A stretch of 64,000 bases of DNA, taken from Aurantimonas coralicida DSM 14790. Lineage in GTDB: Bacteria > Pseudomonadota > Alphaproteobacteria > Rhizobiales > Rhizobiaceae. Position 1 is the stretch's first letter. Each line of letters starts with the position of its first letter. Positions 1-64,000 of the stretch are shown in pieces. The translations under genes and the position numbers were made by a program. Below the pieces are notes generated by a model. That model was not told the origin of the DNA, did not search any database, and worked only from the letters and a program-made list of their open reading frames with translations. Location: assembly GCF_000421645.1 (NCBI RefSeq), contig NZ_ATXK01000006.1, forward strand, positions 124,001-188,000, in the 5' to 3' direction.

Positions 1-635
1 GGATCGCCGATTTCCGCCGCCAGCTCGGCGCCGCGCCGCCGGATCTGTGCATCGTCGATCTTGGCCTGCCCGACGGCGACGGCCTCGCGCTTCTGAAGGA
101 CGAACTCGGCCGGCACGGCCTGCCGATCGTCATCGTCAGCGGCCGTGGGGCGCTGGACGACCGGTTGCGGGGGCTGGAAAGCGGCGCCGACGATTACCTC
201 ACCAAGCCGGTCGAGCCGCTGGAACTGGCCGCCCGCATCCGCAGCGTCCTGCGGCGCACGTCGCGCAACCGGGAGGCAACCCCGACGCTGCGCGCCAGCG
301 CGACGGCGCGGACCGACATTGCCGAATTCGCCGGCTGGCGGGCCGACTTTGGCTCGCTGACCCTGCGCGCGCCCGGCGGCGCCGAGCAGCCGCTGTCACG
401 CTCCGACGCTGAGCTCCTGCGTGCCTTCCTGGAAGCGCAGGGCAGGGTGCTCAGCCGCGACTTCCTGCTGGAGCTGTTCTCGGCCAGCGGCGAGGAGGCC
501 TTCGACCGCAGCGTCGACGTGCGCGTCTCGCGGCTTCGCAAGAAGCTGGACGAGGACCCGAAGAAGCCCGTCCATGTGCGCACCGTCTATGGCGCCGGCT
601 ATGTCTTCGCGACGCGGGTCGACTGGGTCGGCTGA
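1..635 (+). CDS. OmpR-family two-component response regulator (5' end outside window)
   Basis: The reading frame is open from the first bases of the window, so only the C-terminal part is seen. It starts inside the receiver domain: VDLGLPDGDG carries the probable phosphorylated Asp, VSGRG follows it, and LTKP holds the conserved Lys. After a linker comes a winged-helix output domain with the OmpR/PhoB signature (DVRVSRLRKKL, then RTVYGAGYVF) just before the stop. It is a cytoplasmic transcription factor driven by a histidine kinase that is not in the window. It converges on doeB with only about 20 bases between the stops. Whether it controls the neighbouring ectoine genes cannot be told. Confidence 0.93.
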   Translation, partial: IADFRRQLGAAPPDLCIVDLGLPDGDGLALLKDELGRHGLPIVIVSGRGALDDRLRGLESGADDYLTKPVEPLELAARIRSVLRRTSRNREATPTLRASATARTDIAEFAGWRADFGSLTLRAPGGAEQPLSRSDAELLRAFLEAQGRVLSRDFLLELFSASGEEAFDRSVDVRVSRLRKKLDEDPKKPVHVRTVYGAGYVFATRVDWVG

Positions 636-656
636 CCGCTCGACCCTCGCACGTCC

Positions 657-1661
657 TCAGTCGGTGACGCCGAGCACGGCGATGCAGTCGCCCGCCTTGA
701 CGAGGCCGGGGAAGTGCCTTGCCGCGAGGATGCCGTCCATCTTGGCGGTATATTCGTAGGGCGCGACGCCGGTGCGGTCGATCGGCCAGGCCCGCCCGAT
801 GGGCTGGCCCTTGCGGACCGCGTCACCCAGATCCACCAGCGGCTCCATCATCCCGTCGATCTCCGAGAAGGTGAAGCAATCGTCCGACGGCATGTCGAGC
901 CAGCGGGTCGGCCGTTCCTCGACCGCGCCCGACAGGATGCCGGCATGGCGCAGGAGATTGGCGGTGCCGCGCTTGGCGATGCCGGCGCTTTGGGCCGTCG
1001 CCGTGCCGCCGCCGCCGAGTTCGGTCGTCACGAACACCTTGCCGAGCTGTTCGACCGTGGTGTCGAACATGCCGACCGCATCGATCTCGCGCATCTTCAC
1101 CGACCAGGGTGCGCCGAAGGCGGCGACGGCGGCGATGCACTCCTCTTCCTGACGGCTGTCGTCCAACGCATGGGCGGCGGCGAAGGGCAGGAAGTCCAGC
1201 GTCTTGCCGCCGGAATGGAAGTCGAGCACGACATGCGCCATCGGCAGCAGGTAGCGGGTGACGTAGTCGGCGATCTTCTGGCTCGGCGTGCCGACGGGGG
1301 AGCCGGGAAACAGCCGGTTCAGATTGCCCTTGTCGATCGGCGAGGTCCGCGTGCCGGCGCGAAAAGCCGGATAGTTCATCGCCGGCAGGATGATGACCCT
1401 GCCGGTAATTTCCTCCATGGTCAGCCGCTGCGCGAGGTCGAAGAGCGCGATCGGCCCCTCATATTCGTCGCCGTGATTGCCGCCGGTCAGGAGCGCCGTC
1501 GGGCCGTCGCCATTCCTGGCGACGGTGATCGGGATCAGCACCGAGCCCCAGGCCGAATCGTCGCGGCTGTAGGGCATCCGCAGGAAGCCGTGCTGGATGC
1601 CGTCGGCCTGGAAATCGACCGTCGCCACCAGCGGCGAGGGCGCCAGATTGTCCTGCCGCAT
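657..1661 (-). CDS. doeB: N-alpha-acetyl-L-2,4-diaminobutyrate deacetylase DoeB (EutE)
   Basis: 334-residue zinc hydrolase of the succinylglutamate desuccinylase/aspartoacylase family. GGNHGDEYEG (residues 61-69) supplies His63 and Glu66 as metal ligands, and DFHSGG carries the third ligand, His149. In ectoine catabolism DoeB removes the acetyl group from N-alpha-acetyl-diaminobutyrate, giving 2,4-diaminobutyrate and acetate in the cytoplasm. It is the last gene of the leftward eutABC-doeAB operon and starts three bases after the doeA stop. The function is assigned mainly from that context, since paralogous deacylases share the same motifs. Confidence 0.93.
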   Translation of the reverse strand: MRQDNLAPSPLVATVDFQADGIQHGFLRMPYSRDDSAWGSVLIPITVARNGDGPTALLTGGNHGDEYEGPIALFDLAQRLTMEEITGRVIILPAMNYPAFRAGTRTSPIDKGNLNRLFPGSPVGTPSQKIADYVTRYLLPMAHVVLDFHSGGKTLDFLPFAAAHALDDSRQEEECIAAVAAFGAPWSVKMREIDAVGMFDTTVEQLGKVFVTTELGGGGTATAQSAGIAKRGTANLLRHAGILSGAVEERPTRWLDMPSDDCFTFSEIDGMMEPLVDLGDAVRKGQPIGRAWPIDRTGVAPYEYTAKMDGILAARHFPGLVKAGDCIAVLGVTD

Positions 1662-1664
1662 GGC

Positions 1665-2846
1665 TCAGTCCTTCACGAAGAGCTGGCGCGGCACGTCGGC
1701 CAGAAGCTCGTAGCCGGTCTCGGTGATGGCAATCGACTCGGTGATCTCGATGCCCATGTCCTCCTGCCAGATGCCGGTCATGAAGTGGAACGTCATGCCG
1801 GGCTTCAGCTCGGTGCGGTCGCCGGGCCGCAGGCTCATGGTCCGCTCGCCCCAGTCCGGCGGATAGGACAGGCCGATCGGATAGCCGGCGCGGTTGTCCT
1901 TGATGATGCCGTAGGTCTTGAGCACCGCGAAGAAGGCATTGGCCAGATCCTCGCAGGTGTTGCCGGGCTTGGCCGCCTCGAGGCCCGCCTCCATGCCCTC
2001 CAGCGTCGCCTTCTCGGCGTCGAGGAAGCTCTGGGGCGGCTTGCCGAGGAAGATCGTCCGCGACAGCGGGCAGTGATAGCGGTTGTAGCAGCCGGCGACC
2101 TCGAAGAAGGTGCCTTCGCCGCGCTCCATCGGCAGATTGTCCCAGGTCAGGTGCGGCGCCGAGGCGTCGAGGCCCGAGGGCAGCAGCGGCACGATGGCCG
2201 GGTAGTCGCCGCCATAGCCGTCAACACCGCGGGTGCCGACGTCCCAGATCTCGGCGACGAGATCGCATTTGCGGATGCCCGGCTCGGCCTTCTCCAGGAT
2301 GCGCTTGTGCATGGCGCCGACGATGCGCCCGGCGATGCGCATATATTCCAGTTCCTGCGTGCTCTTGACCGCCCGCTGCCAGTTGACAAGGCCGGTCGCG
2401 TCGACGAAGCGCGCCTCGGTCAGATAGGTCTGCATCGACAGGAAGGCGGCGGCGGAGAACCAGTAATTGTCCATCTCGACGCCGATCGAGAGGTTCGCCC
2501 AGCCGCGATCCTTGATCACCGTGGCGAGGAAATCCATCGGGTGGCGCTCGGACGACTGCACGTAGTGGTCGGCATAGCCGACGATGTTGTCGTTGCCGAT
2601 ATAGGCGGTGCGCCGCGCGCCATTGGCGTCCTGCGACCGGCCGAACCAGACCGGGTCGCCCTCCGGCGGTACCAGCACGCCCTGGTGGACGTAGAAGGAC
2701 CAGCCGTCATAGCCGGTCAGCCACGCCATGTTCGACGGGTCCGACACGAACAGGAGTTCGATATCCTTCTCGGCCATGGCCGCCCGGGTCTTCTCCAGCC
2801 GCTCGGCATATTCCGGTCGGGTAAACTTGAATCGCGGCTCACGCAT
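1665..2846 (-). CDS. doeA: Ectoine hydrolase DoeA (EutD), M24 creatinase/prolidase fold
   Basis: 393 residues, the usual length for ectoine hydrolases. The N-terminal creatinase-like domain (about residues 15-150) is followed by the pita-bread M24 catalytic domain. DoeA opens the ectoine ring to N-acetyl-diaminobutyrate, the substrate of DoeB. Segments such as DNLPMERGEGTFFEVAGCYNRY fit the ectoine-hydrolase branch better than typical metal-dependent aminopeptidases P, whose full Asp/Asp/His/Glu/Glu metal set is not evident here. It lies 23 bases after eutC and three bases before doeB in one transcription unit. Confidence 0.93.
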   Translation of the reverse strand: MREPRFKFTRPEYAERLEKTRAAMAEKDIELLFVSDPSNMAWLTGYDGWSFYVHQGVLVPPEGDPVWFGRSQDANGARRTAYIGNDNIVGYADHYVQSSERHPMDFLATVIKDRGWANLSIGVEMDNYWFSAAAFLSMQTYLTEARFVDATGLVNWQRAVKSTQELEYMRIAGRIVGAMHKRILEKAEPGIRKCDLVAEIWDVGTRGVDGYGGDYPAIVPLLPSGLDASAPHLTWDNLPMERGEGTFFEVAGCYNRYHCPLSRTIFLGKPPQSFLDAEKATLEGMEAGLEAAKPGNTCEDLANAFFAVLKTYGIIKDNRAGYPIGLSYPPDWGERTMSLRPGDRTELKPGMTFHFMTGIWQEDMGIEITESIAITETGYELLADVPRQLFVKD

Positions 2847-2869
2847 GGGTGCACCTGTGGTCGGAGGGG

Positions 2870-3862
2870 TCAGCTGGTAAAGGTTGTGCCGGCAGAGGCC
2901 GCGACGGCGCGGTCGCTGGCCAGTGTGGCGATCGCGGTGTCCTGGACGCCGGTGCCGGTCAGATCGCAGATCGTCAACGCCTCGGGCGAGGGACGGCCCG
3001 CATTGCGGCCGGCGACGATGGCGCCGAGTTCCGCGAAGGGCGCATCCGCAGGGACCGCGCCGGCGGCGATCGCGTGGTGAAGTTCGCCGAGCCGCCGGGT
3101 CTGGGACAGGCTGTCGGCGACATAGAGGTCGGCGCCTGCGATGGCGGCCGGATCGAGCTCGTTCTTGTGCTCGGCGTCGGAGCCCATGGCGGTCACGTGC
3201 TGGCCGGGCGCCAGCCAGCCCGCCATCAGGATCGGCGTCTCCGACGGGGTCGTCGTCACCACGATGTCGGCGCCGGCTACGGCCCGCTCGCCGTCGGCAA
3301 CAGCGGTGACCGCGATCCCCAGCTCCGCCGAAAGCTCGGCCGCCGCTCTATCCGCCTTGCCGGCGTCGCGGGCCCAGATCCGTGCCTCGGTGATCGGCCG
3401 CACCAGGGTCAGCGCCTTCAGTTGCAGCCGCGCCTGGACGCCGGCGCCGAAGATTGCGGCGATGCTGGAATCCGGCCGGCTGAGATGCCGGGCGGCGACC
3501 GCACCGGCGGCGGCCGTGCGCACGTCGGTCAGATAGCCGTTGTCGAGCAGCAGCGCCTCCACCAGCCCGGTGGTGGAGGACAGCAGCACCATCATGCCGT
3601 TGACGCTCGGCAGGCCCAGCTTCGGATTGTCGAAGAAGCCCGGGCTGATCTTGACGGCAAAGCCCGAAAGGCCCGGCACATAGGCGGTCTTCACGTCGAC
3701 CTCGCCGTGATGCTCGGGAATGTCGAGCCGCAGGATCGGCGGCATCGCCACCGCCTTGGTCGCCAGCGCCTCGAAGGCGCCCTCGACGGCGGCGATGGCC
3801 TCCAGATCGAGCGGCACCAGCCGGCGCAGATCGGTTTCGGTGAGGATGCGCATCTGTGGCAT
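2870..3862 (-). CDS. eutC: Ectoine utilization protein EutC (ornithine cyclodeaminase/mu-crystallin family)
   Basis: 330 residues. The Rossmann part contains FGAGVQARLQLKAL, the usual dinucleotide-binding stretch of ornithine cyclodeaminase-like proteins, and ITTTPSE-like spacing follows (VVTTTPSETPIL). EutB and EutC are thought to convert hydroxyectoine, or its hydrolysed derivative, into an intermediate of the ectoine route. The start at 3862 is chosen because its ATG overlaps the eutB stop by one base (TGATG); the frame is open further upstream but that stretch lies antisense-coded inside eutB and looks non-native. It belongs to the eutABC-doeAB operon. Confidence 0.9.
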   Translation of the reverse strand: MPQMRILTETDLRRLVPLDLEAIAAVEGAFEALATKAVAMPPILRLDIPEHHGEVDVKTAYVPGLSGFAVKISPGFFDNPKLGLPSVNGMMVLLSSTTGLVEALLLDNGYLTDVRTAAAGAVAARHLSRPDSSIAAIFGAGVQARLQLKALTLVRPITEARIWARDAGKADRAAAELSAELGIAVTAVADGERAVAGADIVVTTTPSETPILMAGWLAPGQHVTAMGSDAEHKNELDPAAIAGADLYVADSLSQTRRLGELHHAIAAGAVPADAPFAELGAIVAGRNAGRPSPEALTICDLTGTGVQDTAIATLASDRAVAASAGTTFTS

Positions 3863-4848
3863 CAGGCAGCCTCCTCCAGCGTGTTCGCCCCATTGAGGAT
3901 GGCGCGATGCAACTGCATGTCGATGTTGCGGCCCGACAGAAGCGCCAGCGTCGGCCCGTTCGGCTGCACCTTGCCGGCCAGAAGCGCCGCGATGCCGACG
4001 GCGGCGCCGCCCTCGACGATCTCGCGCTCTTCGGCATAGGCGTGGCGGATGCCGGCGGCGATCTCCGCCTCGTCGAGCAGCACCACCTCGTCGACGAGGC
4101 TGCGCACGGCCTCGAAGGTCCATGCGTTGCCGAGGCCGATGCCGCCGCCGAGGGAATCGGCGATGGTCGGCAGTTCCTCGACCTCGACCGGATGGCCGGC
4201 GGCGAGGCTCGCCTGCATGGCGGCGCCGCGGCGCATGGAGATGGCGATCACCCGCACATCCGGGCGCAGGCCCTTCACCGCCGCGGCAATGCCCGCGACG
4301 AGGCCGCCGCCCGACAGCGGCACCAGCACCGTCTCGACGTCCGGCAGGTCGGCGACGATTTCCAGCCCGATCGTGCCCTGGCCGGCGACGATGGCCGGAT
4401 GATCGAAGGGCGGCACATTGGTCATGCCGTCTTCGGCGACGAGGCGGTCGACCTCGATCTGGGCCTCGTCCTGCGACCGGCCGACGATCCGGGTCTCGGC
4501 GCCCAGCGCGGCGATGGCATCGAGCTTGTTGCGCGGCACCAGCGCCGACATGCAGACGATGCAGCGAACGCCCTCGGCGGCCGCCGCATGGGCCAGCGCC
4601 CGGCCGTGATTGCCGGTCGAGGCGGCGGTCACGCCCTTCGCGCGCTGCTCTGGCGTCAACTGCAGCAGGGCGTTGGTCGCGCCGCGCAGCTTGAAGGCGC
4701 CGGTGATCTGCCGGTGCTCGTGCTTCAGATGGACGGGGACGCCGGCCCGGTCGGACAGGCTCGGCGAGAGATCGACCGGCGTGCGCCGGATCCGGCCCTC
4801 GATCCGGCGGGCCGCAGCTTCGATGTCGGTGAGCGTCACGATCCCCAT
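3862..4848 (-). CDS. eutB: Ectoine utilization protein EutB (threonine dehydratase-like, PLP)
   Basis: 328 residues, fold-type II PLP enzyme resembling threonine/serine dehydratases. The Schiff-base lysine is Lys53 in ITGAFKLRGA, the substrate loop is STGNHGRALA, and LSGGGLVAG is the phosphate-binding glycine loop. The C-terminal regulatory ACT domain of biosynthetic threonine deaminase is absent. With EutC it is believed to act on the hydroxylated branch, letting hydroxyectoine enter the DoeA/DoeB route. It starts four bases after the eutA stop and overlaps eutC by one base, implying translational coupling. Confidence 0.91.
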   Translation of the reverse strand: MGIVTLTDIEAAARRIEGRIRRTPVDLSPSLSDRAGVPVHLKHEHRQITGAFKLRGATNALLQLTPEQRAKGVTAASTGNHGRALAHAAAAEGVRCIVCMSALVPRNKLDAIAALGAETRIVGRSQDEAQIEVDRLVAEDGMTNVPPFDHPAIVAGQGTIGLEIVADLPDVETVLVPLSGGGLVAGIAAAVKGLRPDVRVIAISMRRGAAMQASLAAGHPVEVEELPTIADSLGGGIGLGNAWTFEAVRSLVDEVVLLDEAEIAAGIRHAYAEEREIVEGGAAVGIAALLAGKVQPNGPTLALLSGRNIDMQLHRAILNGANTLEEAA

Positions 4849-4852
4849 GGCG

Positions 4853-5629
4853 TTACGCGGCGGCGGGCAGGGACCGCGCCATCAGGCGGCCGGCGTCCGG
4901 TCGTGCGGCGAGGGCGCCGCAATGGCCAAGCGTCGCCCAGACCGTCGCCAGATTGCTGGTGACGACCGGCCGGCCGATGCGCGCCTCGATCTCCGGCACA
5001 GCGGCGGCCGAGCGCAGGGCCGTGCAGGAGATGAACAGGGCCTCGGCGGACGGAGCGGTTGCGGCGACGGCTGCCTCGACCAGGCTGGCCCGCGACATCC
5101 GGGCCATGTCCCCGTCATCCTCCATCTCGAGGCAGGTGAAGCTTTCCAGCGCGAAGCCGGCATCGACGAAATAATCCGCCATCAGTTCGCCGACCGGCAC
5201 GACATAGGGCGTCAGGACGCTGATCTTCTGGGCGTCGAGGGCGCGCAGGGCCATGGCGGCGGCAGCCGGCGGGGTCACCACGGCAGCTTCGGGCTTGGAG
5301 GCATGGATCGCCGCGGCAATCTCGTCGTCGCCGATGAGCACGGTGCCGGAGGTGCAAGAGAAGCAGATCACGTCGAAGGCCTCGCCCGGCAGGAGCAGGC
5401 CGGCCGCGGCGGCGAGGCGCGGCTTCATCGCCCGCAGGTTCTCCGTCGTGGTGGGATTGGCGAACTCGATCCGGGTGCCGAAGACGTGGATTGTGTCGGA
5501 GGCGACCATGCGCGTGAAATCGGCCTCGGTGGACTGGTCGGTCGCCAGAAGAATCAGGCCGACACGGCGCTCGCAGGCCCGCTCATCGAGCGCGAGAGGC
5601 AGGTCCGAGGTGGTGATCGGGACGCTCAT
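4853..5629 (-). CDS. eutA: Ectoine utilization protein EutA (Asp/Glu racemase superfamily)
   Basis: About 258 residues from the ATG at 5629, which has AAAG ahead of it; the frame continues upstream but the extra residues are low-complexity and unlike the family. It belongs to the maleate isomerase/arylmalonate decarboxylase branch of the Asp/Glu racemases. The two expected catalytic cysteines are visible in CFSCTSGT and ISCTALRS. EutA is a regular member of eut clusters and is proposed to help in hydroxyectoine conversion, perhaps by racemisation; its precise reaction is unsettled. It is the first gene of the leftward operon and diverges from teaA. Confidence 0.9.
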   Translation of the reverse strand: MSVPITTSDLPLALDERACERRVGLILLATDQSTEADFTRMVASDTIHVFGTRIEFANPTTTENLRAMKPRLAAAAGLLLPGEAFDVICFSCTSGTVLIGDDEIAAAIHASKPEAAVVTPPAAAAMALRALDAQKISVLTPYVVPVGELMADYFVDAGFALESFTCLEMEDDGDMARMSRASLVEAAVAATAPSAEALFISCTALRSAAAVPEIEARIGRPVVTSNLATVWATLGHCGALAARPDAGRLMARSLPAAA

Positions 5630-6246
5630 GGCAGAAACTTTCAACAGGGAAAACAGAGTTTTGTCGCCATGGCCTGATGCTCTCTGCGAACCCGTCGCCG
5701 CCGGTGCATGCGCAAGGTGCCGAGGGTGAAAGCCGGACCGGGCGACCCGGAGCCGAAAAGGCGCATTTCCCTTCGCCCCGGTCAACCCGCGAACCGCTTG
5801 TTCCCCGACGTTACAGCGCTCAAATGATCACGCCTTGGGCATGCCCGGCAATTAGGCGAACCATCCTTTTTCGCTGGCGCCAGAAGTGTATTCTGCTGCC
5901 GGCCCGAACGCATTCGGGCGAACGCTCGCTCGACACGGCGCGATAATATTCGGAAGCTGATCTTCGGCGATCCAGAGGATGCGAACGTTGACTGACGGTC
6001 GTCGATGTGCAGGCTTGGGCTCCCTTCAAGCAGGAGCCCGGTGCTTCACGACGGTTCGTGCAATCGAACCCTGTGATGAGCAGGCGAAATATCCGAGATC
6101 GACTGATCTCGCCGGCGATGATCCTGATTTCCATTGCCGATCGTGCGCCGTCGGCGGATTTTTCGCGGGCTACGCTTTTCCTGCTGATTTCGAATGCTAT
6201 GGTTTGTTGACCTCCTGTCGTCGAACCGAGAAACGGAGATCGTTGA
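5630..6246. promoter_or_regulatory. Divergent eutA/teaA control region, 617 bp without a gene
   Basis: No convincing coding frame is present; the one long minus-strand frame crossing it runs through the teaA signal-peptide region and has no family character. The stretch separates the two arms of the ectoine locus and must hold both promoters. The most distinct element is a perfect 7-bp inverted repeat, CGAGATC-GACT-GATCTCG, at 6094-6111. It lies about 136 bases before teaA and could bind a regulator such as DoeX, but this is inference. I cannot place either -10/-35 pair with confidence. Confidence 0.55.
6094..6111. promoter_or_regulatory. Inverted repeat in the eut/tea divergent promoter region
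   Basis: Perfect 7-bp arms (CGAGATC / GATCTCG) separated by GACT. The position, in the only large gap between the two ectoine operons, suggests an operator. The protein that binds it is unknown; DoeX, encoded 3.9 kb downstream, is the obvious candidate. Confidence 0.35.
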
Positions 6247-7299
6247 ATGACCAATCCGATGAAGACGCGCCGCCGCAATCTGGTGGCCAAGACCTTGGCA
6301 GCCACGACCGCGCTGACCCTTCTGGCCGGCCCGGCTTTCGCCGCCGAGTGGAAATACGCCATCGAGGAAGCGCTGGAAGAGGTTCAGGGCGTCTACGCCA
6401 CGAAGTTCAAGGAGCATATCGAGGCGAATTCGGACCACACCGTCGCCATCTTCCCGTTCGGCACCCTCGGCGAGTCCGCCGACACCACCGAGTTGGCCCA
6501 GATGGGCGCCATCCAGTTCGTCGATGCCTCGCCGGGCTTCACCGGCAGCCTGATCCCCGAGCTGCAGGTCTTCCTGATGCCCTACGTGCTGCCGGAAGAC
6601 CCGGACGTGCTGGCGGATTTCTACAAGACGTCGCCGACGATCAACGAGGATCTGGCCGAGCTCTATGAGGCGCAGAGCCTGCACCTGATCGACATGTTCC
6701 CGGAAGGCGAGGTCGTGATGACGACCAAGGAGCCGGTGACGTCGCCGGCCGATCTGGAGGGCGTGAAGTTCCGCGTGATGACCACGCCGCTGCTCGTCGA
6801 GACCTACAACGCCTTCGGCGCGACGGCGACGCCGCTGCCCTGGGGTGAGACCTTCTCGGGTCTGCAGCTCAACATGATCCAGGGCCAGGAGAACCCGATG
6901 TTCTTCGTGGAATCCACGAAGATGTACGAGGTGACCGATCATATCACCTTCACCGGCCACAACACCTTCACCACCGCCGTGGCGGCCAACAAGAGCTTCT
7001 ATGACGGCCTGTCCGACGAGGACAAGGCGCTCGTCACGGAAGCGGCCGATGCCGCCTACGACTACATCATCGACTACCAGAAGGGTCTCGAGGACGAGGC
7101 GCTCGCCAAGATCCAGGAAGCCAAGCCGAGCATGACGGTGACGCGCCTGACCGACGAGCAGCGCGAGCCGTTCCGCAAGGCAGCCGAGCAGGTCCGCGAG
7201 AAGTTCGTCGAGATGACGGGCGACAGCGGCAAGGCCGTGCTCGACGGCTTCGAGGCCGACATCAAGGCCTCGCAGGAGCGGGTCGGCAGCGGCGGCTGA
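6247..7299 (+). CDS. teaA: TRAP transporter ectoine/hydroxyectoine-binding protein TeaA
   Basis: 350-residue DctP-type periplasmic binding protein. An arginine-rich N-terminus and a hydrophobic segment form a signal peptide, probably cut after AFA (residue 32). The mature start AEWKYAIEE matches the characterised Halomonas TeaA remarkably well, as do NSDHTV, SPGFTGSLIP, FGATATPLPWGE, GQENPMFFVES and the C-terminal region. In TeaA a Glu near the mature N-terminus contacts ectoine; Glu40 or Glu41 fits here. The start is the ATG at 6247, preceded by GGAG; Met5 is an alternative. First gene of teaABCD-doeXCD. Confidence 0.95.
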   Translation: MTNPMKTRRRNLVAKTLAATTALTLLAGPAFAAEWKYAIEEALEEVQGVYATKFKEHIEANSDHTVAIFPFGTLGESADTTELAQMGAIQFVDASPGFTGSLIPELQVFLMPYVLPEDPDVLADFYKTSPTINEDLAELYEAQSLHLIDMFPEGEVVMTTKEPVTSPADLEGVKFRVMTTPLLVETYNAFGATATPLPWGETFSGLQLNMIQGQENPMFFVESTKMYEVTDHITFTGHNTFTTAVAANKSFYDGLSDEDKALVTEAADAAYDYIIDYQKGLEDEALAKIQEAKPSMTVTRLTDEQREPFRKAAEQVREKFVEMTGDSGKAVLDGFEADIKASQERVGSGG

Positions 7300-7405
7300 T
7301 CCGACAGGAATCCGGCCGGCGGTGCGTTCGCCGGTCGCCGAAAGCTGCTGCCGCGCTATCATCATGCGCGGCAGCATATGTGTGGCGCCATAGGATGGAA
7401 CGCCG

Positions 7406-8065
7406 ATGAACCGACCCGACCCGTCGACCGACCCGGACGCCCCCGCCGAAAGTCTGGGTGGCCCGAGGCCCTCCGAGGATTCCTCGACGAACAAGACGGA
7501 CGCGCCCGAAAGCGGCTTTTCCGGCGTTCTCAAGCCCTTCCAGATTCTCGACCGGTCGATCGCGGTGCTGGAATCCGTCATCCTGACGGCCGGCATCCTG
7601 ATGATGGCGGTCAATTCGGTCGCCAATGTCATCGGTCGGTTCGCCTTCGGGCGCAGCCTCTATTTCTCGCAGGAACTCAACCAGTTCCTGGTCATCCTGG
7701 TGACCTTTGCCGGCATCGGCTTCGCCGCGCGCCATGGCCGCCATATCCGCATGTCGGCGATCTATGACGAGCTGCCCGATCCGGCGCGCCGCGCCCTGAT
7801 GATCGTGATCGCGCTGGTCACCGCGGCGACCATGTTCATCCTCGCCTGGTTCTCCTGGTTCTACGTCGTCAGCGTCTTCGACACCGGCCGGATTTCGCCG
7901 GTGCTACGCCTGCCGATCTACGTGACCCTCGTCTGGCTGCCGATCGGCTTCGTCATCACCGGCATCCAGTACGTGCTGACGGCCCTGGCCAATCTGACCC
8001 GGCCGGAAATCTACCTGTCCGTCTCCGTGGTCGATTCCTACGAAGACACCGAAACTCAGATCTGA
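7406..8065 (+). CDS. teaB: TRAP transporter small permease TeaB
   Basis: 219 residues with a hydrophilic, Pro/Asp-rich N-terminal tail of about 45 residues and then four predicted membrane helices, the usual DctQ topology. The FAGIGFAARHGRHIRMSAI stretch in the second helical region is typical of DctQ proteins. With TeaC it forms the membrane part of the secondary high-affinity ectoine importer. It lies 106 bases after teaA and 63 before teaC. The long soluble tail is slightly unusual for the family. Confidence 0.93.
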   Translation: MNRPDPSTDPDAPAESLGGPRPSEDSSTNKTDAPESGFSGVLKPFQILDRSIAVLESVILTAGILMMAVNSVANVIGRFAFGRSLYFSQELNQFLVILVTFAGIGFAARHGRHIRMSAIYDELPDPARRALMIVIALVTAATMFILAWFSWFYVVSVFDTGRISPVLRLPIYVTLVWLPIGFVITGIQYVLTALANLTRPEIYLSVSVVDSYEDTETQI

Positions 8066-8128
8066 CGCCGCCACCGCCGTCGACCTGCTTAAACATCCGC
8101 CGCCGCGCGCTCTGACCAGAGGAAATCC

Positions 8129-9406
8129 ATGGCAACTGCGATGCTTTCGACCATGGTGGTTCTCCTGCTTCTGGGGTTCCCGATGATGGTGCCGCTGCTC
8201 ATGGCGACACTGGTGGGGTTCTTCTTCTTCCTGCCCATCGGGCCGGAGATCATGGTCCAGCAGATGATCGCCGGCATCCGGCCGGCCGCGCTGGTCGCCG
8301 TGCCGATGTTCATCCTGGCCGCGGACATCATCACCAAGGGCCATTCGGCCGACCGGCTGATCGACATGGTGATGCGCTTCGTCGGCCATATGCGCGGTGG
8401 TCTGGGCGTCGCGACGGCGATGAGCTGCACCCTGTTCGGCGCCGTCTCCGGCTCGACCCAGGCGACCGTGGTCGCGGTCGGCGGTCCGTTGCGGCCGCGC
8501 ATGCTGAAGGCCGGCTACAGCGACAGCTTCACCCTGGCGCTGATCATCAATTCCTCCGACATCGCCATGCTGATCCCGCCGTCGATCGCGATGATCATCT
8601 ACGGTGTCGTGTCCGGTACCTCGATTTCGGAACTGTTCATCGCCGGTGTCGGCCCGGGCCTTCTGATCCTGTTCCTGTTCTCGATCTACGCCGTGATCTA
8701 CGCACGGATGCACAATCTCGAGACCGAGCCGAAATCCACCTGGCGCGAGCGCGGCCAGGCGATGGTGGCGGCGATCTGGCCGCTCGGCTTCCCGCTGATC
8801 GTCGTCGGCGGCATCTATGGCGGCATCTTCAGCCCGACCGAGGCGGCCTCCGTCTGCGTCGGCTATGCGCTGCTTCTGGAGATGGTGATCTTCCGCTCGC
8901 TGAAGCTGAGCGACATCTTCGACATCGCCAAGTCGACCGGCCTGATCACCGCGGTGGTGTTCATCCTCGTCGCGGCCGGCGCGGCGTTCTCCTGGGTCAT
9001 CTCGTTCCAGCAGATCCCGCAGATGCTCCTCGGGGCGATCGGCCTGACCGAAGCCGGGCCGGTCGGCGTGCTGATCGCGATCTCGATCGCCTTCTTCGTC
9101 GGCTGCATGTTCGTCGACCCGATCGTGGTCATTCTGGTGCTGGTGCCGATCTTCTCGCCGCTCGTCTCCGGTCTCGGGCTTGACCCGGTGCTGGTCGGCG
9201 TGATCATCACGCTGCAGGTTGCGATCGGGTCGGCCACGCCGCCCTTCGGCTGCGATATCTTCACGGCGATCGCGATCTTCAAACGTCCCTATATCGAGGT
9301 GATCCGCGGTACGCCGCCGTTCATCTTCATCCTGCTCCTGGTCAGTGCGTTGCTCATCGCATGGCCGCCGCTGGCGTTGTTCCTTCGCGATCTGGCCTTC
9401 CGCTAG
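8129..9406 (+). CDS. teaC: TRAP transporter large permease TeaC
   Basis: 425 residues, about twelve hydrophobic segments, DctM family. Diagnostic pieces include GAVSGSTQATVVAVG, the INSSDIAMLIPPSIAMIIYG region with its paired prolines, and ATPPFGCDIFTAIA near the end. It is the ion-coupled translocating subunit that works with TeaA and TeaB in the inner membrane. The start ATG at 8129 follows AGAGGAAATCC. Gene order teaA-B-C-D is the same as in Halomonas elongata. Confidence 0.95.
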   Translation: MATAMLSTMVVLLLLGFPMMVPLLMATLVGFFFFLPIGPEIMVQQMIAGIRPAALVAVPMFILAADIITKGHSADRLIDMVMRFVGHMRGGLGVATAMSCTLFGAVSGSTQATVVAVGGPLRPRMLKAGYSDSFTLALIINSSDIAMLIPPSIAMIIYGVVSGTSISELFIAGVGPGLLILFLFSIYAVIYARMHNLETEPKSTWRERGQAMVAAIWPLGFPLIVVGGIYGGIFSPTEAASVCVGYALLLEMVIFRSLKLSDIFDIAKSTGLITAVVFILVAAGAAFSWVISFQQIPQMLLGAIGLTEAGPVGVLIAISIAFFVGCMFVDPIVVILVLVPIFSPLVSGLGLDPVLVGVIITLQVAIGSATPPFGCDIFTAIAIFKRPYIEVIRGTPPFIFILLLVSALLIAWPPLALFLRDLAFR

Positions 9407-9461
9407 GCCGCGAAGGGCCGGGGCCTGTCGACACGATCCGAACCGCTCCTGGAGGCGATGC

Positions 9462-9905
9462 ATGTACAAGACGGTCCTCGTGCCCGTGGATGGCTCCCCC
9501 ATGGCCACGCGCGCCCTCGACGTGGCATCCGAGATGTGCCGGCTCTTTGGCGCGCGCCTGATCACCTTGTGCGTCTATCGGCATCACTCGCCGCTGGAAG
9601 CCTCGCTCTCCATGGTCCGGGTCAAGCAGCCGGCCGAGCGACCGGACGATTCCCTCAAGACCTACGCCAGCGAAATCGCCGCGGCCGCCAAGGCCCGGGC
9701 GCTCGATTCTGGCGTCGAGGAGGTCACAGCCTATGCCAAGCGCGGCCAGCCCTCGCGCGCCATCGTGACCTTTGCCAAGCAGCATGACTGCGACCTGATC
9801 GTGCTCGGCGCCCGCGGTAATGGCGACATCGAGGGCTTTCTCCTCGGTTCGGTGTCCCACAAGGTGGCCTCGCTCGCCCCCCAGCATTGCCTGATCGTAC
9901 GCTGA
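9462..9905 (+). CDS. teaD: Universal stress protein TeaD, TRAP-associated
   Basis: 147-residue UspA-fold protein. It begins MYKTVLVPVDGSPMA, the usual N-terminal strand and ATP-pocket Asp, and ends GARGNGDIEGFLLGSVSHKV, the nucleotide-binding G-2x-G-9x-G(S/T) signature. The start at 9462 has GGAGG eight bases upstream; a longer in-frame form would run back into teaC. In Halomonas, TeaD is an ATP-binding protein that tunes activity of the TeaABC importer, and the conserved placement after teaC supports the same role here. Confidence 0.93.
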   Translation: MYKTVLVPVDGSPMATRALDVASEMCRLFGARLITLCVYRHHSPLEASLSMVRVKQPAERPDDSLKTYASEIAAAAKARALDSGVEEVTAYAKRGQPSRAIVTFAKQHDCDLIVLGARGNGDIEGFLLGSVSHKVASLAPQHCLIVR

Positions 9906-9984
9906 CACCCGTCACTCGGCGGTGGACGCCGGCCAAACCGGCAGTCTATTGAAGGGGATCGACCTCTTCGGACCAGGACTCGCC

Positions 9985-10479
9985 ATGCCACCGGGCCGCA
10001 TCAAGCTGGACGACCGCGATATCAAGATCTTGACCATCCTCCAGTCGGAGGGGCGGATTCCGAAGGCGACGCTGGCGGAGCGCGTGAACCTGTCGCCGAC
10101 GCCCTGCTGGGAGCGGCTGAACCGGCTGGAAGAAGCCGGAATCATCGAGGGCTACGGCGCGATGATCGCCGAGAGCACTTACGGGCCGCTCACCGTTCTC
10201 TTCGTGATGATGGAGATCGAGAGCCACCGCACGGAGGATTTCGCGGCCTTCGAGGCGGCGATCCGCGACGTGCCGGAGATCGTCGAGTGCTTCTCGGTGT
10301 CCGGCGGCTTCGACTATCTCTGCAAGTTCGTCACCCGCGATCTCGCCAGCTACCAGGCGATCATCGACCGGCTTCTGTCGAACGGCTCCGGGGTCAAGCG
10401 CTACTTCAGCTATCCGGTGATGACGTCGATCAAGAAGGCGCCGATCCCCATCCAGATGATCGCCGACTCGGCGCGCTGA
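9985..10479 (+). CDS. doeX: Lrp/AsnC-family regulator DoeX
   Basis: About 164 residues from the ATG at 9985; a GTG at 9922 would add 21 residues. The N-terminal helix-turn-helix (about residues 8-60: LDDRDIKILTILQSEGR, NLSPTPCWERLNRLEEAGII) is followed by an alpha-beta RAM ligand-binding domain. It sits between the transporter genes and doeC, as in doe/eut loci elsewhere, where it is a feast/famine-type local regulator, probably sensing a pathway intermediate. The MocR/GntR-type regulator EnuR often found in these loci is not present in the window. Confidence 0.9.
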   Translation: MPPGRIKLDDRDIKILTILQSEGRIPKATLAERVNLSPTPCWERLNRLEEAGIIEGYGAMIAESTYGPLTVLFVMMEIESHRTEDFAAFEAAIRDVPEIVECFSVSGGFDYLCKFVTRDLASYQAIIDRLLSNGSGVKRYFSYPVMTSIKKAPIPIQMIADSAR

Positions 10480-10606
10480 GGCGCGGGCGACGAGCCATCG
10501 CCGCAAGGGCCCTTCGGCAGGAGAGAATTCGCTTCCCGGGCCGATCTATGGCCGACGTCTCGCCTGCGAACGCGATAGCGTTCTCCTGACGGAACAGGAG
10601 AGCGCC

Positions 10607-12094
10607 ATGTCTGCAGCGATACGCCATCTCGACACCCTTCACCCTCTGGCCGCGCTGGACGACGCGACGCTGTTCGTCCAGGCGGCTTTTCTGGGCGGGC
10701 GCTGGATCACCAGCGAAACGACCGTCGCCGTCACCGATCCTGCCACCGGCGAGACCCTCGGGTTCATCCCCGCTTTGACCGCGGAAGATACCAGCCGGGC
10801 GATCGACGCGGCCGAAGCCGCCCTGCCGGCCTGGCGCGCCCTGCTGCCGCAGGAGCGGGCGCGGATCCTCAAGCGCTGGCATGATCTGATCCTTGCGTCG
10901 CGTGAGGATCTGGCGCTCCTGATGACGCTGGAGCAGGGCAAGCCCCTGGCCGAATCCCGCGGCGAGATCGACTATGCCGCGTCCTTCGTCGACTATTATG
11001 CCGAGGAGACGCGGCGCATCGCTGTCGAGGGGCTGACCAGCCATCTGCCGAACGCCCAGATGACGCTTTCCCGGGTGCCGCTGGGCGTCGTCGGTCTGGT
11101 GACGCCGTGGAACTTCCCGGCGGCCATGCTGACCCGCAAGGCCGCCGCGGCGCTCGCCGCCGGCTGCACGACGGTGGCCCATCCCTCGTCGGAAACCCCG
11201 TTCTCGGCGCTGGCGCTGGCGGCGCTGGCCGAACGCGCCGGCATGCCGGCCGGCGTCTTTAACGTCGTCACCGGCAATGCCGCGACGATCGTCGGCCGCC
11301 TCTGCGAGGACAGCCGCGTGCGGGCCATGAGCTTTACCGGCTCGACCGAGATCGGCCGGCTGATCGCGGCGCAGGCCGCGCCGACGGTCAAGCGGCTGAT
11401 CATGGAACTCGGCGGCCACGCGCCGCTGATGATCTTCGCCGACAGCGATCTCGACCGGGCCGTCGACATCGCCATGGACGCCAAGTTCGCCACCTCCGGG
11501 CAGGACTGCCTGGCGGCCAACCGCATCTATGTCGAGCGCTCGATCTACGAGCCGTTCCTGGCCGCTTTCAAGGCGCGGATCGAGGCGCTGGCGGTCGGGC
11601 CGGGCCTCGATGCCAGCACGGAGATCGGCCCGCTGATGCACGCCCGCGCCATCGCCAAGGTCGAGGCGCAGGTGCACGACGCCGTCGGCCGCGGCGCCCG
11701 CTGCCTCGCCGGCGGTGGCCGTGATGCCGCTGGGCCGCTCTTCTACCGGCCGACGCTACTGGCCGATGTGCCGGAGGACGCGCTGATCATGCATGAGGAG
11801 ACCTTCGGCCCGGTCGCCGCCGTCACCCCCTTCGACGCGGAGGACGAGGTTCTGGCCCGCGCCAACGACACCGAATACGGCCTCGTCGCCTATCTGGTGA
11901 CGCGTGACGCCGCGCGGATCGCCCGCATGACCGCGACGCTCGAATACGGCATGGTCGCCGTCAACCGGGTCAAGATCACCGGCGCGCCGGTCCCCTTCGG
12001 CGGCGTCAAGCAGTCGGGCATCGGCCGGGAAGGGGCCCGCCACGGCCTCGAAGCCTTCACCGACCTCAAATATGTCTGTCAGGACATCGGCTGA
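10607..12094 (+). CDS. doeC: Aspartate-semialdehyde dehydrogenase DoeC (NAD(P)-dependent aldehyde dehydrogenase)
   Basis: 495 residues, close in type to succinate-semialdehyde dehydrogenases. MELGGHAPLMIF contains the general-base Glu and SGQDCLAANR the catalytic Cys; SFTGSTEIGR is the cofactor loop and PWNFPAAM the Rossmann entry. In this locus it should oxidise aspartate 4-semialdehyde to aspartate, the last step of ectoine breakdown. The ATG at 10607 has AGGAG seven bases upstream. By sequence alone succinate semialdehyde is an equally likely substrate; the neighbours decide. Confidence 0.9.
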   Translation: MSAAIRHLDTLHPLAALDDATLFVQAAFLGGRWITSETTVAVTDPATGETLGFIPALTAEDTSRAIDAAEAALPAWRALLPQERARILKRWHDLILASREDLALLMTLEQGKPLAESRGEIDYAASFVDYYAEETRRIAVEGLTSHLPNAQMTLSRVPLGVVGLVTPWNFPAAMLTRKAAAALAAGCTTVAHPSSETPFSALALAALAERAGMPAGVFNVVTGNAATIVGRLCEDSRVRAMSFTGSTEIGRLIAAQAAPTVKRLIMELGGHAPLMIFADSDLDRAVDIAMDAKFATSGQDCLAANRIYVERSIYEPFLAAFKARIEALAVGPGLDASTEIGPLMHARAIAKVEAQVHDAVGRGARCLAGGGRDAAGPLFYRPTLLADVPEDALIMHEETFGPVAAVTPFDAEDEVLARANDTEYGLVAYLVTRDAARIARMTATLEYGMVAVNRVKITGAPVPFGGVKQSGIGREGARHGLEAFTDLKYVCQDIG

Positions 12095-12155
12095 CCGCCG
12101 CTTTCGACAGATCCGCATTCAGTCACGACGCATACAGTCAGGAAAGGAGCAGATA

Positions 12156-13538
12156 ATGCTCGACCGGAACAACGAACTCGCCGCCTTCGACCGCGATCAT
12201 TTCTTCCACCCGTCGACCCATATGGGCAGCCATGCCCGCGGGGAGACGCCGACCCGGGTGATCGCCGGCGGCAAGGGCGCGACCATCGTCGACACCAACG
12301 GCCGTGAAAGCCTCGACGCCTTTGCCGGACTCTATTGCGTCAATGTCGGCTACGGCCAGACCGAGATCGCCGACGCGATCGCGGCGCAGGCGCACAAGCT
12401 GCCCTATTACCACGCCTATGTCGGTCACGGCTCCGAGGCGTCGATCCAGCTTGCCAAGATGATCATCGACCGGGCGCCGGACCACATGAGCCGGGTCTAT
12501 TTCGGCCTGTCGGGATCGGACGCCAACGAGACCAACATCAAGCTGATCTGGTACTACAACAACATCCTCGGCCGGCCCGAGAAGAAGAAGATCATCTCGC
12601 GCTGGCGCGGCTATCACGGCTCGGGCGTGATGACCGGCTCGCTCACCGGCCTGAAGCTGTTCCACAACGCCTTCGACCTGCCGCGCGCGCCGATCCTGCA
12701 CACCGAGGCGCCGTATTATTTCCGCCGCGAAGACCGCTCGATGAGCGAGGAGCAGTTCTCGCAGCATTGCGCCGACAAGCTGGAGGAGATGATCCTCGCC
12801 GAGGGGCCGGACACGGTCGCCGCCTTCATCGGCGAGCCGATCCTGGGCACCGGCGGCATTGTCCCGCCGCCGGCCGGCTACTGGGAGAAGATCCAGGCCG
12901 TGCTGGCAAAATACGACATCCTGCTGGTCGCCGACGAGGTGGTCACCGGCTTCGGGCGTCTCGGCACGATGTTCGGCTCCGAGCATTACGGCATCAAGCC
13001 GGACATCATCACCATCGCCAAGGGCCTGACCTCGGCCTATGCACCGCTGTCGGGCAGCATCATCTCCGACAAGGTCTGGGACGTTCTCGTCCGGGGCTCC
13101 GACGAGATGGGCCCGATCGGCCATGGTTGGACCTATTCGGCGCATCCGCTCTGTGCGGCCGCCGGCGTCGCCAATCTCGAACTGATCGACAAGCTCGACC
13201 TCGTTGAGAATGCCGGCACCGTCGGCGCGCATTTCCGCAAGGGCCTCGCCGACGCGCTGGCGGGCCACGCCCATGTCGGCGAGGTTCGGGGCGACGGCCT
13301 GATGGCCGCGGTGGAGTTTGTCGAGGACAAGGATGACCGCAAGTTCTTCGACCCGTCGCTGAAGGTCGGACCGCAGATCGCGGCGGCACTGCTGGAGCGC
13401 GGCGTCATCGGCCGGGCCATGCCGGAAGGCGACATCCTCGGCTTTGCGCCGCCCTTCGTCCTGACCCGCGAAGAGGCCGACATGGTGGTGGAGCGCACCG
13501 CCGATGCCGTGGAGGCGGTGACAGCCAAGCTCGGCTGA
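12156..13538 (+). CDS. doeD: Diaminobutyrate-2-oxoglutarate/pyruvate transaminase DoeD
   Basis: 460 residues, class III PLP aminotransferase. SGSDANETNIKL is the cofactor phosphate loop, DEVVTGFGRLG holds the PLP-nitrogen Asp, and Lys289 in TIAKGLTS forms the Schiff base. The ATG at 12156 follows GGAAAGGAG and is preferred to an upstream in-frame ATG inside the doeC end. It should convert 2,4-diaminobutyrate to aspartate semialdehyde, linking DoeB to DoeC. It is the last gene of the tea-doe operon and is followed by a strong terminator. Confidence 0.92.
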   Translation: MLDRNNELAAFDRDHFFHPSTHMGSHARGETPTRVIAGGKGATIVDTNGRESLDAFAGLYCVNVGYGQTEIADAIAAQAHKLPYYHAYVGHGSEASIQLAKMIIDRAPDHMSRVYFGLSGSDANETNIKLIWYYNNILGRPEKKKIISRWRGYHGSGVMTGSLTGLKLFHNAFDLPRAPILHTEAPYYFRREDRSMSEEQFSQHCADKLEEMILAEGPDTVAAFIGEPILGTGGIVPPPAGYWEKIQAVLAKYDILLVADEVVTGFGRLGTMFGSEHYGIKPDIITIAKGLTSAYAPLSGSIISDKVWDVLVRGSDEMGPIGHGWTYSAHPLCAAAGVANLELIDKLDLVENAGTVGAHFRKGLADALAGHAHVGEVRGDGLMAAVEFVEDKDDRKFFDPSLKVGPQIAAALLERGVIGRAMPEGDILGFAPPFVLTREEADMVVERTADAVEAVTAKLG

Positions 13539-13567
13539 TCCCGCCGGCGTCCGTCGCCCAAAAACCG

Positions 13568-13599
13568 AAAGCGCCCGGCGTTGCCGCCGGGCGCTTTTT
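13568..13599. terminator. Bidirectional Rho-independent terminator between doeD and livF
   Basis: A perfect 10-bp GC stem (GCGCCCGGCG / CGCCGGGCGC) with loop TTGC, extended by AAA on the left and a T-run on the right. It lies between two convergent genes, so it can end doeD transcripts and also livF transcripts from the other strand. Confidence 0.93.
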
Positions 13600-13622
13600 C
13601 GTTGTCGGCTTGAGGCGACGGG

Positions 13623-14399
13623 TCAGACGGCGAGATATTGCAGCCGCATTTCCTTGTCGTCGATGATCTGCTGGGCGGTACCGTCGAAGACGATCTCGCC
13701 CATCTCCAGGATGATCGCCCGGTCGGCCAGATGCAGCGCGGCGATGGCGTTCTGCTCGACCAGGATCGTGGTGATGCCGATCTGCTTGATCTCTTCCAGA
13801 ATGCGCTCGATTTCCTGCACGATGACCGGCGCCAGCCCCTCATAAGGCTCGTCCAGCAGCAGCAGCTTGACATCACGGGCCAGCGCCCGGGCAACGGCCA
13901 GCATCTGCTGCTCGCCGCCGGACATGGTGATGCCTTCCTGGGTGCGGCGCTCGGCCAGCCGGGGAAAGTGCTCGTAGATCCGCTCCAGCGACCAGCCGAT
14001 GGGCGGCTCGATCTGCGCGAGCTTGAGGTTCTCCTCCACCGTCAGGCCGGCGATGATCCGCCGGTCCTCGGGCACCAGCTGCACGCCGAGCCGGGCCGCC
14101 TCGTAGCCCTGCATTGTGTGCAGCGGCTGGCCGTCTAGCCAGATTTCGCCATGCTTCAGCTCCGGCGAACCGGCCCGCGCGATGGTGCGCAGCGTCGAGG
14201 TCTTGCCGGCGCCGTTGCGGCCGAGCAGGGCGACGATCTCGCCCTCCCGCACCTCGAAGGAGACGCCCTGCACGATGTAGCTCTCGCCGTAATAGGCGTG
14301 CAGGTCGCGGGCGGCGAAGAAGGGCTGGCCCTCGGACCGGACGGACTCGGCCCGGGCGCTGCGACCATGCGGCCGGACGGCGTCGATCGTGTCGCTCAT
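13623..14399 (-). CDS. livF: Branched-chain amino-acid ABC transporter ATPase LivF
   Basis: 258 residues from the ATG at 14399, which overlaps the livG stop by four bases (ATGA) and has GGGAG upstream. Walker A GRNGAGKTST, the ABC signature MSGGEQQM and Walker B LLLLDEP are all present, and the short LivF-type C-terminus (YLAV) ends it. With LivG it energises the LivHM permease in the inner membrane. Last gene of livKHMGF. The N-terminal 25 residues, before FFAARDLHAYYG, are an unstructured extension relative to E. coli LivF. Confidence 0.95.
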   Translation of the reverse strand: MSDTIDAVRPHGRSARAESVRSEGQPFFAARDLHAYYGESYIVQGVSFEVREGEIVALLGRNGAGKTSTLRTIARAGSPELKHGEIWLDGQPLHTMQGYEAARLGVQLVPEDRRIIAGLTVEENLKLAQIEPPIGWSLERIYEHFPRLAERRTQEGITMSGGEQQMLAVARALARDVKLLLLDEPYEGLAPVIVQEIERILEEIKQIGITTILVEQNAIAALHLADRAIILEMGEIVFDGTAQQIIDDKEMRLQYLAV

Positions 14400-15151
14400 A
14401 GATGGGCTCCCCCCAGATAGGCTTCCTGCACGCGCGGATCGGCCTTGATCGCCTCCGGCGTGCCTTCGGCGATCACCGTGCCCTGCGCCATCACGCTGAC
14501 GGTCGAGGCCAGCGAGAACACGACATGCATGTCGTGCTCGATGATGACCTTGGTGATGCCGCGCTTGGCGATCGCCTTGAGGAGATCGACGGTGTTGTTG
14601 GTGTCGGCCCGCGACATGCCGGCGGTCGGCTCGTCGAGGAGCAGCAGCTTCGGCCTCTGGACGAGGCACATCGCCAGCTCCAGCCGCCGCTTGTCGCCGC
14701 GGGACATGGAATCGACCCGCTGGTGGCGCTGGGCGGCCAGGTTGAGATCCTCGAGGATCTCCTCGGCCTCCTCCAGCACGACACGCCGGTCGTTGGCGCG
14801 CCCCCAGAGATTGATCTTGAAGGCGCCGTCCTTGCGGGCGAAAGCCGGGATCATGACGTTTTCCATGACCGTCAGCTCGGCGAAGGTCTCCGGCGTCTGG
14901 AACACCCGCGCGATGCCGGCCTGGTTGATCTCGTACGGATTGTGCCCGAGCAGCGGTGCGCCGTTGAACTCGACGGTGCCTTCGTCCGGCACGATCCGCC
15001 CGACCAGCGTGTTGAGCAGGGTCGACTTGCCGGCGCCGTTCGGCCCGATGATCGCGTGGACCGTGCCTTCCTTGACCCTGAGATTGACGTCGTCGAGGGC
15101 TTTCAGGCCGCCGAAGCGCTTGCTGACGCCGTTGATGGTGAGAATGTCCAT
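14396..15151 (-). CDS. livG: Branched-chain amino-acid ABC transporter ATPase LivG
   Basis: 251 residues, the LivG size. Walker A GPNGAGKSTL, signature MSRGDKRRLE, in which the usual LSGGQ-type serine-glycine-glycine is changed to SRGD, and Walker B LLLLDEPTAGM are visible. The altered signature is common in the LivG family members of urea/amide and hydrophobic amino-acid transporters. It forms the nucleotide-binding heterodimer with LivF and lies 11 bases after livM. Confidence 0.94.
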   Translation of the reverse strand: MDILTINGVSKRFGGLKALDDVNLRVKEGTVHAIIGPNGAGKSTLLNTLVGRIVPDEGTVEFNGAPLLGHNPYEINQAGIARVFQTPETFAELTVMENVMIPAFARKDGAFKINLWGRANDRRVVLEEAEEILEDLNLAAQRHQRVDSMSRGDKRRLELAMCLVQRPKLLLLDEPTAGMSRADTNNTVDLLKAIAKRGITKVIIEHDMHVVFSLASTVSVMAQGTVIAEGTPEAIKADPRVQEAYLGGAHL

Positions 15152-15162
15152 GCCGGCTCTTT

Positions 15163-16389
15163 CTATTCGTGGTTCGCGCGGGCAGCGGCGGTGTCGCCGG
15201 TGGACCCGTCAGCCGGTTTGGGCTTGTGGAACAGGGCGCCGATGCGGCGCAGCCCCTCCATGATCCCGCCCGGCAGGAAGATGACGATGACCATGAACAG
15301 GAGGCCGAGCGTCAGGTGCCAGCCTTCGCCGACGAAGGGGCTGGTGATCTCGACCGCCAGGTTCTGTGCCCAGCCGGGCAGGAAGTCGAAGCTGCGATAG
15401 AGGAAGCCGTCATTGAAGGACGAGAAGATCTGCTCGAGATACTTCATCACGGCCGCGCCAATCACCGGACCGAGCAGCGTGCCGACGCCGCCGAGAATGG
15501 TCATCAGCACGACCTCGCCCGACGCCGTCCACTGCATCCGGTCGGCGCCGGCGAGGGGATCGGTGACCGCCAGGAGGCCGCCGGCGAGGCCGGCATACAT
15601 GCCCGAGATGACGAAGGCGGTGAGCAGATAGGGGCGGGCGGCAAAGCCGGTATAGCCCATGCGGTTCTGGTTCGACTTGATGGCGAACAGCATCATGCCG
15701 AAGGTCGAGTTGCGGATCCTGAGCGCCAGGAAGAAGCCGAGGACCAGCAGGATCGCGCAGAAATAGAAGCCCGGATAGCCCTGCAGCTCGATGCCGAAGA
15801 AGTTCGGCTTGGGCAGGCCCGCGCCGACTTCGCCCAGCGCCCGGTCGATCAGCCGCGGATCGGAGCGGGAGATCTGCAGTCCGGTTTCGCCGTTGGTGAT
15901 CGGCGTCAGCACCGAATAGGCGAGGTTGTAGGACATCTGCGCGAAGGCGAGCGTCAGGATCGAGAAGTAGATGCCGGCGCGGCGCAGGCAGACGAAGCCG
16001 ATGACCAGGGCCAGGAGCCCGGCGACGATGATCGCAAAGGGGATCGCGAAGATCGCGTTCATCGACAGGAGCTTGAACATCCAGACCGCGGCGTAGGACC
16101 CGGTGCCCAGGAAGGCCGCATGGCCGAAGGACAGATAGCCCGAGAAGCCGAACAGGATGTTGAAGCCGATCGCGAAGATCCCGAAGATCGCGAATTTCTG
16201 CAGGATGTCCGGGTAGCCCGCGCCGATCGGCGCGAGCCAGATCGGCATGGTCAGGACGGCCGCCGCGAAGATCGCGGTGAAGGCGTAGTCGCCCATGGTG
16301 GTCGCGAAGAACGGCCGCGAGTCGCGGGTCTTGCGGGTGGTCTCGTGCGGCGTGCCGCCGAGGTCGGTCGAGGTGATGGCGCTGTTCAT
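15163..16389 (-). CDS. livM: Branched-chain amino-acid ABC transporter permease LivM
   Basis: 408 residues with around ten hydrophobic segments. The [20 protein letters not shown] stretch is the hallmark of LivM permeases, and the [15 protein letters not shown] region marks the cytoplasmic coupling loop. A charged N-terminus of about 25 residues and a C-terminal tail of about 35 residues flank the membrane core. It pairs with LivH. The gene begins three bases after the livH stop. Confidence 0.94.
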
Positions 16390-16392
16390 CGA

Positions 16393-17406
16393 TCAGGCCT
16401 CCATGACGCCCTTGCGGCCCATCAGTCCACGCGGGCGGACCAGCAGGACGACGACGGCGACAAGGTAGATGATGATCTGGTCGATGCCCGGCAGGATCGC
16501 CTTGATCTCGGTCATCGAGGAGAAGGACTGCAGGATGCCGAGCAGGAAGCCGGCGACCACGGCGCCGCCGAGCGACCCCATGCCGCCGACGACGACGACC
16601 ACGAAGGACAGCACCAGGAAGTCCATGCCCAGATGGTAGTTGGGTGACAGGATCGGTGTGTACATGACGCCCGCCAGCCCGGCGACGACGGCGGCGAGGC
16701 CGAAGACGATCGAGAACTTGCGGCCGATATTGATGCCGAGCAGGCCCACCGTCTCGCGATCCGCCATGCCGGCCCGGACCACCATGCCGAAGGTGGTGAG
16801 CTGCAGGAAGGCGAAGACCGCGCCGATGATGGCCAGCGAGAACAGGAAGTAGACGATGCGCCACATCGGATAGCTTAGGCCGGGAATGCCGAACCACTGG
16901 CCGATGTCGGCGCTGCCGGCGAAGGCCGGGGGCGCGGTCATCGGGATCGGATTGGCGCCGAAATAGTGCTTGACGATCTCCTGCAGGACGATGGCAAGGC
17001 CGAAGGTCACGAGGATCTGCTCGGCATGGCTGCGCTTGTAGAAGAAGCGGATCAGGCCGCGCTCCATCGCCAGGCCGACGAGCAGCATGAAGGGGATCGC
17101 GACGAGGATCGACAAGGGGACCGACCAGTCGAGGATCGTGCGGCCGGTGTCGCCGAACCAGATCTCCAGATAGGGGACTTCCTTGTAGGCCTCGAAGAAG
17201 GTCACGCTCTCGTCGCGCACGCGCTCGGAGATCGACAGGACCATGGAGAAGGCGACGGCGCAGAAGGCGCCGAGCATGAAGAGGGCGCCGTGGGCGAAAT
17301 TGACCACCCCGAGCGTACCGAAGATCAGGGTCAGGCCGAGGGCGATGAGCGCATAGGCCCCGCCCTTGTCGAGACCGTTGAGGATCTGAAGAATGATGGC
17401 GTCCAT
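16393..17406 (-). CDS. livH: Branched-chain amino-acid ABC transporter permease LivH
   Basis: 337 residues from the ATG at 17406, with AAGGGG upstream; an ATG at 17430 would add eight residues. LNGLDKGGAYALIALGLTLI at the N-terminus and VVVGGMGSLGGAVVAG near the end are LivH signatures. A hydrophilic insert of about 50 residues (containing SERVRDESVTFFEAYKE) between the first membrane helices is longer than in E. coli LivH and is typical of the alphaproteobacterial subgroup. It is the second permease subunit. Confidence 0.93.
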   Translation of the reverse strand: MDAIILQILNGLDKGGAYALIALGLTLIFGTLGVVNFAHGALFMLGAFCAVAFSMVLSISERVRDESVTFFEAYKEVPYLEIWFGDTGRTILDWSVPLSILVAIPFMLLVGLAMERGLIRFFYKRSHAEQILVTFGLAIVLQEIVKHYFGANPIPMTAPPAFAGSADIGQWFGIPGLSYPMWRIVYFLFSLAIIGAVFAFLQLTTFGMVVRAGMADRETVGLLGINIGRKFSIVFGLAAVVAGLAGVMYTPILSPNYHLGMDFLVLSFVVVVVGGMGSLGGAVVAGFLLGILQSFSSMTEIKAILPGIDQIIIYLVAVVVLLVRPRGLMGRKGVMEA

Positions 17407-17550
17407 GTGCCCCTTGGTCGCTCCTGGCATTGCCGCTTTGAATTGTCGGGGTCGATGCGCGCGGCCCTGGCGAGCGGCAGTTCGATTGCCTCGTGTCGCC
17501 GTCGCCCGCTGGGCCGGCGCCTGTCGTCTTGATGTCTGCGATGCTGGACG

Positions 17551-17574
17551 GTCGCCGGCATGTCTGCCGGCGAC
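17551..17574. promoter_or_regulatory. Stem-loop between livK and livH
   Basis: Perfect 10-bp inverted repeat, GTCGCCGGCA-TGTC-TGCCGGCGAC, 21 bases beyond the livK stop codon in the 188-bp livK-livH gap. There is no T-run. Hairpins here often protect the abundant binding-protein message or partly attenuate the permease genes. That role is inferred from position. Confidence 0.7.
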
Positions 17575-17594
17575 CTGATCGGGTCAGGATGCGA

Positions 17595-18953
17595 TCAGCA
17601 TTCCTTGGCGTCGTAGGGACCGAGCTCGCCGCCGAAGATCGACGCGTCGTAGGTCACGTCGTCGCGCGGCACGACCTTGACGATCTCCATCAGGTCGAAC
17701 TGGTTGGTCGGCTCCTGCTTGCCGCGCACCACCAGCACGTCCTTGAAGCACTGGTGGTCCTCGGCGCGGTAGAGCGTCGGGCCATTGCCCATGCCGTCGA
17801 ACTCGAAGCCTTCCAGCGCCTTGATCAGCTCCGGCGGATAGAAGGTGCCGGCGGTCTCGGCGGCGTTGGCGTAGAGCAGCGTCTGGACGTAGCAGGTGTG
17901 GGCGGCCTGCGACGGCGGGCTGCCGTATTCCTCGCCGAAGGACTTCGAGAACGCCTTGGTGGCGGCGTTGTCGAGCTTCCAGTCCCAGTTGGCGGTGCCC
18001 AGGATGCCCTTCACGGCCTCGCCCGCACCCTGTGCCATCAGCTCGGAGAACAGCGGCACGACGATCTGGAAGTCCTTGCCGTTGACCTGCTTGGAGCGCA
18101 TGTCGAACTGGGTGACGGCCTGGCGCAGCGAATTGACCATGTCGCCGCCGTAATGGTTCAGGATCAGGACGTCGGCGCCCGAATTCAGGACCGGCGTCAG
18201 ATACTGCGAGAAGTCGCCGGCGCCGAGCGGGGTGCGAACGGCCTCCACCGTCTCCCAGCCCAGCCCTTCGGTGGCGTTCTTGATCGACTCTTCCTGGGTC
18301 CAGCCCCAGGTGTAGTCGGCGGTCAGATGGTAGGCGCGGCGGTCCTTGCCATATTCCTCGGCGAGGATCGGGCCGAGCGCCTGGCCGGACATGTAGGCGT
18401 TGAAGAAGTGGCGGAAGCCGTAGCGCCGCTTGTCCTTGCCGGTGGTGTCGTTGGAGTGGGTCAGGCCGGCCATGAACATCACGCCCATGTCCTGGCAGAG
18501 CGACTGCACCGCAACGGCGACGCCCGAGGACGAGCCGCCGGAGATCATGATCGCCTTGTCGGCCTCGATCATGCGCTTGGCCGAGGCGCGGGCCGCGTCG
18601 GACTTGGTCTGGGTGTCGCCGGTCACGAACGCGACCTTCTTGCCCAGGATGCCGTTGCCCTTGAGGTTGGACGGCTGCATCGTCGACAACATGCCGCCGT
18701 CGCCTTCGCCGTTCAGGTGCTTGACCGCCAGCTGGAAGGCGCGCAGCTCGTCGGCGCCTTCATCCGCATACGGACCGGACTGCGGCACGTTGAAGCCGAG
18801 CGTCACGGTGCCACCGGACGGGTTGTTGCAGAATGCCTGATCCTGCGCCCAGGCCCCGCGCGTGAAGACATGCGGCATGGCGAGACCGGCCGTGATGCCG
18901 GCGCCGGTCGTCAGCAGTCGACGACGGGTCCATCCGTCCTTGTAAAATGCCAT
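17595..18953 (-). CDS. livK: Branched-chain amino-acid-type ABC transporter substrate-binding protein LivK (Tat-exported)
   Basis: 452-residue periplasmic binding protein of the Leu/Ile/Val-binding class. The N-terminus WTRRRLLTTGAGITAGLAM is a twin-arginine signal, cut about residue 36 (AWAQ). The mature part has the two-lobed fold pieces VTLGFNVPQSGPYADEG and SGGSSSGVAVAVQSL. The start ATG at 18953 has GGGAGGTGA upstream. It is long for LivK (usually 370-400), with an insert around the metal-like TADYTWGWTQEES segment. Substrate is inferred to be leucine or a related branched acid because it diverges from the leucine degradation genes; amides or urea remain possible. Confidence 0.88.
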   Translation of the reverse strand: MAFYKDGWTRRRLLTTGAGITAGLAMPHVFTRGAWAQDQAFCNNPSGGTVTLGFNVPQSGPYADEGADELRAFQLAVKHLNGEGDGGMLSTMQPSNLKGNGILGKKVAFVTGDTQTKSDAARASAKRMIEADKAIMISGGSSSGVAVAVQSLCQDMGVMFMAGLTHSNDTTGKDKRRYGFRHFFNAYMSGQALGPILAEEYGKDRRAYHLTADYTWGWTQEESIKNATEGLGWETVEAVRTPLGAGDFSQYLTPVLNSGADVLILNHYGGDMVNSLRQAVTQFDMRSKQVNGKDFQIVVPLFSELMAQGAGEAVKGILGTANWDWKLDNAATKAFSKSFGEEYGSPPSQAAHTCYVQTLLYANAAETAGTFYPPELIKALEGFEFDGMGNGPTLYRAEDHQCFKDVLVVRGKQEPTNQFDLMEIVKVVPRDDVTYDASIFGGELGPYDAKEC

Positions 18954-19386
18954 TGGTCACCTCCCGATTATCCCATTCCGGCCGTAGCGGCAGACAGCAC
19001 GACATGTCGATCGTCCGCCCCAGATCCCGCCGGATGACGCGCATCGTCCACGAGTCCGCGGTTTTCGACTATAGTACTTTCGGATGAACCGGCTTCGACG
19101 TCTGTCCTATATTGTCCCTCCGTGCGATAATGCAGCGCAATATTGCAATGCAGCAATATCAATCTGCACCACGACTGGCCGGTTGCTGGCGGGGCGCGAG
19201 CCGGCGTCGGGCCGGGCCCGCCGGATGACGCATGGCGGTCGCTGCGACCGGCTGGCGAGTTGACCTTCGCACGGGGAGGGGAGACCTTCGCCGCCAATGC
19301 CGGCAGCCGGGATGAGATCGGCACGATTCGCGGTCGATCCCGAACGCCCGTCCTCAGGACGGTCGGGGTCAGGGAGGAACAGGACG
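18954..19386. promoter_or_regulatory. Divergent livK / isovaleryl-CoA dehydrogenase control region
   Basis: 433 bases with no convincing gene. The part at about 19060-19165 is markedly AT-richer than its surroundings and carries several symmetric elements, including ACTATAGT and the strong dyad annotated at 19131-19152. Both operons must start here, which would let uptake and degradation of leucine-derived compounds be switched together. No regulator gene lies nearby. Confidence 0.6.
19131..19152. promoter_or_regulatory. 22-bp dyad, probable operator for liv and liu operons
   Basis: A perfect palindrome GCAATATTGC (19137-19146) is flanked on each side, two bases away, by TGCA. A partly repeated copy (ATGCAGCAATAT) follows immediately. 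The nested symmetry in an AT-rich divergent promoter region is what a dimeric repressor or activator site looks like. The cognate protein is unknown. Confidence 0.6.
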
Positions 19387-20550
19387 ATGTTCGACAAGAG
19401 CATGAATTTCGCGCTTGGCGAGGAGATCGACGCGCTGCGCGACATGGTGCGCCGCTTCGCGCAGGAGCGGATCGCCCCCCGCGCGTCGGAGATCGACCGG
19501 ACCAACGAATTCCCCAACGAACTCTGGAAGGAGCTCGGCGCCCTCGGGCTCCTCGGCGTCACGGTGGAGGAGGAATATGGCGGCTCGGCCATGGGCTATC
19601 TCGCCCATTGCGTCGCCATCGAGGAGATCTCCCGCGCCTCGGCCTCGGTGGGCCTGTCCTACGGCGCCCATTCCAATCTCTGCGTCAACCAAATCCGGCG
19701 CAACGGCACTGCCGAGCAGAAGGCGAAATATCTGCCGAAGCTCGTCTCGGGCGAGCATGTCGGATCGCTCGCCATGTCGGAATCCGGCGCCGGCTCGGAC
19801 GTTGTCGGCATGAAGCTGCGGGCCGACAAGCGCAACGACCGCTTCGTCCTCAACGGCACCAAGATGTGGATCACCAACGGTCCCGACGCCTCGACCCTGA
19901 TCGTCTACGCCAAGACCGATCCGGATGCCGGCCCGCGCGGCATCACCGCCTTCCTGATCGAGAAGGACATGGCCGGCTTCTCGACCGCCCAGAAGCTCGA
20001 CAAGCTCGGCATGCGCGGCTCCAACACCTGCGAACTGGTGTTCCAGGATTGCGAGGTGCCCTACGAGAACATCCTCGGCGAGGAGGGCGGCGGCGCAAAG
20101 GTGCTGATGAGCGGCCTCGACTACGAGCGCGTGGTGCTCTCCGCCGGCCCCCTCGGCATCATGGCCGCCTGCCTCGACGTCGTCGTGCCCTATGTCCACG
20201 AGCGCGAGCAGTTCGGCCAGCCGATCGGCGAGTTCCAGCTGATGCAGGGCAAGCTCGCCGACATGTATGTCACGATGAATGCCTGCCGGGCCTATGTCTA
20301 CGCGGTAGCGGCGGCCTGCGATCGTGGCGAGACCAGCCGCAAGGACGCCGCCGGTTGCATCCTCTATGCCGCCGAGAAGGCGACCCAGATGGCGCTGGAG
20401 GCAATCCAGGCGCTGGGCGGCAACGGCTATATCAACGACTATCCGACCGGCCGGCTGCTGCGCGACGCCAAGCTCTACGAGATCGGCGCCGGCACGTCGG
20501 AGATCCGCCGCATGCTGATCGGCCGCGAACTGTTCCGGGAGACCGCGTAG
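19387..20550 (+). CDS. liuA: Isovaleryl-CoA dehydrogenase
   Basis: 387 residues, the family length. FAD/substrate motifs SESGAGSDV and [10 protein letters not shown] are present, as is [17 protein letters not shown], where Glu247 is at the position of the catalytic base that distinguishes isovaleryl-CoA dehydrogenase from short-chain relatives. [13 protein letters not shown] and the final [17 protein letters not shown] are standard acyl-CoA dehydrogenase ends. The ATG at 19387 follows GGGAGGAACAGGACG. It oxidises isovaleryl-CoA to 3-methylcrotonyl-CoA and passes electrons to ETF. First gene of the liu operon. Confidence 0.95.
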
Positions 20551-22158
20551 GTGGCGGTCCTCACCTCGTCCATCTCGCCGCGCTCGGACGCCTTCGCGGC
20601 CAATCGCGAGGCCATGGCCCGGCAGATGCAGGCGGTCGAGGTGGCCGCCGAGGCCGCCATGGCGGGCGGCGGCGACAGGGCCCGCGAGCGGCATCTGTCA
20701 CGCGGCAAGCTGCTGCCGCGCGACCGGGTGGAGGGCCTGCTCGATCCCGGCTCGCCCTTTCTGGAGGTCGGCCTGTTCGCCGCCCACGGGCTCTATGACG
20801 ACGCGGTGCCGGCTGCCGGCATGATCGCCGGCATCGGCCGGGTGGCGGGCCGCGAGGTGATGGTGCTCGCCAACGACGCCACGGTGAAGGGCGGGACCTA
20901 CTTTCCCACCACGGTGAAGAAGCATCTCAGGGCCCAGGAGATCGCCGAGCAGAACGGCCTGCCCTGCGTCTATCTGGTCGATTCCGGCGGCGCCAATCTG
21001 CCGAACCAGGACGAGGTCTTCCCGGATCGCGACCATTTCGGCCGCATCTTCTACAATCAGGCGCAGATGTCCGCGAAGGGCATTCCTCAGATCGCCGTCG
21101 TCATGGGCTCCTGCACCGCCGGCGGCGCCTATGTGCCGGCGATGAGCGACGAGACCATCATCGTGCGCAACCAGGGCACGATCTTTCTCGCCGGCCCGCC
21201 GCTGGTGAAGGCGGCCACGGGCGAGGTGGTCTCGGCCGAGGATCTGGGCGGCGGCGACGTTCATACGCGGCTGTCCGGCGTCGCCGACCATCTGGCCAAC
21301 GACGATCTCCACGCGCTGGAACTCGCCCGCCGCGCCGTCGCCAATCTGAACCGGCCGAAGCCGTTCACGGTGGAACTGCAGGCGCCCGAGGCGCCGGCCT
21401 ACGATCCGGACGAACTGCTCGGCATCGTGCCGGCCGATCCGAAGACGCCCTACGACGTGCGCGAGGCCATCGCCCGCATCGTCGACGGCTCGCGCTTCGA
21501 CGAGTTCAAGGCGCGCTACGGGCCGACGCTGGTCTGCGGCTTCGCCCATGTCTGCGGCATCCCGGTCGGCATCGTTGCCAACAACGGCGTGCTCTTCGCC
21601 GAGAGCGCCGTGAAGGGTGCGCATTTCGTCGAGCTCTGCTCGCAGCGCAGGATCCCGCTGGTCTTCCTGCAGAACATCACCGGCTTCATGGTCGGCCGCG
21701 CCTATGAGGCCGGCGGCATCGCCAAGCATGGCGCCAAGCTGGTCACCGCCGTGGCCACCACTTCGGTGCCCAAGGTGACCATGCTGATCGGCGGCTCCTA
21801 TGGCGCCGGCAATTACGGCATGTGCGGGCGGGCCTACAGCCCACGTTTCCTGTGGACCTGGCCGAACAGCCGCATCGCCGTGATGGGCGGCGAGCAGGCG
21901 GCCGGCGTGCTGGCGACGGTGAAACGCGACGGCATCGAGCGGCACGGCGGCGAATGGTCGGCCGAGGAGGAAGCCGAGTTCAAGCGCCCGACGATCGAGA
22001 TGTTCGAGCGCCAGAGCCATCCGCTCTACGCTTCCGCACGCCTCTGGGACGACGGCATCGTCAATCCTGCCAGGACCCGCGAGATCCTGGCCCTGTCGCT
22101 CTCGGCCTCGCTGAACGTGCCGATCCCGGAGACCCGGTTCGGCCTGTTCCGGATGTGA
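20551..22158 (+). CDS. liuB: 3-methylcrotonyl-CoA carboxylase carboxyltransferase (beta) subunit
   Basis: 535 residues. It starts with GTG directly after the liuA stop codon (TAG-GTG), so the two are translationally coupled. The carboxyltransferase N- and C-lobes are complete: [32 protein letters not shown] and [23 protein letters not shown] are characteristic of the methylcrotonyl-CoA type rather than propionyl-CoA. With LiuD it carboxylates 3-methylcrotonyl-CoA to 3-methylglutaconyl-CoA in the cytoplasm. Confidence 0.96.
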
Positions 22159-22177
22159 TCTGACATCGGAAGCGACG

Positions 22178-22345
22178 ATGAAACACCCGGTCATTCTGCA
22201 GCTCGACGAGACGATGCTCGAAAGCCTCGGTGTGGGTGCCGGGCGGAATCGTCTCTCTGTGGAAATGGCATTCGGCGCTAACTTGGCTGACGCGGCGGCG
22301 CGCGCACTGAATAATAGCTGGTCCAATCTGCCGGAGATCGCATGA
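22178..22345 (+). CDS. Small hypothetical protein (55 aa) coupled to liuD
   Basis: An ATG at 22178 with GGAAG upstream opens 55 codons that end at 22345; the liuD ATG at 22342 overlaps the stop (ATGA). The protein starts MKHPVILQLDETMLESLGV and ends SWSNLPEIA, with an amphipathic, acidic-start character and no membrane segment. I do not recognise a family. The base composition is lower in GC than the neighbours. It could be a genuine small protein, or a leader frame that delivers ribosomes to liuD. The 183-bp gap between liuB and liuD is otherwise unexplained in an operon with overlapping genes. Confidence 0.5.
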   Translation: MKHPVILQLDETMLESLGVGAGRNRLSVEMAFGANLADAAARALNNSWSNLPEIA

Positions 22346-24360
22346 TGCCTGCACCAATCCGATCTCTCCTCATCGCCAATCGTGGTGAAATCGCCTGCCG
22401 GGTGATCCGCACGGCGAAGCGGCTTGGCATCCGTACCGTCGCTGTGTTCTCCGACGCCGATCGCGATGCGATGCATGTCGCCATGGCCGACGAGGCGGTG
22501 CGGATCGGCCCCGCGGCGGTGGCCGACAGCTATCTGCGCGGTGACCGGATCATCGAAGCCGCCCGCCGCACCGGCGCGGACGCCATTCACCCGGGCTATG
22601 GTTTCCTGTCCGAGAACCCGGATTTCGTCGACGCCGTCACGGCGGCGGAGCTGATCTTCGTCGGTCCGTCGGCTTCGGCGATCCGGGCTATGGGCCTGAA
22701 GGATGCCGCCAAGCGGCTGATGCACGAGGCCGGCGTTCCGGTGGTGCCCGGCTATCACGGCGACGAGCAGGACCCCGAGTTTCTGGCCGGCGAGGCCGAC
22801 CGGATCGGCTATCCGGTGCTGATCAAGGCGCGCGCCGGCGGCGGCGGCAAGGGCATGCGCCGGGTCGACGATCCGGTGGAGTTCCGCGCCGCGCTGGAGG
22901 GGGCGAGGCGGGAAGGGGAGGCGTCCTTCGGCGATCCCCACTGCCTGATCGAGAAATATGTCGAGAAGCCGCGGCATATCGAGATCCAGGTCTTTGGCGA
23001 CAGCCACGGAAACGCGGTGCATCTCTTCGAGCGCGACTGTTCGCTGCAGCGGCGCCACCAGAAGGTGATCGAGGAAGCCCCGGCGCCGGGCATGCCGGAC
23101 GAGATGCGCGCCGCCATGGGCGAGGCGGCGGTCACGGCGGCCAAGGCGATCGGTTATGCCGGCGCCGGCACGATCGAGTTCATTGTCGACGCGTCCGACG
23201 GGCTGCGGCCGGACCGGTTCTGGTTCATGGAGATGAACACCCGCCTGCAGGTCGAGCATCCGGTCACCGAGGCGATCACCGGGCTGGATCTGGTCGAGCT
23301 GCAATTGCGCGTCGCCTCCGGCGAGCCGTTGCCCTTCGCCCAGTCCGATCTGGCGATCGACGGCCACGCCTTCGAGGGGCGGATCTATGCCGAGGATGCG
23401 GCGCGCGGCTTCCTGCCGGCGACCGGCACGCTGACCCATCTGCGGTTTCCGGCGACCGGCGCCCGCATCGATACGGGAGTGCGGGAAGGCGACCGGATCA
23501 CTCCGCATTACGACCCGATGATCGCCAAGTTGATCGTCCACGGGCCCGACCGCGCCAGTGCCCTGGGGCTGCTGCGCGCCGCGCTGGCCGAAACCCGCAT
23601 TGCCGGGTCGGTGACCAATGTCGCCTTCCTGTCGCGGCTGGCAAGCCATGCGGGTTTCGCCGCCGGCGACGTCGACACCGGCCTGATCGGCCGCGACCAG
23701 GAGGCGCTGACCGCGCCGGAAGGCCGCTCCACCGAAGCCGCGGCAATCGCCGCGCTGGCGCAGCTCGGCCATGTCCCGGCAGCCGGCGACGAGTCAGGCG
23801 ATCGGGACGCCGATCCCTGGGCACGCCTGCGCGGCTTTCGCGCCTGGGGCGTTGCCCGGCAGGCCGCGCGCTTCGAAGGCGAGGGGAACACCCGCCGTGA
23901 CCTCATCGTCTCCGATCTCGGCAGGGGTCGCTTCTCGGTCGCAGCCGAGGGGGAGGCTTTGGAGCTGGTGCTGGCCGAATCTCCCGGCGGCGACACGATC
24001 CGCATCGAGGCCGATGGCCGCGTCTTCGGCGCCGCAATTTCCCGTGAGCCCGACGCATTGACCGTCTTCCTCAACGGGGCGGCCCATCGTTTCGCCGATT
24101 ACAGCGCCATGGCCCATGCCGACGAGGGCGCCGGCGGCGACCGCGTCGCCGCCCCGATGCCGGGTCTGGTCAAGCTGGTGGCCGTGAAGGCCGGCGCCAT
24201 GGTGACGAAGGGCGAGGCGCTGATCGTGCTCGAGGCCATGAAGATGGAGCACACGCTGAAGAGCCCGCGCGACGGCAAGGTCGCCGAACTGCTGGTGGCC
24301 GAGGGCGATCAGGTCGAGGATGGCGCGCTGCTTCTGGCGCTGGAACCGGAGGCCGGATGA
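22342..24360 (+). CDS. liuD: 3-methylcrotonyl-CoA carboxylase biotin-carboxylase (alpha) subunit
   Basis: 672 residues. The biotin carboxylase domain (about 5-450) has the ATP-grasp glycine loop KARAGGGGKGMR, ERDCSLQRRHQKVIEEAPAP and EMNTRLQVEHPVTE. The C-terminal carrier domain ends the protein, with the biotinylated Lys634 in EAMKMEH. It carries out the ATP-dependent carboxylation of biotin that LiuB transfers. The ATG at 22342 overlaps a small upstream reading frame; the downstream GST gene overlaps the stop. BirA, encoded at the end of the window, should biotinylate it. Confidence 0.96.
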   Translation: MMPAPIRSLLIANRGEIACRVIRTAKRLGIRTVAVFSDADRDAMHVAMADEAVRIGPAAVADSYLRGDRIIEAARRTGADAIHPGYGFLSENPDFVDAVTAAELIFVGPSASAIRAMGLKDAAKRLMHEAGVPVVPGYHGDEQDPEFLAGEADRIGYPVLIKARAGGGGKGMRRVDDPVEFRAALEGARREGEASFGDPHCLIEKYVEKPRHIEIQVFGDSHGNAVHLFERDCSLQRRHQKVIEEAPAPGMPDEMRAAMGEAAVTAAKAIGYAGAGTIEFIVDASDGLRPDRFWFMEMNTRLQVEHPVTEAITGLDLVELQLRVASGEPLPFAQSDLAIDGHAFEGRIYAEDAARGFLPATGTLTHLRFPATGARIDTGVREGDRITPHYDPMIAKLIVHGPDRASALGLLRAALAETRIAGSVTNVAFLSRLASHAGFAAGDVDTGLIGRDQEALTAPEGRSTEAAAIAALAQLGHVPAAGDESGDRDADPWARLRGFRAWGVARQAARFEGEGNTRRDLIVSDLGRGRFSVAAEGEALELVLAESPGGDTIRIEADGRVFGAAISREPDALTVFLNGAAHRFADYSAMAHADEGAGGDRVAAPMPGLVKLVAVKAGAMVTKGEALIVLEAMKMEHTLKSPRDGKVAELLVAEGDQVEDGALLLALEPEAG

Positions 24361-25019
24361 CCCTCACCCTCCACCATTGCCACGAGGCGCGCTCGATGCG
24401 CTCGCTCTGGCTGATCCACGAGCTGGGGCTGGACGCGGACGTGATCGTCCATCCTTTCGGCCGCGAGTTGCGCGATCCCGCCTACCTTGCGGTCCATCCT
24501 TTGGGCCGGGTGCCGGCTCTGATCGACGGGCCGGTGACTTTGTTCGAAAGCGGCGCCATCGCCGAATATCTCTGTGAGACCCATGGCCGCGACTCCGGCC
24601 TTTGGCGGGCGCCCGGCACGCCGGAACGGGCCGAATGGCTGCAATGGCTGCATTATGCCGAGACCGTCTCGGTGCATGTGGCGAGCCTGACCCAGCAGAT
24701 CCTCGTTATCACCGATCCGGCGTTGCAATCGCCGACCCTCGTCAAGCTGGAGACGCGGCGTCTGGAAAAGGCGCTCGGCGTTGTCGCGGACCGGCTGGAG
24801 GGCCGCGACCACCTGCTGGCGTCCGGCTTCTCGGCGGTGGATGTCGGGGTCGGCTACAGCATCCACATCGCGCGGCTGTTCACCGACCTCGCCGCGTTTC
24901 CGCAGGTCGCGGCCTATTATGCGCGTTTGTCCGAGCGGCCGGCCTTCCGTGCCGCGCTGCCGGCCCCGGATGCGGCCCATCGCATCTATACGCGCGAACG
25001 CTATTTTGAGCCGTCATGA
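24357..25019 (+). CDS. Glutathione S-transferase family protein
   Basis: 220 residues. N-terminal thioredoxin-like domain LTLHHCHEARSMRSLWLIHEL has the GST arrangement with a Ser/Arg near the glutathione site, and VPALIDGPVTLFESGAIAEYL contains the cis-Pro and the ESxAI glutathione-binding motif. A helical C-terminal domain follows. ATGA overlaps join it to both liuD before and the HMG-CoA lyase after, so it is co-translated inside the leucine operon. A role in removing reactive enoyl-CoA by-products is possible but not shown. Substrate unknown. Confidence 0.9.
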   Translation: MTLTLHHCHEARSMRSLWLIHELGLDADVIVHPFGRELRDPAYLAVHPLGRVPALIDGPVTLFESGAIAEYLCETHGRDSGLWRAPGTPERAEWLQWLHYAETVSVHVASLTQQILVITDPALQSPTLVKLETRRLEKALGVVADRLEGRDHLLASGFSAVDVGVGYSIHIARLFTDLAAFPQVAAYYARLSERPAFRAALPAPDAAHRIYTRERYFEPS

Positions 25020-25882
25020 CCGACATCACCCTCTTCGAGATGAGCCCGCGCGACGGGCTGCAGAACGAAAAGCGCCTGATCGCCACGGACGACAAGATCC
25101 GGCTCGTCGACCTCCTGTCCGCCTGCGGTTTCGCCAAGATCGAGGTGACCAGCTTCGTTTCGCCGAAATGGGTGCCGCAACTGGCCGATGCAGCAAGCGT
25201 GCTGGCCGGCATCGCCCGGCGGCCGGGCATCGCCTATACGGCGCTCACGCCCAACCTGCGCGGCTTCGAGGCGGCGCGCGCGGCGAAAGCCGACGAAGTG
25301 GCGATCTTCGGTGCGGCCTCGGAGAGCTTCAGCCGCAAGAACATCAATTGTTCGATCGCCGAGAGCCTCGAACGGTTCCGCCCGGTGGCGGAGGCGGCGA
25401 GGGCCGCGGGGGTACCGGTGCGCGGCTATGTCTCCTGTGTCACCGACTGCCCCTATGAGGGACCGGTTGCACCGGGCGCAGTGGCCGCCGTTACCGAGGC
25501 GCTGCTCGCCATGGGTTGCTACGAGGTCTCGCTCGGCGACACGATCGGCCATGGCACGCCCGAGACCATCGCCGCGATGCTGACGGCGGTGCTGGACGTC
25601 GCGCCGGCCGGGCGGATCGCCGGGCACTACCACGACACCATCAACCGGGCGCTCGATAACATCGCCGCCAGCCTGGAATTCGGCCTGCGAACCTTCGATG
25701 CCGCCGTCGGCGGACTGGGCGGCTGTCCCTATGCGCCCGGCGCCAAGGGCAATGTCGACACGCTGAAGGTCGACGCGCTGCTGCGGGAGCGCGGCTTCGA
25801 AACCGGGCTGGACCCCGCCGCGCTGGCAGAGGCCGCCGCCTTCGCCCGCACGCTGCGGCCGGCCGAGCCCGCGGACGCCTGA
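25016..25882 (+). CDS. liuE: Hydroxymethylglutaryl-CoA lyase
   Basis: 288 residues, TIM barrel of the DRE-metallolyase class. FEMSPRDGLQNEKR is the metal and substrate entry motif with the Arg-Asp pair, GHYHDT carries the His metal ligands, and GGLGGCPYAPGAKGNVDT contains the catalytic Cys of the family. It cleaves HMG-CoA to acetoacetate and acetyl-CoA, ending leucine degradation. It overlaps the GST gene by four bases and precedes liuC by 33. Confidence 0.95.
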   Translation: MTDITLFEMSPRDGLQNEKRLIATDDKIRLVDLLSACGFAKIEVTSFVSPKWVPQLADAASVLAGIARRPGIAYTALTPNLRGFEAARAAKADEVAIFGAASESFSRKNINCSIAESLERFRPVAEAARAAGVPVRGYVSCVTDCPYEGPVAPGAVAAVTEALLAMGCYEVSLGDTIGHGTPETIAAMLTAVLDVAPAGRIAGHYHDTINRALDNIAASLEFGLRTFDAAVGGLGGCPYAPGAKGNVDTLKVDALLRERGFETGLDPAALAEAAAFARTLRPAEPADA

Positions 25883-25915
25883 TCGCATGACGGCCGGCAG
25901 GGTCGGGGAGACACC

Positions 25916-26698
25916 ATGACCGACACGATCCGCATCGACACCGACGAGAGGGGCGTCGCGACGCTCACCCTGACGCGGTCCGAGCGCCACAACGCCATGG
26001 ATGCGGCGATGATCGGCGAATTGCACGCGGCGGCGCGCCAGCTCGGGGGTGATCCGGCGGTGCGGGTGGTCGTCCTGACCGGCGAAGGGCGCAGCTTTTC
26101 GGCCGGCGCCGATCTGAACTGGATGAAGGCCCAGTTCGCCGCCACCCGCGAGGACCGCATCGCCGAGGCGATGAAACTCGCCGGCATGCTCAGGGCGCTG
26201 AACGAATTGCCCAAACCCCTTATCGGCCGGATCAACGGCCAGGCCTTCGGCGGGGGTCTCGGGCTGATCTCGGTCTGCGACGTCGCCATCGCCAGCGACG
26301 CGGCGCGCTTTGCCTTCACCGAGGCGAAGCTCGGCCTGATCCCGGCGACGATCTCGCCCTACGTCCTGGTCCGCATGGGCGAGGGCCGGGCCCGCCGGGT
26401 CTTCATGTCGGCCCGGCTGTTCGGCGCGGCCGAGGCTGTCGATCTCGGGCTGCTGGCAAAGGCGGTTCCGGCGGACGAGCTGGATACCGCGATTGCAGCC
26501 GAAGTGACGCCCTATCTCGCCTGCTCGCCCGCCGCGGTGGCGGCGTCGAAGGCCCTGGCCCGGTCGCTGGGTCCGGTCATCGACGATGCGACGCTGCAGG
26601 AGACCGCCCGCCGGCTGGCCGACACCTGGGAGACGGCCGATGCCCGTGAGGGCGTCGGCGCCTTTTTCGACAAGCGGGCTGCCGCCTTCGCCGGCTGA
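25916..26698 (+). CDS. liuC: Methylglutaconyl-CoA hydratase (enoyl-CoA hydratase/isomerase family)
   Basis: 260 residues, crotonase fold. GRSFSAGADLNWMK is the oxyanion-hole and CoA loop, and NGQAFGGGLGLISVCDVAIAS the second oxyanion element with the catalytic region; AFTEAKLGLIPATISPYV is typical of AUH/LiuC hydratases. It hydrates 3-methylglutaconyl-CoA to HMG-CoA, the step between LiuBD and LiuE. The assignment rests on its operon. Last gene before a convergent znuA. Confidence 0.93.
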   Translation: MTDTIRIDTDERGVATLTLTRSERHNAMDAAMIGELHAAARQLGGDPAVRVVVLTGEGRSFSAGADLNWMKAQFAATREDRIAEAMKLAGMLRALNELPKPLIGRINGQAFGGGLGLISVCDVAIASDAARFAFTEAKLGLIPATISPYVLVRMGEGRARRVFMSARLFGAAEAVDLGLLAKAVPADELDTAIAAEVTPYLACSPAAVAASKALARSLGPVIDDATLQETARRLADTWETADAREGVGAFFDKRAAAFAG

Positions 26699-26711
26699 CG
26701 ACGTCCGGTCT

Positions 26712-26735
26712 GCGGCCGCCTCGTGGCGCGGCCGC
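26712..26735. terminator. Stem-loop between liuC and znuA
   Basis: Two copies of GCGGCCGC, each self-complementary, are separated by eight bases and can form an 8-bp stem in the 49-bp gap of two convergent genes. There is no clear T-run, so it may be only a weak or Rho-assisted terminator. Confidence 0.45.
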
Positions 26736-26747
26736 GGATTGGTCGGT

Positions 26748-27818
26748 CTATTCGCCCGCGAGGCAACTCCGCAGCGAGCCGGCCAGATTGCCGATCAGGG
26801 TGAAATACAGCTCCGGCCCCTCGGGGATGTCTGCGCCTTCCGGGTCGAGCACGCCGGAACGCGCCGCCGATCCCTCGATCGCCACGTCGACGAGCTGCGG
26901 CTCGAACTGGGGTTCGGCGAAGACGCAGGCAGCGCGGCTGTCGCGCACCTTCGCCTGGATCTCGGCGATCCGCTGGGCGCCCGGAAGCCGATCGGGGCTG
27001 ACGGTGATCGAGCCCGCCGCCTTCACGTCGAAGCGGTGCTCGAAATACTGGTAGGCGTCGTGGAAGACGATAAAGGGCGTGCCGCGGACCTCGGCGAGCT
27101 GCCCGTCGATCTCGGCGATCAGCCCTGCCAGCCGCGCGTCGAGCTCTTTGGCATTTTCCTGGTACGTGGCGGCGTTCTCGGGGTCGGCATCCGCCAGGAC
27201 GCTGGCAATATGCGCGGTCATGGCGCGGGCATTCAGCGGGTCGAGCCAGACATGCATGTCCAGCTCGCCATGACCGTGGTCATGCGCATCCGCGCGATGG
27301 TCGCCCTCGTGACCGGCATGAGCATCCACTTCCCCGGCGTGCCCTCCGTCCTTGTGGTCGCCGTCGGCCTGCGCATGGTCTTCATGGCCGGTCTCGCCAT
27401 GCTCACGGCCCTCATGCCCGGCCTTGTCGTCTCCCTCATCCTCATGCTCCTCGAACGGACCGCCCTCGCGGAAGGGCAGTGTTTCCAGGCCCGGCGTGTC
27501 GACCAGTTCAACGCTGGTGGCGTCGCTCGCCATCGTTCCGATCGGCTTGACGAGGAACGTCTCCAGCGCATCGCCGACCCAGAAGACGATGTCGGCGTCC
27601 TGCAGGGCTGCGGCATCCGACGGCTTCATGGCGTAGGTATGCGGCGACGCCGAACCCGCGACCAGCAGCGTCGGCTCGCCGACGCCCGCCATGACCGACG
27701 AGACGAGCGAATGGACCGGCTTGATCGACGCAATGACCTTGGGCGCCTCGGCCTGTGCCGGCGCGAAGGAGGCCAGCGACGTGGCGCTGGCGAGAAGCAG
27801 GAGGCGAAGCATGCGCAT
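26748..27818 (-). CDS. znuA: Zinc ABC transporter substrate-binding protein ZnuA
   Basis: 356 residues from the ATG at 27818, which has GGAAGG upstream; a TTG at 27839 would be the only longer start. A signal peptide ends near APAQA. The cluster A-I metal-binding fold shows IKPVHSLVSSVM (first His ligand), then a very long His/Asp/Glu-rich loop (about residues 115-185), then LDMHVWLDP and FHDAYQYFEHR with further ligands. The loop is a zinc-trapping feature of ZnuA. It diverges from znuCB-zur over two Zur-box-like palindromes. Confidence 0.96.
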   Translation of the reverse strand: MRMLRLLLLASATSLASFAPAQAEAPKVIASIKPVHSLVSSVMAGVGEPTLLVAGSASPHTYAMKPSDAAALQDADIVFWVGDALETFLVKPIGTMASDATSVELVDTPGLETLPFREGGPFEEHEDEGDDKAGHEGREHGETGHEDHAQADGDHKDGGHAGEVDAHAGHEGDHRADAHDHGHGELDMHVWLDPLNARAMTAHIASVLADADPENAATYQENAKELDARLAGLIAEIDGQLAEVRGTPFIVFHDAYQYFEHRFDVKAAGSITVSPDRLPGAQRIAEIQAKVRDSRAACVFAEPQFEPQLVDVAIEGSAARSGVLDPEGADIPEGPELYFTLIGNLAGSLRSCLAGE

Positions 27819-27852
27819 GGGAGAACCTTCCAGTGTCAAAACGGAGCGATAT

Positions 27853-27889
27853 GTTATGTCATAACGTCTGGCTTGCGTAATGCTATAAC
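27853..27889. promoter_or_regulatory. Two tandem Zur boxes between znuA and znuC
   Basis: GTTATG-T-CATAAC at 27853-27865 is a perfect 6-bp palindrome around one base. A second, weaker copy GTAATG-C-TATAAC is at 27877-27889, 24 bases centre to centre. Both match the AT-rich palindrome recognised by alphaproteobacterial Zur. They sit in the 113-bp divergent gap, so zinc-loaded Zur should repress both znuA and znuCB-zur. Confidence 0.85.
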
Positions 27890-27931
27890 GTCTGCCATAT
27901 CGCCCGACAAGCCCTCATTCGCAGGTATCGC

Positions 27932-28849
27932 ATGCGCCACCAGCCTCCGACGGAACCGAACGCCCTGGTTGAAATGCGGGGGGTCGGCGTGCGCCGGTCC
28001 GGCCGCTGGCTGGTGCGCGGCATCGACCTGACCTTGCGGCGCGGCGAGATCGTCACGCTGATCGGGCCGAACGGCTCCGGCAAGTCGACGACGGCCCGCA
28101 GCGCCATCGGCGTGCTGACCCCGGACGAGGGCACGGTGCGCCGCGCCGCGAAGCTGACCATCGGCTATGTCCCCCAGAAGCTGTCCATCGACTGGACCCT
28201 GCCGCTGAGCGTCGAACGGCTGATGACCCTGACCAAACCGGCCACGCGGTCCGCCGTCGAGGCGGCGCTGGCGCGCGTCGGCATCGGGCATCTGGCACGC
28301 TCGGAAGTGCATCACCTGTCCGGTGGCGAGTTCCAGCGGGCGCTGCTGGCCCGCGCCATGCTGCGCAAGCCCGATCTCCTGGTCCTCGACGAACCGGTGC
28401 AGGGCGTCGACTTTTCCGGCGAGGTGGCACTCTACGATTTGATCTCCGACATCCGGGACAGCGAGGGCTGCGGCATCCTGCTGGTCTCCCACGACCTGCA
28501 CGTGGTGATGGCCAAGACCGACACGGTGGTCTGCCTCAACGGCCATGTCTGCTGCCAGGGCTCGCCCCAGTCGGTCGCGTCCTCGCCGGCCTATCAGCGC
28601 ATGTTCGGACCCCGCGCCGCCGAGACGCTGGCGATCTACGCCCATCATCACGATCATGCCCATCTGCCCGACGGGCGGGTGCGCTTCGCCGACGGCACCA
28701 TCGGCGACGAATGCACCCCCGTCACCGGGCACCGTGGCGCGCACGATCACCACGCCGGCCATGACCATCATCACCACGGGCCGCACGCGTCACCGGCCGA
28801 AGCCGAGAACGCGGGCACGACTAGCAAGGAGCCCGTCGATGCTCGATGA
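27932..28849 (+). CDS. znuC: Zinc ABC transporter ATPase ZnuC with His-rich tail
   Basis: 305 residues. Walker A GPNGSGKSTT, signature HLSGGEFQR, Walker B LLVLDEPVQGV and the H-loop VSHDLHVVM are all present in the first 210 residues. The end of the protein (from about residue 245) is rich in His and Asp (HHHDHAH, then HDHHAGHDHHHHG), an extension seen in many ZnuC proteins and probably a cytoplasmic zinc buffer. It overlaps znuB by 11 bases. Confidence 0.95.
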   Translation: MRHQPPTEPNALVEMRGVGVRRSGRWLVRGIDLTLRRGEIVTLIGPNGSGKSTTARSAIGVLTPDEGTVRRAAKLTIGYVPQKLSIDWTLPLSVERLMTLTKPATRSAVEAALARVGIGHLARSEVHHLSGGEFQRALLARAMLRKPDLLVLDEPVQGVDFSGEVALYDLISDIRDSEGCGILLVSHDLHVVMAKTDTVVCLNGHVCCQGSPQSVASSPAYQRMFGPRAAETLAIYAHHHDHAHLPDGRVRFADGTIGDECTPVTGHRGAHDHHAGHDHHHHGPHASPAEAENAGTTSKEPVDAR

Positions 28850-29663
28850 TTTCTTCGTCCGCGCGGTGCTCGCCGGCATCGGCATCGCGCTGGTCGCGGG
28901 CCCGCTCGGCTGCTTCGTCGTCTGGCGGCGCATGGCCTATTTCGGCGACACCATGGCCCATTCGGCGCTGCTCGGCGTCGCCCTCTCCACTGCCTTCGAG
29001 ATCGACCTGATGCTGGGCGTTTTCGGCGTCGCCGCGATCGTCGCCGCCGCGCTGGTCCTCCTGCAGCGGCGTGGCGGGCTCTCCACCGATGCGCTGCTGG
29101 GCATCCTGTCCCATTCCACGCTCGCCCTCGGACTGGTGCTGATCGCCTTCATGACCTGGGTGCGGATCGATTTGATGGGCTTCCTCTTCGGCGACATTCT
29201 TGCCGTCTCCCGCGTCGATCTCCTGGCGATCTATCTCGGTGGGGTGGTGATTCTCGTCAGCATGCTGTTCCTGTGGCGCCCGCTGCTGGCGTCGACGGTC
29301 AGTTCGGAGCTCGCCGAGGCCGAGGGCCTTTCGCCCGAGCGGACCCGCTTCCTGTTCATGCTGCTGATGGCGCTGGTCATCGCCATCGCCATGAAGATCG
29401 TCGGCATCCTGCTGATCACCTCGCTGCTGATCATCCCCGCCGCCACCGCCCGGCGCTTCGCCGCGACGCCGGAGCTGATGGCGCTGCTGGCCGCCGGAAT
29501 CGGCGCGGCGGCGGCGGCGGGCGGCCTCTTCGGCTCGCTGCATTTCGACACGCCGTCGGGCCCGTCCATCGTCGTCGCCGCGCTCGTCCTGTTCCTTGTC
29601 AGCCTGCTGCCTTGGCCGCTGCGCGGCGCAGCGCGCGACCCGGCCGCGGAGGCATCGCGATGA
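28839..29663 (+). CDS. znuB: Zinc ABC transporter permease ZnuB
   Basis: 274 residues from the ATG at 28839, which has AAGGAG upstream and lies inside the end of znuC. Seven to nine hydrophobic segments. GPLGCFVVWRRMAYFGDTMAHSALLGV is a family hallmark spread over residues 20-50, and KIVGILLITSLLIIPAATARR (shown in part by ILLITSLLIIPA) is the coupling region. It forms the zinc channel with ZnuC on the cytoplasmic face. ATGA overlap with zur follows. Confidence 0.95.
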   Translation: MLDDFFVRAVLAGIGIALVAGPLGCFVVWRRMAYFGDTMAHSALLGVALSTAFEIDLMLGVFGVAAIVAAALVLLQRRGGLSTDALLGILSHSTLALGLVLIAFMTWVRIDLMGFLFGDILAVSRVDLLAIYLGGVVILVSMLFLWRPLLASTVSSELAEAEGLSPERTRFLFMLLMALVIAIAMKIVGILLITSLLIIPAATARRFAATPELMALLAAGIGAAAAAGGLFGSLHFDTPSGPSIVVAALVLFLVSLLPWPLRGAARDPAAEASR

Positions 29664-30073
29664 GCGCCCGACCGAATCTCACCCGCAACCAGAGCCTCGT
29701 CTTCGACACGCTCGACGGGGCGGACGAACCGCTGAGCGCCTACACCATCCTCGATCGTCTGCGCGACGAGGGGTTTCGCGCGCCGCTGCAGGTCTATCGC
29801 GCCCTCGACAAGCTGATCGATTGCGGCCTGATCCACCGGATCGACAGCCGCAAGGCTTTCGTCGCCTGCACCCATCCGGGCGAACATCACGGCAGCGCCA
29901 TGATCGCCTTTGGCATCTGCGAATCCTGCGCCCGCGTCTGGGAATTCTCCGACGATGTGATCTGCGAGAGGCTGCAGGGCTGGGCGGAATCGGAAGGGTT
30001 CCGGCCGGTGCGCACCTCGATCGAGATCAACGGCCGCTGCGCCGAATGCAGCCGGAACGAGGCCGGAACCTGA
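29660..30073 (+). CDS. zur: Zinc uptake regulator Zur (Fur family)
   Basis: 137 residues. The winged-helix N-terminus (LTRNQSLVFDTL, then PLQVYRALDKLIDCGLIHRI) is followed by the dimerisation domain with His-rich CTHPGEHHGS and two cysteine pairs, CESC and CAEC, expected for the structural zinc site. It is co-translated with znuB (ATGA). With zinc bound it should repress from the palindromes between znuA and znuC, forming a closed feedback loop. Confidence 0.95.
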   Translation: MSARPNLTRNQSLVFDTLDGADEPLSAYTILDRLRDEGFRAPLQVYRALDKLIDCGLIHRIDSRKAFVACTHPGEHHGSAMIAFGICESCARVWEFSDDVICERLQGWAESEGFRPVRTSIEINGRCAECSRNEAGT

Positions 30074-30166
30074 GCCGTCCGGGGCCCGACCGGGAAGCCG
30101 CGATCACCTTGCCGGCACCGCCGGCGGAAAATGCGAAATTTGCACGACAGAATGCGTGATCTGCGC

Positions 30167-30195
30167 TTGCAGGCGAAGGACACCGTCGCTATACA
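30167..30195 (+). promoter_or_regulatory. Putative promoter of tRNA-Pro
   Basis: TTGCAG (30167-30172), a 17-base spacer, and TATACA (30190-30195) lie 16 bases before the mature tRNA 5' end. The -10 box is good and the -35 box partial. Confidence 0.55.
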
Positions 30196-30210
30196 CCGCG
30201 GCGCAGGTCA

Positions 30211-30287
30211 CGGAGTGTAGCGCAGCCTGGTAGCGCACCTCGTTCGGGACGAGGGGGTCGCAGGTTCGAATCCTGCCACTCCGACCA
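30211..30287 (+). tRNA. tRNA-Pro (anticodon CGG)
   Basis: 77-nt cloverleaf with acceptor stem CGGAGTG/CACTCCG, D-arm with GCGCAGCCTGGTAGCGCA, anticodon stem CCTCG/CGAGG with loop TTCGGGA, and T-arm GGTTCGAATCC. The CCA end is encoded. The anticodon CGG reads CCG codons, which are heavily used in this genome. Confidence 0.97.
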
Positions 30288-30462
30288 GCACTTCTCCGAA
30301 GACGGTGTTAGTCTTCGTCGAGCGCACGATTTCCCGATCATTCTCTCAGACGTTCAGTCGCTGTTCTGCGGCGTGCGCGGAAGCTGCCGGCGCAGGCGTT
30401 TCGCGCCTTTGCCCCGCGACGGCCAGGGCAACGCACGCGGGCTCGGCCCTCTCTCGACGCCT

Positions 30463-30486
30463 ATACATCGTGAAAAGCGCATGTAT
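30463..30486. promoter_or_regulatory. Sox-region motif A (ATACAT-N12-ATGTAT) upstream of the MBL gene
   Basis: Perfect inverted half-sites ATACAT (30463-30468) and ATGTAT (30481-30486), 34 bases before the start at 30520. Similar sites with the same 12-base spacing precede soxX and the second YeeE gene. Proposed as a binding site for SoxR. Confidence 0.55.
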
Positions 30487-30519
30487 GAATGCGGCCAACG
30501 GGTTTGACGGGAGGATGCC

Positions 30520-31422
30520 ATGATCACGCGACGCAATCTGATGGTTGGCGGGGCCGCCCTGGCCGGCGCGATCGCGGCCGGGGGTACGGTCCGCGCGGCA
30601 TCGCCGGCCGATCCGCTGGCGACACTCAGCGACGGTCATCTGGAACTGCCGGCGTCGTTTCTCCTGTCCCGCCTGCCGGACGAGGATCGCGGGCAACTCG
30701 GTCTTCCGGCGACGGGCGAGGGGGCGGTGCTGACGCCGCCCTGCAATCTGACCCTTTACCGCAGCGGCGAGCGTCTGGTCCTGTTCGATGCCGGCTCCGG
30801 CCCGAACTTCATGCCGAGCGCCGGCCGCCTGCCGGACAGTCTCGACGCGGCGGGCATCGACCCCGGCGCGATCACCGACGTCATCTTCACCCACGCCCAT
30901 CCCGATCACATCTGGGGCGTCCTCGACGATTTCGACGAGGTCGCCTTTCCCGGGGCGGCCTTTCACGTCTGTCGCACCGAGTGGGATTTCTGGCGCTCCG
31001 AGGCGGCGCTGACCGGATTGCCGGAGGAGCGGCAGAGCTTCGTGGTCGGGGCGCGCAGCCGCTTCGATGCCATCGAAGAGAGGACCACGCTGTTCGACGC
31101 CGGTTCCGAGCCCGTTGCCGGCGTCGAGGCGATGGCGGCGTTCGGGCACACGCCGGGCCATTGCGCCTTCGTGCTGCACGGCCTCGATGCGCCGGCGATG
31201 GTGGTCGGCGACGCCATCTCCAACGACCCGGTCTCTTTCGCACGGCCGGATCTGCCATGGGGCGCCGACCAGGACCCCGAGATGGGCGCGGCGACCCGCC
31301 GCCGTCTGCTCGACCGCCTGGCGGCCGACAGGCTGCGCTTCGTCGGCTTCCACCTGCCGCAGGGCGGGCTGGGCCGTGTCGAGGCGGACGGAAACGCCTA
31401 TCGCTTCGTGCCGGAAGCGTGA
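30520..31422 (+). CDS. Exported metallo-beta-lactamase-fold hydrolase next to sox genes
   Basis: 300 residues. The N-terminus ITRRNLMVGGAALAGAIAAG is a twin-arginine signal, so the protein should be periplasmic. HAHPDHIWG is the metal-binding motif, HTPGHCAF the next His ligand and VVGDAIS the bridging Asp; FVGFHLPQGG has the last His. The start has GGAGG-like GGGAGGATGCC upstream. The layout resembles SoxH-type sulfur-island hydrolases, but no substrate can be given. The shared ATACAT motif in its promoter ties it to the sox regulon. Confidence 0.88.
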   Translation: MITRRNLMVGGAALAGAIAAGGTVRAASPADPLATLSDGHLELPASFLLSRLPDEDRGQLGLPATGEGAVLTPPCNLTLYRSGERLVLFDAGSGPNFMPSAGRLPDSLDAAGIDPGAITDVIFTHAHPDHIWGVLDDFDEVAFPGAAFHVCRTEWDFWRSEAALTGLPEERQSFVVGARSRFDAIEERTTLFDAGSEPVAGVEAMAAFGHTPGHCAFVLHGLDAPAMVVGDAISNDPVSFARPDLPWGADQDPEMGAATRRRLLDRLAADRLRFVGFHLPQGGLGRVEADGNAYRFVPEA

Positions 31423-31423
31423 G

Positions 31424-32521
31424 CTATTCGGCCGGCCGCCGCTCGATGCCGCGGAAGGCGTGGCGGATCGAGCCTTCGAGAATATAGGCGAGGCCCAGCC
31501 GCGCGCCGATGGCGATCGAGATCAGCACGATCGGCGCCGAGATGGTGAGCAACGAGGCGGCCGAGATGCCCTGGCCGATCGTGCAGCCCAGCGAGAACAC
31601 GCCGCCCACCCCCATCAGCATGGCGCCGACGAGGTGCCGCGACAGCTCGCGGGCGTCGTCGCAGGCTTCCCAGCGCACATCGCCGCGACGCCAGGCGGCA
31701 AGCGCCGCGCCGATGACCACGCCGAGGACGAGCCCGACGCCGTAATCGGGGAGGACGCCGGTATAGGCGACGATCTGCAAGATCAGGTCGCCGGGCGGTA
31801 CCACGAAGGAGGCGCTTTCCACCTGCACCGGCGCGAAGGAGAGGCCGGCGACATGCGTCGTCGCCAGCCAGCCGAAGGCCACGGCCGCGCCGATGACGAT
31901 GCCGGCGAGGAGCTTGCCGCGGTCGGCGCGGAAACTGGCGGAGCGGAAGACCCAGGTGCCGAGCGCCGCGAGGACGACGAGGCTCATCAGCCATCTGAGG
32001 TCGCGGCCGGCAAGCGCGCTGGCGACGGCGCCGAGCGTCTGGTCGGGCGCCCCGAGCCGGGTCAGGTCGTAGGCCTGCGAATCGACGAGGGCGACGCGGC
32101 CGAGCGCCAGAATGCCGCGCTGGGCGGCGAGAGCCGACAGGCCGAGAACGATGATGACCACCAGCCCGCGCAGCGAGCCGCCACCCAGCCGCACCAGCGC
32201 GCCGAAGCCGCAGGTGCCGACCAGTGCCATGCCGACACCGAAGGCGAGGCCGCCGAGGATCGCCCCGGTCCAGCCGAAGGCGGGGGTGAGATAGAAGCTC
32301 TGCTCCGGGGTGAACTGCCCGGCAAGGACGAGAAGCTGGGTGAGCAGGATAGCGACGAGAATGGCGAGGCCCCAGGCGCGCAGGCCGTTGTCGTCGCCGG
32401 CGTACCAGCGTCGTTCCAGCGCCGAGAGGGTGCAGAAATGATGTCTGCGGGCGACATAGCCCATCGCCGTGCCGGCGAGCAGTCCCGCCAGCGGCAGCGC
32501 AAGGCCGCTTTCCACCAGCAT
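31424..32521 (-). CDS. soxT: YeeE/YedE-family sulfur-compound transporter SoxT
   Basis: 365 residues from the ATG at 32521 (GGGAGG seven bases upstream); an ATG at 32557 is possible. About ten hydrophobic segments with the YeeE/TsuA cysteine pattern: Cys30 in HHFCTLSA, then VGTCGFGALVRLG, then FSLGCTIGQG. TsuA-type proteins take up thiosulfate by passing it between such cysteines. It follows soxS and soxR on the same strand, giving the order soxS-R-T known from Pseudaminobacter. Its stop is one base from the stop of the convergent MBL gene. Confidence 0.88.
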   Translation of the reverse strand: MLVESGLALPLAGLLAGTAMGYVARRHHFCTLSALERRWYAGDDNGLRAWGLAILVAILLTQLLVLAGQFTPEQSFYLTPAFGWTGAILGGLAFGVGMALVGTCGFGALVRLGGGSLRGLVVIIVLGLSALAAQRGILALGRVALVDSQAYDLTRLGAPDQTLGAVASALAGRDLRWLMSLVVLAALGTWVFRSASFRADRGKLLAGIVIGAAVAFGWLATTHVAGLSFAPVQVESASFVVPPGDLILQIVAYTGVLPDYGVGLVLGVVIGAALAAWRRGDVRWEACDDARELSRHLVGAMLMGVGGVFSLGCTIGQGISAASLLTISAPIVLISIAIGARLGLAYILEGSIRHAFRGIERRPAE

Positions 32522-32637
32522 GTCGGTGCCTCCCGAGCGCCCGAGGGGCGCATCCATCTGCGAGCCTATGCCCGGCCCGCAGCGCTTACAAGCCGATCGC
32601 CGTCGTACCCGGCGGGCTACTCACCCGCCGAAGACGC

Positions 32638-33015
32638 TCAGCGCGGCGCGTCCGGCGCGCCTCTGACGGGCGCGCAGAACAATTCGTACAGCGTCCCGAT
32701 CAGCGACGTGACCTCCTCGCTGGCGAGGCTGTAATAGACCGTGCGCCCCTCGCGCCGCGTCTTGACCAGCCGGTCGAAGCGCAGCCGGGCGAGCTGCTGC
32801 GACACCGCCGCCTGGGGCATCGACAGGATCGACTCGATGTCGCCGACGGAGCGCTCTTTCTCCGACAACAGGCACAGGATGACGAGCCGCGTTTCGTGCG
32901 ACATCGCCTTCAGGAGATCGCTCGCCTTTCGGGCCTGGGCGAAGAACGCCTCGGTCTCCTCCGGAGAGGTCGAGGGATCGAATTTGGGAACGGCCCAGTT
33001 GGTCAGATTGCTCAA
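32638..33015 (-). CDS. soxR: ArsR-family repressor SoxR with persulfide-sensor cysteines
   Basis: About 125 residues if started at the TTG at 33015, one base after the soxS stop; no ATG or GTG fits, so the start is uncertain. The winged helix covers about residues 30-100 (SHETRLVILCLL, PQAAVSQQLARLR, REGRTVYYSL). Two cysteines, Cys48 in VILCLL and Cys114 in ELFCAPV, are 66 residues apart, the same distance as Cys41 and Cys107 of the sulfide sensor SqrR. It should repress sox transcription until persulfide links the cysteines. Named SoxR as in Paracoccus; unrelated to the redox SoxR of E. coli. Confidence 0.9.
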   Translation of the reverse strand: MSNLTNWAVPKFDPSTSPEETEAFFAQARKASDLLKAMSHETRLVILCLLSEKERSVGDIESILSMPQAAVSQQLARLRFDRLVKTRREGRTVYYSLASEEVTSLIGTLYELFCAPVRGAPDAPR

Positions 33016-33016
33016 G

Positions 33017-33472
33017 TCACTCGCTCGGTCGGGTCGGTGCGTGCGAAGCCGCGGTCCTGGCCGGCAGGTCGGCCAGCATGTCGTCGAGAAGGCCCCAGAA
33101 GAAGTCTTCCCCGGGATAGCCGCGCAGCCGCGCGATCTCCCGGTCATTGTCGACCAGAATGAAGGTCGGTGTCACCCGCTCCGGTGCAATATGCTGCAGA
33201 TCGTCCGGCCACGGCTCGCTGACATCGACCCGGCGCAGCGGCGCGGTGCGGCCGGCCTCGGTCTTCGGATAGGCCGGCGCGATCTCGGCGTCGAAGCGCG
33301 CGCACCAGATGCAGCCGGGCCGCTCCAGCATTAGGAGTTCGGCGGCAAGGGACGGGCTTGCGGTCACACCCAGCAGCGTCCATGCGAAGACCGCGGCCAC
33401 GATCGACCGTCCGAATCGCCCAACGGGGCGGCGCGGGCGCCCGGTCAGTGGAATTGCAATAGATGATAACAT
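33017..33472 (-). CDS. soxS: Periplasmic thioredoxin-like protein SoxS
   Basis: 151 residues from the ATG at 33472; the ATG at 33478 lies too close to the AGAAG Shine-Dalgarno. A signal anchor or signal peptide ends near SPSLAAE. The active site is ERPGCIWCARF (CxxC) and VTPTF supplies the cis-Pro loop. In Paracoccus SoxS keeps the Sox machinery, especially SoxYZ, in an active reduced state. It is transcribed away from soxV and precedes soxR by one base. Confidence 0.92.
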   Translation of the reverse strand: MLSSIAIPLTGRPRRPVGRFGRSIVAAVFAWTLLGVTASPSLAAELLMLERPGCIWCARFDAEIAPAYPKTEAGRTAPLRRVDVSEPWPDDLQHIAPERVTPTFILVDNDREIARLRGYPGEDFFWGLLDDMLADLPARTAASHAPTRPSE

Positions 33473-33562
33473 ATGCATTCTTCTATCTAATGGCCGGATC
33501 CCGCCGGAGCAAGCCGGCGACCGTTGCTGGCCTCAGATAAGTTCGCAATCGGAAACGTCCAA

Positions 33563-34297
33563 ATGCTCGATGTCGGCTATGGCGCCGCACTGCTGGCGGG
33601 GCTTCTCAGCTTCGTCTCGCCCTGCGTGTTGCCGATCGTTCCGCCCTATCTCGCCTATCTGGCCGGGCTGAGCTTCGACCAGGTTCGCGAACGCGGCACC
33701 GAACCGGCCGTGGCGCGGCAGATCATGCTGGCCTCGCTGGCCTTCGTGGCCGGTTTCACCACGGTCTTCGTCGCGCTCGGCGCCACGGCGAGCCTGGTCG
33801 GGCAGGTGATCGCCCAATGGTTCGATGTCCTGTCGGTCGTTGCCGGCATTATCATCATCATCATGGGCCTGCACTTTCTCGGCGTCTTCCGGCTGTCGCT
33901 GCTCTACCGCGAGGCGCGGGTGAACGTCGCCCAGAAGCCCGCCGGGCCGCTCGGCGCCTATGTCATCGGCCTCGCCTTCGCCTTCGGCTGGACGCCTTGC
34001 GTCGGGCCGGTGCTGGCGGCAATCCTGTTCGTCGCCGGGTCGCAGGACACCGCCTTGCGCGGCGCCGGGCTGCTGGCCACCTATTCCATCGGGATCGGCG
34101 TGCCGTTCCTGCTGGCCGCCGCCTTCGCCACAAGGTTCCTGGCCTTCGCGGCACGGATGCGCCGGCACATGGCGACGGTCGAGAAGATCATGGGCGGCGC
34201 GCTGGTGTTCACCGGTATCCTGTTCGTCACCGGACAGATGGCCACCATCTCCTACTGGCTGCTCGAGACCTTTCCGGTCTTCGCGACGATCGGCTAG
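33563..34297 (+). CDS. soxV: CcdA-like thiol-disulfide transporter SoxV
   Basis: 244 residues from the ATG at 33563, the start that best matches the family; an in-frame start at 33524 is possible. Six hydrophobic helices with the two half-site cysteines in FVSPCVLPIVPP and FGWTPCVGPVLA. It carries reducing equivalents from cytoplasmic thioredoxin across the inner membrane to SoxW and SoxS. It diverges from soxS and leads the rightward run of sox genes. Confidence 0.94.
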   Translation: MLDVGYGAALLAGLLSFVSPCVLPIVPPYLAYLAGLSFDQVRERGTEPAVARQIMLASLAFVAGFTTVFVALGATASLVGQVIAQWFDVLSVVAGIIIIIMGLHFLGVFRLSLLYREARVNVAQKPAGPLGAYVIGLAFAFGWTPCVGPVLAAILFVAGSQDTALRGAGLLATYSIGIGVPFLLAAAFATRFLAFAARMRRHMATVEKIMGGALVFTGILFVTGQMATISYWLLETFPVFATIG

Positions 34298-34393
34298 AAG
34301 GAAGCCGGCCGCTCCGGGGCGGCGGGCGCATGCAGGGCAGGCGGGGCCTCCAGTCGGTCTCGCCAAGGATGATCGCACGTCGAGGAGGACGAT

Positions 34394-34978
34394 ATGGCAC
34401 GGATCTTCATGCTGTCGCTGGTGGCGTTTCTGGCCGCGATGACGCTGTCTCACGCCGCCGAGATCGGCGACGATGGCCTGCACAAGCAGCCCTGGTTCTC
34501 GCTGTCGTTCCGGGACGTCGCCGAGGACATCGAGACCGCCCGCGAGGAGGGCAAGCGCCTCGCCATCGTCTTCGAGCAGCGCGGCTGCATCTACTGCCGC
34601 AAGATGCACGAGGAGGTGCTGTCCGATCCGCAGGTGCGCGACTACATCACGGCGAATTTCAACGTGGTGCAGTACAACATGTTCGGCGACGAGGAGGTCA
34701 CCGATCTGGACGGATCGTTGCTGTCGGAGAAGACCGCGGCCCGCCGCTGGAGCGTCGTCTTCACCCCGACCATCCTGTTCATGCCGGAAATTGCCCCGGA
34801 GGACGGAACCGTCGGGGAGGCGGCTGTCGCGACCATGCCCGGCGCCTTCGGCAAGTCGACGTTCCTGCATATGTTCCAGTGGGTTCGCAAGAAGGGCTAT
34901 GAGGGCGACGAGCACTTCCAGAAATACCATGCGCGCAAGCTGGCGGCCGACGGCGGGGCGATGGAAACGACCGAATGA
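34394..34978 (+). CDS. soxW: Periplasmic thioredoxin SoxW
   Basis: 194 residues. Signal peptide in the first 20 residues (FMLSLVAFLAAMTLSHAAE). The redox site is EQRGCIYCRKMHEEV, and VVFTPTILF is the cis-Pro loop. SoxW takes electrons from SoxV and reduces the Sox carriers. The ATG at 34394 follows GGAGGACGAT. It lies 97 bases after soxV and 149 before soxX, so soxXYZABCD probably has its own promoter. Confidence 0.92.
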   Translation: MARIFMLSLVAFLAAMTLSHAAEIGDDGLHKQPWFSLSFRDVAEDIETAREEGKRLAIVFEQRGCIYCRKMHEEVLSDPQVRDYITANFNVVQYNMFGDEEVTDLDGSLLSEKTAARRWSVVFTPTILFMPEIAPEDGTVGEAAVATMPGAFGKSTFLHMFQWVRKKGYEGDEHFQKYHARKLAADGGAMETTE

Positions 34979-34984
34979 CTTGCT

Positions 34985-35010
34985 GCAGTGCAGCAAGATT
35001 ATTGCACTGC
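34985..35010. promoter_or_regulatory. Perfect 8-bp inverted repeat in the soxW-soxX gap
   Basis: GCAGTGCA at 34985-34992 and TGCACTGC at 35003-35010, ten bases apart, seven bases after the soxW stop. It could be an operator in the soxX promoter region, or a short hairpin ending soxVW transcripts, although no T-run follows. Confidence 0.55.
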
Positions 35011-35014
35011 TACA

Positions 35015-35038
35015 ATACATTCGAAAATAACAATACTT
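35015..35038. promoter_or_regulatory. Sox-region motif C (ATACAT-N12-ATACTT) upstream of soxX
   Basis: ATACAT at 35015-35020 and ATACTT at 35033-35038 share the half-site and exact spacing of the sites before the MBL gene and the second YeeE gene. It is 90 bases before soxX in an AT-rich stretch. The soxW-soxX gap is a known SoxR target in related organisms. Confidence 0.55.
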
Positions 35039-35127
35039 GAATTGATGTCGCCGTCCTGCTTTACTGGGTCGACAGGATCGAAGCAGATCGGCTACCCAAA
35101 GCCGACATTCGGGAGGAAGCCTTGTCC

Positions 35128-35589
35128 ATGATGCGTTCGTTCGCGCTGAGCCTTGCATTGTCCGTGGCCCTGACGCCGCTGGCACTCGCTGCAGAAACCG
35201 CCCCGGCCGATGTGTCCTTCGCGGACATGGCGGTGGCGGATTCGCTGACCGGTCAGCCGGGCGACCCGGTCGAGGGGCGCAAGGTCTTCGCCAATCGCGG
35301 GCTCGGCAACTGCCTTGCCTGCCACATGGTGCAGGACCTCGAAAGCGAGCTCTTCCACGGTAATGTCGGACCGGCGCTCGATGGCGTCGCCGAACGATGG
35401 GAGCCGGGCCAGATCCGCGCGATCGTCGCGAACGCCAAGGAAATCTTCGGCGAGCAGACCATCATGCCGGGCTTCTACACGCTGGATGTCGGCGTGGACG
35501 TGGCCGAGAAATTTCAGGGCAAGACGATCCTTTCGGCCCAGCAGGTCGAAGACGTCGTCGCCTATCTGGCGACGCTCAAGGGCGAATAG
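35128..35589 (+). CDS. soxX: Cytochrome c SoxX
   Basis: 153 residues from the ATG at 35128, spaced 8-9 bases from GGGAGGAAG; the TTG at 35122 is too close. Signal peptide cut near residue 22. One haem site, Cys62-Leu-Ala-Cys-His66, with TIMPGF giving the axial Met. SoxX is the small haem subunit of SoxAX, which joins thiosulfate oxidatively to SoxY in the periplasm. Its order and spacing with soxYZABCD are standard. Confidence 0.95.
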   Translation: MMRSFALSLALSVALTPLALAAETAPADVSFADMAVADSLTGQPGDPVEGRKVFANRGLGNCLACHMVQDLESELFHGNVGPALDGVAERWEPGQIRAIVANAKEIFGEQTIMPGFYTLDVGVDVAEKFQGKTILSAQQVEDVVAYLATLKGE

Positions 35590-35601
35590 GAAGGACATTC
35601 C

Positions 35602-36057
35602 ATGTACGTGACGAGACGCAAGCTTTTCGCCCTGTCCGCCGGAGCGGCCACGGCGGGCATGTTCGCCTTCGCGCCGGGCCGGGCCTTTGCCACGGTCGAG
35701 GCGACCGAAAAGGCGCTGTCGGACTTCACCGGCGGCAAGACGCCGGAGAGCGGCAAGATCACCCTGACGGCGCCCGAGATCGCCGAGAACGGCAACACCG
35801 TGCCGATCTCCGTCGATGTCGAGAGCCCGATGACCGACGACAGCTACGTGGAATCGGTCACGATCTTCGCCGAGGGCAATCCCAATCCCGAGGTCGCGAC
35901 CTTCCACTTCACGCCGATGAGCGGCGCCGCCGCCGCGACGACGCGCATCCGGCTGGCCAAGACCCAGAACGTCATCGCCGTCGCGAAGATGAGCGATGGT
36001 TCGACCTATTCGGATCGCAAGGAAGTCAAGGTGACGATCGGCGGCTGCGGCGGCTGA
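35602..36057 (+). CDS. soxY: Sulfur carrier protein SoxY
   Basis: 151 residues. Tat signal VTRRKLFALSAGAATAGM at the N-terminus. The protein ends in the swinging-arm GGCGG with Cys149, the residue that holds the thiosulfate-derived sulfur while the other Sox enzymes act on it. The Ig-like core (about 50-140) is intact. It starts 12 bases after soxX and pairs with SoxZ. Confidence 0.97.
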   Translation: MYVTRRKLFALSAGAATAGMFAFAPGRAFATVEATEKALSDFTGGKTPESGKITLTAPEIAENGNTVPISVDVESPMTDDSYVESVTIFAEGNPNPEVATFHFTPMSGAAAATTRIRLAKTQNVIAVAKMSDGSTYSDRKEVKVTIGGCGG

Positions 36058-36139
36058 CGCCGAGGCGACCGCTTCACCCACGAGGATCGATGCGTGACCC
36101 GGCCCGCTTAGGCGGATGGTCACCCCAGGAGAACGAGAC

Positions 36140-36466
36140 ATGGCAACGCCGAAGCCGAGAGTGAAGGTTCCCAAGAGCGCCAGCGCCGGGGAAGTCATCA
36201 CCATCAAGACCCTGATCAGCCACGAGATGGAATCCGGCCAGCGCAAGGACAAGGACGGCAATCCGATCCCGCGGCAGATCATCAACAAGTTCACCTGCGA
36301 GTTCAACGGAACCAAGGTGTTCGAGTGCGATATCGAGCCGGCCGTGTCGGCCAACCCCTATTTCGAGTTCACCGCCAAGGTGCCCGAAAGCGGGACGTTC
36401 AAGTTCACTTGGGTGGACGACAACGGTGAGACCTACACCGACGAACAGACCATCGAGGTCAAGTAG
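36140..36466 (+). CDS. soxZ: SoxZ, partner of the SoxY sulfur carrier
   Basis: 108 residues from the ATG at 36140 (AGGAGAACGAGAC upstream). No signal peptide: SoxZ is folded with SoxY in the cytoplasm and exported with it by the Tat system. An Ig-like beta sandwich with IKTLISHEMESGQRKD and NPYFEFTAKVPESG, both typical of SoxZ. It follows soxY by 82 bases. Confidence 0.96.
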   Translation: MATPKPRVKVPKSASAGEVITIKTLISHEMESGQRKDKDGNPIPRQIINKFTCEFNGTKVFECDIEPAVSANPYFEFTAKVPESGTFKFTWVDDNGETYTDEQTIEVK

Positions 36467-36529
36467 ACGCCGGACGGGGGAGCGGTATCGGTCGGTCCGG
36501 CGCCGAGCCTCGAAATGGGAGGAAATTGC

Positions 36530-37396
36530 GTGAAGAAGACTGTTATCGCCCTGTTGAGTGTGTCCTGCCTGGGAAGTCTCGCGCTCGTTTCCAGTGCTCT
36601 CGCCGACCCGGTCGACGAGGGCCTGTCCATTGACGGCCAGGAGATGATCACCGTCGCGCCCGCGCCGAGCGAGCCTGAAGGACATCCCTTCGACGAAGTG
36701 CGCTCCGGCTGGCTCTACCGCGAGGCCGAGACGCGTCAGGTCGAGTCCGACAGCTTCGAGAATCCCGGCATGCTGAATGTCGAGCGTGGCGAGGATATCT
36801 GGAACACGGTCGAGGGCGCCGCCGGCAAGTCCTGCGCCACCTGCCACGAGGACGCCTCGGAGAGCATGGCCGGCGTTGGCGCCAGCTATCCCAAATGGGA
36901 CGCGGCGAACAGCAGGCCGATCAACGTCGAATTGCAGATCGATGCCTGCCGGACCGAACATATGCAGGCCGAGCCCTACAAGTTCGACGCCCAGGACCAG
37001 AAGGACCTGACCGCCTTCATCAAGCACCAGTCACTGGGAACGCCCGTCGAGGTGGATCTGGCCGCCGGCGAGATGATGAGCTGGTGGGAGCGGGGCAAGG
37101 AGCGCTATTACCTGCGCACCGGCCAGCTCAACCTGTCCTGCGCCTCCTGCCACGAGGACAATAACGGTCGCTATATCCGCGCCGACCACCTCAGCCAGGG
37201 CAACACCAACGGCTTCCCGACCTATCGTCTGAAGCAGGCCAATCTCGTGTCGCTGCACAACCGCTTTCGCGGCTGCATTCGCGACACCCGGGCCGAGTTC
37301 CCGAAGGCCTTCTCCGACGAGCTGATGGCGCTGGAAGTCTACACCGCTTGGCGCGGTGGCGGCCTGTCGGTCGAGACGCCGGCCGTTCGCCAGTAG
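36530..37396 (+). CDS. soxA: Dihaem cytochrome c SoxA
   Basis: 288 residues from the GTG at 36530 (GGGAGGAAATTGC upstream), which gives a clean signal peptide ending SSALA; an ATG at 36515 overlaps the Shine-Dalgarno. Two haem sites, Cys102-xx-CysHis106 and Cys204-xx-CysHis208, make it the dihaem type. Cys140 fits the axial ligand of haem 1 and Cys249 in RGCIRDTR the active-site persulfidated ligand of haem 2. With SoxX it starts thiosulfate oxidation on SoxY. Confidence 0.95.
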   Translation: MKKTVIALLSVSCLGSLALVSSALADPVDEGLSIDGQEMITVAPAPSEPEGHPFDEVRSGWLYREAETRQVESDSFENPGMLNVERGEDIWNTVEGAAGKSCATCHEDASESMAGVGASYPKWDAANSRPINVELQIDACRTEHMQAEPYKFDAQDQKDLTAFIKHQSLGTPVEVDLAAGEMMSWWERGKERYYLRTGQLNLSCASCHEDNNGRYIRADHLSQGNTNGFPTYRLKQANLVSLHNRFRGCIRDTRAEFPKAFSDELMALEVYTAWRGGGLSVETPAVRQ

Positions 37397-37497
37397 CCAG
37401 TCGCGGCGAGGGCGACTGCGGTCGCCCCTCGCGCATCTGACAATTCGATACGGAATCAAGTCCGGCCCGCCCATGCGATCCGGACCGGGGGTGAGCC

Positions 37498-39192
37498 ATG
37501 TTCTCCAGACGTGAGTTTCTGACCGCGACCGTCGCGCTGGCGGCGCTCACCGGTTCCGGTCTGTCGGGACGCTGGTCCCGCGCTGCCGCCCAGCAGGCGC
37601 TGAGCGAGGATGCCCTGCTCGGCGCGCCCGATTTCGGCAATCTGACGCTGCTCCACGTCACCGACATCCACGCCCAGCTCAAGCCGGTCTTCTTTCGCGA
37701 GCCCGCCGTCAATATCGGCATCGGCGAGGTCGCAGGGCTGCCGCCCCATGTCAGCGGCGCGGACTTCCTGAAGCTCTACGACATCGCGCCGGGATCGCCG
37801 GACGCCTATGCGCTGACCTCCGAGGACTTCTCGGCGCTGGCCTCGCGCTACGGCCGGATGGGCGGTCTCGACCGGATCGCGACCATCGTCCGTCGGGCGC
37901 GGGCCGAGCGCGGCGACGACAACGTGCTGCTCCTGGATGGCGGCGACACCTGGCAGGGCAGCTACACGGCCAACAAGACCGCCGGCGCCGACATGATCAC
38001 GGCCATGAACGTCATCGCGCCCGACGCCATGACCGGCCATTGGGAATTCACCTATGGCACCGAGCGGGTGGAAGAGGCGATCGCCGCTCTGCCGTTCCCG
38101 TTCCTCGGCTCCAACATCTTCGACCGCGAATGGGACGAGCCGGCCTTCGAGGCATGGAAGATGTTCGAGCGCGGCGGCTCCAAGGTCGCGGTGATCGGCC
38201 AGGCCTTCCCCTATACGCCGATCGCCAACCCGTCATGGCTGATCCCCGGATGGTCCTTCGGCATTCGCGACGAACAGATCGCCGCCCATGTGGAAGAGGC
38301 GAGGGCGGCCGGGGCCGATCTCGTCGTGCTCCTGTCCCACAACGGCTTCGACGTCGACCGCAAGCTCGCCTCGCGCGTCGACGGCATCGACATCATCCTG
38401 ACCGGCCACACCCACGACGCGCTGCCCGAGCCGGTGCAGGTCGGCAACACGCTGCTGATCGCCTCGGGCTCGAACGGCAAGTTCCTCAGCCGCCTCGATC
38501 TCGACATCGCCGACGGACGCCTGAAGGATTTCCGCTACCGGCTGATCCCGGTCTTCTCCGACGTGATCACCCCGGATGCGGAGATGGCCGCCGTCATCGA
38601 CGAGGTCCGCGCGCCCTATGCGGACGAGCTCCAGCGGGTCATCGGCCACACCGACGGGCTTCTGTATCGGCGCGGCAATTTCAACGGCACCTGGGACGAC
38701 GTCATCTGCGACGCGCTTCTGGCCGAGCGCGACGCCGAGATCGCGCTGTCGCCGGGCTTCAGATGGGGCACGTCCGTCCCCGCCGGCAGCGACATCACCG
38801 TCGAGGATCTGCACACCGTCTGCGCCATGACCTATCCGGAGGTCTACCGCAACATGATGAGCGGCGAGACGCTGAAGGCGGTGCTGGAGGATGTCGCCGA
38901 CAATCTCTTCAACGTCGATCCCTACTACCAGCAGGGCGGCGACATGGTCCGTGTCGGCGGTCTCGGCTACGGCATCGATCCGACGAAGGAGATCGGATCG
39001 CGGATCTCCGACATGACCATCCTCGCCACGCAGGAGCCGATCGAAGCCGGGCGCGACTATGTCGTGGCGGGCTGGGCGTCGGTGAACGAAGGCACCGAGG
39101 GACCGGCGATCTGGGATCTGGTGGAGAGCTATCTGAAGGGCCACCCCGAGATTTCGCCGAGCGAAAACCGCAGCGTGACCGTGCGGGGCTGA
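37498..39192 (+). CDS. soxB: Sulfate thiohydrolase SoxB
   Basis: 564 residues, 5'-nucleotidase-type dimanganese enzyme. Tat signal FSRREFLTATVALAAL. Metal and active-site motifs in order: VTDIHAQL (Asp56, His58), LLDGGDTWQG, MTGHWEFTYG (a SoxB hallmark), LLSHNGFDVD and TGHTHDALPEP. It releases sulfate from the SoxY-bound thiosulfonate. It starts about 100 bases after soxA and is followed by a short AT-rich gap before soxC. Confidence 0.97.
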   Translation: MFSRREFLTATVALAALTGSGLSGRWSRAAAQQALSEDALLGAPDFGNLTLLHVTDIHAQLKPVFFREPAVNIGIGEVAGLPPHVSGADFLKLYDIAPGSPDAYALTSEDFSALASRYGRMGGLDRIATIVRRARAERGDDNVLLLDGGDTWQGSYTANKTAGADMITAMNVIAPDAMTGHWEFTYGTERVEEAIAALPFPFLGSNIFDREWDEPAFEAWKMFERGGSKVAVIGQAFPYTPIANPSWLIPGWSFGIRDEQIAAHVEEARAAGADLVVLLSHNGFDVDRKLASRVDGIDIILTGHTHDALPEPVQVGNTLLIASGSNGKFLSRLDLDIADGRLKDFRYRLIPVFSDVITPDAEMAAVIDEVRAPYADELQRVIGHTDGLLYRRGNFNGTWDDVICDALLAERDAEIALSPGFRWGTSVPAGSDITVEDLHTVCAMTYPEVYRNMMSGETLKAVLEDVADNLFNVDPYYQQGGDMVRVGGLGYGIDPTKEIGSRISDMTILATQEPIEAGRDYVVAGWASVNEGTEGPAIWDLVESYLKGHPEISPSENRSVTVRG

Positions 39193-39221
39193 CAGCCGCG
39201 CCTCGACAGGCGCCTTGCCGC

Positions 39222-39242
39222 ATGATATATGCAAAATATCAT
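39222..39242. promoter_or_regulatory. Inverted repeat in AT-rich soxB-soxC gap
   Basis: ATGATAT-ATGCAAA-ATATCAT, perfect 7-bp arms, in a 76-bp gap whose centre is almost pure A/T while everything around is GC-rich. It may mark a separate soxCD promoter or operator. It does not match the ATACAT-N12 motif well. Confidence 0.45.
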
Positions 39243-39268
39243 ATATTTATATGTCGGGAGGAATGCGG

Positions 39269-40564
39269 ATGAGCGACGGACCCGGAACGAGCGAACGCGG
39301 CCTCTCCCGCCGCAACCTCCTGAAGCGTGGTCTTGCGATCGGCGGAACCGCGGCCGCGGGGCTGGCGGGCCTGCGAAGCGCAGCCGCCGCCCCGGCCGGC
39401 GGGGATCCGGCGATCACCGAAATCCAGGACTGGAATCGCTATCTCGGCGAAGGCGTGGTGGCGCGGCCCTACGGCACGCCGTCGCCCTTCGAGGCCCATG
39501 TGGTGCGCCGTGACGTCTCCTGGCTGACGGCCGATGCGACGAGTTCGGTGAGTTTCACGCCGCTGCACGAGCTGGAGGGGATCATCACCCCGAACGGCCT
39601 CTGCTTCGAGCGCCACCATGCCGGGATCGCCGAGGTGCCGCCGGACGAGCATCGCCTGATGATCAACGGCCTCGTCGATCGTCCGCTGGTCTTCACCATG
39701 GAGGATCTCAAGCGCTTCCCCCGCGAGAACCGCGTCTACTTCCTCGAATGCGCCGCCAATAGCGGCATGGAATGGCGCGGTGCCCAGCTCAATGGCTGTC
39801 AGTTCACCCACGGCATGGTCCATTGCGTCATGTATACCGGCACGCCGCTCCGCTACCTGCTGGAGGAGGCCGGAGTGAAGACCGCCGGCAAATGGCTGCT
39901 TGCCGAGGGCGCCGACGCCGCGGCGATGACCCGCTCGATCCCGATGGAGAAGGCTCTCGACGACTGCCTCGTCGCCTGGAAGATGAATGGCGAAGCGCTG
40001 CGGCCCGAACAGGGCTACCCGGTGCGGCTCGTCGTTCCCGGCTGGGAAGGCAATATGTGGGTCAAGTGGCTGCGCCGGCTGGAAGTCGGCGACCAGCCCT
40101 GGGAGCAGCGCGAGGAAACCTCCAAATACACCGATCTCCTGGCGAACGGCACGGCGCGCAAATTCACCTGGGGCATGGAGGTGAAGTCGGTCATCACCAA
40201 TCCGAGCCCCCAGGCGCCGATCACCCATGGCCGCGGCCGCACCGTGCTGACCGGGCTCGCCTGGTCGGGAAATGGCCGGATCAAGCGGGTGGACGTGTCC
40301 CTCGACGGCGGCCGCAACTGGCATGCGGCGCGGATCGACGGGCCGAGCCTGCCGATGGCGCTGCACCGTTTCTACTACGATTTCGACTGGGACGGCTCCG
40401 AACTGCTGCTGCAGTCCCGTGCCATGGACGAGGAGGGCTTCGTCCAGCCGACGAAGTCCGCGCTGCGGGCCGCGCGGGGCGAGAACTCGATCTACCACAA
40501 CAACGGCATCCAGACCTGGCACCTGAACGCCGAGGGAGGGCTCGAGAATGTCGAAGTGTCCTGA
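39269..40564 (+). CDS. soxC: Sulfane dehydrogenase molybdenum subunit SoxC
   Basis: 431 residues from the ATG at 39269, seven bases after GGGAGG; ATGs at 39251 and 39263 are less well placed. Tat signal LSRRNLLKRGLAIGG. Sulfite-oxidase-family molybdopterin fold with the metal-binding Cys161 in FLECAANSGMEWRG, and a C-terminal Mo-co dimerisation domain (VDVSLDGGRNW). With SoxD it oxidises the sulfane sulfur on SoxY. It overlaps soxD by 17 bases. Confidence 0.96.
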   Translation: MSDGPGTSERGLSRRNLLKRGLAIGGTAAAGLAGLRSAAAAPAGGDPAITEIQDWNRYLGEGVVARPYGTPSPFEAHVVRRDVSWLTADATSSVSFTPLHELEGIITPNGLCFERHHAGIAEVPPDEHRLMINGLVDRPLVFTMEDLKRFPRENRVYFLECAANSGMEWRGAQLNGCQFTHGMVHCVMYTGTPLRYLLEEAGVKTAGKWLLAEGADAAAMTRSIPMEKALDDCLVAWKMNGEALRPEQGYPVRLVVPGWEGNMWVKWLRRLEVGDQPWEQREETSKYTDLLANGTARKFTWGMEVKSVITNPSPQAPITHGRGRTVLTGLAWSGNGRIKRVDVSLDGGRNWHAARIDGPSLPMALHRFYYDFDWDGSELLLQSRAMDEEGFVQPTKSALRAARGENSIYHNNGIQTWHLNAEGGLENVEVS

Positions 40565-41702
40565 GACGATCCTCGCCGTTGCCCTGATCCTGACCGGCCT
40601 GTCCGCCGCGCCCGTGCTGGCGCAGGAGGGGGATGCCACGGCCGGCAAGAAGGTCTTCAACCGCTGCCGCGCCTGCCACGATGTCGGCGAGGGGGCGAAG
40701 AACAAGATCGGCCCGCATCTGAACGACCTCTACGGTCGCGCCGCCGGTGGCCTCGACAACTACAATTACTCGCCGGTCGTGAAGACCGCCGGGGCGGAAG
40801 GGCTCGTCTGGAACGACGAGACGCTGGCGGCCTATCTCGCTGATCCGCGCGGTATGCTGCCGGGCAATAAGATGGCGTTTCCCGGCCTGAAGAAGGACAA
40901 GGAGGTCACCGATCTCCTGGCCTATCTCGCGACCTTCTCGGCTGAACAGGCCGCCGAGGCGGCACCGGCCCCTGCCGAGGATGCTCCCGCCCAGCCCGAA
41001 GCCGAAGCGGAGCCGGAGCCGGACGCGGTGGCGCAGGCATCACCGCACGGCAGCGCCGCGTCGGCGACCGCGCCAACGCAGCATAGCGAATCGTCCACGG
41101 GCCCGATGCGTATCGGCCGCGCCGCGACGGACGCGGAAGTCGCCGCCTGGGACATCGACATCCGGCCGGACGGCAAGGGACTGCCGGTCGGCAGCGGTAC
41201 GGTCGCGGACGGCGAGGTGATCTTCACCGAGCAATGCGCCTCCTGCCACGGCGATTTCGGCGAGGGCAGGGGCCGCTGGCCGGTGCTCGCCGGCGGGCGG
41301 GACACGCTCACCCGCGAACGGCCCGAAAAGACCGTCGGCTCCTATTGGCCGCATCTGTCGACCGCCTATGACTACATCCGGCGGGCCATGCCCTTCGGCA
41401 ATGCGCGGTCGCTCAGCGACGACGACGTCTACGCGCTGACGGCCTATGTCCTCTATCTGAACGATGTGGTGACCGACGAAGAGTTCGAACTGTCCGACAA
41501 GAACTTCACCTCTATCGAGATGCCGAATGCTGGTGCCTTCATCCCCGACGACCGCGCGTCGGAGGCCCATTACAAGGCCGATGCCGATCCCTGCATGTCG
41601 GACTGCAAGCCGGGGCCGGTGTCGATCACCTCGCGGGCGCAGGTTCTCGACGTGACGCCGGACAGTGGCGCCGACGGGCCGGCGGGTGGTAACGTCGACT
41701 GA
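40548..41702 (+). CDS. soxD: Dihaem cytochrome c subunit SoxD
   Basis: 384 residues, signal peptide ending VLAQ. Two cytochrome domains: haem 1 at Cys40-Arg-Ala-Cys-His44 with KMAFPG as its Met region, and haem 2 at Cys230-Ala-Ser-Cys-His234 with AMPFGNA. A Pro/Ala/Glu-rich linker (about residues 130-185) joins them. It is the electron-accepting partner of SoxC. Its presence means the cell can oxidise thiosulfate fully to sulfate rather than storing sulfur. Confidence 0.96.
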   Translation: MSKCPETILAVALILTGLSAAPVLAQEGDATAGKKVFNRCRACHDVGEGAKNKIGPHLNDLYGRAAGGLDNYNYSPVVKTAGAEGLVWNDETLAAYLADPRGMLPGNKMAFPGLKKDKEVTDLLAYLATFSAEQAAEAAPAPAEDAPAQPEAEAEPEPDAVAQASPHGSAASATAPTQHSESSTGPMRIGRAATDAEVAAWDIDIRPDGKGLPVGSGTVADGEVIFTEQCASCHGDFGEGRGRWPVLAGGRDTLTRERPEKTVGSYWPHLSTAYDYIRRAMPFGNARSLSDDDVYALTAYVLYLNDVVTDEEFELSDKNFTSIEMPNAGAFIPDDRASEAHYKADADPCMSDCKPGPVSITSRAQVLDVTPDSGADGPAGGNVD

Positions 41703-41770
41703 GACGCGGGGCCGGTGGGGTCCGCGCCGGGCCTGCGGGCCCGGATCAGACCCGAGTGAAAGGCATCGCC

Positions 41771-42304
41771 ATGAAAATCGCCCTCCTAGCCGCCGCCGCG
41801 CTGATCGCGTCGTCGCTCGCCGCCAAGGCCGGTCCGGACGACAAATCGTCCTTCGAGCCCGTGCAGTACGAGGCGCAGAAGGTGCTCTACGATTTCAATT
41901 TCGATGCCCCGCTCGACGGCGTGCGGGCGCTCGGCTTCATCCGCAACCACATCAAGGCCGCCAAGGAGTTCGGCGATTTCGAGGGCTCGAAATTCGTCGT
42001 CGTCGCCCATGGCAACGAACTGCATGGCTTCTCGCGCCTCAACCGCGCGGCCTTCCCGGACGTATATGATGCAGTCAAGGAACTGGCCGACGAAGGAGTC
42101 GAGTTCCATATCTGCCGCAACGCCGCCAAGGGGCGGGGCTACGCGCCGGACGAATTCTACGACCTGTTCACCGTCGTCCCGGCCGCGGTGATCGACATCG
42201 CGAAATACGAGAATGCCGGCTACAGCTACATGTATCCGGCGCTCACGCCGCGGATGAACCGCGACGACGTGATCGCGAAATATCCCGAGCTCGAGCTTCA
42301 GTAA
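41771..42304 (+). CDS. Exported DsrE-family protein 1
   Basis: 177 residues from the ATG at 41771 (AAAGG upstream). A signal peptide ends AAKAG. The rest is a DsrE/DsrF/TusD-like alpha-beta fold: VVVAHGNELHGFSR, then EFHICRNAAKGRGY with the single cysteine at the position used for sulfur relay in the family, then VVPAAVIDIAKYENAGYSYM. It follows soxD by 68 bases. It probably handles sulfane sulfur in the periplasm or trims SoxY by-products; that is inference. Confidence 0.87.
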   Translation: MKIALLAAAALIASSLAAKAGPDDKSSFEPVQYEAQKVLYDFNFDAPLDGVRALGFIRNHIKAAKEFGDFEGSKFVVVAHGNELHGFSRLNRAAFPDVYDAVKELADEGVEFHICRNAAKGRGYAPDEFYDLFTVVPAAVIDIAKYENAGYSYMYPALTPRMNRDDVIAKYPELELQ

Positions 42305-42318
42305 CGAAAGGCGAGACC

Positions 42319-42840
42319 ATGGCCAGCAACGCCCCCGCACCGATCGCGCACCGGCGCACCCGGCTGACCGCGGCGCTGGCCGGTCTGGTTTTCGCCTTTG
42401 CCGCCATGCTGGCGGCCGGTCAGGCCGTGACGGTGGCCGCAGCGCAGGAGGCCGAGGATGACGGCGGCTTCGTCACGCACAAGCTGGCGCTGCAGGTCTC
42501 CGACAAGGACGAGGCGGCGATGCGGTCGGCGCTCGATATCGCCGCCAATGTCTCGCGCTTCTACACGGCCAAGGCCGAGGAGGTGGAGATCCGCATCGTC
42601 GTCTACGGCCCCGGTATCGAGATGCTGCGGCCGGAGCGCACCCCGGTGATGGACCGGCTGACCTCCTTCGACCAGAGCATGCCGAATGTCGGCTTCGTGG
42701 CCTGCGGCAACACGCTCGATTCGCTCGAGCAGGCCGAGGGCGAGCGGCCAGAGATCGTCTCCTTCGCCGAGGAGGTGGAAGCCGGCGTCGCCGAGCTGAT
42801 CCGCCTCGACGAGACCGGCTACACCATCGTCAAGCCGTAG
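42319..42840 (+). CDS. Exported DsrE-family protein 2
   Basis: 173 residues with a long N-terminal signal segment (charged start, hydrophobic stretch, end near VAAAQ). The DsrE-like core has ALQVSDKDEAAMRSALDIA, IRIVVYGPGIEML and VGFVACGNTLDSL, where the single Cys lies in the CGNT loop typical of periplasmic DsrE proteins. It begins 14 bases after DsrE 1, so they are one unit and may form a heteromer like DsrEF. Function not established. Confidence 0.86.
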   Translation: MASNAPAPIAHRRTRLTAALAGLVFAFAAMLAAGQAVTVAAAQEAEDDGGFVTHKLALQVSDKDEAAMRSALDIAANVSRFYTAKAEEVEIRIVVYGPGIEMLRPERTPVMDRLTSFDQSMPNVGFVACGNTLDSLEQAEGERPEIVSFAEEVEAGVAELIRLDETGYTIVKP

Positions 42841-43001
42841 CCGCCCGGCGCAGCCCTTTAGGCTTCAGCAGCCGGCAGCTGCGCGGTCCAGAACGCCCTA
42901 ACCTGACCGATACCTGCCGGGGGGAACGAGAATCCACGCAGCGGGCGTTTGCCGCAAAGCTGTTTCCGCCTGCAGCCCCGGCCCGCATTCCTGTAGCGCG
43001 A

Positions 43002-43025
43002 ATACATCGCGAACTCCGCATATGT
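43002..43025. promoter_or_regulatory. Sox-region motif D (ATACAT-N12-ATATGT) upstream of second YeeE gene
   Basis: ATACAT at 43002-43007 and ATATGT at 43020-43025 with the same 12-base spacing as motifs A and C; CG-GAA is also kept in the spacer. It ends 28 bases before the ATG at 43054. Confidence 0.52.
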
Positions 43026-43053
43026 TCCAGCTATTGCAACGGCACCGGGACAT

Positions 43054-44160
43054 ATGGCGATGGATTTCGTTCCCCTGATCGATCTCGTCGGCGAGAACGC
43101 CACCGCGCTGATCGGCGGCGCCGTCGTCGGCGGCCTGTTCGGCATCTTCGCCCAGCGCAGCGCCTTCTGCACGCGCTCGGCCGTTCTGGATCTCACCCGG
43201 CGGCGTGGCCTGTCCGCGCTGGCGGTCTGGGCCGGCGGCTTCGCGGTCGCGGTGCTCGGCATCCAGCTTCTGCTCAATTACGGCTATGTCGACGTGCGCG
43301 AGACGCGCTTCTTCTCCACCGCCCAGAGCCTGTCCGGCGCCATCATCGGCGGCCTCGTCTTCGGCCTCGGCATGGTGCTGTCGCGCGGCTGCGTCTCCCG
43401 GATGATCGTCTTGGCGGCATCGGGCAATCTGCGCGCGATCTATACGTCGGTGATTGTCGCGATCGTCGGTCTGGCAACCTATAGCGGCGTCCTCGTCCCC
43501 TTGCGGGATGCTGCGGGCGGCCTGTGGAGCACGGCGGCGATCGGCGGCAACGACCTCCTCGCCCATGCCGGCCTCGGCCAGGAAGCGGGCATTGCCATTG
43601 GTGCGATCCTTGCCGTTTCGGCGCTGGCCCTCGCGCTGGTCTCGAAGGTGTCCGTCTGGCGTTTCATCGGCGGCATCGGCGTCGGCGCCAGCGTCGTCGC
43701 CGGCTGGTACTTCACCTACACCCTGTCGCTGCAGGTGTTCGAGCCGATCCAGGCCGAGAGCCTGTCCTATATCCGGCCGCTGGCCACCACCGGTGCGCTT
43801 GCCACCGACCCGGACAGCTTCTTTGGCCTCGATCAGGGTGTCCTGATCGGCACGCTTGTCGGCGCGTTCCTCGCGGCAATCCTGTTCGGCAATTTCCGCA
43901 TCGCGACCTTCTCCGAGCCCGGCACGCCGTCTGTGCTGCGCTATACGATCGGCGCCGTCCTGATGGGTTTCGGCGGCATCCTGGCGGTCGGCTGCACCAT
44001 CGGCGCGGGCTTCACCGGCGGCGCGGTGCTGGCGGTCTCATCACTGGTCGGCCTTGCCGCGATGGTGGTGGGCGCCGCTTTGGCGGATCGCTTCATCGAC
44101 CGGGAGCGGGCGCCCGCCGCGGACACGCTGCACGACGCATCGCTCTCGCCGGCCGAATAG
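43054..44160 (+). CDS. Second YeeE/YedE-family (TsuA-like) sulfur-compound transporter
   Basis: 368 residues, about ten hydrophobic segments. The three conserved cysteines of thiosulfate-type YeeE transporters are present: Cys39 in SAFCTRSA, Cys113 in LSRGCVSRM and Cys314 in AVGCTIGAG. It is a paralogue of SoxT on the far side of the sox cluster, preceded by a 213-bp gap with motif D, so it has its own promoter. Probable import of thiosulfate or another sulfur species; which one is unknown. Confidence 0.88.
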   Translation: MAMDFVPLIDLVGENATALIGGAVVGGLFGIFAQRSAFCTRSAVLDLTRRRGLSALAVWAGGFAVAVLGIQLLLNYGYVDVRETRFFSTAQSLSGAIIGGLVFGLGMVLSRGCVSRMIVLAASGNLRAIYTSVIVAIVGLATYSGVLVPLRDAAGGLWSTAAIGGNDLLAHAGLGQEAGIAIGAILAVSALALALVSKVSVWRFIGGIGVGASVVAGWYFTYTLSLQVFEPIQAESLSYIRPLATTGALATDPDSFFGLDQGVLIGTLVGAFLAAILFGNFRIATFSEPGTPSVLRYTIGAVLMGFGGILAVGCTIGAGFTGGAVLAVSSLVGLAAMVVGAALADRFIDRERAPAADTLHDASLSPAE

Positions 44161-44264
44161 TCCGGCCGGAACGCCCAGATGTCAGGTTGGCAGCATCAGC
44201 ATGACGCGCGCCGAGGCGGCACCCGCCGCGGTCGATTTGCGTCGCACCCAAGTTCGTCTAGCGG

Positions 44265-45386
44265 CTATTGCTTCGGCAGACCCAGGCAGTCGGCCACATG
44301 ATCGGCGATGGCCAGGCTCGCGGTCAGGCCTGGGCTCTCGATCCCGAACAGATTGACCATCGCATCGACGCCGTGGACCTGTGGCCCGTCGATGCGGAAA
44401 TCGGCCGCCGGCTGGCCCGGCCCCGACAGCTTGGAGCGGATGCCGCTATAGGCCGGGGTCAGCGAATCGTCGGGCAGGCCCGGCCAGTAGCGCCGGATCT
44501 CCGCATAGAAGCCCGCCGCCCGGTCAGGATCGACGCCATAGTCGATGCCGTCGATCCACTCGACATCGGGGCCGAAGCGCATCTGGCCGCCGAGATCGAA
44601 GGTGAGGTGGACACCCAGCCCGCCATCCTCGGGCACCGGATAGATCAGCCGCTCGAATGGCGTGCGTCCCGGTGCGGCGAAGTAATTGCCCTTGGCATAG
44701 GTGGCGGCCGGAACGTGATCCGCGGGAAAGCCGTCGATGGCGCCGGCGAGACGCTGGGCATGCAGACCGGCGGCATTGACCAGGAGATCGGTGGTGATCT
44801 CGGTCTCCTCGCCGCTTGCCCGGTCGCGGGTAACGAGCCGGACGCCGCGATCTTCCAGCCGGCCCGAGGCAATCGTGGTGTTGAACACCACCTGGCCGCC
44901 GGCCGCTTCGAGATCGCCGAGATAGCTCTGCATCAGGGCGTGGCTGTCGATGATGCCGGTCGCGGGCGAGTGCAGGGCGGCAACGCAGGTCAGCGCCGGC
45001 TCCATCTCCATCGCCGCCGGGCCGGACAGAAGGACGAGATCGTCGACGCCGCAGCGCGCCGCCTTCTCCCTGATCTCGCCGAGCCGGGCGACCTGCGCCT
45101 CGGAGGTGGCGACGATCAGCTTGCCGGTGCGCGCATGCGGCACGTGGCGTTCGGCGGCATAGGCATAGAGCGCCTTGCGTCCGGCAACGCACAACTGCGC
45201 CTTCAGGCTGCCGACCGGATAGTAGATGCCCGCGTGGATGACTTCGGAATTGCGCGAACTCGTCTCGGACCCGAAATGGTCGGCCGCTTCCAGCACCAGC
45301 ACCTCGCGTCCGGCAAGCGCCAGGCGCCGCGCAATCGCAAGGCCAACGACCCCGGCGCCGGCAACGACGCAGTCCGTATCACTCAT
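44265..45386 (-). CDS. FAD-dependent oxidoreductase, L-2-hydroxyglutarate oxidase-like
   Basis: 373 residues, DAO/GlpD-type flavoprotein. The N-terminal dinucleotide motif [15 protein letters not shown] binds [22 protein letters not shown] is the stretch shared by L-2-hydroxyglutarate oxidases/dehydrogenases (LhgO), and [16 protein letters not shown] forms the C-terminal FAD contact. It likely oxidises L-2-hydroxyglutarate or a related 2-hydroxyacid. It is a single gene, convergent with the YeeE gene and on the same strand as the tRNA-Val upstream of it. No functional tie to its neighbours is seen. Confidence 0.85.
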
Positions 45387-45476
45387 GAACCGGGTTTCCG
45401 CATGTCACGTGATCTGAAGAGGCGGGGCATGGCAGACGCGATAGGGCCGGAGAGACGGCGACGTCCGCGGCGGGAA

Positions 45477-45552
45477 TGGTGGGCGATGACAGGCTCGAAC
45501 TGCCGACATCCTCGGTGTAAACGAGGCGCTCTACCAACTGAGCTAATCGCCC
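45477..45552 (-). tRNA. tRNA-Val (anticodon TAC)
   Basis: 76-nt cloverleaf on the minus strand: acceptor GGGCGAT/ATCGCCC, D-arm AGCTCAGTTGGTAGAGC, anticodon stem CCTCG/CGAGG with loop TTTACAC, T-arm AGTTCGAGCCT, and encoded CCA. Confidence 0.96.
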
Positions 45553-45561
45553 GCGCGCAAA

Positions 45562-45590
45562 TCTCTAGGGTTTTCCGCACCGCGCCGCAA
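45562..45590 (-). promoter_or_regulatory. Putative promoter of tRNA-Val
   Basis: On the minus strand TTGCGG (45590-45585), a 17-base spacer and TAGAGA (45567-45562) lie about ten bases before the tRNA 5' end. Both boxes are only partial matches. Confidence 0.4.
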
Positions 45591-46127
45591 GCCCGCCATG
45601 CGCCTGTCGGGTGCTCCGGCCTGTGGGAGCCGACCGCGACGTTCCGCAGCCGAACCATTGGACGACTGCAGTCTGGCGGCCGACGGCCAGCACGCGGGAA
45701 GGGCGCGCTGGCGTCGTCGACCCTCGCGCTCCGCCATGTCGCGCGCAGTCTCGTCATTCCGGCTGACTTGTCGGACCAAGCTCGTTGACCTCAAGGCGAA
45801 GCCGATCCGGTCGCCGGCGCTGTCAGACTCGGCGATGCCCAGGAATCGGATGCCCCAGGGCCTAATCGCCGCCGACGGATCCGGCGCCAGACCCAAAGAA
45901 GACGGCGCGGGCGTTTCGGTCTCGTCCCCTCGATGCGAATCCATCCGTGAATCGCGAAAAAGATGCCGGTTCGATTCGTCCTGATTCTGCCTGCGAGGGG
46001 ATTGGGCAGCGGTTCGTCCCGGCAATCCGCGTGTCGTCCCGTCGTCGCAAAACCGCGGTAAACCGGGCTTCCGTGCGGCGCAGCCGGATCATCTTGCACT
46101 GCGATGATTTTTGTCCCGGCTTGTCGC

Positions 46128-46156
46128 TTGACACTCCCCGGTCTTGGCCGTAAACG
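46128..46156 (+). promoter_or_regulatory. Putative promoter of tRNA-Asp
   Basis: A consensus -35 box TTGACA (46128-46133), 17-base spacer and TAAACG (46151-46156), 32 bases before the tRNA. The -35 is perfect, the -10 weak, as for many strong stable-RNA promoters in this group. Confidence 0.6.
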
Positions 46157-46188
46157 ACCGCTCATCAGCCGCTTCCGAGCGGTGGAGC

Positions 46189-46265
46189 GCGGGTGTAGCT
46201 CAGTCGGTTAGAGTGCCGGCCTGTCACGCCGGAGGTCGCGGGTTCGAGCCCCGTCACTCGCGCCA
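46189..46265 (+). tRNA. tRNA-Asp (anticodon GTC)
   Basis: 77-nt cloverleaf: acceptor GCGGGTG/CACTCGC with one G-T pair, D-arm AGCTCAGTCGGTTAGAGT, anticodon stem CCGGC/GCCGG with loop CTGTCAC, T-arm GGGTTCGAGCCCC and encoded CCA. A T-rich stretch (ACTTTTTCTTTC) right after it can end transcription. Confidence 0.97.
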
Positions 46266-46408
46266 CTTTTTCTTTCAGAACAATCAGTTCCGAGCCGACG
46301 AGCCCCGATGGCTGCCGCAAGGCAGCGTCGGCGCATCGCGCGTCCGGACGCCCCATGGCGCGTCTCGCGGGCCCGATCGCGACAGCCGATCTGCGTTGGG
46401 CGTCCGGC

Positions 46409-46738
46409 TCAGATGCCCGATCCCGATTCCTCCTCGAAATCCCGTTCGTTGGCCGGCTGCGGCCAGGATGTCTCCGCTGCCGCCGATGGCAGGGTCGGGG
46501 AGGGGATCGGCATCCAGGCGACCAGTTCGTCGTCGCCATAGGTGACCAGGCAGGCCGGGTCGGAATCGGTGGCGATCCACTCCGGCTCGAAGGCGCCACG
46601 CGGCGCGGTCCAGCGCACCACGTCCACCTCGGCCGGTCCCTGCTCGCTGGCCCGCACGGTTGCCAGGATGCGGCTGCCGTCGCGCGGCGCCTCGCGCATC
46701 GCGCGCCAGTCCGTGACCTTGTCCTCACGCATGTTCAT
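46409..46738 (-). CDS. Small DUF551-like hypothetical protein
   Basis: 109 residues from the ATG at 46738, which has GGAGGAGCAGCC directly upstream. The first half reads TDWRAMREAPRDGSRILATV and the second includes EWIATDSD and DDELVAWMPIPSPT; this pattern (trade-off of W..I..APRDG and a W-M-P-hydrophobic-P end) resembles the DUF551 proteins of phages and Rhizobiales. Acidic C-terminus, no membrane segment or signal. It diverges from nuoA. Function unknown. Confidence 0.78.
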   Translation of the reverse strand: MNMREDKVTDWRAMREAPRDGSRILATVRASEQGPAEVDVVRWTAPRGAFEPEWIATDSDPACLVTYGDDELVAWMPIPSPTLPSAAAETSWPQPANERDFEEESGSGI

Positions 46739-47085
46739 GGCTGCTCCTCCACTCGCGGACGCTTCCGCGCCCGGCATGATCGTCGGACGCCTGGGGTCGG
46801 AACGCAACGGCCACGCGTCGGCTCCGCCCGCAGGGTGCCGATCCGGCGCTTTCGCCGGCGCCCTGCGGCCCCGGATCGCAGGTCCCGATACCGGCGCTTC
46901 CCGCCTTGCTTCGCCAGGGAGAAGGCGATAGTTCTCGCCGCAGCGCGAAAGGCCCTTGTTTTCGCCGTCACGATCCGCCGATCCCCGGTGCCTCCGGTCC
47001 GATCGGCTCTCCGGCGGCCTGCGGAAGGGATGATCGCGAGTTTGCGGCCGTCCGATCGGTCGCCATTGATTCTGGGGACATCGAG
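46739..47085. promoter_or_regulatory. Divergent region between the DUF551-like gene and nuoA, 347 bp
   Basis: It must contain the main nuo promoter. An open frame runs into nuoA from upstream, but its residues are Arg/Ser/Pro-rich and unlike NuoA, so I do not read it as coding. No clear -10/-35 pair or operator stands out. Confidence 0.5.
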
Positions 47086-47451
47086 ATGCCCGAACTTCTC
47101 GCATCCTATCTGCCGATCGTCATTTTCGTCGGCGTCGCGCTTCTCATCGGACTGGCCCTTCTGGTCTCTCCGTTCCTTCTGGCGTTCAAGGCGCCGGACG
47201 ACGAGAAGCTGTCCGCCTACGAGTGCGGCTTTGACGCCTTCGACGATTCCCGCATGAAGTTCGACGTGCGGTTCTATCTCGTCTCGATCCTGTTCATCAT
47301 CTTCGACCTCGAGGTCGCCTTCCTGTTCCCGTGGGCCGCCACCTTCGGAACCCTCGGCTGGTTCGGCTTCTGGTCGATGATGGTGTTTCTCGGTGTCCTG
47401 ACGGTCGGCTTCATCTACGAGTGGAAGAAGGGAGCACTGGAATGGGATTGA
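47086..47451 (+). CDS. nuoA: NADH-quinone oxidoreductase subunit A
   Basis: 121 residues, three membrane helices. [12 protein letters not shown] with the conserved Cys-Gly loop and [19 protein letters not shown] are the family signature. The ATG at 47086 is weakly preceded by GGGGACATCGAG. It is a membrane-arm subunit near the quinone site and the first gene of the nuo operon. It overlaps nuoB by ten bases. Confidence 0.96.
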
Positions 47452-48026
47452 TCGATACGTCCCGCCCGCTCGTCGCACATGCACCATCGACGGATGCCGG
47501 CGTCGCCGGGCCGAAGATGGTTGCGCCGACGGCCGATCCCTTCGTCACCGACGTCAACAACGAGCTGGCCGACAAGGGCTTCCTCGTCACCTCGACCGAG
47601 GATCTCATCCAGTGGGCCCGCACCGGCTCGCTGATGTGGATGACCTTCGGCCTGGCCTGCTGCGCCGTCGAGATGATGCAGATGTCGATGCCGCGCTATG
47701 ACGCCGAGCGCTTCGGCTTCGCGCCGCGCGCCTCGCCGCGCCAGTCCGACGTGATGATTGTCGCCGGCACGCTGACCAACAAGATGGCCCCGGCGCTGCG
47801 CAAGGTCTACGACCAGATGCCGGAGCCGCGCTACGTCATCTCGATGGGCTCCTGCGCCAATGGCGGCGGCTATTATCACTATTCCTATTCGGTCGTGCGC
47901 GGCTGCGACCGGGTGGTCCCGGTCGACATCTACGTTCCCGGCTGCCCGCCGACGGCCGAGGCTCTGCTCTACGGCGTGCTGCTTCTGCAGAAGAAGATCC
48001 GCCGGACCGGCACGATCGAGCGCTGA
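47442..48026 (+). CDS. nuoB: NADH-quinone oxidoreductase subunit B
   Basis: 194 residues from the ATG at 47442. It has all the ligands of iron-sulfur cluster N2: [11 protein letters not shown], then [12 protein letters not shown] and [12 protein letters not shown]. The N-terminal 40 residues are a flexible extension. It passes electrons to quinone at the junction of the two arms. It overlaps nuoA, and nuoC starts eight bases after it. Confidence 0.97.
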
Positions 48027-48034
48027 GGTTTGAG

Positions 48035-48643
48035 ATGATTCGCGAACACGCCACGAAGGATCTGACCGACTATGTCGTCGAGACGCTCGGCGACACGCTG
48101 ATCGAGACGATCACGGCGTTCGGCGAGCTGACGCTGATCGTTGCGCCGGCCGACATCGTCCGGGTGCTGACCTTCCTGCGGGACGATCCGCAGACCCAGT
48201 TCATCAACCTGGTCGACATCTGCGGCGTCGACTACCCCGAGCGCGCAGAGCGTTTCGAGGTGGTCTATCACCTGCTGTCGCCGCGCCAGAACCAGCGCAT
48301 CCGCATCAAGGTCCGCACCGGCGTGGATGCGCCCGTGCCGTCCGTGACCGGCGTCTTCGCCGGCGCCGACTGGTTCGAGCGCGAGGCCTATGATTTCTAC
48401 GGCATCCTGTTCACCGGCCATCCGGATTTGCGCCGCATCCTCACCGACTACGGCTTCGAGGGCTATCCGCTGCGCAAGGACTTCCCGCTGACCGGCTTCG
48501 TCGAGGTTCATTACGACGAGGCCAAGAAGCAGGTCGTGTACGAGCCGGTCGAGCTGCGGCAGGAATTCCGCAATTTCGACTTCCTGTCCCCCTGGGAAGG
48601 AACCGAGTATGTTCTGCCGGGAGACGAGAAGGCCAAGCAGTAG
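48035..48643 (+). CDS. nuoC: NADH-quinone oxidoreductase subunit C
   Basis: 202 residues, 30-kDa subunit family. [22 protein letters not shown], seen in parts, and [31 protein letters not shown] with the PLRKDFPL end are the diagnostic region (residues 100-155). It is separate from NuoD, unlike in E. coli. Peripheral-arm scaffold protein. Confidence 0.97.
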
Positions 48644-48658
48644 CGCAGGGAGCGTGTG

Positions 48659-49096
48659 ATGGGGACGAAGCGGCTTCAGGCAAAGTGCCTTTGCGGCGGC
48701 GTGCGGATCGATGCCGATTTCGAGACGCTGGACGTCGGCGTCTGTCACTGCGACACCTGTCGCCGCTGGACCGCCGGCCCGTTTATGGCGCTCGACGGCG
48801 CCAGCAACGTGGTGGCCGCCGGGACCGACCTCATCGCCACCTACAGCTCCTCCGGCTGGGGCGAACGCGGCTTCTGCAAGGTCTGCGGCACCTCGCTTTT
48901 CTGGCGCAGCCTCGATGGTGAGCATTACGCCATGTCGGCGACTTTGTTCGACGGGCTGAGCAACACGCAGCTGACGCAGGAAATCTTCATCGACTCGAAG
49001 CCGTCCTGGTACGCCTTCGCCAACGAGACCGAACAGATGACGGGCGCCGAATTCTTCGCGAAGGTCGCGCCGCAGCAGGAAACGCCGCATGGCTGA
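48659..49096 (+). CDS. GFA-family (CENP-V/GFA zinc-binding) protein inside the nuo operon
   Basis: 145 residues from the ATG at 48659 (GGGAG six bases upstream). Zinc-binding cysteines come in the GFA pattern: [19 protein letters not shown] and [13 protein letters not shown]-domain proteins were first linked to glutathione-formaldehyde adducts, but most members have unknown substrates. It lies between nuoC and nuoD and overlaps nuoD by eight bases, so it is co-transcribed with Complex I. It has no known Complex I role. Confidence 0.92.
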
Positions 49097-50279
49097 GATC
49101 GACGTCCGCAACTTCAACATCAATTTCGGCCCCCAGCATCCGGCCGCGCACGGCGTGCTGCGTCTGGTGGTCGAGCTCGACGGCGAGATCGTCGAGCGCG
49201 TCGATCCGCATATCGGGCTTCTGCATCGCGGCACCGAGAAGCTGATCGAGCACAAGACCTATCTCCAGTCGATCCCGTATTTCGACCGTCTCGACTACGT
49301 CGCCCCGATGAACCAGGAGCATGCCTTCTGCCTGGCGGTCGAGCGTCTGACCGGCGTCGAGGTGCCCAAGCGCGGGCAGCTGATCCGCGTCCTGTATTCC
49401 GAGATCGGCCGCATCCTCTCGCATCTCCTCAACGTGACGACCCAGGCCATGGACGTCGGCGCGCTGACCCCGCCATTGTGGGGCTTCGAGGAGCGCGAGA
49501 AGCTGATGGTCTTCTACGAGCGTGCCTCGGGCTCGCGCCTGCATGCGGCCTATTTCCGTCCCGGCGGCGTCCACGCCGACCTGCCGCAGCAGCTCATCGA
49601 GGATATCGGCGCCTGGTGCGATCCGTTCCTCAAGGTCTGCGACGACATCGAAGGCCTTCTGACCGACAACCGCATCTTCAAGCAGCGCAATGTCGACATC
49701 GGCGTCGTCGGCATCGAGGATGCCTGGGCGATGGGCTTTTCGGGCGTGATGATCCGCGGCTCCGGCGTCGCCTGGGACCTGCGCAAGTCGCAGCCCTACG
49801 AATGCTACGACGAGATGGATTTCGACATCCCGGTCGGCAAGAACGGCGACTGCTACGATCGCTACCTGATCCGCATGATCGAGATGCGCGAATCGGTGAA
49901 GATCATGAAGCAGTGCATTGCCCAGCTCACGGGCGAGCACAGCACCGGCCCGGTCTCGGCGACCGAAGGCAAGATCGTGCCGCCGAAGCGCGGCCAGATG
50001 AAGCGCTCGATGGAAGCGCTCATCCATCACTTCAAGCTCTACACCGAGGGCTTCCACGTCCCCGAGGGCGAGGTCTATGCGGCGGTCGAGGCGCCGAAGG
50101 GCGAGTTCGGCGTCTACCTGGTCGCCGACGGCACCAACAAGCCGTATCGCTGCAAGATCAAGGCGCCGGGCTTCGCGCATCTGCAGGCGATGGACATGCT
50201 GTGCCGCGGCCACATGCTGGCCGACGTCTCGGCGATCCTCGGCACGCTGGATATCGTCTTCGGCGAAGTCGACCGTTGA
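49089..50279 (+). CDS. nuoD: NADH-quinone oxidoreductase subunit D
   Basis: 396 residues, 49-kDa subunit related to [NiFe] hydrogenase large subunits. [13 protein letters not shown] with the quinone-site His, [18 protein letters not shown], and the C-terminal [25 protein letters not shown] region are complete. It forms the quinone pocket with NuoB. Start at 49089, within the end of the GFA gene. Confidence 0.98.
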
Positions 50280-50320
50280 TTTGGCACGGCGCCGCGCGCT
50301 CGCGCGGACGGCCGTGACCT

Positions 50321-50340
50321 CGGCGCTTCGGCGCCGCTTT
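50321..50340 (+). promoter_or_regulatory. UUCG-loop hairpin in the nuoD-nuoE gap
   Basis: CGGCGC-TTCG-GCGCCG is a 6-bp stem closed by the very stable cUUCGg tetraloop, followed by CTTTG. The 221-bp nuoD-nuoE gap is the widest in the operon. The hairpin may shield the upstream mRNA or partly attenuate transcription; no gene was found in the gap. Confidence 0.6.
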
Positions 50341-50500
50341 GTTCGACCCGTCGCGGGTTTCCCGCCCGCGATGCCAACACTTGGGGAAACCGCGCCTTTG
50401 TCGGGCTTTGATGCGGCTTCTGGCCACTGGCCTTTTGCGGATCGTGTGATAGAACGCGCCGCAACATAGCATGTTGAACTGGTTCTAAAGTCGAGGTCCG

Positions 50501-51967
50501 ATGTCTGTCAGACGTCTCGCGGACGATGCCTTCCAGCCTCACGGCTTCGCCTTCACCGATGAAAATGCGGCCTGGGCGCAGGCGACGATCCGTAAATATC
50601 CGTCGGAGCGCCAGCAATCGGCCGTGATCCCGCTGCTGATGCGCGCGCAGGATCAGGAGGGGTGGGTCACCAAGGCAGCAATCGAGCATGTCGCCGACAT
50701 GCTGGAGATGCCGCTCATCCGCGTCCTCGAGGTCGCGACCTTCTATACCCAGTTCCAGCTCAAGCCGGTCGGTACGCGCGCCCATATCCAGGTCTGCGGC
50801 ACCACGCCCTGCATGCTGCGCGGCGCCGAGGATCTGAAGGCGGTCTGCCGTTCGAAGATCCACGCCGAGCCGTTCCATCGCAACGAGGCCGGCACGCTCT
50901 CCTGGGAAGAGGTCGAGTGCCTTGGCGCCTGCGTCAACGCGCCGATGGTGATGATCTTCCATGACGCCTACGAGGATCTGACCCCCGAGCGGCTCGAAGA
51001 GATCATCGACGAGTTCGAGGCCGGTCGCGGCGGCGATGTGAAGACGGGACCGCAGAACGGCCGCCATGAATCGGTGCCGATCGGTGGTTTGACGACGCTC
51101 AAGGGCGATTACGACGACCTGATCGCCGACCAGAAGTCTCAGGGCGGCCCGGCCAATGGCGCACCGTCGCAGGGCTCCGGGGCAGGGCAGGCGATCTCCA
51201 CCCCGCCGTCCAAGGCCGGGCGTCCGGATACGGCGGCCGCCGAGACCAATCCGACCATCGCCGCCCCCGGCAAGGCTGGCGATGCCAGTGTTGCGCAGGG
51301 GGCCGAGAAGGAAGAGAGCGACACGCTGGTCGCCGAGGCCGGCCCGGGTGCGGGCCAGACCGGCGGTGCGCGGGAAGGCGCCACCGGCGAAGCCGATCGC
51401 GATGCGGTCGAGGCGAACCAGGTGTCCGCCGACACGCCGGCCGCCGATGCCTCTACCAAGGGCAATCTGGCCGCCAAGGAAGGCGCCGCCGAGGCTGCCG
51501 TGGTGCAGGATGCGCGGCGTCCCGACGACGTGCCGGCCGTGCAGGAGCGGGACGCGGAATCCGCCGACCTGACCGGCCGCGATCAGGTGTCGCCGGGCGA
51601 GCCGGAAGGCCTGCGCGCGCATACGTCCGATACGAGCCCCGGCCCCGGCAATGCCGATCATTTCGCCAGCAAGGCCGAGCCCGAGGCGGCACCCGCACAG
51701 GTCGGCGACAAGCCCTCCGATCTCCTGGACGCGCCGCAGGGCGACAAGGACGATCTGAAGAAGATCAAGGGCGTCGGACCGGTCATCGAGGCCAAGCTGA
51801 ACGGCCTCGGCGTCTTCCATTTCTGGCAGGTCGCCAAATGGCGCGAGACAGAGCTGATCTGGATCGACGACTATCTGAACTTCCGCGGCCGTGCGGTGCG
51901 CGAAGGCTGGATCGAACAGGCGAAGGTCCTCGCGACCACGTCGTCTTCCGGTTCGGGCGAGCGCTGA
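50501..51967 (+). CDS. nuoE: NADH-quinone oxidoreductase subunit E with long C-terminal extension
   Basis: 488 residues, about three times the core family. Residues 1-175 are the 24-kDa thioredoxin-like subunit with the N1a [2Fe-2S] ligands Cys99, Cys104, Cys140 and Cys144. Residues about 180-410 are a low-complexity Ala/Pro/Glu/Asp/Gly-rich linker. The last 75 residues form a helix-hairpin-helix-like domain (LKKIKGVGPVIEAKLNGLGV, then HFWQVAKW). The extension is typical of Hyphomicrobiales, though the linker is long. It has no known catalytic role. Confidence 0.95.
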   Translation: MSVRRLADDAFQPHGFAFTDENAAWAQATIRKYPSERQQSAVIPLLMRAQDQEGWVTKAAIEHVADMLEMPLIRVLEVATFYTQFQLKPVGTRAHIQVCGTTPCMLRGAEDLKAVCRSKIHAEPFHRNEAGTLSWEEVECLGACVNAPMVMIFHDAYEDLTPERLEEIIDEFEAGRGGDVKTGPQNGRHESVPIGGLTTLKGDYDDLIADQKSQGGPANGAPSQGSGAGQAISTPPSKAGRPDTAAAETNPTIAAPGKAGDASVAQGAEKEESDTLVAEAGPGAGQTGGAREGATGEADRDAVEANQVSADTPAADASTKGNLAAKEGAAEAAVVQDARRPDDVPAVQERDAESADLTGRDQVSPGEPEGLRAHTSDTSPGPGNADHFASKAEPEAAPAQVGDKPSDLLDAPQGDKDDLKKIKGVGPVIEAKLNGLGVFHFWQVAKWRETELIWIDDYLNFRGRAVREGWIEQAKVLATTSSSGSGER

Positions 51968-51987
51968 TGCGTGCGAGGAGAATCTAG

Positions 51988-53295
<1,308 letters not shown>

Positions 53296-53308
53296 GCAGG
53301 ACAAGTCT

Positions 53309-55384
53309 ATGACCAAGCTCAAAGTCGACGGCAGGGAAGTCGAGGTTCCGGATCACTACACGCTGTTGCAGGCGTGCGAGGAGGCCGGCGCCGAGATTCC
53401 GCGTTTCTGTTTCCACGAGCGGCTGTCGATCGCCGGCAACTGCCGCATGTGCCTCGTCGAGGTGAAGGGCGGACCGCCCAAGCCGGCGGCGTCCTGCGCC
53501 ATGGGCGTGCGCGATCTGCGCCCCGGACCCGAAGGCCAGCTTCCGGAAGTCTTCACGACCACGCCGATGGTCAAGAAGGCCCGCGAAGGCGTGATGGAAT
53601 TCCTGCTGATCAACCACCCGCTGGATTGCCCGATCTGCGACCAGGGCGGCGAGTGCGACCTGCAGGACCAGGCCATGGCCTATGGCGTCGACAGTTCGCG
53701 CTACCAGGAGAACAAGCGCGCCGTCGAGGACAAGTACATCGGCCCCCTGGTCAAGACGATCATGACGCGCTGCATCCACTGCACGCGCTGCGTCCGCTTC
53801 ACGACGGAAGTCGCTGGAATCTCTGAGCTTGGCCTGGTTGGCCGCGGCGAAGACGCCGAGATCACCACCTTCCTCGAGCAGGCGATGACCTCCGAGCTGC
53901 AGGGCAACGTCATCGACCTTTGCCCGGTCGGCGCGCTGACCTCGCGGCCCTACGCCTTCCAGGCGCGCCCGTGGGAGCTGTCCAAGACCGAGACCATCGA
54001 CGTCATGGACGCCGTCGGTTCCAACATCCGAGTCGACACCCGCGGCCGCGAAGTGATGCGTATTCTTCCGCGCATCAACGAGGAGATCAACGAGGAGTGG
54101 ATCTCCGACAAGACCCGCTTCATCTGGGATGGCCTGCGCACCCAGCGCCTCGACAAGCCCTATGTCCGCGAGAACGGTCGTCTGCGCCCCGCCAGCTGGC
54201 AGGAAGCCTTCGCCGCGATCAAGACGAAGGTCGACGGTGCTGCCGCTGACCGCATCGGCGCCATCGCCGGCGATCTGGCCGCGGTGGAAGAGATGTGGGC
54301 GCTCAAGCGCCTGATGTCTGAGCTCGGCTCGACCAGCGTCGATTGCCGCCAGGACGGGGCCAAGCTCGATCCGGCGGACGGTCGGGCCTCCTATCTCTTC
54401 AACACCACCATCGCCGGCATCGAGGATGCCGACGCGCTGCTGATCGTCGGCTCCAATCCGCGCTTCGAGGCGTCGGTGCTGAATGCCCGCATCCGCAAGC
54501 GCTGGCGCATGGGCGGTTTCCCGATCGGCGTTGTCGGCGAGAATGTCGATCTGCGCTATGACTACACCTATCTGGGCGCCGGCGCCGAGACGCTGTCGAA
54601 CCTCGAAGGCGCCAGCCAGGGCTTCTTCGACGCGCTGAAGAATGCCGAACGTCCGATGATCATCGTGGGTCAGGGCGCGCTTGCCGGCGACAACGGCGCC
54701 GAGCTGCTGGCCTCGCTCGCGGCCCTGTCGCGCGAAATCGGTGCGGTCACCGATGGCTGGAACGGCTTCAACGTGCTGCACTCGGCAGCCTCGCGCGTCG
54801 GCGGCCTCGACATCGGCTTCGTGCCGGGGGAGGGCGGTCGCAACGTCGCCGAGATGACGAACGGAGCGGTCGACGTCCTGTTCAATCTCGGTGCCGACGA
54901 GGTCGAGATCGCGCCGGGCGCCTTCGTCGTCTATATCGGCACCCATGGCGACCGCGGCGCCCATCGTGCCGACGTCATCCTGCCGGGCGCCGCCTATACG
55001 GAGAAGTCGGGCACCTGGGTCAATGTCGAGGGCCGTGCCCAGACCGGCAGCCGCCCCGGCTTCCCGCCGGGCGACGCCCGCGAGGACTGGGCGATCATCC
55101 GCGCGCTGTCGGCGGTTCTCGGCCATACGCTCGGCTTCGATTCCCTCGGCGCATTGCGCAGCGAGATCTACCAGTCGCATCCCTGGATGCGGACCGACCG
55201 GGTCGAGCCGGCGGATGCGGCGGCCATCACCCGTCTGGCCGACCGTGCCGGAACGCTGAACGGTGGCAGCTTCGCCTCCAATATCGGCGACTTCTACCTG
55301 ACGAACCCCATCGCCCGTGCGTCGAAGGTCATGGCCGAGTGCTCGCAGCTCGCCAAGGCCGAGCATCTGGAAGCAGCGGAATAA
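53309..55384 (+). CDS. nuoG: NADH-quinone oxidoreductase subunit G
   Basis: 691 residues from the ATG at 53309. N-terminal [2Fe-2S] domain with [15 protein letters not shown], then [12 protein letters not shown] and [13 protein letters not shown] for the [4Fe-4S] clusters. The rest is the molybdopterin-oxidoreductase-like domain without active-site metal, as in mitochondrial 75-kDa subunits. It relays electrons from NuoF/E to NuoI. Only 13 bases separate it from nuoF. Confidence 0.97.
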
Positions 55385-55396
55385 GGACGGCTGGCA

Positions 55397-56452
55397 GTGG
55401 CTGATTTCACCTCCCTCTATCTCTGGCCGGGCCTGATCATTCTCGGGCAGAGCCTCCTGTTCCTGGTCGTTCTGCTGGTGCTGGTGGCCTACATCCTCCT
55501 GGCCGACCGCAAGATCTGGGCGGCGGTGCAGATGCGCCGCGGACCCAACGTCGTCGGTCCCTGGGGTCTGTTCCAGTCCTTCGCCGATCTCCTGAAGTTC
55601 GTCCTCAAGGAGCCGGTCGTTCCGGCCAGCTCCGACAAGATCGTCTTCCTGCTCGCGCCGCTGGTCGCGGTGACGCTGGCCCTAGCGACCTTCGCGGTGG
55701 TGCCGGTCGCCGACGGCTGGGTGATCGCCGACATCAATATCGGCATCCTCTACGTCTTCGCGATCTCCTCGCTCGAGGTCTATGGCGTGATCATGGGCGG
55801 ATGGGCGTCGAACTCGAAATACGCCTTCCTCGGCGCGCTCCGCTCGGCGGCGCAGATGGTCTCCTACGAGGTCTCCATCGGCTTCGTCATCGTCACCGTG
55901 CTGCTGTGCGTCGGCTCGCTGAACCTCACCGACATCGTGCTGGCCCAGCAGACCGGCCTCGGCACCATGATCGGCCTGCCCAACACCTTCCTCGACTGGC
56001 ACTGGCTCGGGCTGTTCCCGATGTTCGTGATCTTCTTCATCTCGGCCTTGGCCGAGACGAACCGGCCGCCCTTCGATCTGCCGGAAGCCGAATCCGAACT
56101 CGTCGCCGGCTTCATGGTCGAGTACGGCTCCACCCCGTACATGATGTTCATGCTCGGCGAATATGCGGCCATCACCCTGATGTGCTGCCTGATGACCATC
56201 CTGTTCATGGGTGGCTGGCTGCCGCCGGCAAACTTCGCGCCCTTTACCTGGGTGCCGGGCGTCGTCTGGTTCCTCGCCAAGGTCGCGCTGGCCTTCTTCA
56301 TGTTCGCCATGGTCAAGGCCTTCGTGCCGCGCTACCGCTACGATCAGCTCATGCGTCTGGGCTGGAAGGTCTTCCTGCCGATCTCGCTGGGCATGGTGGT
56401 GCTGGTCGCCTTCGTGCTGCAGGTGATGGGCTGGGGCGCGGCGGCCGTATGA
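55397..56452 (+). CDS. nuoH: NADH-quinone oxidoreductase subunit H
   Basis: 351 residues with about eight membrane helices; starts with GTG, with AAGGA upstream. [22 protein letters not shown] and [20 protein letters not shown] mark the quinone-chamber loops of the ND1 family. It anchors the peripheral arm. Its stop overlaps the ATG of the next small membrane gene (ATGA). Confidence 0.97.
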
Positions 56453-56670
56453 TGGAGCCCGCGCTCATCGGTGCGCTGGCCGGACTGGTGCTGGGGATCG
56501 TCGATTTCATGATCCTCGGCTATGTCCGCAACCGCCGGGACCGCCCGCATGGCGGGGAGGGGGACCCCGCGGGTCTCGCCCTCAACGTCGCGCGCTATTC
56601 GCAGCTTGTTCTGTTTCCGGTCGTCGGCTGGTTCGCCGCGCCGATCATCGCCTCGAATCTGGGAGGCTAG
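56449..56670 (+). CDS. Small two-helix membrane protein between nuoH and nuoI
   Basis: 73 residues from the ATG at 56449 that overlaps the nuoH stop (ATGA); a second ATG follows at 56452. Two hydrophobic segments, [20 protein letters not shown] and [17 protein letters not shown], are joined by a charged Arg/Gly/Asp loop. It ends six bases before nuoI. I do not recognise it as a known Complex I accessory subunit, but the tight coupling on both sides indicates co-expression and possibly assembly with the complex. Confidence 0.75.
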
Positions 56671-56676
56671 AGCCTT

Positions 56677-57168
56677 ATGAGTGCCATTGCACAGACCGTC
56701 CGGTCGCTGTTCCTCATCGAATTCGTCAAGGCCATGGGCCTGTCGATGCGGTACTTCTTCGCGCCGAAGGCGACGGTGAACTACCCCTTCGAGAAGAATC
56801 CGCAGAGCCCGCGCTTCCGCGGCGAGCATGCCCTTCGCCGTTATCCCAACGGCCAGGAGCGCTGCATCGCCTGCAAGCTGTGCGAGGCGATCTGTCCGGC
56901 CCAGGCGATCACCATCGAGGCCGGCCCGCGCCGCAACGACGGCACCCGCCGCACGGTGCGTTACGACCTCGACATGGTGAAGTGCATCTATTGCGGCTTC
57001 TGCCAGGAAGCCTGCCCGGTCGACGCCATCGTCGAGGGGCCGAATTTCGAGTTCTCCACGGAGACCCGCGAGGAACTCTACTACGACAAGCAGAAACTGC
57101 TCGATAACGGCGATCGCTGGGAGCGCGAGATCGCGCGCAACATTGCGCTCGACGCGCCTTACCGGTAA
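56677..57168 (+). CDS. nuoI: NADH-quinone oxidoreductase subunit I
   Basis: 163 residues. Two [4Fe-4S] motifs: [16 protein letters not shown] and [16 protein letters not shown], holding N6a and N6b. The N-terminal helix [13 protein letters not shown] lies along the membrane. It carries electrons from NuoG to NuoB. A 139-bp non-coding gap follows before nuoJ. Confidence 0.98.
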
Positions 57169-57307
57169 TCGGGCGCAGAGTTTTCGGCGGCTGAGAATCG
57201 CCGGTTCCGCTGCTTCGTAAGAGCGCCGGACCGGTCTTCGACATGACGTTCAGGGCAGGCACGCGGCACCTTCGGCCGCCGTGTCCGCCAGCAAAAGGAG
57301 CCCGAGG

Positions 57308-57925
57308 ATGCTGGGCCTTCAGGCAGTCTTCTTCTATCTGTTTGCGCTGGTCGCCGTCGGCTCGGGCCTGATGGTCGTGCTGGCGCGCAACCCCGTGCAT
57401 TCGGTGCTGTTCCTGATCCTCACCTTCGTGGCGGCGGCGGGGCTCTTCCTTCTGGCCGGCGCCGAGTTCCTCGCGCTGATCCTGATCGTCGTCTATGTCG
57501 GCGCCGTGGCGATCCTCTTCCTCTTCGTCGTCATGATGCTCGACATCGACTTCGGACGGGTGAAGCGGGACACGCTGAAATACGCCCCGATCGGCGTGAT
57601 CATCGGCGTCGTGCTTCTGGCCGAACTGGTCATCGCCGCCACCGGCAATTACTACGACCCACAGATGGCGCTGGCGACGTCCATGCCGATCCCGCCGCTT
57701 GAGGAAGTTTCCAACATCGAGGCGCTCGGCAGCGTCCTCTACACCCGCTACATCCTGTTCTTCCAGCTGGCCGGCCTGATCCTCTTCGTCGCCATGGTCG
57801 GAGCGATCGTCCTGACGCTGCGCCACAAGGAAGGCCTGAAGCGCCAGTCGATCCCGCAGCAGGTGGGGCGCACGCCCGCGACCGCGGTGGAGATCCGCAA
57901 GGTCGAGAGCGGCAAGGGCATCTGA
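57308..57925 (+). CDS. nuoJ: NADH-quinone oxidoreductase subunit J
   Basis: 205 residues from the ATG at 57308 (AAAAGGAG upstream). Five membrane helices, with [22 protein letters not shown] as the ND6-type helix bearing the pi-bulge Tyr-Val-Gly-Ala motif. The C-terminal 30 residues are soluble. Proton-coupling membrane subunit. Confidence 0.96.
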
Positions 57926-57945
57926 GAGCGAAAGGAACGGATACG

Positions 57946-58254
57946 ATGGAAGTCGGTCTCGGACACTACCTTACCGTCGGGGCGATCCTGTTCGTCACGG
58001 GCGTCTTCGGCATCTTCATGAACCGGAAGAACATCATCACGATCCTCATGTCGGTCGAGCTGATCCTTCTGGCCGTGAACATCAATTTCGTGGCCTTCTC
58101 GGCCTTCCTGAACGACCTTGTCGGCCAGATCTTCGCGCTCTTCGTGCTGACGGTCGCGGCTGCCGAGGCGGCGATCGGCCTGGCCATCCTGGTGGTCTTC
58201 TTCCGCAATCGCGGCTCCATCGCCGTCGACGACGTCAACACGATGAAAGGCTGA
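57946..58254 (+). CDS. nuoK: NADH-quinone oxidoreductase subunit K
   Basis: 102 residues, three membrane helices. [23 protein letters not shown] contains the conserved Glu in the second helix, and [21 protein letters not shown] the second Glu. Antiporter-like coupling subunit (ND4L type). Starts 20 bases after nuoJ; nuoL follows six bases later. Confidence 0.97.
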
Positions 58255-58260
58255 TCGGGC

Positions 58261-60249
58261 GTGTATCAGACCATCGTTCTCCTGCCGCTCGCCGGCTTCC
58301 TGATCGCCGGCCTGTTCGGCAATGCGATCGGCGCCAAGGCGTCCGAATATACGACTTCGGCCTTCCTGGTGGCTGCCGCGGTCCTGTCGTGGATCGCCTT
58401 CATCAGCTTCGGCTTCGGCGAGTCCGAGACCCTGCGCATCACGCTGTTCCAGTGGATGCAGTCGGGCGGACTGGACGTCTCGTGGTCGCTGCGCATCGAC
58501 CGGCTGACGCTGGTCATGCTGGTCGTCGTGAACACGGTCTCGTCGCTGGTCCACATCTATTCGATCGGCTACATGCACCACGACCCGCATCGGCCGCGCT
58601 TCTTCGCCTATCTGTCGCTGTTCACCTTCGCCATGCTGATGCTGGTGACCTCGAACAACCTCGTCCAGATGTTCTTCGGCTGGGAGGGCGTCGGCCTGGC
58701 GTCCTATCTGCTGATCGGTTTCTGGTACAAGAAGCCGTCGGCCAACGCCGCCGCCATGAAGGCTTTCATCGTCAACCGCGTCGGTGACTTCGGCTTCATC
58801 CTCGGCATCTTCGGCGTCTTCGTGCTGTTCGGCTCGGTCAATTTCGACACCATCTTCGCCGGCGCCGCCGATCTCGCCGGCCAGATGGGCGGGGAGGGCG
58901 CAGAGGCCGCTGCCGGTGCCGGTGCGCCGGTCCTGAACTTCGCCGGATATGCGCTGCCCATGGCGGGCGCGCTGACCGCCGTCTGCCTGCTCCTGTTCCT
59001 AGGCGCGATGGGCAAGTCGGCCCAGCTCGGCCTCCACACCTGGCTGCCGGACGCCATGGAAGGCCCGACCCCGGTCTCGGCGCTCATTCACGCGGCGACC
59101 ATGGTCACCGCCGGCGTCTTCATGCTGGCCCGCATGTCGCCGATCTTCGAGCTCAGCCACACCGCTCTGACCGTCGTGACCTTCGTCGGCGCCACCACCG
59201 CGCTGTTCGCGGCGACCGTCGGTCTCGTCCAGAACGACATCAAGCGCGTCATCGCCTATTCGACCTGTTCGCAGCTCGGCTACATGTTCGTCGCACTCGG
59301 CGTCGGCGCCTATGGCGTGGCGATCTTCCACCTGTTCACCCACGCCTTCTTCAAGGCACTGCTGTTCCTGGGCGCTGGCTCGGTGATCCACTCGGTCTCG
59401 GACGAGCAGGACATGCGGCGCATGGGCGGGCTGCGCAAGCACATCCCGGTCACCTATTGGACCATGGTCATCGGCACGCTGGCCCTGACCGGTTTCCCGT
59501 TCACCGCCGGCTATTTCTCCAAGGACGCGGTCATCGAGGCGGCGTTCGTCGGGCACAATTCCTTCGCCATGTATGGCTGGGGCCTGACGGTGATCTCGGC
59601 GCTGCTGACCAGCTTCTATTCCTGGCGCCTGATCTTCCTGACCTTCCACGGCAAGCCGCGCGCCTCGGCCGACGTCATGCACCATGTGCATGAATCGCCG
59701 ATGGTCATGCTGGTGCCGCTGCTGATCCTGTCGGTGGGCGCGCTGTTCGCGGGTATCGTCTTCGAAGGCTTCTTCGTCGGTCACGAATATGCCGAGTTCT
59801 GGGGCGCCTCGCTGTTCACCGGCCCGGACAACCACGTGCTGCACGATCTGCACGAGGTGGCCTTCGGGATCGCGATCATCCCGACGGTGATGATGGCGCT
59901 GGGCTTTGCCATCGCCTGGGCCTTCTACATCCGCAACCCGGCGCTGCCGGGGCAGGTGGCTGCCCGCCATCGCGGCCTGTACCAGTTCTTCCTGAACAAG
60001 TGGTACTTCGACGAGCTGTACGACTTCCTCTTCGTCCGCCCGGCCAAGGCGATCGGCACCTTCCTCTGGAAGACCGGTGACGGCAGGGTGATCGACGGGC
60101 TCGGCCCGGACGGCATCTCCGCCCGCGTCGTGGACGTCACCAACCGCGTTGTCCGGCTGCAGACCGGTTACCTCTATCACTATGCCTTTGCGATGCTGAT
60201 CGGCGTCGCGGCGCTGGTCACCTGGATGATGCTCGGGGGCGTGAACTGA
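58261..60249 (+). CDS. nuoL: NADH-quinone oxidoreductase subunit L
   Basis: 662 residues, GTG start. The antiporter domain shows [19 protein letters not shown] with the ion-pair Glu, [33 protein letters not shown] with the proton-channel Lys and the conserved WLPDAM loop, and the long C-terminal lateral helix region. Distal proton pump of the membrane arm. Stop overlaps the nuoM start (TGATG). Confidence 0.98.
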
Positions 60250-61757
60250 TGACCGAATGGCCGATCCTCTCGACCGTCACCTTCCTGCCGCTGGTCGGGG
60301 CTCTGCTCATCCTGTTCATCCGGGACGACAGCGAGCTCGCGCGCCGCAACATTCGTAATGTCGCGCTGCTGACGACGCTGTTCACCTTCGTCGTCTCGCT
60401 GTGGATCTGGATCGATTTCGACAACAGCGACGCCGGCTTCCAGATGGTCGAGCGCCTCGACTGGCTTGGCGGCGGCATCACCTATCACATGGGTGTCGAC
60501 GGCATCTCCATGCTGTTCGTCATCCTGACGACCTTCCTCATGCCCTTCTGCATTCTCGCCAGCTTCGAGTCCGTGCAGACCCGCGTGAAGGAATACATGA
60601 TCGCCTTCCTGGTGCTGGAAACGCTGGTCGTCGGCGTGTTCTGCGCCCTGGATATCGTGCTGTTCTACATCTTCTTCGAAGGTGGCCTGATCCCGATGTT
60701 CCTGATCATCGGCGTGTGGGGCGGCAAGCGGCGCATCTACGCCAGCTACAAGTTCTTCCTCTACACCTTCCTCGGCTCGGTGCTGATGCTCGTCGCCATC
60801 ATGGCGATGTTCTGGACCGCGGGAACGAGCTCGATCCCCGAGCTTCTGGCCTACGATTTCCCGGCTTCGATGCAGACCTGGCTGTGGTTCGCCTTCTTCG
60901 CCAGCTTCGCGGTGAAGATGCCGATGTGGCCGGTGCACACCTGGCTGCCCGACGCCCATGTCGAGGCGCCGACCGCCGGCTCCGTCATCCTGGCGGGCAT
61001 CCTCCTGAAGCTCGGCGGCTACGGCTTCCTGCGCTTCTCCTTGCCGATGTTCCCGCTGGCCTCGGCCGAGTTCGCGCCGCTGGTCTTCACCCTGTCGGTC
61101 GTGGCGATCATCTACACCTCGCTGGTCGCGCTGATGCAGCAGGACATCAAGAAGCTGATTGCCTATTCCTCCGTCGCCCATATGGGCTTCGTGACCATGG
61201 GCATCTTCGCCGCCAACCAGCAGGGCGTCGAAGGCGCGATCTTCCAGATGCTGTCCCACGGCCTCGTGTCGGGCGCGCTGTTCCTGTGCGTCGGCGTCGT
61301 CTACGACCGCATGCACACCCGCGAAATCGCCGCCTATGGCGGTCTGGTGAACCGCATGCCGCATTACGCCGCCGCGATGCTGATCTTCACCATGGCCAAT
61401 GTCGGCCTGCCGGGCACGTCGGGCTTCGTCGGCGAGTTCCTGACTCTCATCGGCGTCTTCCAGGTCAACAGCTGGGTGGCGATCTTCGCCGCGACGGGCG
61501 TCATCCTGTCGGCAGCCTATGCGCTGTGGCTTTATCGCCGCGTCGTCTTCGGCGCGCTGGAGAAGGAGAGCCTGCGGTCGATCCTCGACCTGTCGGGCCG
61601 CGAGAAGATCCTGCTCTACCCACTGATCGTGCTGGTCATCTTCTTCGGCGTCTATCCGATGCCGGTCTTCGACGTGACCGCCGCCTCCGTGGAATCCATG
61701 GTCAACCGCTACACCGCAGCCATCGAGGCGGCCTCCTCGGTCGCTCTGGCACAATAA
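60249..61757 (+). CDS. nuoM: NADH-quinone oxidoreductase subunit M
   Basis: 502 residues, about fourteen membrane helices. [20 protein letters not shown] holds the conserved Glu, and [39 protein letters not shown] holds the Lys and WLPDAH motif of ND4-type pumps. It is one of three antiporter-like subunits. nuoN follows 18 bases later. Confidence 0.98.
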
Positions 61758-61775
61758 GCTCGGGATCGCACGCCA

Positions 61776-63221
61776 ATGTATTCGAACATGCTCGCATCGA
61801 GCCTTCCGATCATCGGTCCCGAGTTGATCCTTGCGGTCGGCTCGATGATCCTCCTGATGATCGGCGTCTTTCTGGGCGAGAAGAGCGCGCAGACGGTCAC
61901 CGGCCTGTCGGTGGCGCTGATCATCATTGCCGGGCTGTGGATGGTGTTCGTCACGCCCTATGGCGTGGCCTTCGGCGGTTCCTTCGTCCTCGACCCGTTC
62001 GCCGGCTTCATGAAGGTGCTGGTGCTGATCGGTGCGGCGGCGGCCGTCATCATGTCGGTCGGCTACGCCGAGAGCGAGCGCTTCAACCGCTTCGAGTTCC
62101 CGGTTCTCGTGCTGCTGTCGACCACCGGCATGATGGTCATGGTCTCCTCAGGCGACATGATCGCGCTGTATCTCGGTCTCGAGCTGCAGTCGCTGTCGAT
62201 CTACGTCCTCGCCGCCATCAACCGTGATTCGGTCCGCTCGACCGAAGCCGGCCTGAAATACTTCGTCCTCGGCGCGCTGTCTTCGGGCATGCTGCTCTAC
62301 GGCGCGTCGCTGGTCTACGGCTTCACCGGCCAGATCGAATACACCGCCATCGCCGAGGTGGTCGCCACCAGCGAACGTTCGATCGGCATCGTCGTCGGCC
62401 TCGTCTTCGTCCTGTGCGGCCTCGCCTTCAAGATCTCCGCCGTGCCGTTCCACATGTGGACGCCGGACGTCTACGAGGGCGCGCCGACGCCGATCACGGC
62501 CTTCCTGGCCGGCGCGCCGAAGGTCGCGGCGATCGCGCTGATTACCCGCTTCACGGTGCAGGGCTTCGAGCCGCTGGCGGTCGACTGGCAGCAGGTCATC
62601 ATCTTCATCTCGATCGCCTCGATGGCGCTCGGTGCCTTCGCCGCCATCGGCCAGCGCAACATCAAGCGGCTGATGGCCTATTCCTCGATCGGCCATATGG
62701 GCTTCGCGCTTGTCGGCCTCGCCGCCGCCAATTTCTCCGGCGTGCGCGGCGTCCTCCTCTACATGGCGATCTATCTCGCCATGACCCTCGGCACCTTCGC
62801 CGTCATCCTCGCCATGCGCCGCAAGGATGGGGTGGTCGAGGAGATCGACGATCTCGCCGGCCTGTCGAAGACCAACCCGATCATGGCGCTGATGCTGACC
62901 ATGCTGATGCTGTCGCTGGCGGGCCTGCCGCCGCTGGCGGGCTTCTTCGCCAAGTACTTCGTGTTCATGGCGGCGGTGCAGGCCGGGCTCTACGGCCTCG
63001 CGGTGATCGGCGTTCTCGCCAGTGTCGTCGGCCTGTTCTACTACCTGCGCATCGTCAAGGTGATGTGGTTCGACGACCAGCCGTCCAGCGAGTTCGTGCC
63101 CATGGCCACCGAGCTGCGGGTGGTGCTGGGCGCTGCCGCGTTGTTCATCTTCCCGGTCTATCTCCTTGTCGGCGGCCCGATCTTCGCGGCGGCGGAGGCG
63201 GCGGCCCGGACCTTCTTCTGA
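61776..63221 (+). CDS. nuoN: NADH-quinone oxidoreductase subunit N
   Basis: 481 residues, about fourteen membrane helices. [16 protein letters not shown] holds the conserved Glu, and [22 protein letters not shown] the channel Lys and the MWTPDVYEG signature of ND2-type pumps; [19 protein letters not shown] is the central Lys region. Last nuo gene. birA starts two bases beyond the stop. Confidence 0.98.
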
Positions 63222-63223
63222 CG

Positions 63224-64000
63224 GTGGCCTTCGGCGCCTCGGCACGCCGGCGACGGCTGACACTGGGCGAGGTCTCGTCGACCAATACCGTCGCGCTCGA
63301 GGCTGCGCGCGCCGGTGATCCCGGACCCCTCTGGGTGACGGCCGAGCGGCAGTCGACCGGGCGCGGTCGCCGCGGTCGCAACTGGGTGTCGGAACGCGGC
63401 AATCTCTATGCGAGCTGGCTGCTGATCGACCCGGCGCCGCTGACGCATCTGTCGAACCTGCCTCTGGTGGCGTCGCTCGGTGTCCGCAACGGTCTGGCGC
63501 GGCTCGTGGCCGAAAGCGACACCGTTGCGGTCAAATGGCCGAACGACGTCCTCATCAAGGGTCGCAAGACGGTCGGCATCCTCTTGGAGAGTGAACGTCT
63601 GCCGGATGGCCGCATGGCGGTGGTCGTCGGCTGCGGCATCAACGTCGCCCATGTGCCCGACGACACGCCCTATCCGGTGACGAGCCTTGCGCTGGAAGGC
63701 GCGACGCACGATCTGGAGGCAGTGTTCGGCGCCGTGGCGGCCGAGATGGAGCGGGTGCTGGCGATCTTCGCCGGCGGACGCGGTTTCTCTGCGATACGCA
63801 ACGAATGGCTGGCCCATGCCGTTGGCGTCGGTCAGCCCTGCCGGGTCAATCTCGCCGACGCGGTCCTGACGGGACGGTTCGAGGCCCTCGACGAACACGG
63901 CCTCCTGTTGCTGCGGGACGCGGCCGGACGCGTGACCGCGGTTTCGGCTGGCGATCTGTTTTTTCTGGAGCGGGACGAGCGCGTGGCGCCGTCCGGCTCC
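63224..64000 (+). CDS. birA: Biotin-[acetyl-CoA-carboxylase] ligase BirA (3' end outside window)
   Basis: Opens with GTG at 63224, two bases after the nuoN stop, and stays open to the last base (259 codons). It lacks the DNA-binding N-terminus of E. coli BirA, so it is a ligase only. The catalytic signature is TGRGRRGRNWVS (biotinyl-AMP loop), followed by KWPNDVLIKGRKTVGILLE with the catalytic Lys and CGINV. The C-terminal SH3-like domain is seen at about 210-245. nuoN-birA is a common alphaproteobacterial order. It should biotinylate LiuD and acetyl-CoA carboxylase. Confidence 0.95.
   Translation, partial: MAFGASARRRRLTLGEVSSTNTVALEAARAGDPGPLWVTAERQSTGRGRRGRNWVSERGNLYASWLLIDPAPLTHLSNLPLVASLGVRNGLARLVAESDTVAVKWPNDVLIKGRKTVGILLESERLPDGRMAVVVGCGINVAHVPDDTPYPVTSLALEGATHDLEAVFGAVAAEMERVLAIFAGGRGFSAIRNEWLAHAVGVGQPCRVNLADAVLTGRFEALDEHGLLLLRDAAGRVTAVSAGDLFFLERDERVAPSGS

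Follow-up and report, generated by a model that had tools for sequence, protein, structure and literature searches.

The 64,000-nt stretch of DNA analysed here (the window) contains the sulfur-oxidation gene island of Aurantimonas. On the minus strand, soxSRT encodes the thioredoxin-like SoxS (33017..33478), the ArsR/SmtB family protein SoxR as the proposed repressor (32638..33018, start approximate) and, as its last gene, a first YeeE protein (soxT1, 31424..32557). It adjoins the divergent soxVW on the plus strand, coding for the DsbD/CcdA-like SoxV (33524..34297) and the thioredoxin-like SoxW (34394..34978). SoxS, SoxV and SoxW are named by position; the match of SoxS to Pfam Thioredoxin_2 and the matches of SoxV are below cut-off. 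Also on the plus strand lie soxX (35122..35589; TIGR04485 above cut-off), the first gene of soxXYZAB, and soxC (39269..40564), the first gene of soxCD, which is named from synteny and whose start was set from the RBS (39263 is also possible). A second YeeE gene, soxT2 by position, follows at 43054..44160 (plus strand). TsuA-type matches of both YeeE genes are below cut-off.

On the other side of soxSRT, an MBL-fold hydrolase (30520..31422, plus strand) displays a Tat-like RR N-terminus as well as HxHxDH and GHTPGH motifs, matches Pfam Lactamase_B (5e-17) and is probably exported. Its relatives by sequence in the PDB are an MBL hydrolase, methyl parathion hydrolases and an AHL lactonase. The name of an AidB-type AHL lactonase was rejected because the match stays below the curated cut-off (135.4 versus 360 bits). 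SoxH-type profile models exist, and the profile search returned no SoxH-type match for this protein. The MBL gene is present in 60 of 67 SoxR-sox loci.

Predicted operator sites in the island

Five predicted SoxR-type operators, none assigned to a strand, are found in the window, and their distances to gene starts place them in promoter positions, in line with the earlier note on this DNA. Upstream of the MBL gene, ATACATCGTGAAAAGCGCATGTAT (30463..30486) is centred 45 nt before the ATG, and its outer palindrome is perfect, as had been claimed. Likewise present where described are the sites of soxX (ATACATTCGAAAATAACAATACTT, 35015..35038, 3 mismatches) and of soxT2 (ATACATCGCGAACTCCGCATATGT, 43002..43025, 2 mismatches, centre 40 nt before the ATG), together with a weaker site at the soxS start (ATAGATGATAACATATGCATTCTT, 33459-33482). 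The latter turned out to be one of two overlapping matches (33459-33482 and 33467-33490), which form a predicted operator in the divergent soxS/soxV promoter (33459..33490); here, AACATATGCATnCTTnTAT stays unchanged between varying flanks in an alignment of 14 Aurantimonadaceae loci. The earlier list of four sites was real but incomplete, as the strongest site of the window, upstream of soxC (39225..39248), had been missed. A GAA said to be kept in the spacer was rejected as a conserved element because its register differs (two sites have it at spacer bases 4-6, the soxX site at 3-5).

Read by eye, the soxX promoter has its -35 element TTGAAT at 35037-35042, overlapping the final two bases of the operator, 17 nt before TTTACT. 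A promoter scan of 30300-35200 did not report this -35/-10 pair and returned one weak site, away from the operators (0.4 expected). No terminators were found in the same segment (2.4 expected), and the inverted repeat 34985-35010 was dismissed as a terminator, the repeat being broken in L051.

Motif conservation and association with SoxR

The motif was defined by free-form discovery in the promoters of 67 related sox loci, with the MBL, soxV, soxX and YeeE2 sets run separately. One and the same AT-N12-AT motif emerged from all four sets, three of which gave it as a palindrome. Its consensus is A.AtAT.cAAAtaTTTg.ATaT.T, and log-likelihoods were 282-910 versus 44-138 for mononucleotide shuffles. 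Among 82 oriented loci, including L034 and the window, 15 without soxS, soxV or soxX were left out of the promoter counts. Loci L001-L030 were left out as well; from a 20-locus set only L034 was counted, 10 others being equal in size to contigs of the 80-locus set, and L036, L042 and L044-L050 were examined at the end, outside the main counts.

The commonest core letters of the motif coincide, in the same frame, with ATTC-N8-GAAT, the SqrR operator of Rhodobacter capsulatus as given in the available part of PMC9774250. The motif differs from this operator by its conserved outer A.A and T.T, and the MBL and YeeE2 sites of the window read ATCG-N8-GCAT. Among 236 sites from relatives and window, 24 contain exact ATTC-N8-GAAT and 118 one exact half; since none of the five window sites matches exactly, the motif is related to the SqrR operator without being classed as one.

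Two matrices were applied, the first trained without Aurantimonadaceae and the second, used with a threshold of 11, exclusively on 102 sites from other families, all at soxV or soxX promoters. With the first, the window sites score 33.3 (soxC, rank 1 of 64 kb), 23.7 (soxX), 12.7 (MBL, 30463), 12.3 and 9.6 (soxS/soxV) and 11.1 (YeeE2, 43002); they take ranks 1, 2, 3, 4 and 6, and rank 5 is the top site again in a shifted register. The second matrix puts soxC (34.9), soxX (22.3), YeeE2 (12.9) and MBL (12.5) at the top of the 64 kb and leaves the soxS/soxV matches below threshold (9.5 and 9.9). Scores of the Aurantimonas MBL and YeeE2 sites are low (11-13). The motif shared by the five island promoters is very probably where SoxR lands.

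In relatives, the first matrix detects the motif at MBL in 57/60 and at soxX in 64/64 loci, soxX being a training promoter except in Aurantimonadaceae. A site upstream of soxT1 occurs in 2/65 loci, and Aurantimonas soxT1 carries no motif at its own start. With the second matrix, sites were found at MBL in 47/51 loci plus 9/9 of the held-out family, at YeeE2 in 23/27 plus 3/3 and at soxC in 26/47 plus 10/13. Control genes remained nearly empty (SoxT1 0/51, SoxR 3/53, SoxW 1/51, SoxY 1/51, SoxZ 0/51, SoxA 1/49, SoxB 1/48, SoxD 1/47), and all eight together gave 1 further match in the held-out family. Overall, MBL has the motif in 56/60 loci and each control gene in 0-3 of 47-53. DsrE2 has sites in 2/6 and 0/12 loci. 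YeeE2 promoters separate from MBL carry a site in 4/7 loci; a YeeE2 site also occurs in L052, L053 and L036, and in Pseudaminobacter salicylatoxidans (L073) soxV and soxX both carry the motif. Among 31 unassigned sites, 2 fall within a located gene.

SoxR is the ArsR-type regulator that the earlier note had recognized in the island. By pattern match, both of its cysteines (in α2 and at the C-terminus) and its recognition helix QAAVSQQLARLR occur in 67/67 sox loci, and homologues in loci without sox genes have two cysteines in 15/15. The identical helix is found in the closest solved structures, 6o8k-6o8o, which we take to be SqrR. Assignment of SoxR as a BigR equivalog (NF040642) was rejected at 89.6 bits versus a curated cut-off of 155.

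To compare relatives with and without a linked SoxR, 20 loci of each kind were hand-picked among the matches listed. L153 was dropped from the SoxR-linked set because it overlaps the training set, while L163, flagged solely for a 60-base match in a tRNA-Pro region, was kept. Outside the training set, the motif is present in 17/19 SoxR-linked versus 4/20 SoxR-less sox loci (p 1.7e-5, ignoring kinship) and, at a score of at least 17, in 16/19 versus 1/20 (kinship likewise ignored). One of the positives, L160, is AT-rich, with 5.4 matches expected by chance. L150 and L157 are the SoxR-linked loci without a site; L150 belongs to the same family (f27) as three SoxR-less genomes, so the contrast fails there. 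Further SoxR-linked loci with soxX contain the site in 4/5 cases (L036, L042, L046, L048), the one lacking it being L047, from the same region as L157. Where SoxR occurs without soxX, sites were found in L045 and L049 and none in L044 and L050. This association with SoxR is observed here, as are the sites, their conservation and their promoter specificity.

Alternative readings of the motif

It is exceedingly improbable that the motif is a chance likeness of AT-rich patches, picked post hoc in a GC-rich window. The pattern was indeed chosen after the sequence had been seen, and the loose palindrome alone (at most 3 mismatches) is not significantly enriched, as 5 are found in the window against a mean of 2.64, and 11 of 100 shuffles reach at least 5. 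For ATACAT-N12-AT, the window has 4 rows, at 3 places, versus a mean of 0.21 in 100 shuffles, none of which reached 4. A chance origin is contradicted by the held-out tests, in which matrices trained on other families recover the same sites. At a score of at least 11, the soxV+soxX-only matrix gives 5 matches (4 distinct places) in the window, 100 Markov shuffles a mean of 0.03 (maximum 1) and 100 column-permuted matrices a mean of 0.38 (maximum 3). Across the 67 loci, 306 positions score at least 15, training sites included, versus 1 in Markov-shuffled loci; column-permuted matrices on every third locus reach a mean of 13.3 and a maximum of 89 versus 111 real matches, some of them matching often. 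Very unlikely, too, is an element of the sox promoters themselves (AT-rich -10 or UP-like) in place of a regulator site. In its favour, the sites are rich in AT and overlap with the core of the promoter, and TTGAC precedes the operator by 22-25 nt at 30/62 MBL sites, so that the operator would cover the -10 region; at other promoters TTGAC has no fixed distance to it. However, the motif is a palindrome in which each arm shows AT in 236/236 sites scoring at least 11 (a set selected by score), its placement varies from over the -10 at MBL to beside the -35 at soxX (by eye), and it is mostly missing from sox loci of SoxR-less relatives.

An operator of another ArsR-type regulator, either a BigR-like paralogue or a CmtR-type metal sensor, deserves more weight but is still unlikely. 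C4:304918 of this genome codes for another SoxR/BigR-like protein (48% identical), and the arm pattern alone is unspecific for SoxR. In the whole-genome scan put forward earlier as a check, ATACAT-N12-AT gave 15 rows (14 places) in 4.6 Mb versus 5 rows for the backward control; 3 of the 14 places lie inside the window. A covariance model built from sequence only (R1) lacked the sensitivity needed for genome scanning: it recovered 3/5 operator places in the window, and in the genome the soxC site (E 0.5) was its sole match with an E-value of 10 or less. An IUPAC pattern with backward control was used instead. With at most 1 mismatch, it gave 12 distinct places, 4 in the island and 8 elsewhere (control 6). 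Exact matches to the generalised arms number six in the genome, including two CmtR-like ArsR/CDF promoters and metH; against the matrix, a metH promoter outside the window reaches 19.6. CmtR-type operators of the ArsR/SmtB family share the outer arms with the same 12-base spacing. In contrast, their inner bases misfit the SoxR matrix, the CDF promoter sites scoring -15 and -10. Further, the motif tracks linked soxR, and no site occurs in L174 and L175, whose only SoxR-like proteins are distant ones (38-41% identity).

Proposed SoxR regulation and its reach

We consider it highly likely that the motif is the SoxR operator and controls MBL, soxS/soxV, soxX, soxC and soxT2 in the island. This reading, which upholds the regulon membership proposed earlier for MBL and YeeE, is favoured because a matrix trained on soxV and soxX predicts the MBL and YeeE2 sites, because the motif follows linked SoxR and not sox genes as such, and because SoxR shares its helix with 6o8k-6o8o, presumably SqrR, whose published site matches the commonest form of the motif core. 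From these comparisons we infer both SoxR as the binding protein and the direction of control. SoxR would be a two-cysteine ArsR-type repressor sensing sulfane sulfur, and its operator, A.AtAT.c-N8-g.ATaT.T, a palindrome of 24 bp akin to that of SqrR. When oxidisable sulfur is lacking, a SoxR dimer would sit over the promoter core and block RNA polymerase. Sulfane sulfur in the cell would bridge the two cysteines and release SoxR from DNA, a step taken from work on Hyphomicrobium, whereupon all five units would be transcribed together.

The SoxR proteins of P. salicylatoxidans, Paracoccus and H. denitrificans have the protein family and the soxSRT arrangement in common with Aurantimonas. SoxR-binding promoter segments are reported for P. 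salicylatoxidans in the available parts of PMC10451225 and PMC5748708. For this group of systems, SoxR-regulated promoters are described between soxS and soxV (PMC5748708, in part). For H. denitrificans, whose cluster, unlike the Aurantimonas island, has shdr genes, DNA release by polysulfide is shown in the part of PMC10451225 at hand. The terms ‘consensus’, ‘lactamase’, ‘hydrolase’ and ‘hemA’ are absent from the main text of that article, and soxC appears in its introduction and references only. The two Aurantimonas YeeE genes correspond by position to the YeeE-like transporters SoxT1 and SoxT2, with soxT1 in soxSRT, and both transporters of H. denitrificans are of the SoxT1 type (PMC11582611, in part). 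The predicted SoxR operator at soxT2 is an addition to this picture; since the same source already links soxT2 to sox, MBL is the newer regulon member of the two.

Beyond the island, the motif was found in 18/18 SoxR loci holding hemA versus 1/30 hemA genes elsewhere, the latter being 30 of 43 hemA matches taken as loci of 2.9-4.2 kb with no SoxR inside those stretches. In Hoeflea, hemA has nearby soxR homologues that retain both cysteines and an identical recognition helix, the motif spans the hemA start codon, and no soxS, soxV or soxX occurs within the 12.5-20.4 kb examined. On balance, we lean towards SoxR-type repressors controlling hemA (5-aminolevulinate synthase) besides the probably exported MBL as a core Sox gene; the initial step of heme synthesis would then be coupled to persulfide sensing.

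These findings provide a SoxR-operator consensus usable in many Hyphomicrobiales, by which the regulon may be read from sequence. They predict that the probably exported MBL-fold hydrolase, so far little studied, belongs regularly to thiosulfate oxidation and that soxT2 would be induced along with the sox genes in Aurantimonas. Beyond the window, they predict that some genera may have their heme synthesis under persulfide control.

The motif in the sox island and in related SoxR loci

The window spans G000:C6:124001–188000 of a 4.6-Mb genome. Its gene island runs MBL(+) (an MBL-fold hydrolase gene), soxT1(−), soxR(−), soxS(−), soxV(+), soxW, soxXYZAB, and soxCD, followed by a DsrE-family gene, one further gene that matched no Pfam family, and a second, soxT2-like YeeE gene (YeeE2, +), the sox names being mostly assigned by position and synteny. 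The island's SoxR, a proposed ArsR-type repressor, is 99% identical to the closest named SoxR, from Aurantimonas manganoxydans. A tRNA-Pro (CGG) gene lies directly 5′ of the MBL promoter (30211–30287).

All four motif sequences that the earlier note had described at MBL, soxS, soxX, and YeeE2 are present at the positions given. ATACAT-N12-AT occurs at three places in the window versus 0.21 expected, and at 14 places in a scan of the own genome; this excess is suggestive, though the pattern was chosen post hoc. For that reason, and because the loose palindrome by itself shows no enrichment in the window, a comparison with relatives was undertaken. We oriented 82 SoxR-centred loci (80 from the search of relatives, L034, and the window), 67 of which hold soxS, soxV, or soxX. 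The 160-nt upstream regions were subjected to an expectation-maximisation search without supplying the original pattern, separately for the promoters of MBL (n = 57, near-duplicates removed), soxV (n = 63), soxX (n = 58), and YeeE2 (n = 28). The free-form search found one common motif in all four sets (log-likelihoods of 282–910 versus 44–138 for mononucleotide shuffles), and its best conserved positions are the AT-N12-AT already seen by the earlier note, here discovered independently. The palindromic form recovered the motif for MBL, soxV, and YeeE2, and at soxX returned another A/T-rich palindrome instead. The consensus A.AtAT.cAAAtaTTTg.ATaT.T derives from 175 sites of the four promoters, Aurantimonadaceae left out; AT-N12-AT is kept in 236/236 sites scoring at least 11.

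Applied to the 64 kb, a first matrix trained outside Aurantimonadaceae ranks the soxC site first (39225, score 33.3), soxX second (35015, 23.7), MBL third (30463, 12.7), soxS/V fourth (33459, 12.3), and YeeE2 sixth (43002, 11.1). Rank 5 is a shifted copy of the soxC site, and the best match away from these places scores 2.5. A stricter matrix from 102 sites of soxV and soxX promoters only, again with Aurantimonadaceae held out, detects the MBL site in 47/51 loci of other families and 9/9 of the held-out family, the YeeE2 site in 23/27 and 3/3, and the soxC site in 26/47 and 10/13. The soxC counts are probably underestimates, because several high-scoring sites directly 5′ of soxC remained unassigned owing to a misplaced gene start. 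DsrE2 matches in 2/6 and 0/12 loci, respectively; eight control genes give 0–3 matches per 47–53 loci, with a total of one in the held-out family. The soxS/V site of the window reaches only 9.5–9.9 with this matrix. In every third locus, 111 real matches compare with a mean of 13.3 for column-permuted matrices that keep the base make-up, one of which reaches 89.

The MBL and YeeE2 promoters

MBL is present in 60 of the 67 sox loci and convergent with soxT1 in 55. HxHxDH is found in 59/60 MBL proteins and RR near the start in 46/60; the PDB sequence relatives of MBL are hydrolases and lactonases, and a periplasmic sulfur intermediate as substrate would be a guess. MBL and YeeE2 are divergent from a common promoter in 23/67 loci (L067, L068, L072, L082, L084, L094, L096, L105, L108–L110, L112, L113, L117–L121, L123, L125, L126, L129, L130), with an identical 24-mer in 21 of them, so the counts for the two genes are not independent. 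In L069, MBL lies 5′ of YeeE2 on the same strand. Separate YeeE2 promoters carry a site in 4/7 cases (the window, L052, L053, and L036, a further same-family locus); the matrix scan found none at those of L070, L092, and L093, nor at the MBL gene of L036. In L046, where ~5 kb separate MBL from the rest of the sox genes, MBL has its own site. No report of MBL as a SoxR target was found in the available portions of the open-access literature on SoxR, soxT, sox clusters, and MBL.

SoxR as the predicted regulator

Regions of 14 kb around soxX were hand-picked across the order from 20 genomes with and 20 without a nearby SoxR; one SoxR-linked locus was dropped for training overlap. A site scoring at least 11 is present in 17/19 SoxR-linked versus 4/20 SoxR-less loci (p = 1.7e-5), and one of at least 17 in 16/19 versus 1/20 (p = 4e-7), kinship being ignored in both. 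Two of the four SoxR-less positives have a GC of 0.48, where ~1 chance match is expected, while SoxR-linked L160 (GC 0.42) has seven matches versus 5.4 expected. L150 and L157 encode SoxR and yielded no site in these regions, and the contrast does not hold inside family f27. Despite f27 and uncorrected kinship, the motif tracks SoxR and not the sox genes as such, which supports the earlier proposal of a SoxR operator as a prediction.

Both cysteines and helix QAAVSQQLARLR are kept in 67/67 SoxR proteins of sox loci. The helix is identical in the closest solved structure (6o8k–6o8o), labelled there only as an ArsR-family regulator, which we take to be SqrR. The SqrR site, deduced as ATTC-N8-GAAT (PMC9774250), equals positions 5–8 and 17–20 of our motif. 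Among the sites scoring at least 11, 24/236 contain it exactly and 118/236 contain one exact half. In Pseudaminobacter salicylatoxidans (L073), the motif scan places sites at soxV, soxX, MBL, and soxC. The soxW–soxX region of this species is reportedly among the mapped SoxR-binding segments. Two papers, PMC10451225 and PMC5748708, cite work of other groups that reported SoxR-binding promoter segments in this species. In L045 (6350–6373) and L049 (13109–13132), which have no soxX nearby, a motif scoring 20–21 lies 5′ of the gene for the SoxR homologue, possibly reflecting autoregulation.

Across the genome that contains the window, AHAYAT-N12-ATRTDT, a generalised form of the arms, matches exactly at six places and with one mismatch at six more, soxX among them; the backward control gives six in all. 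Three of the exact places are in the sulfur island, and the other three lie at CDF and metH promoters. Of these, two are ATATAT-N12-ATATGT palindromes that are almost the same and sit on two contigs, each flanked by a CmtR-like ArsR gene and, divergently, a gene for a CDF transporter (G000:C19:5629–5652, L135; G000:C25:5776–5799, L136); they score −15 and −10 with the SoxR matrix. The arms are thus not confined to SoxR sites but recur at promoters of other ArsR-type regulators, and it is the inner bases that carry the SoxR signal. The third, ~50 nt before metH (G000:C1:319217–319240, L132), scores 19.6 and may be either a SoxR target or an operator for a different ArsR-type regulator. Ahead of a BCCT transporter gene, a site reaches 12.9.

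A candidate hemA link and the proposed mechanism

The matrix also matches hemA in 18/18 SoxR loci holding this gene (L072:14950–14973, L067, L075, L081, L087–L090, L097, L098, L100–L106, L115; scores 10.9–19.8), in a test designed after hemA matches had already been seen. The 24-mer ends over the start codon in all 18, overlapping the ribosome-binding site and ATG. No soxS, soxV, or soxX was found in 12 of these loci, 11 of which are named Hoeflea and are therefore related to one another. The L072 HemA protein (5-aminolevulinate synthase) exceeds the TIGR01821 cut-off. Among 30 hemA genes taken from relatives, each in a 2.9–4.2 kb locus without SoxR, only one scores that high, and this match (L196) lies elsewhere, 63 nt 5′ of the start. 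A limited literature search found no report of a SoxR–hemA link, and “hemA” is absent from the main text of the Hyphomicrobium denitrificans RNA-seq paper (PMC12423496). The 1.46-fold rise of HemA in a polysulfide-related exporter mutant of R. capsulatus (PMC6424863) may offer a distant hint only.

At 30/62 MBL sites, TTGAC lies 22–25 nt 5′ of the operator, which would therefore overlie the −10 region there; no TTGAC at fixed spacing is apparent at the other promoters. The soxX operator adjoins a weak −35, read by eye. Between soxW and this operator, a perfect inverted repeat, GCAGTGCA-N10-TGCACTGC (34985–35010), is disrupted in A. manganoxydans (L051). The SoxR of H. denitrificans keeps sox and related genes repressed and no longer binds DNA once polysulfide bridges both cysteines (PMC10451225), and the YeeE-like SoxT1B relays the signal inward (PMC11582611). 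By analogy, SoxR on its operator would likely act in Aurantimonas by steric repression, which sulfane sulfur would relieve.
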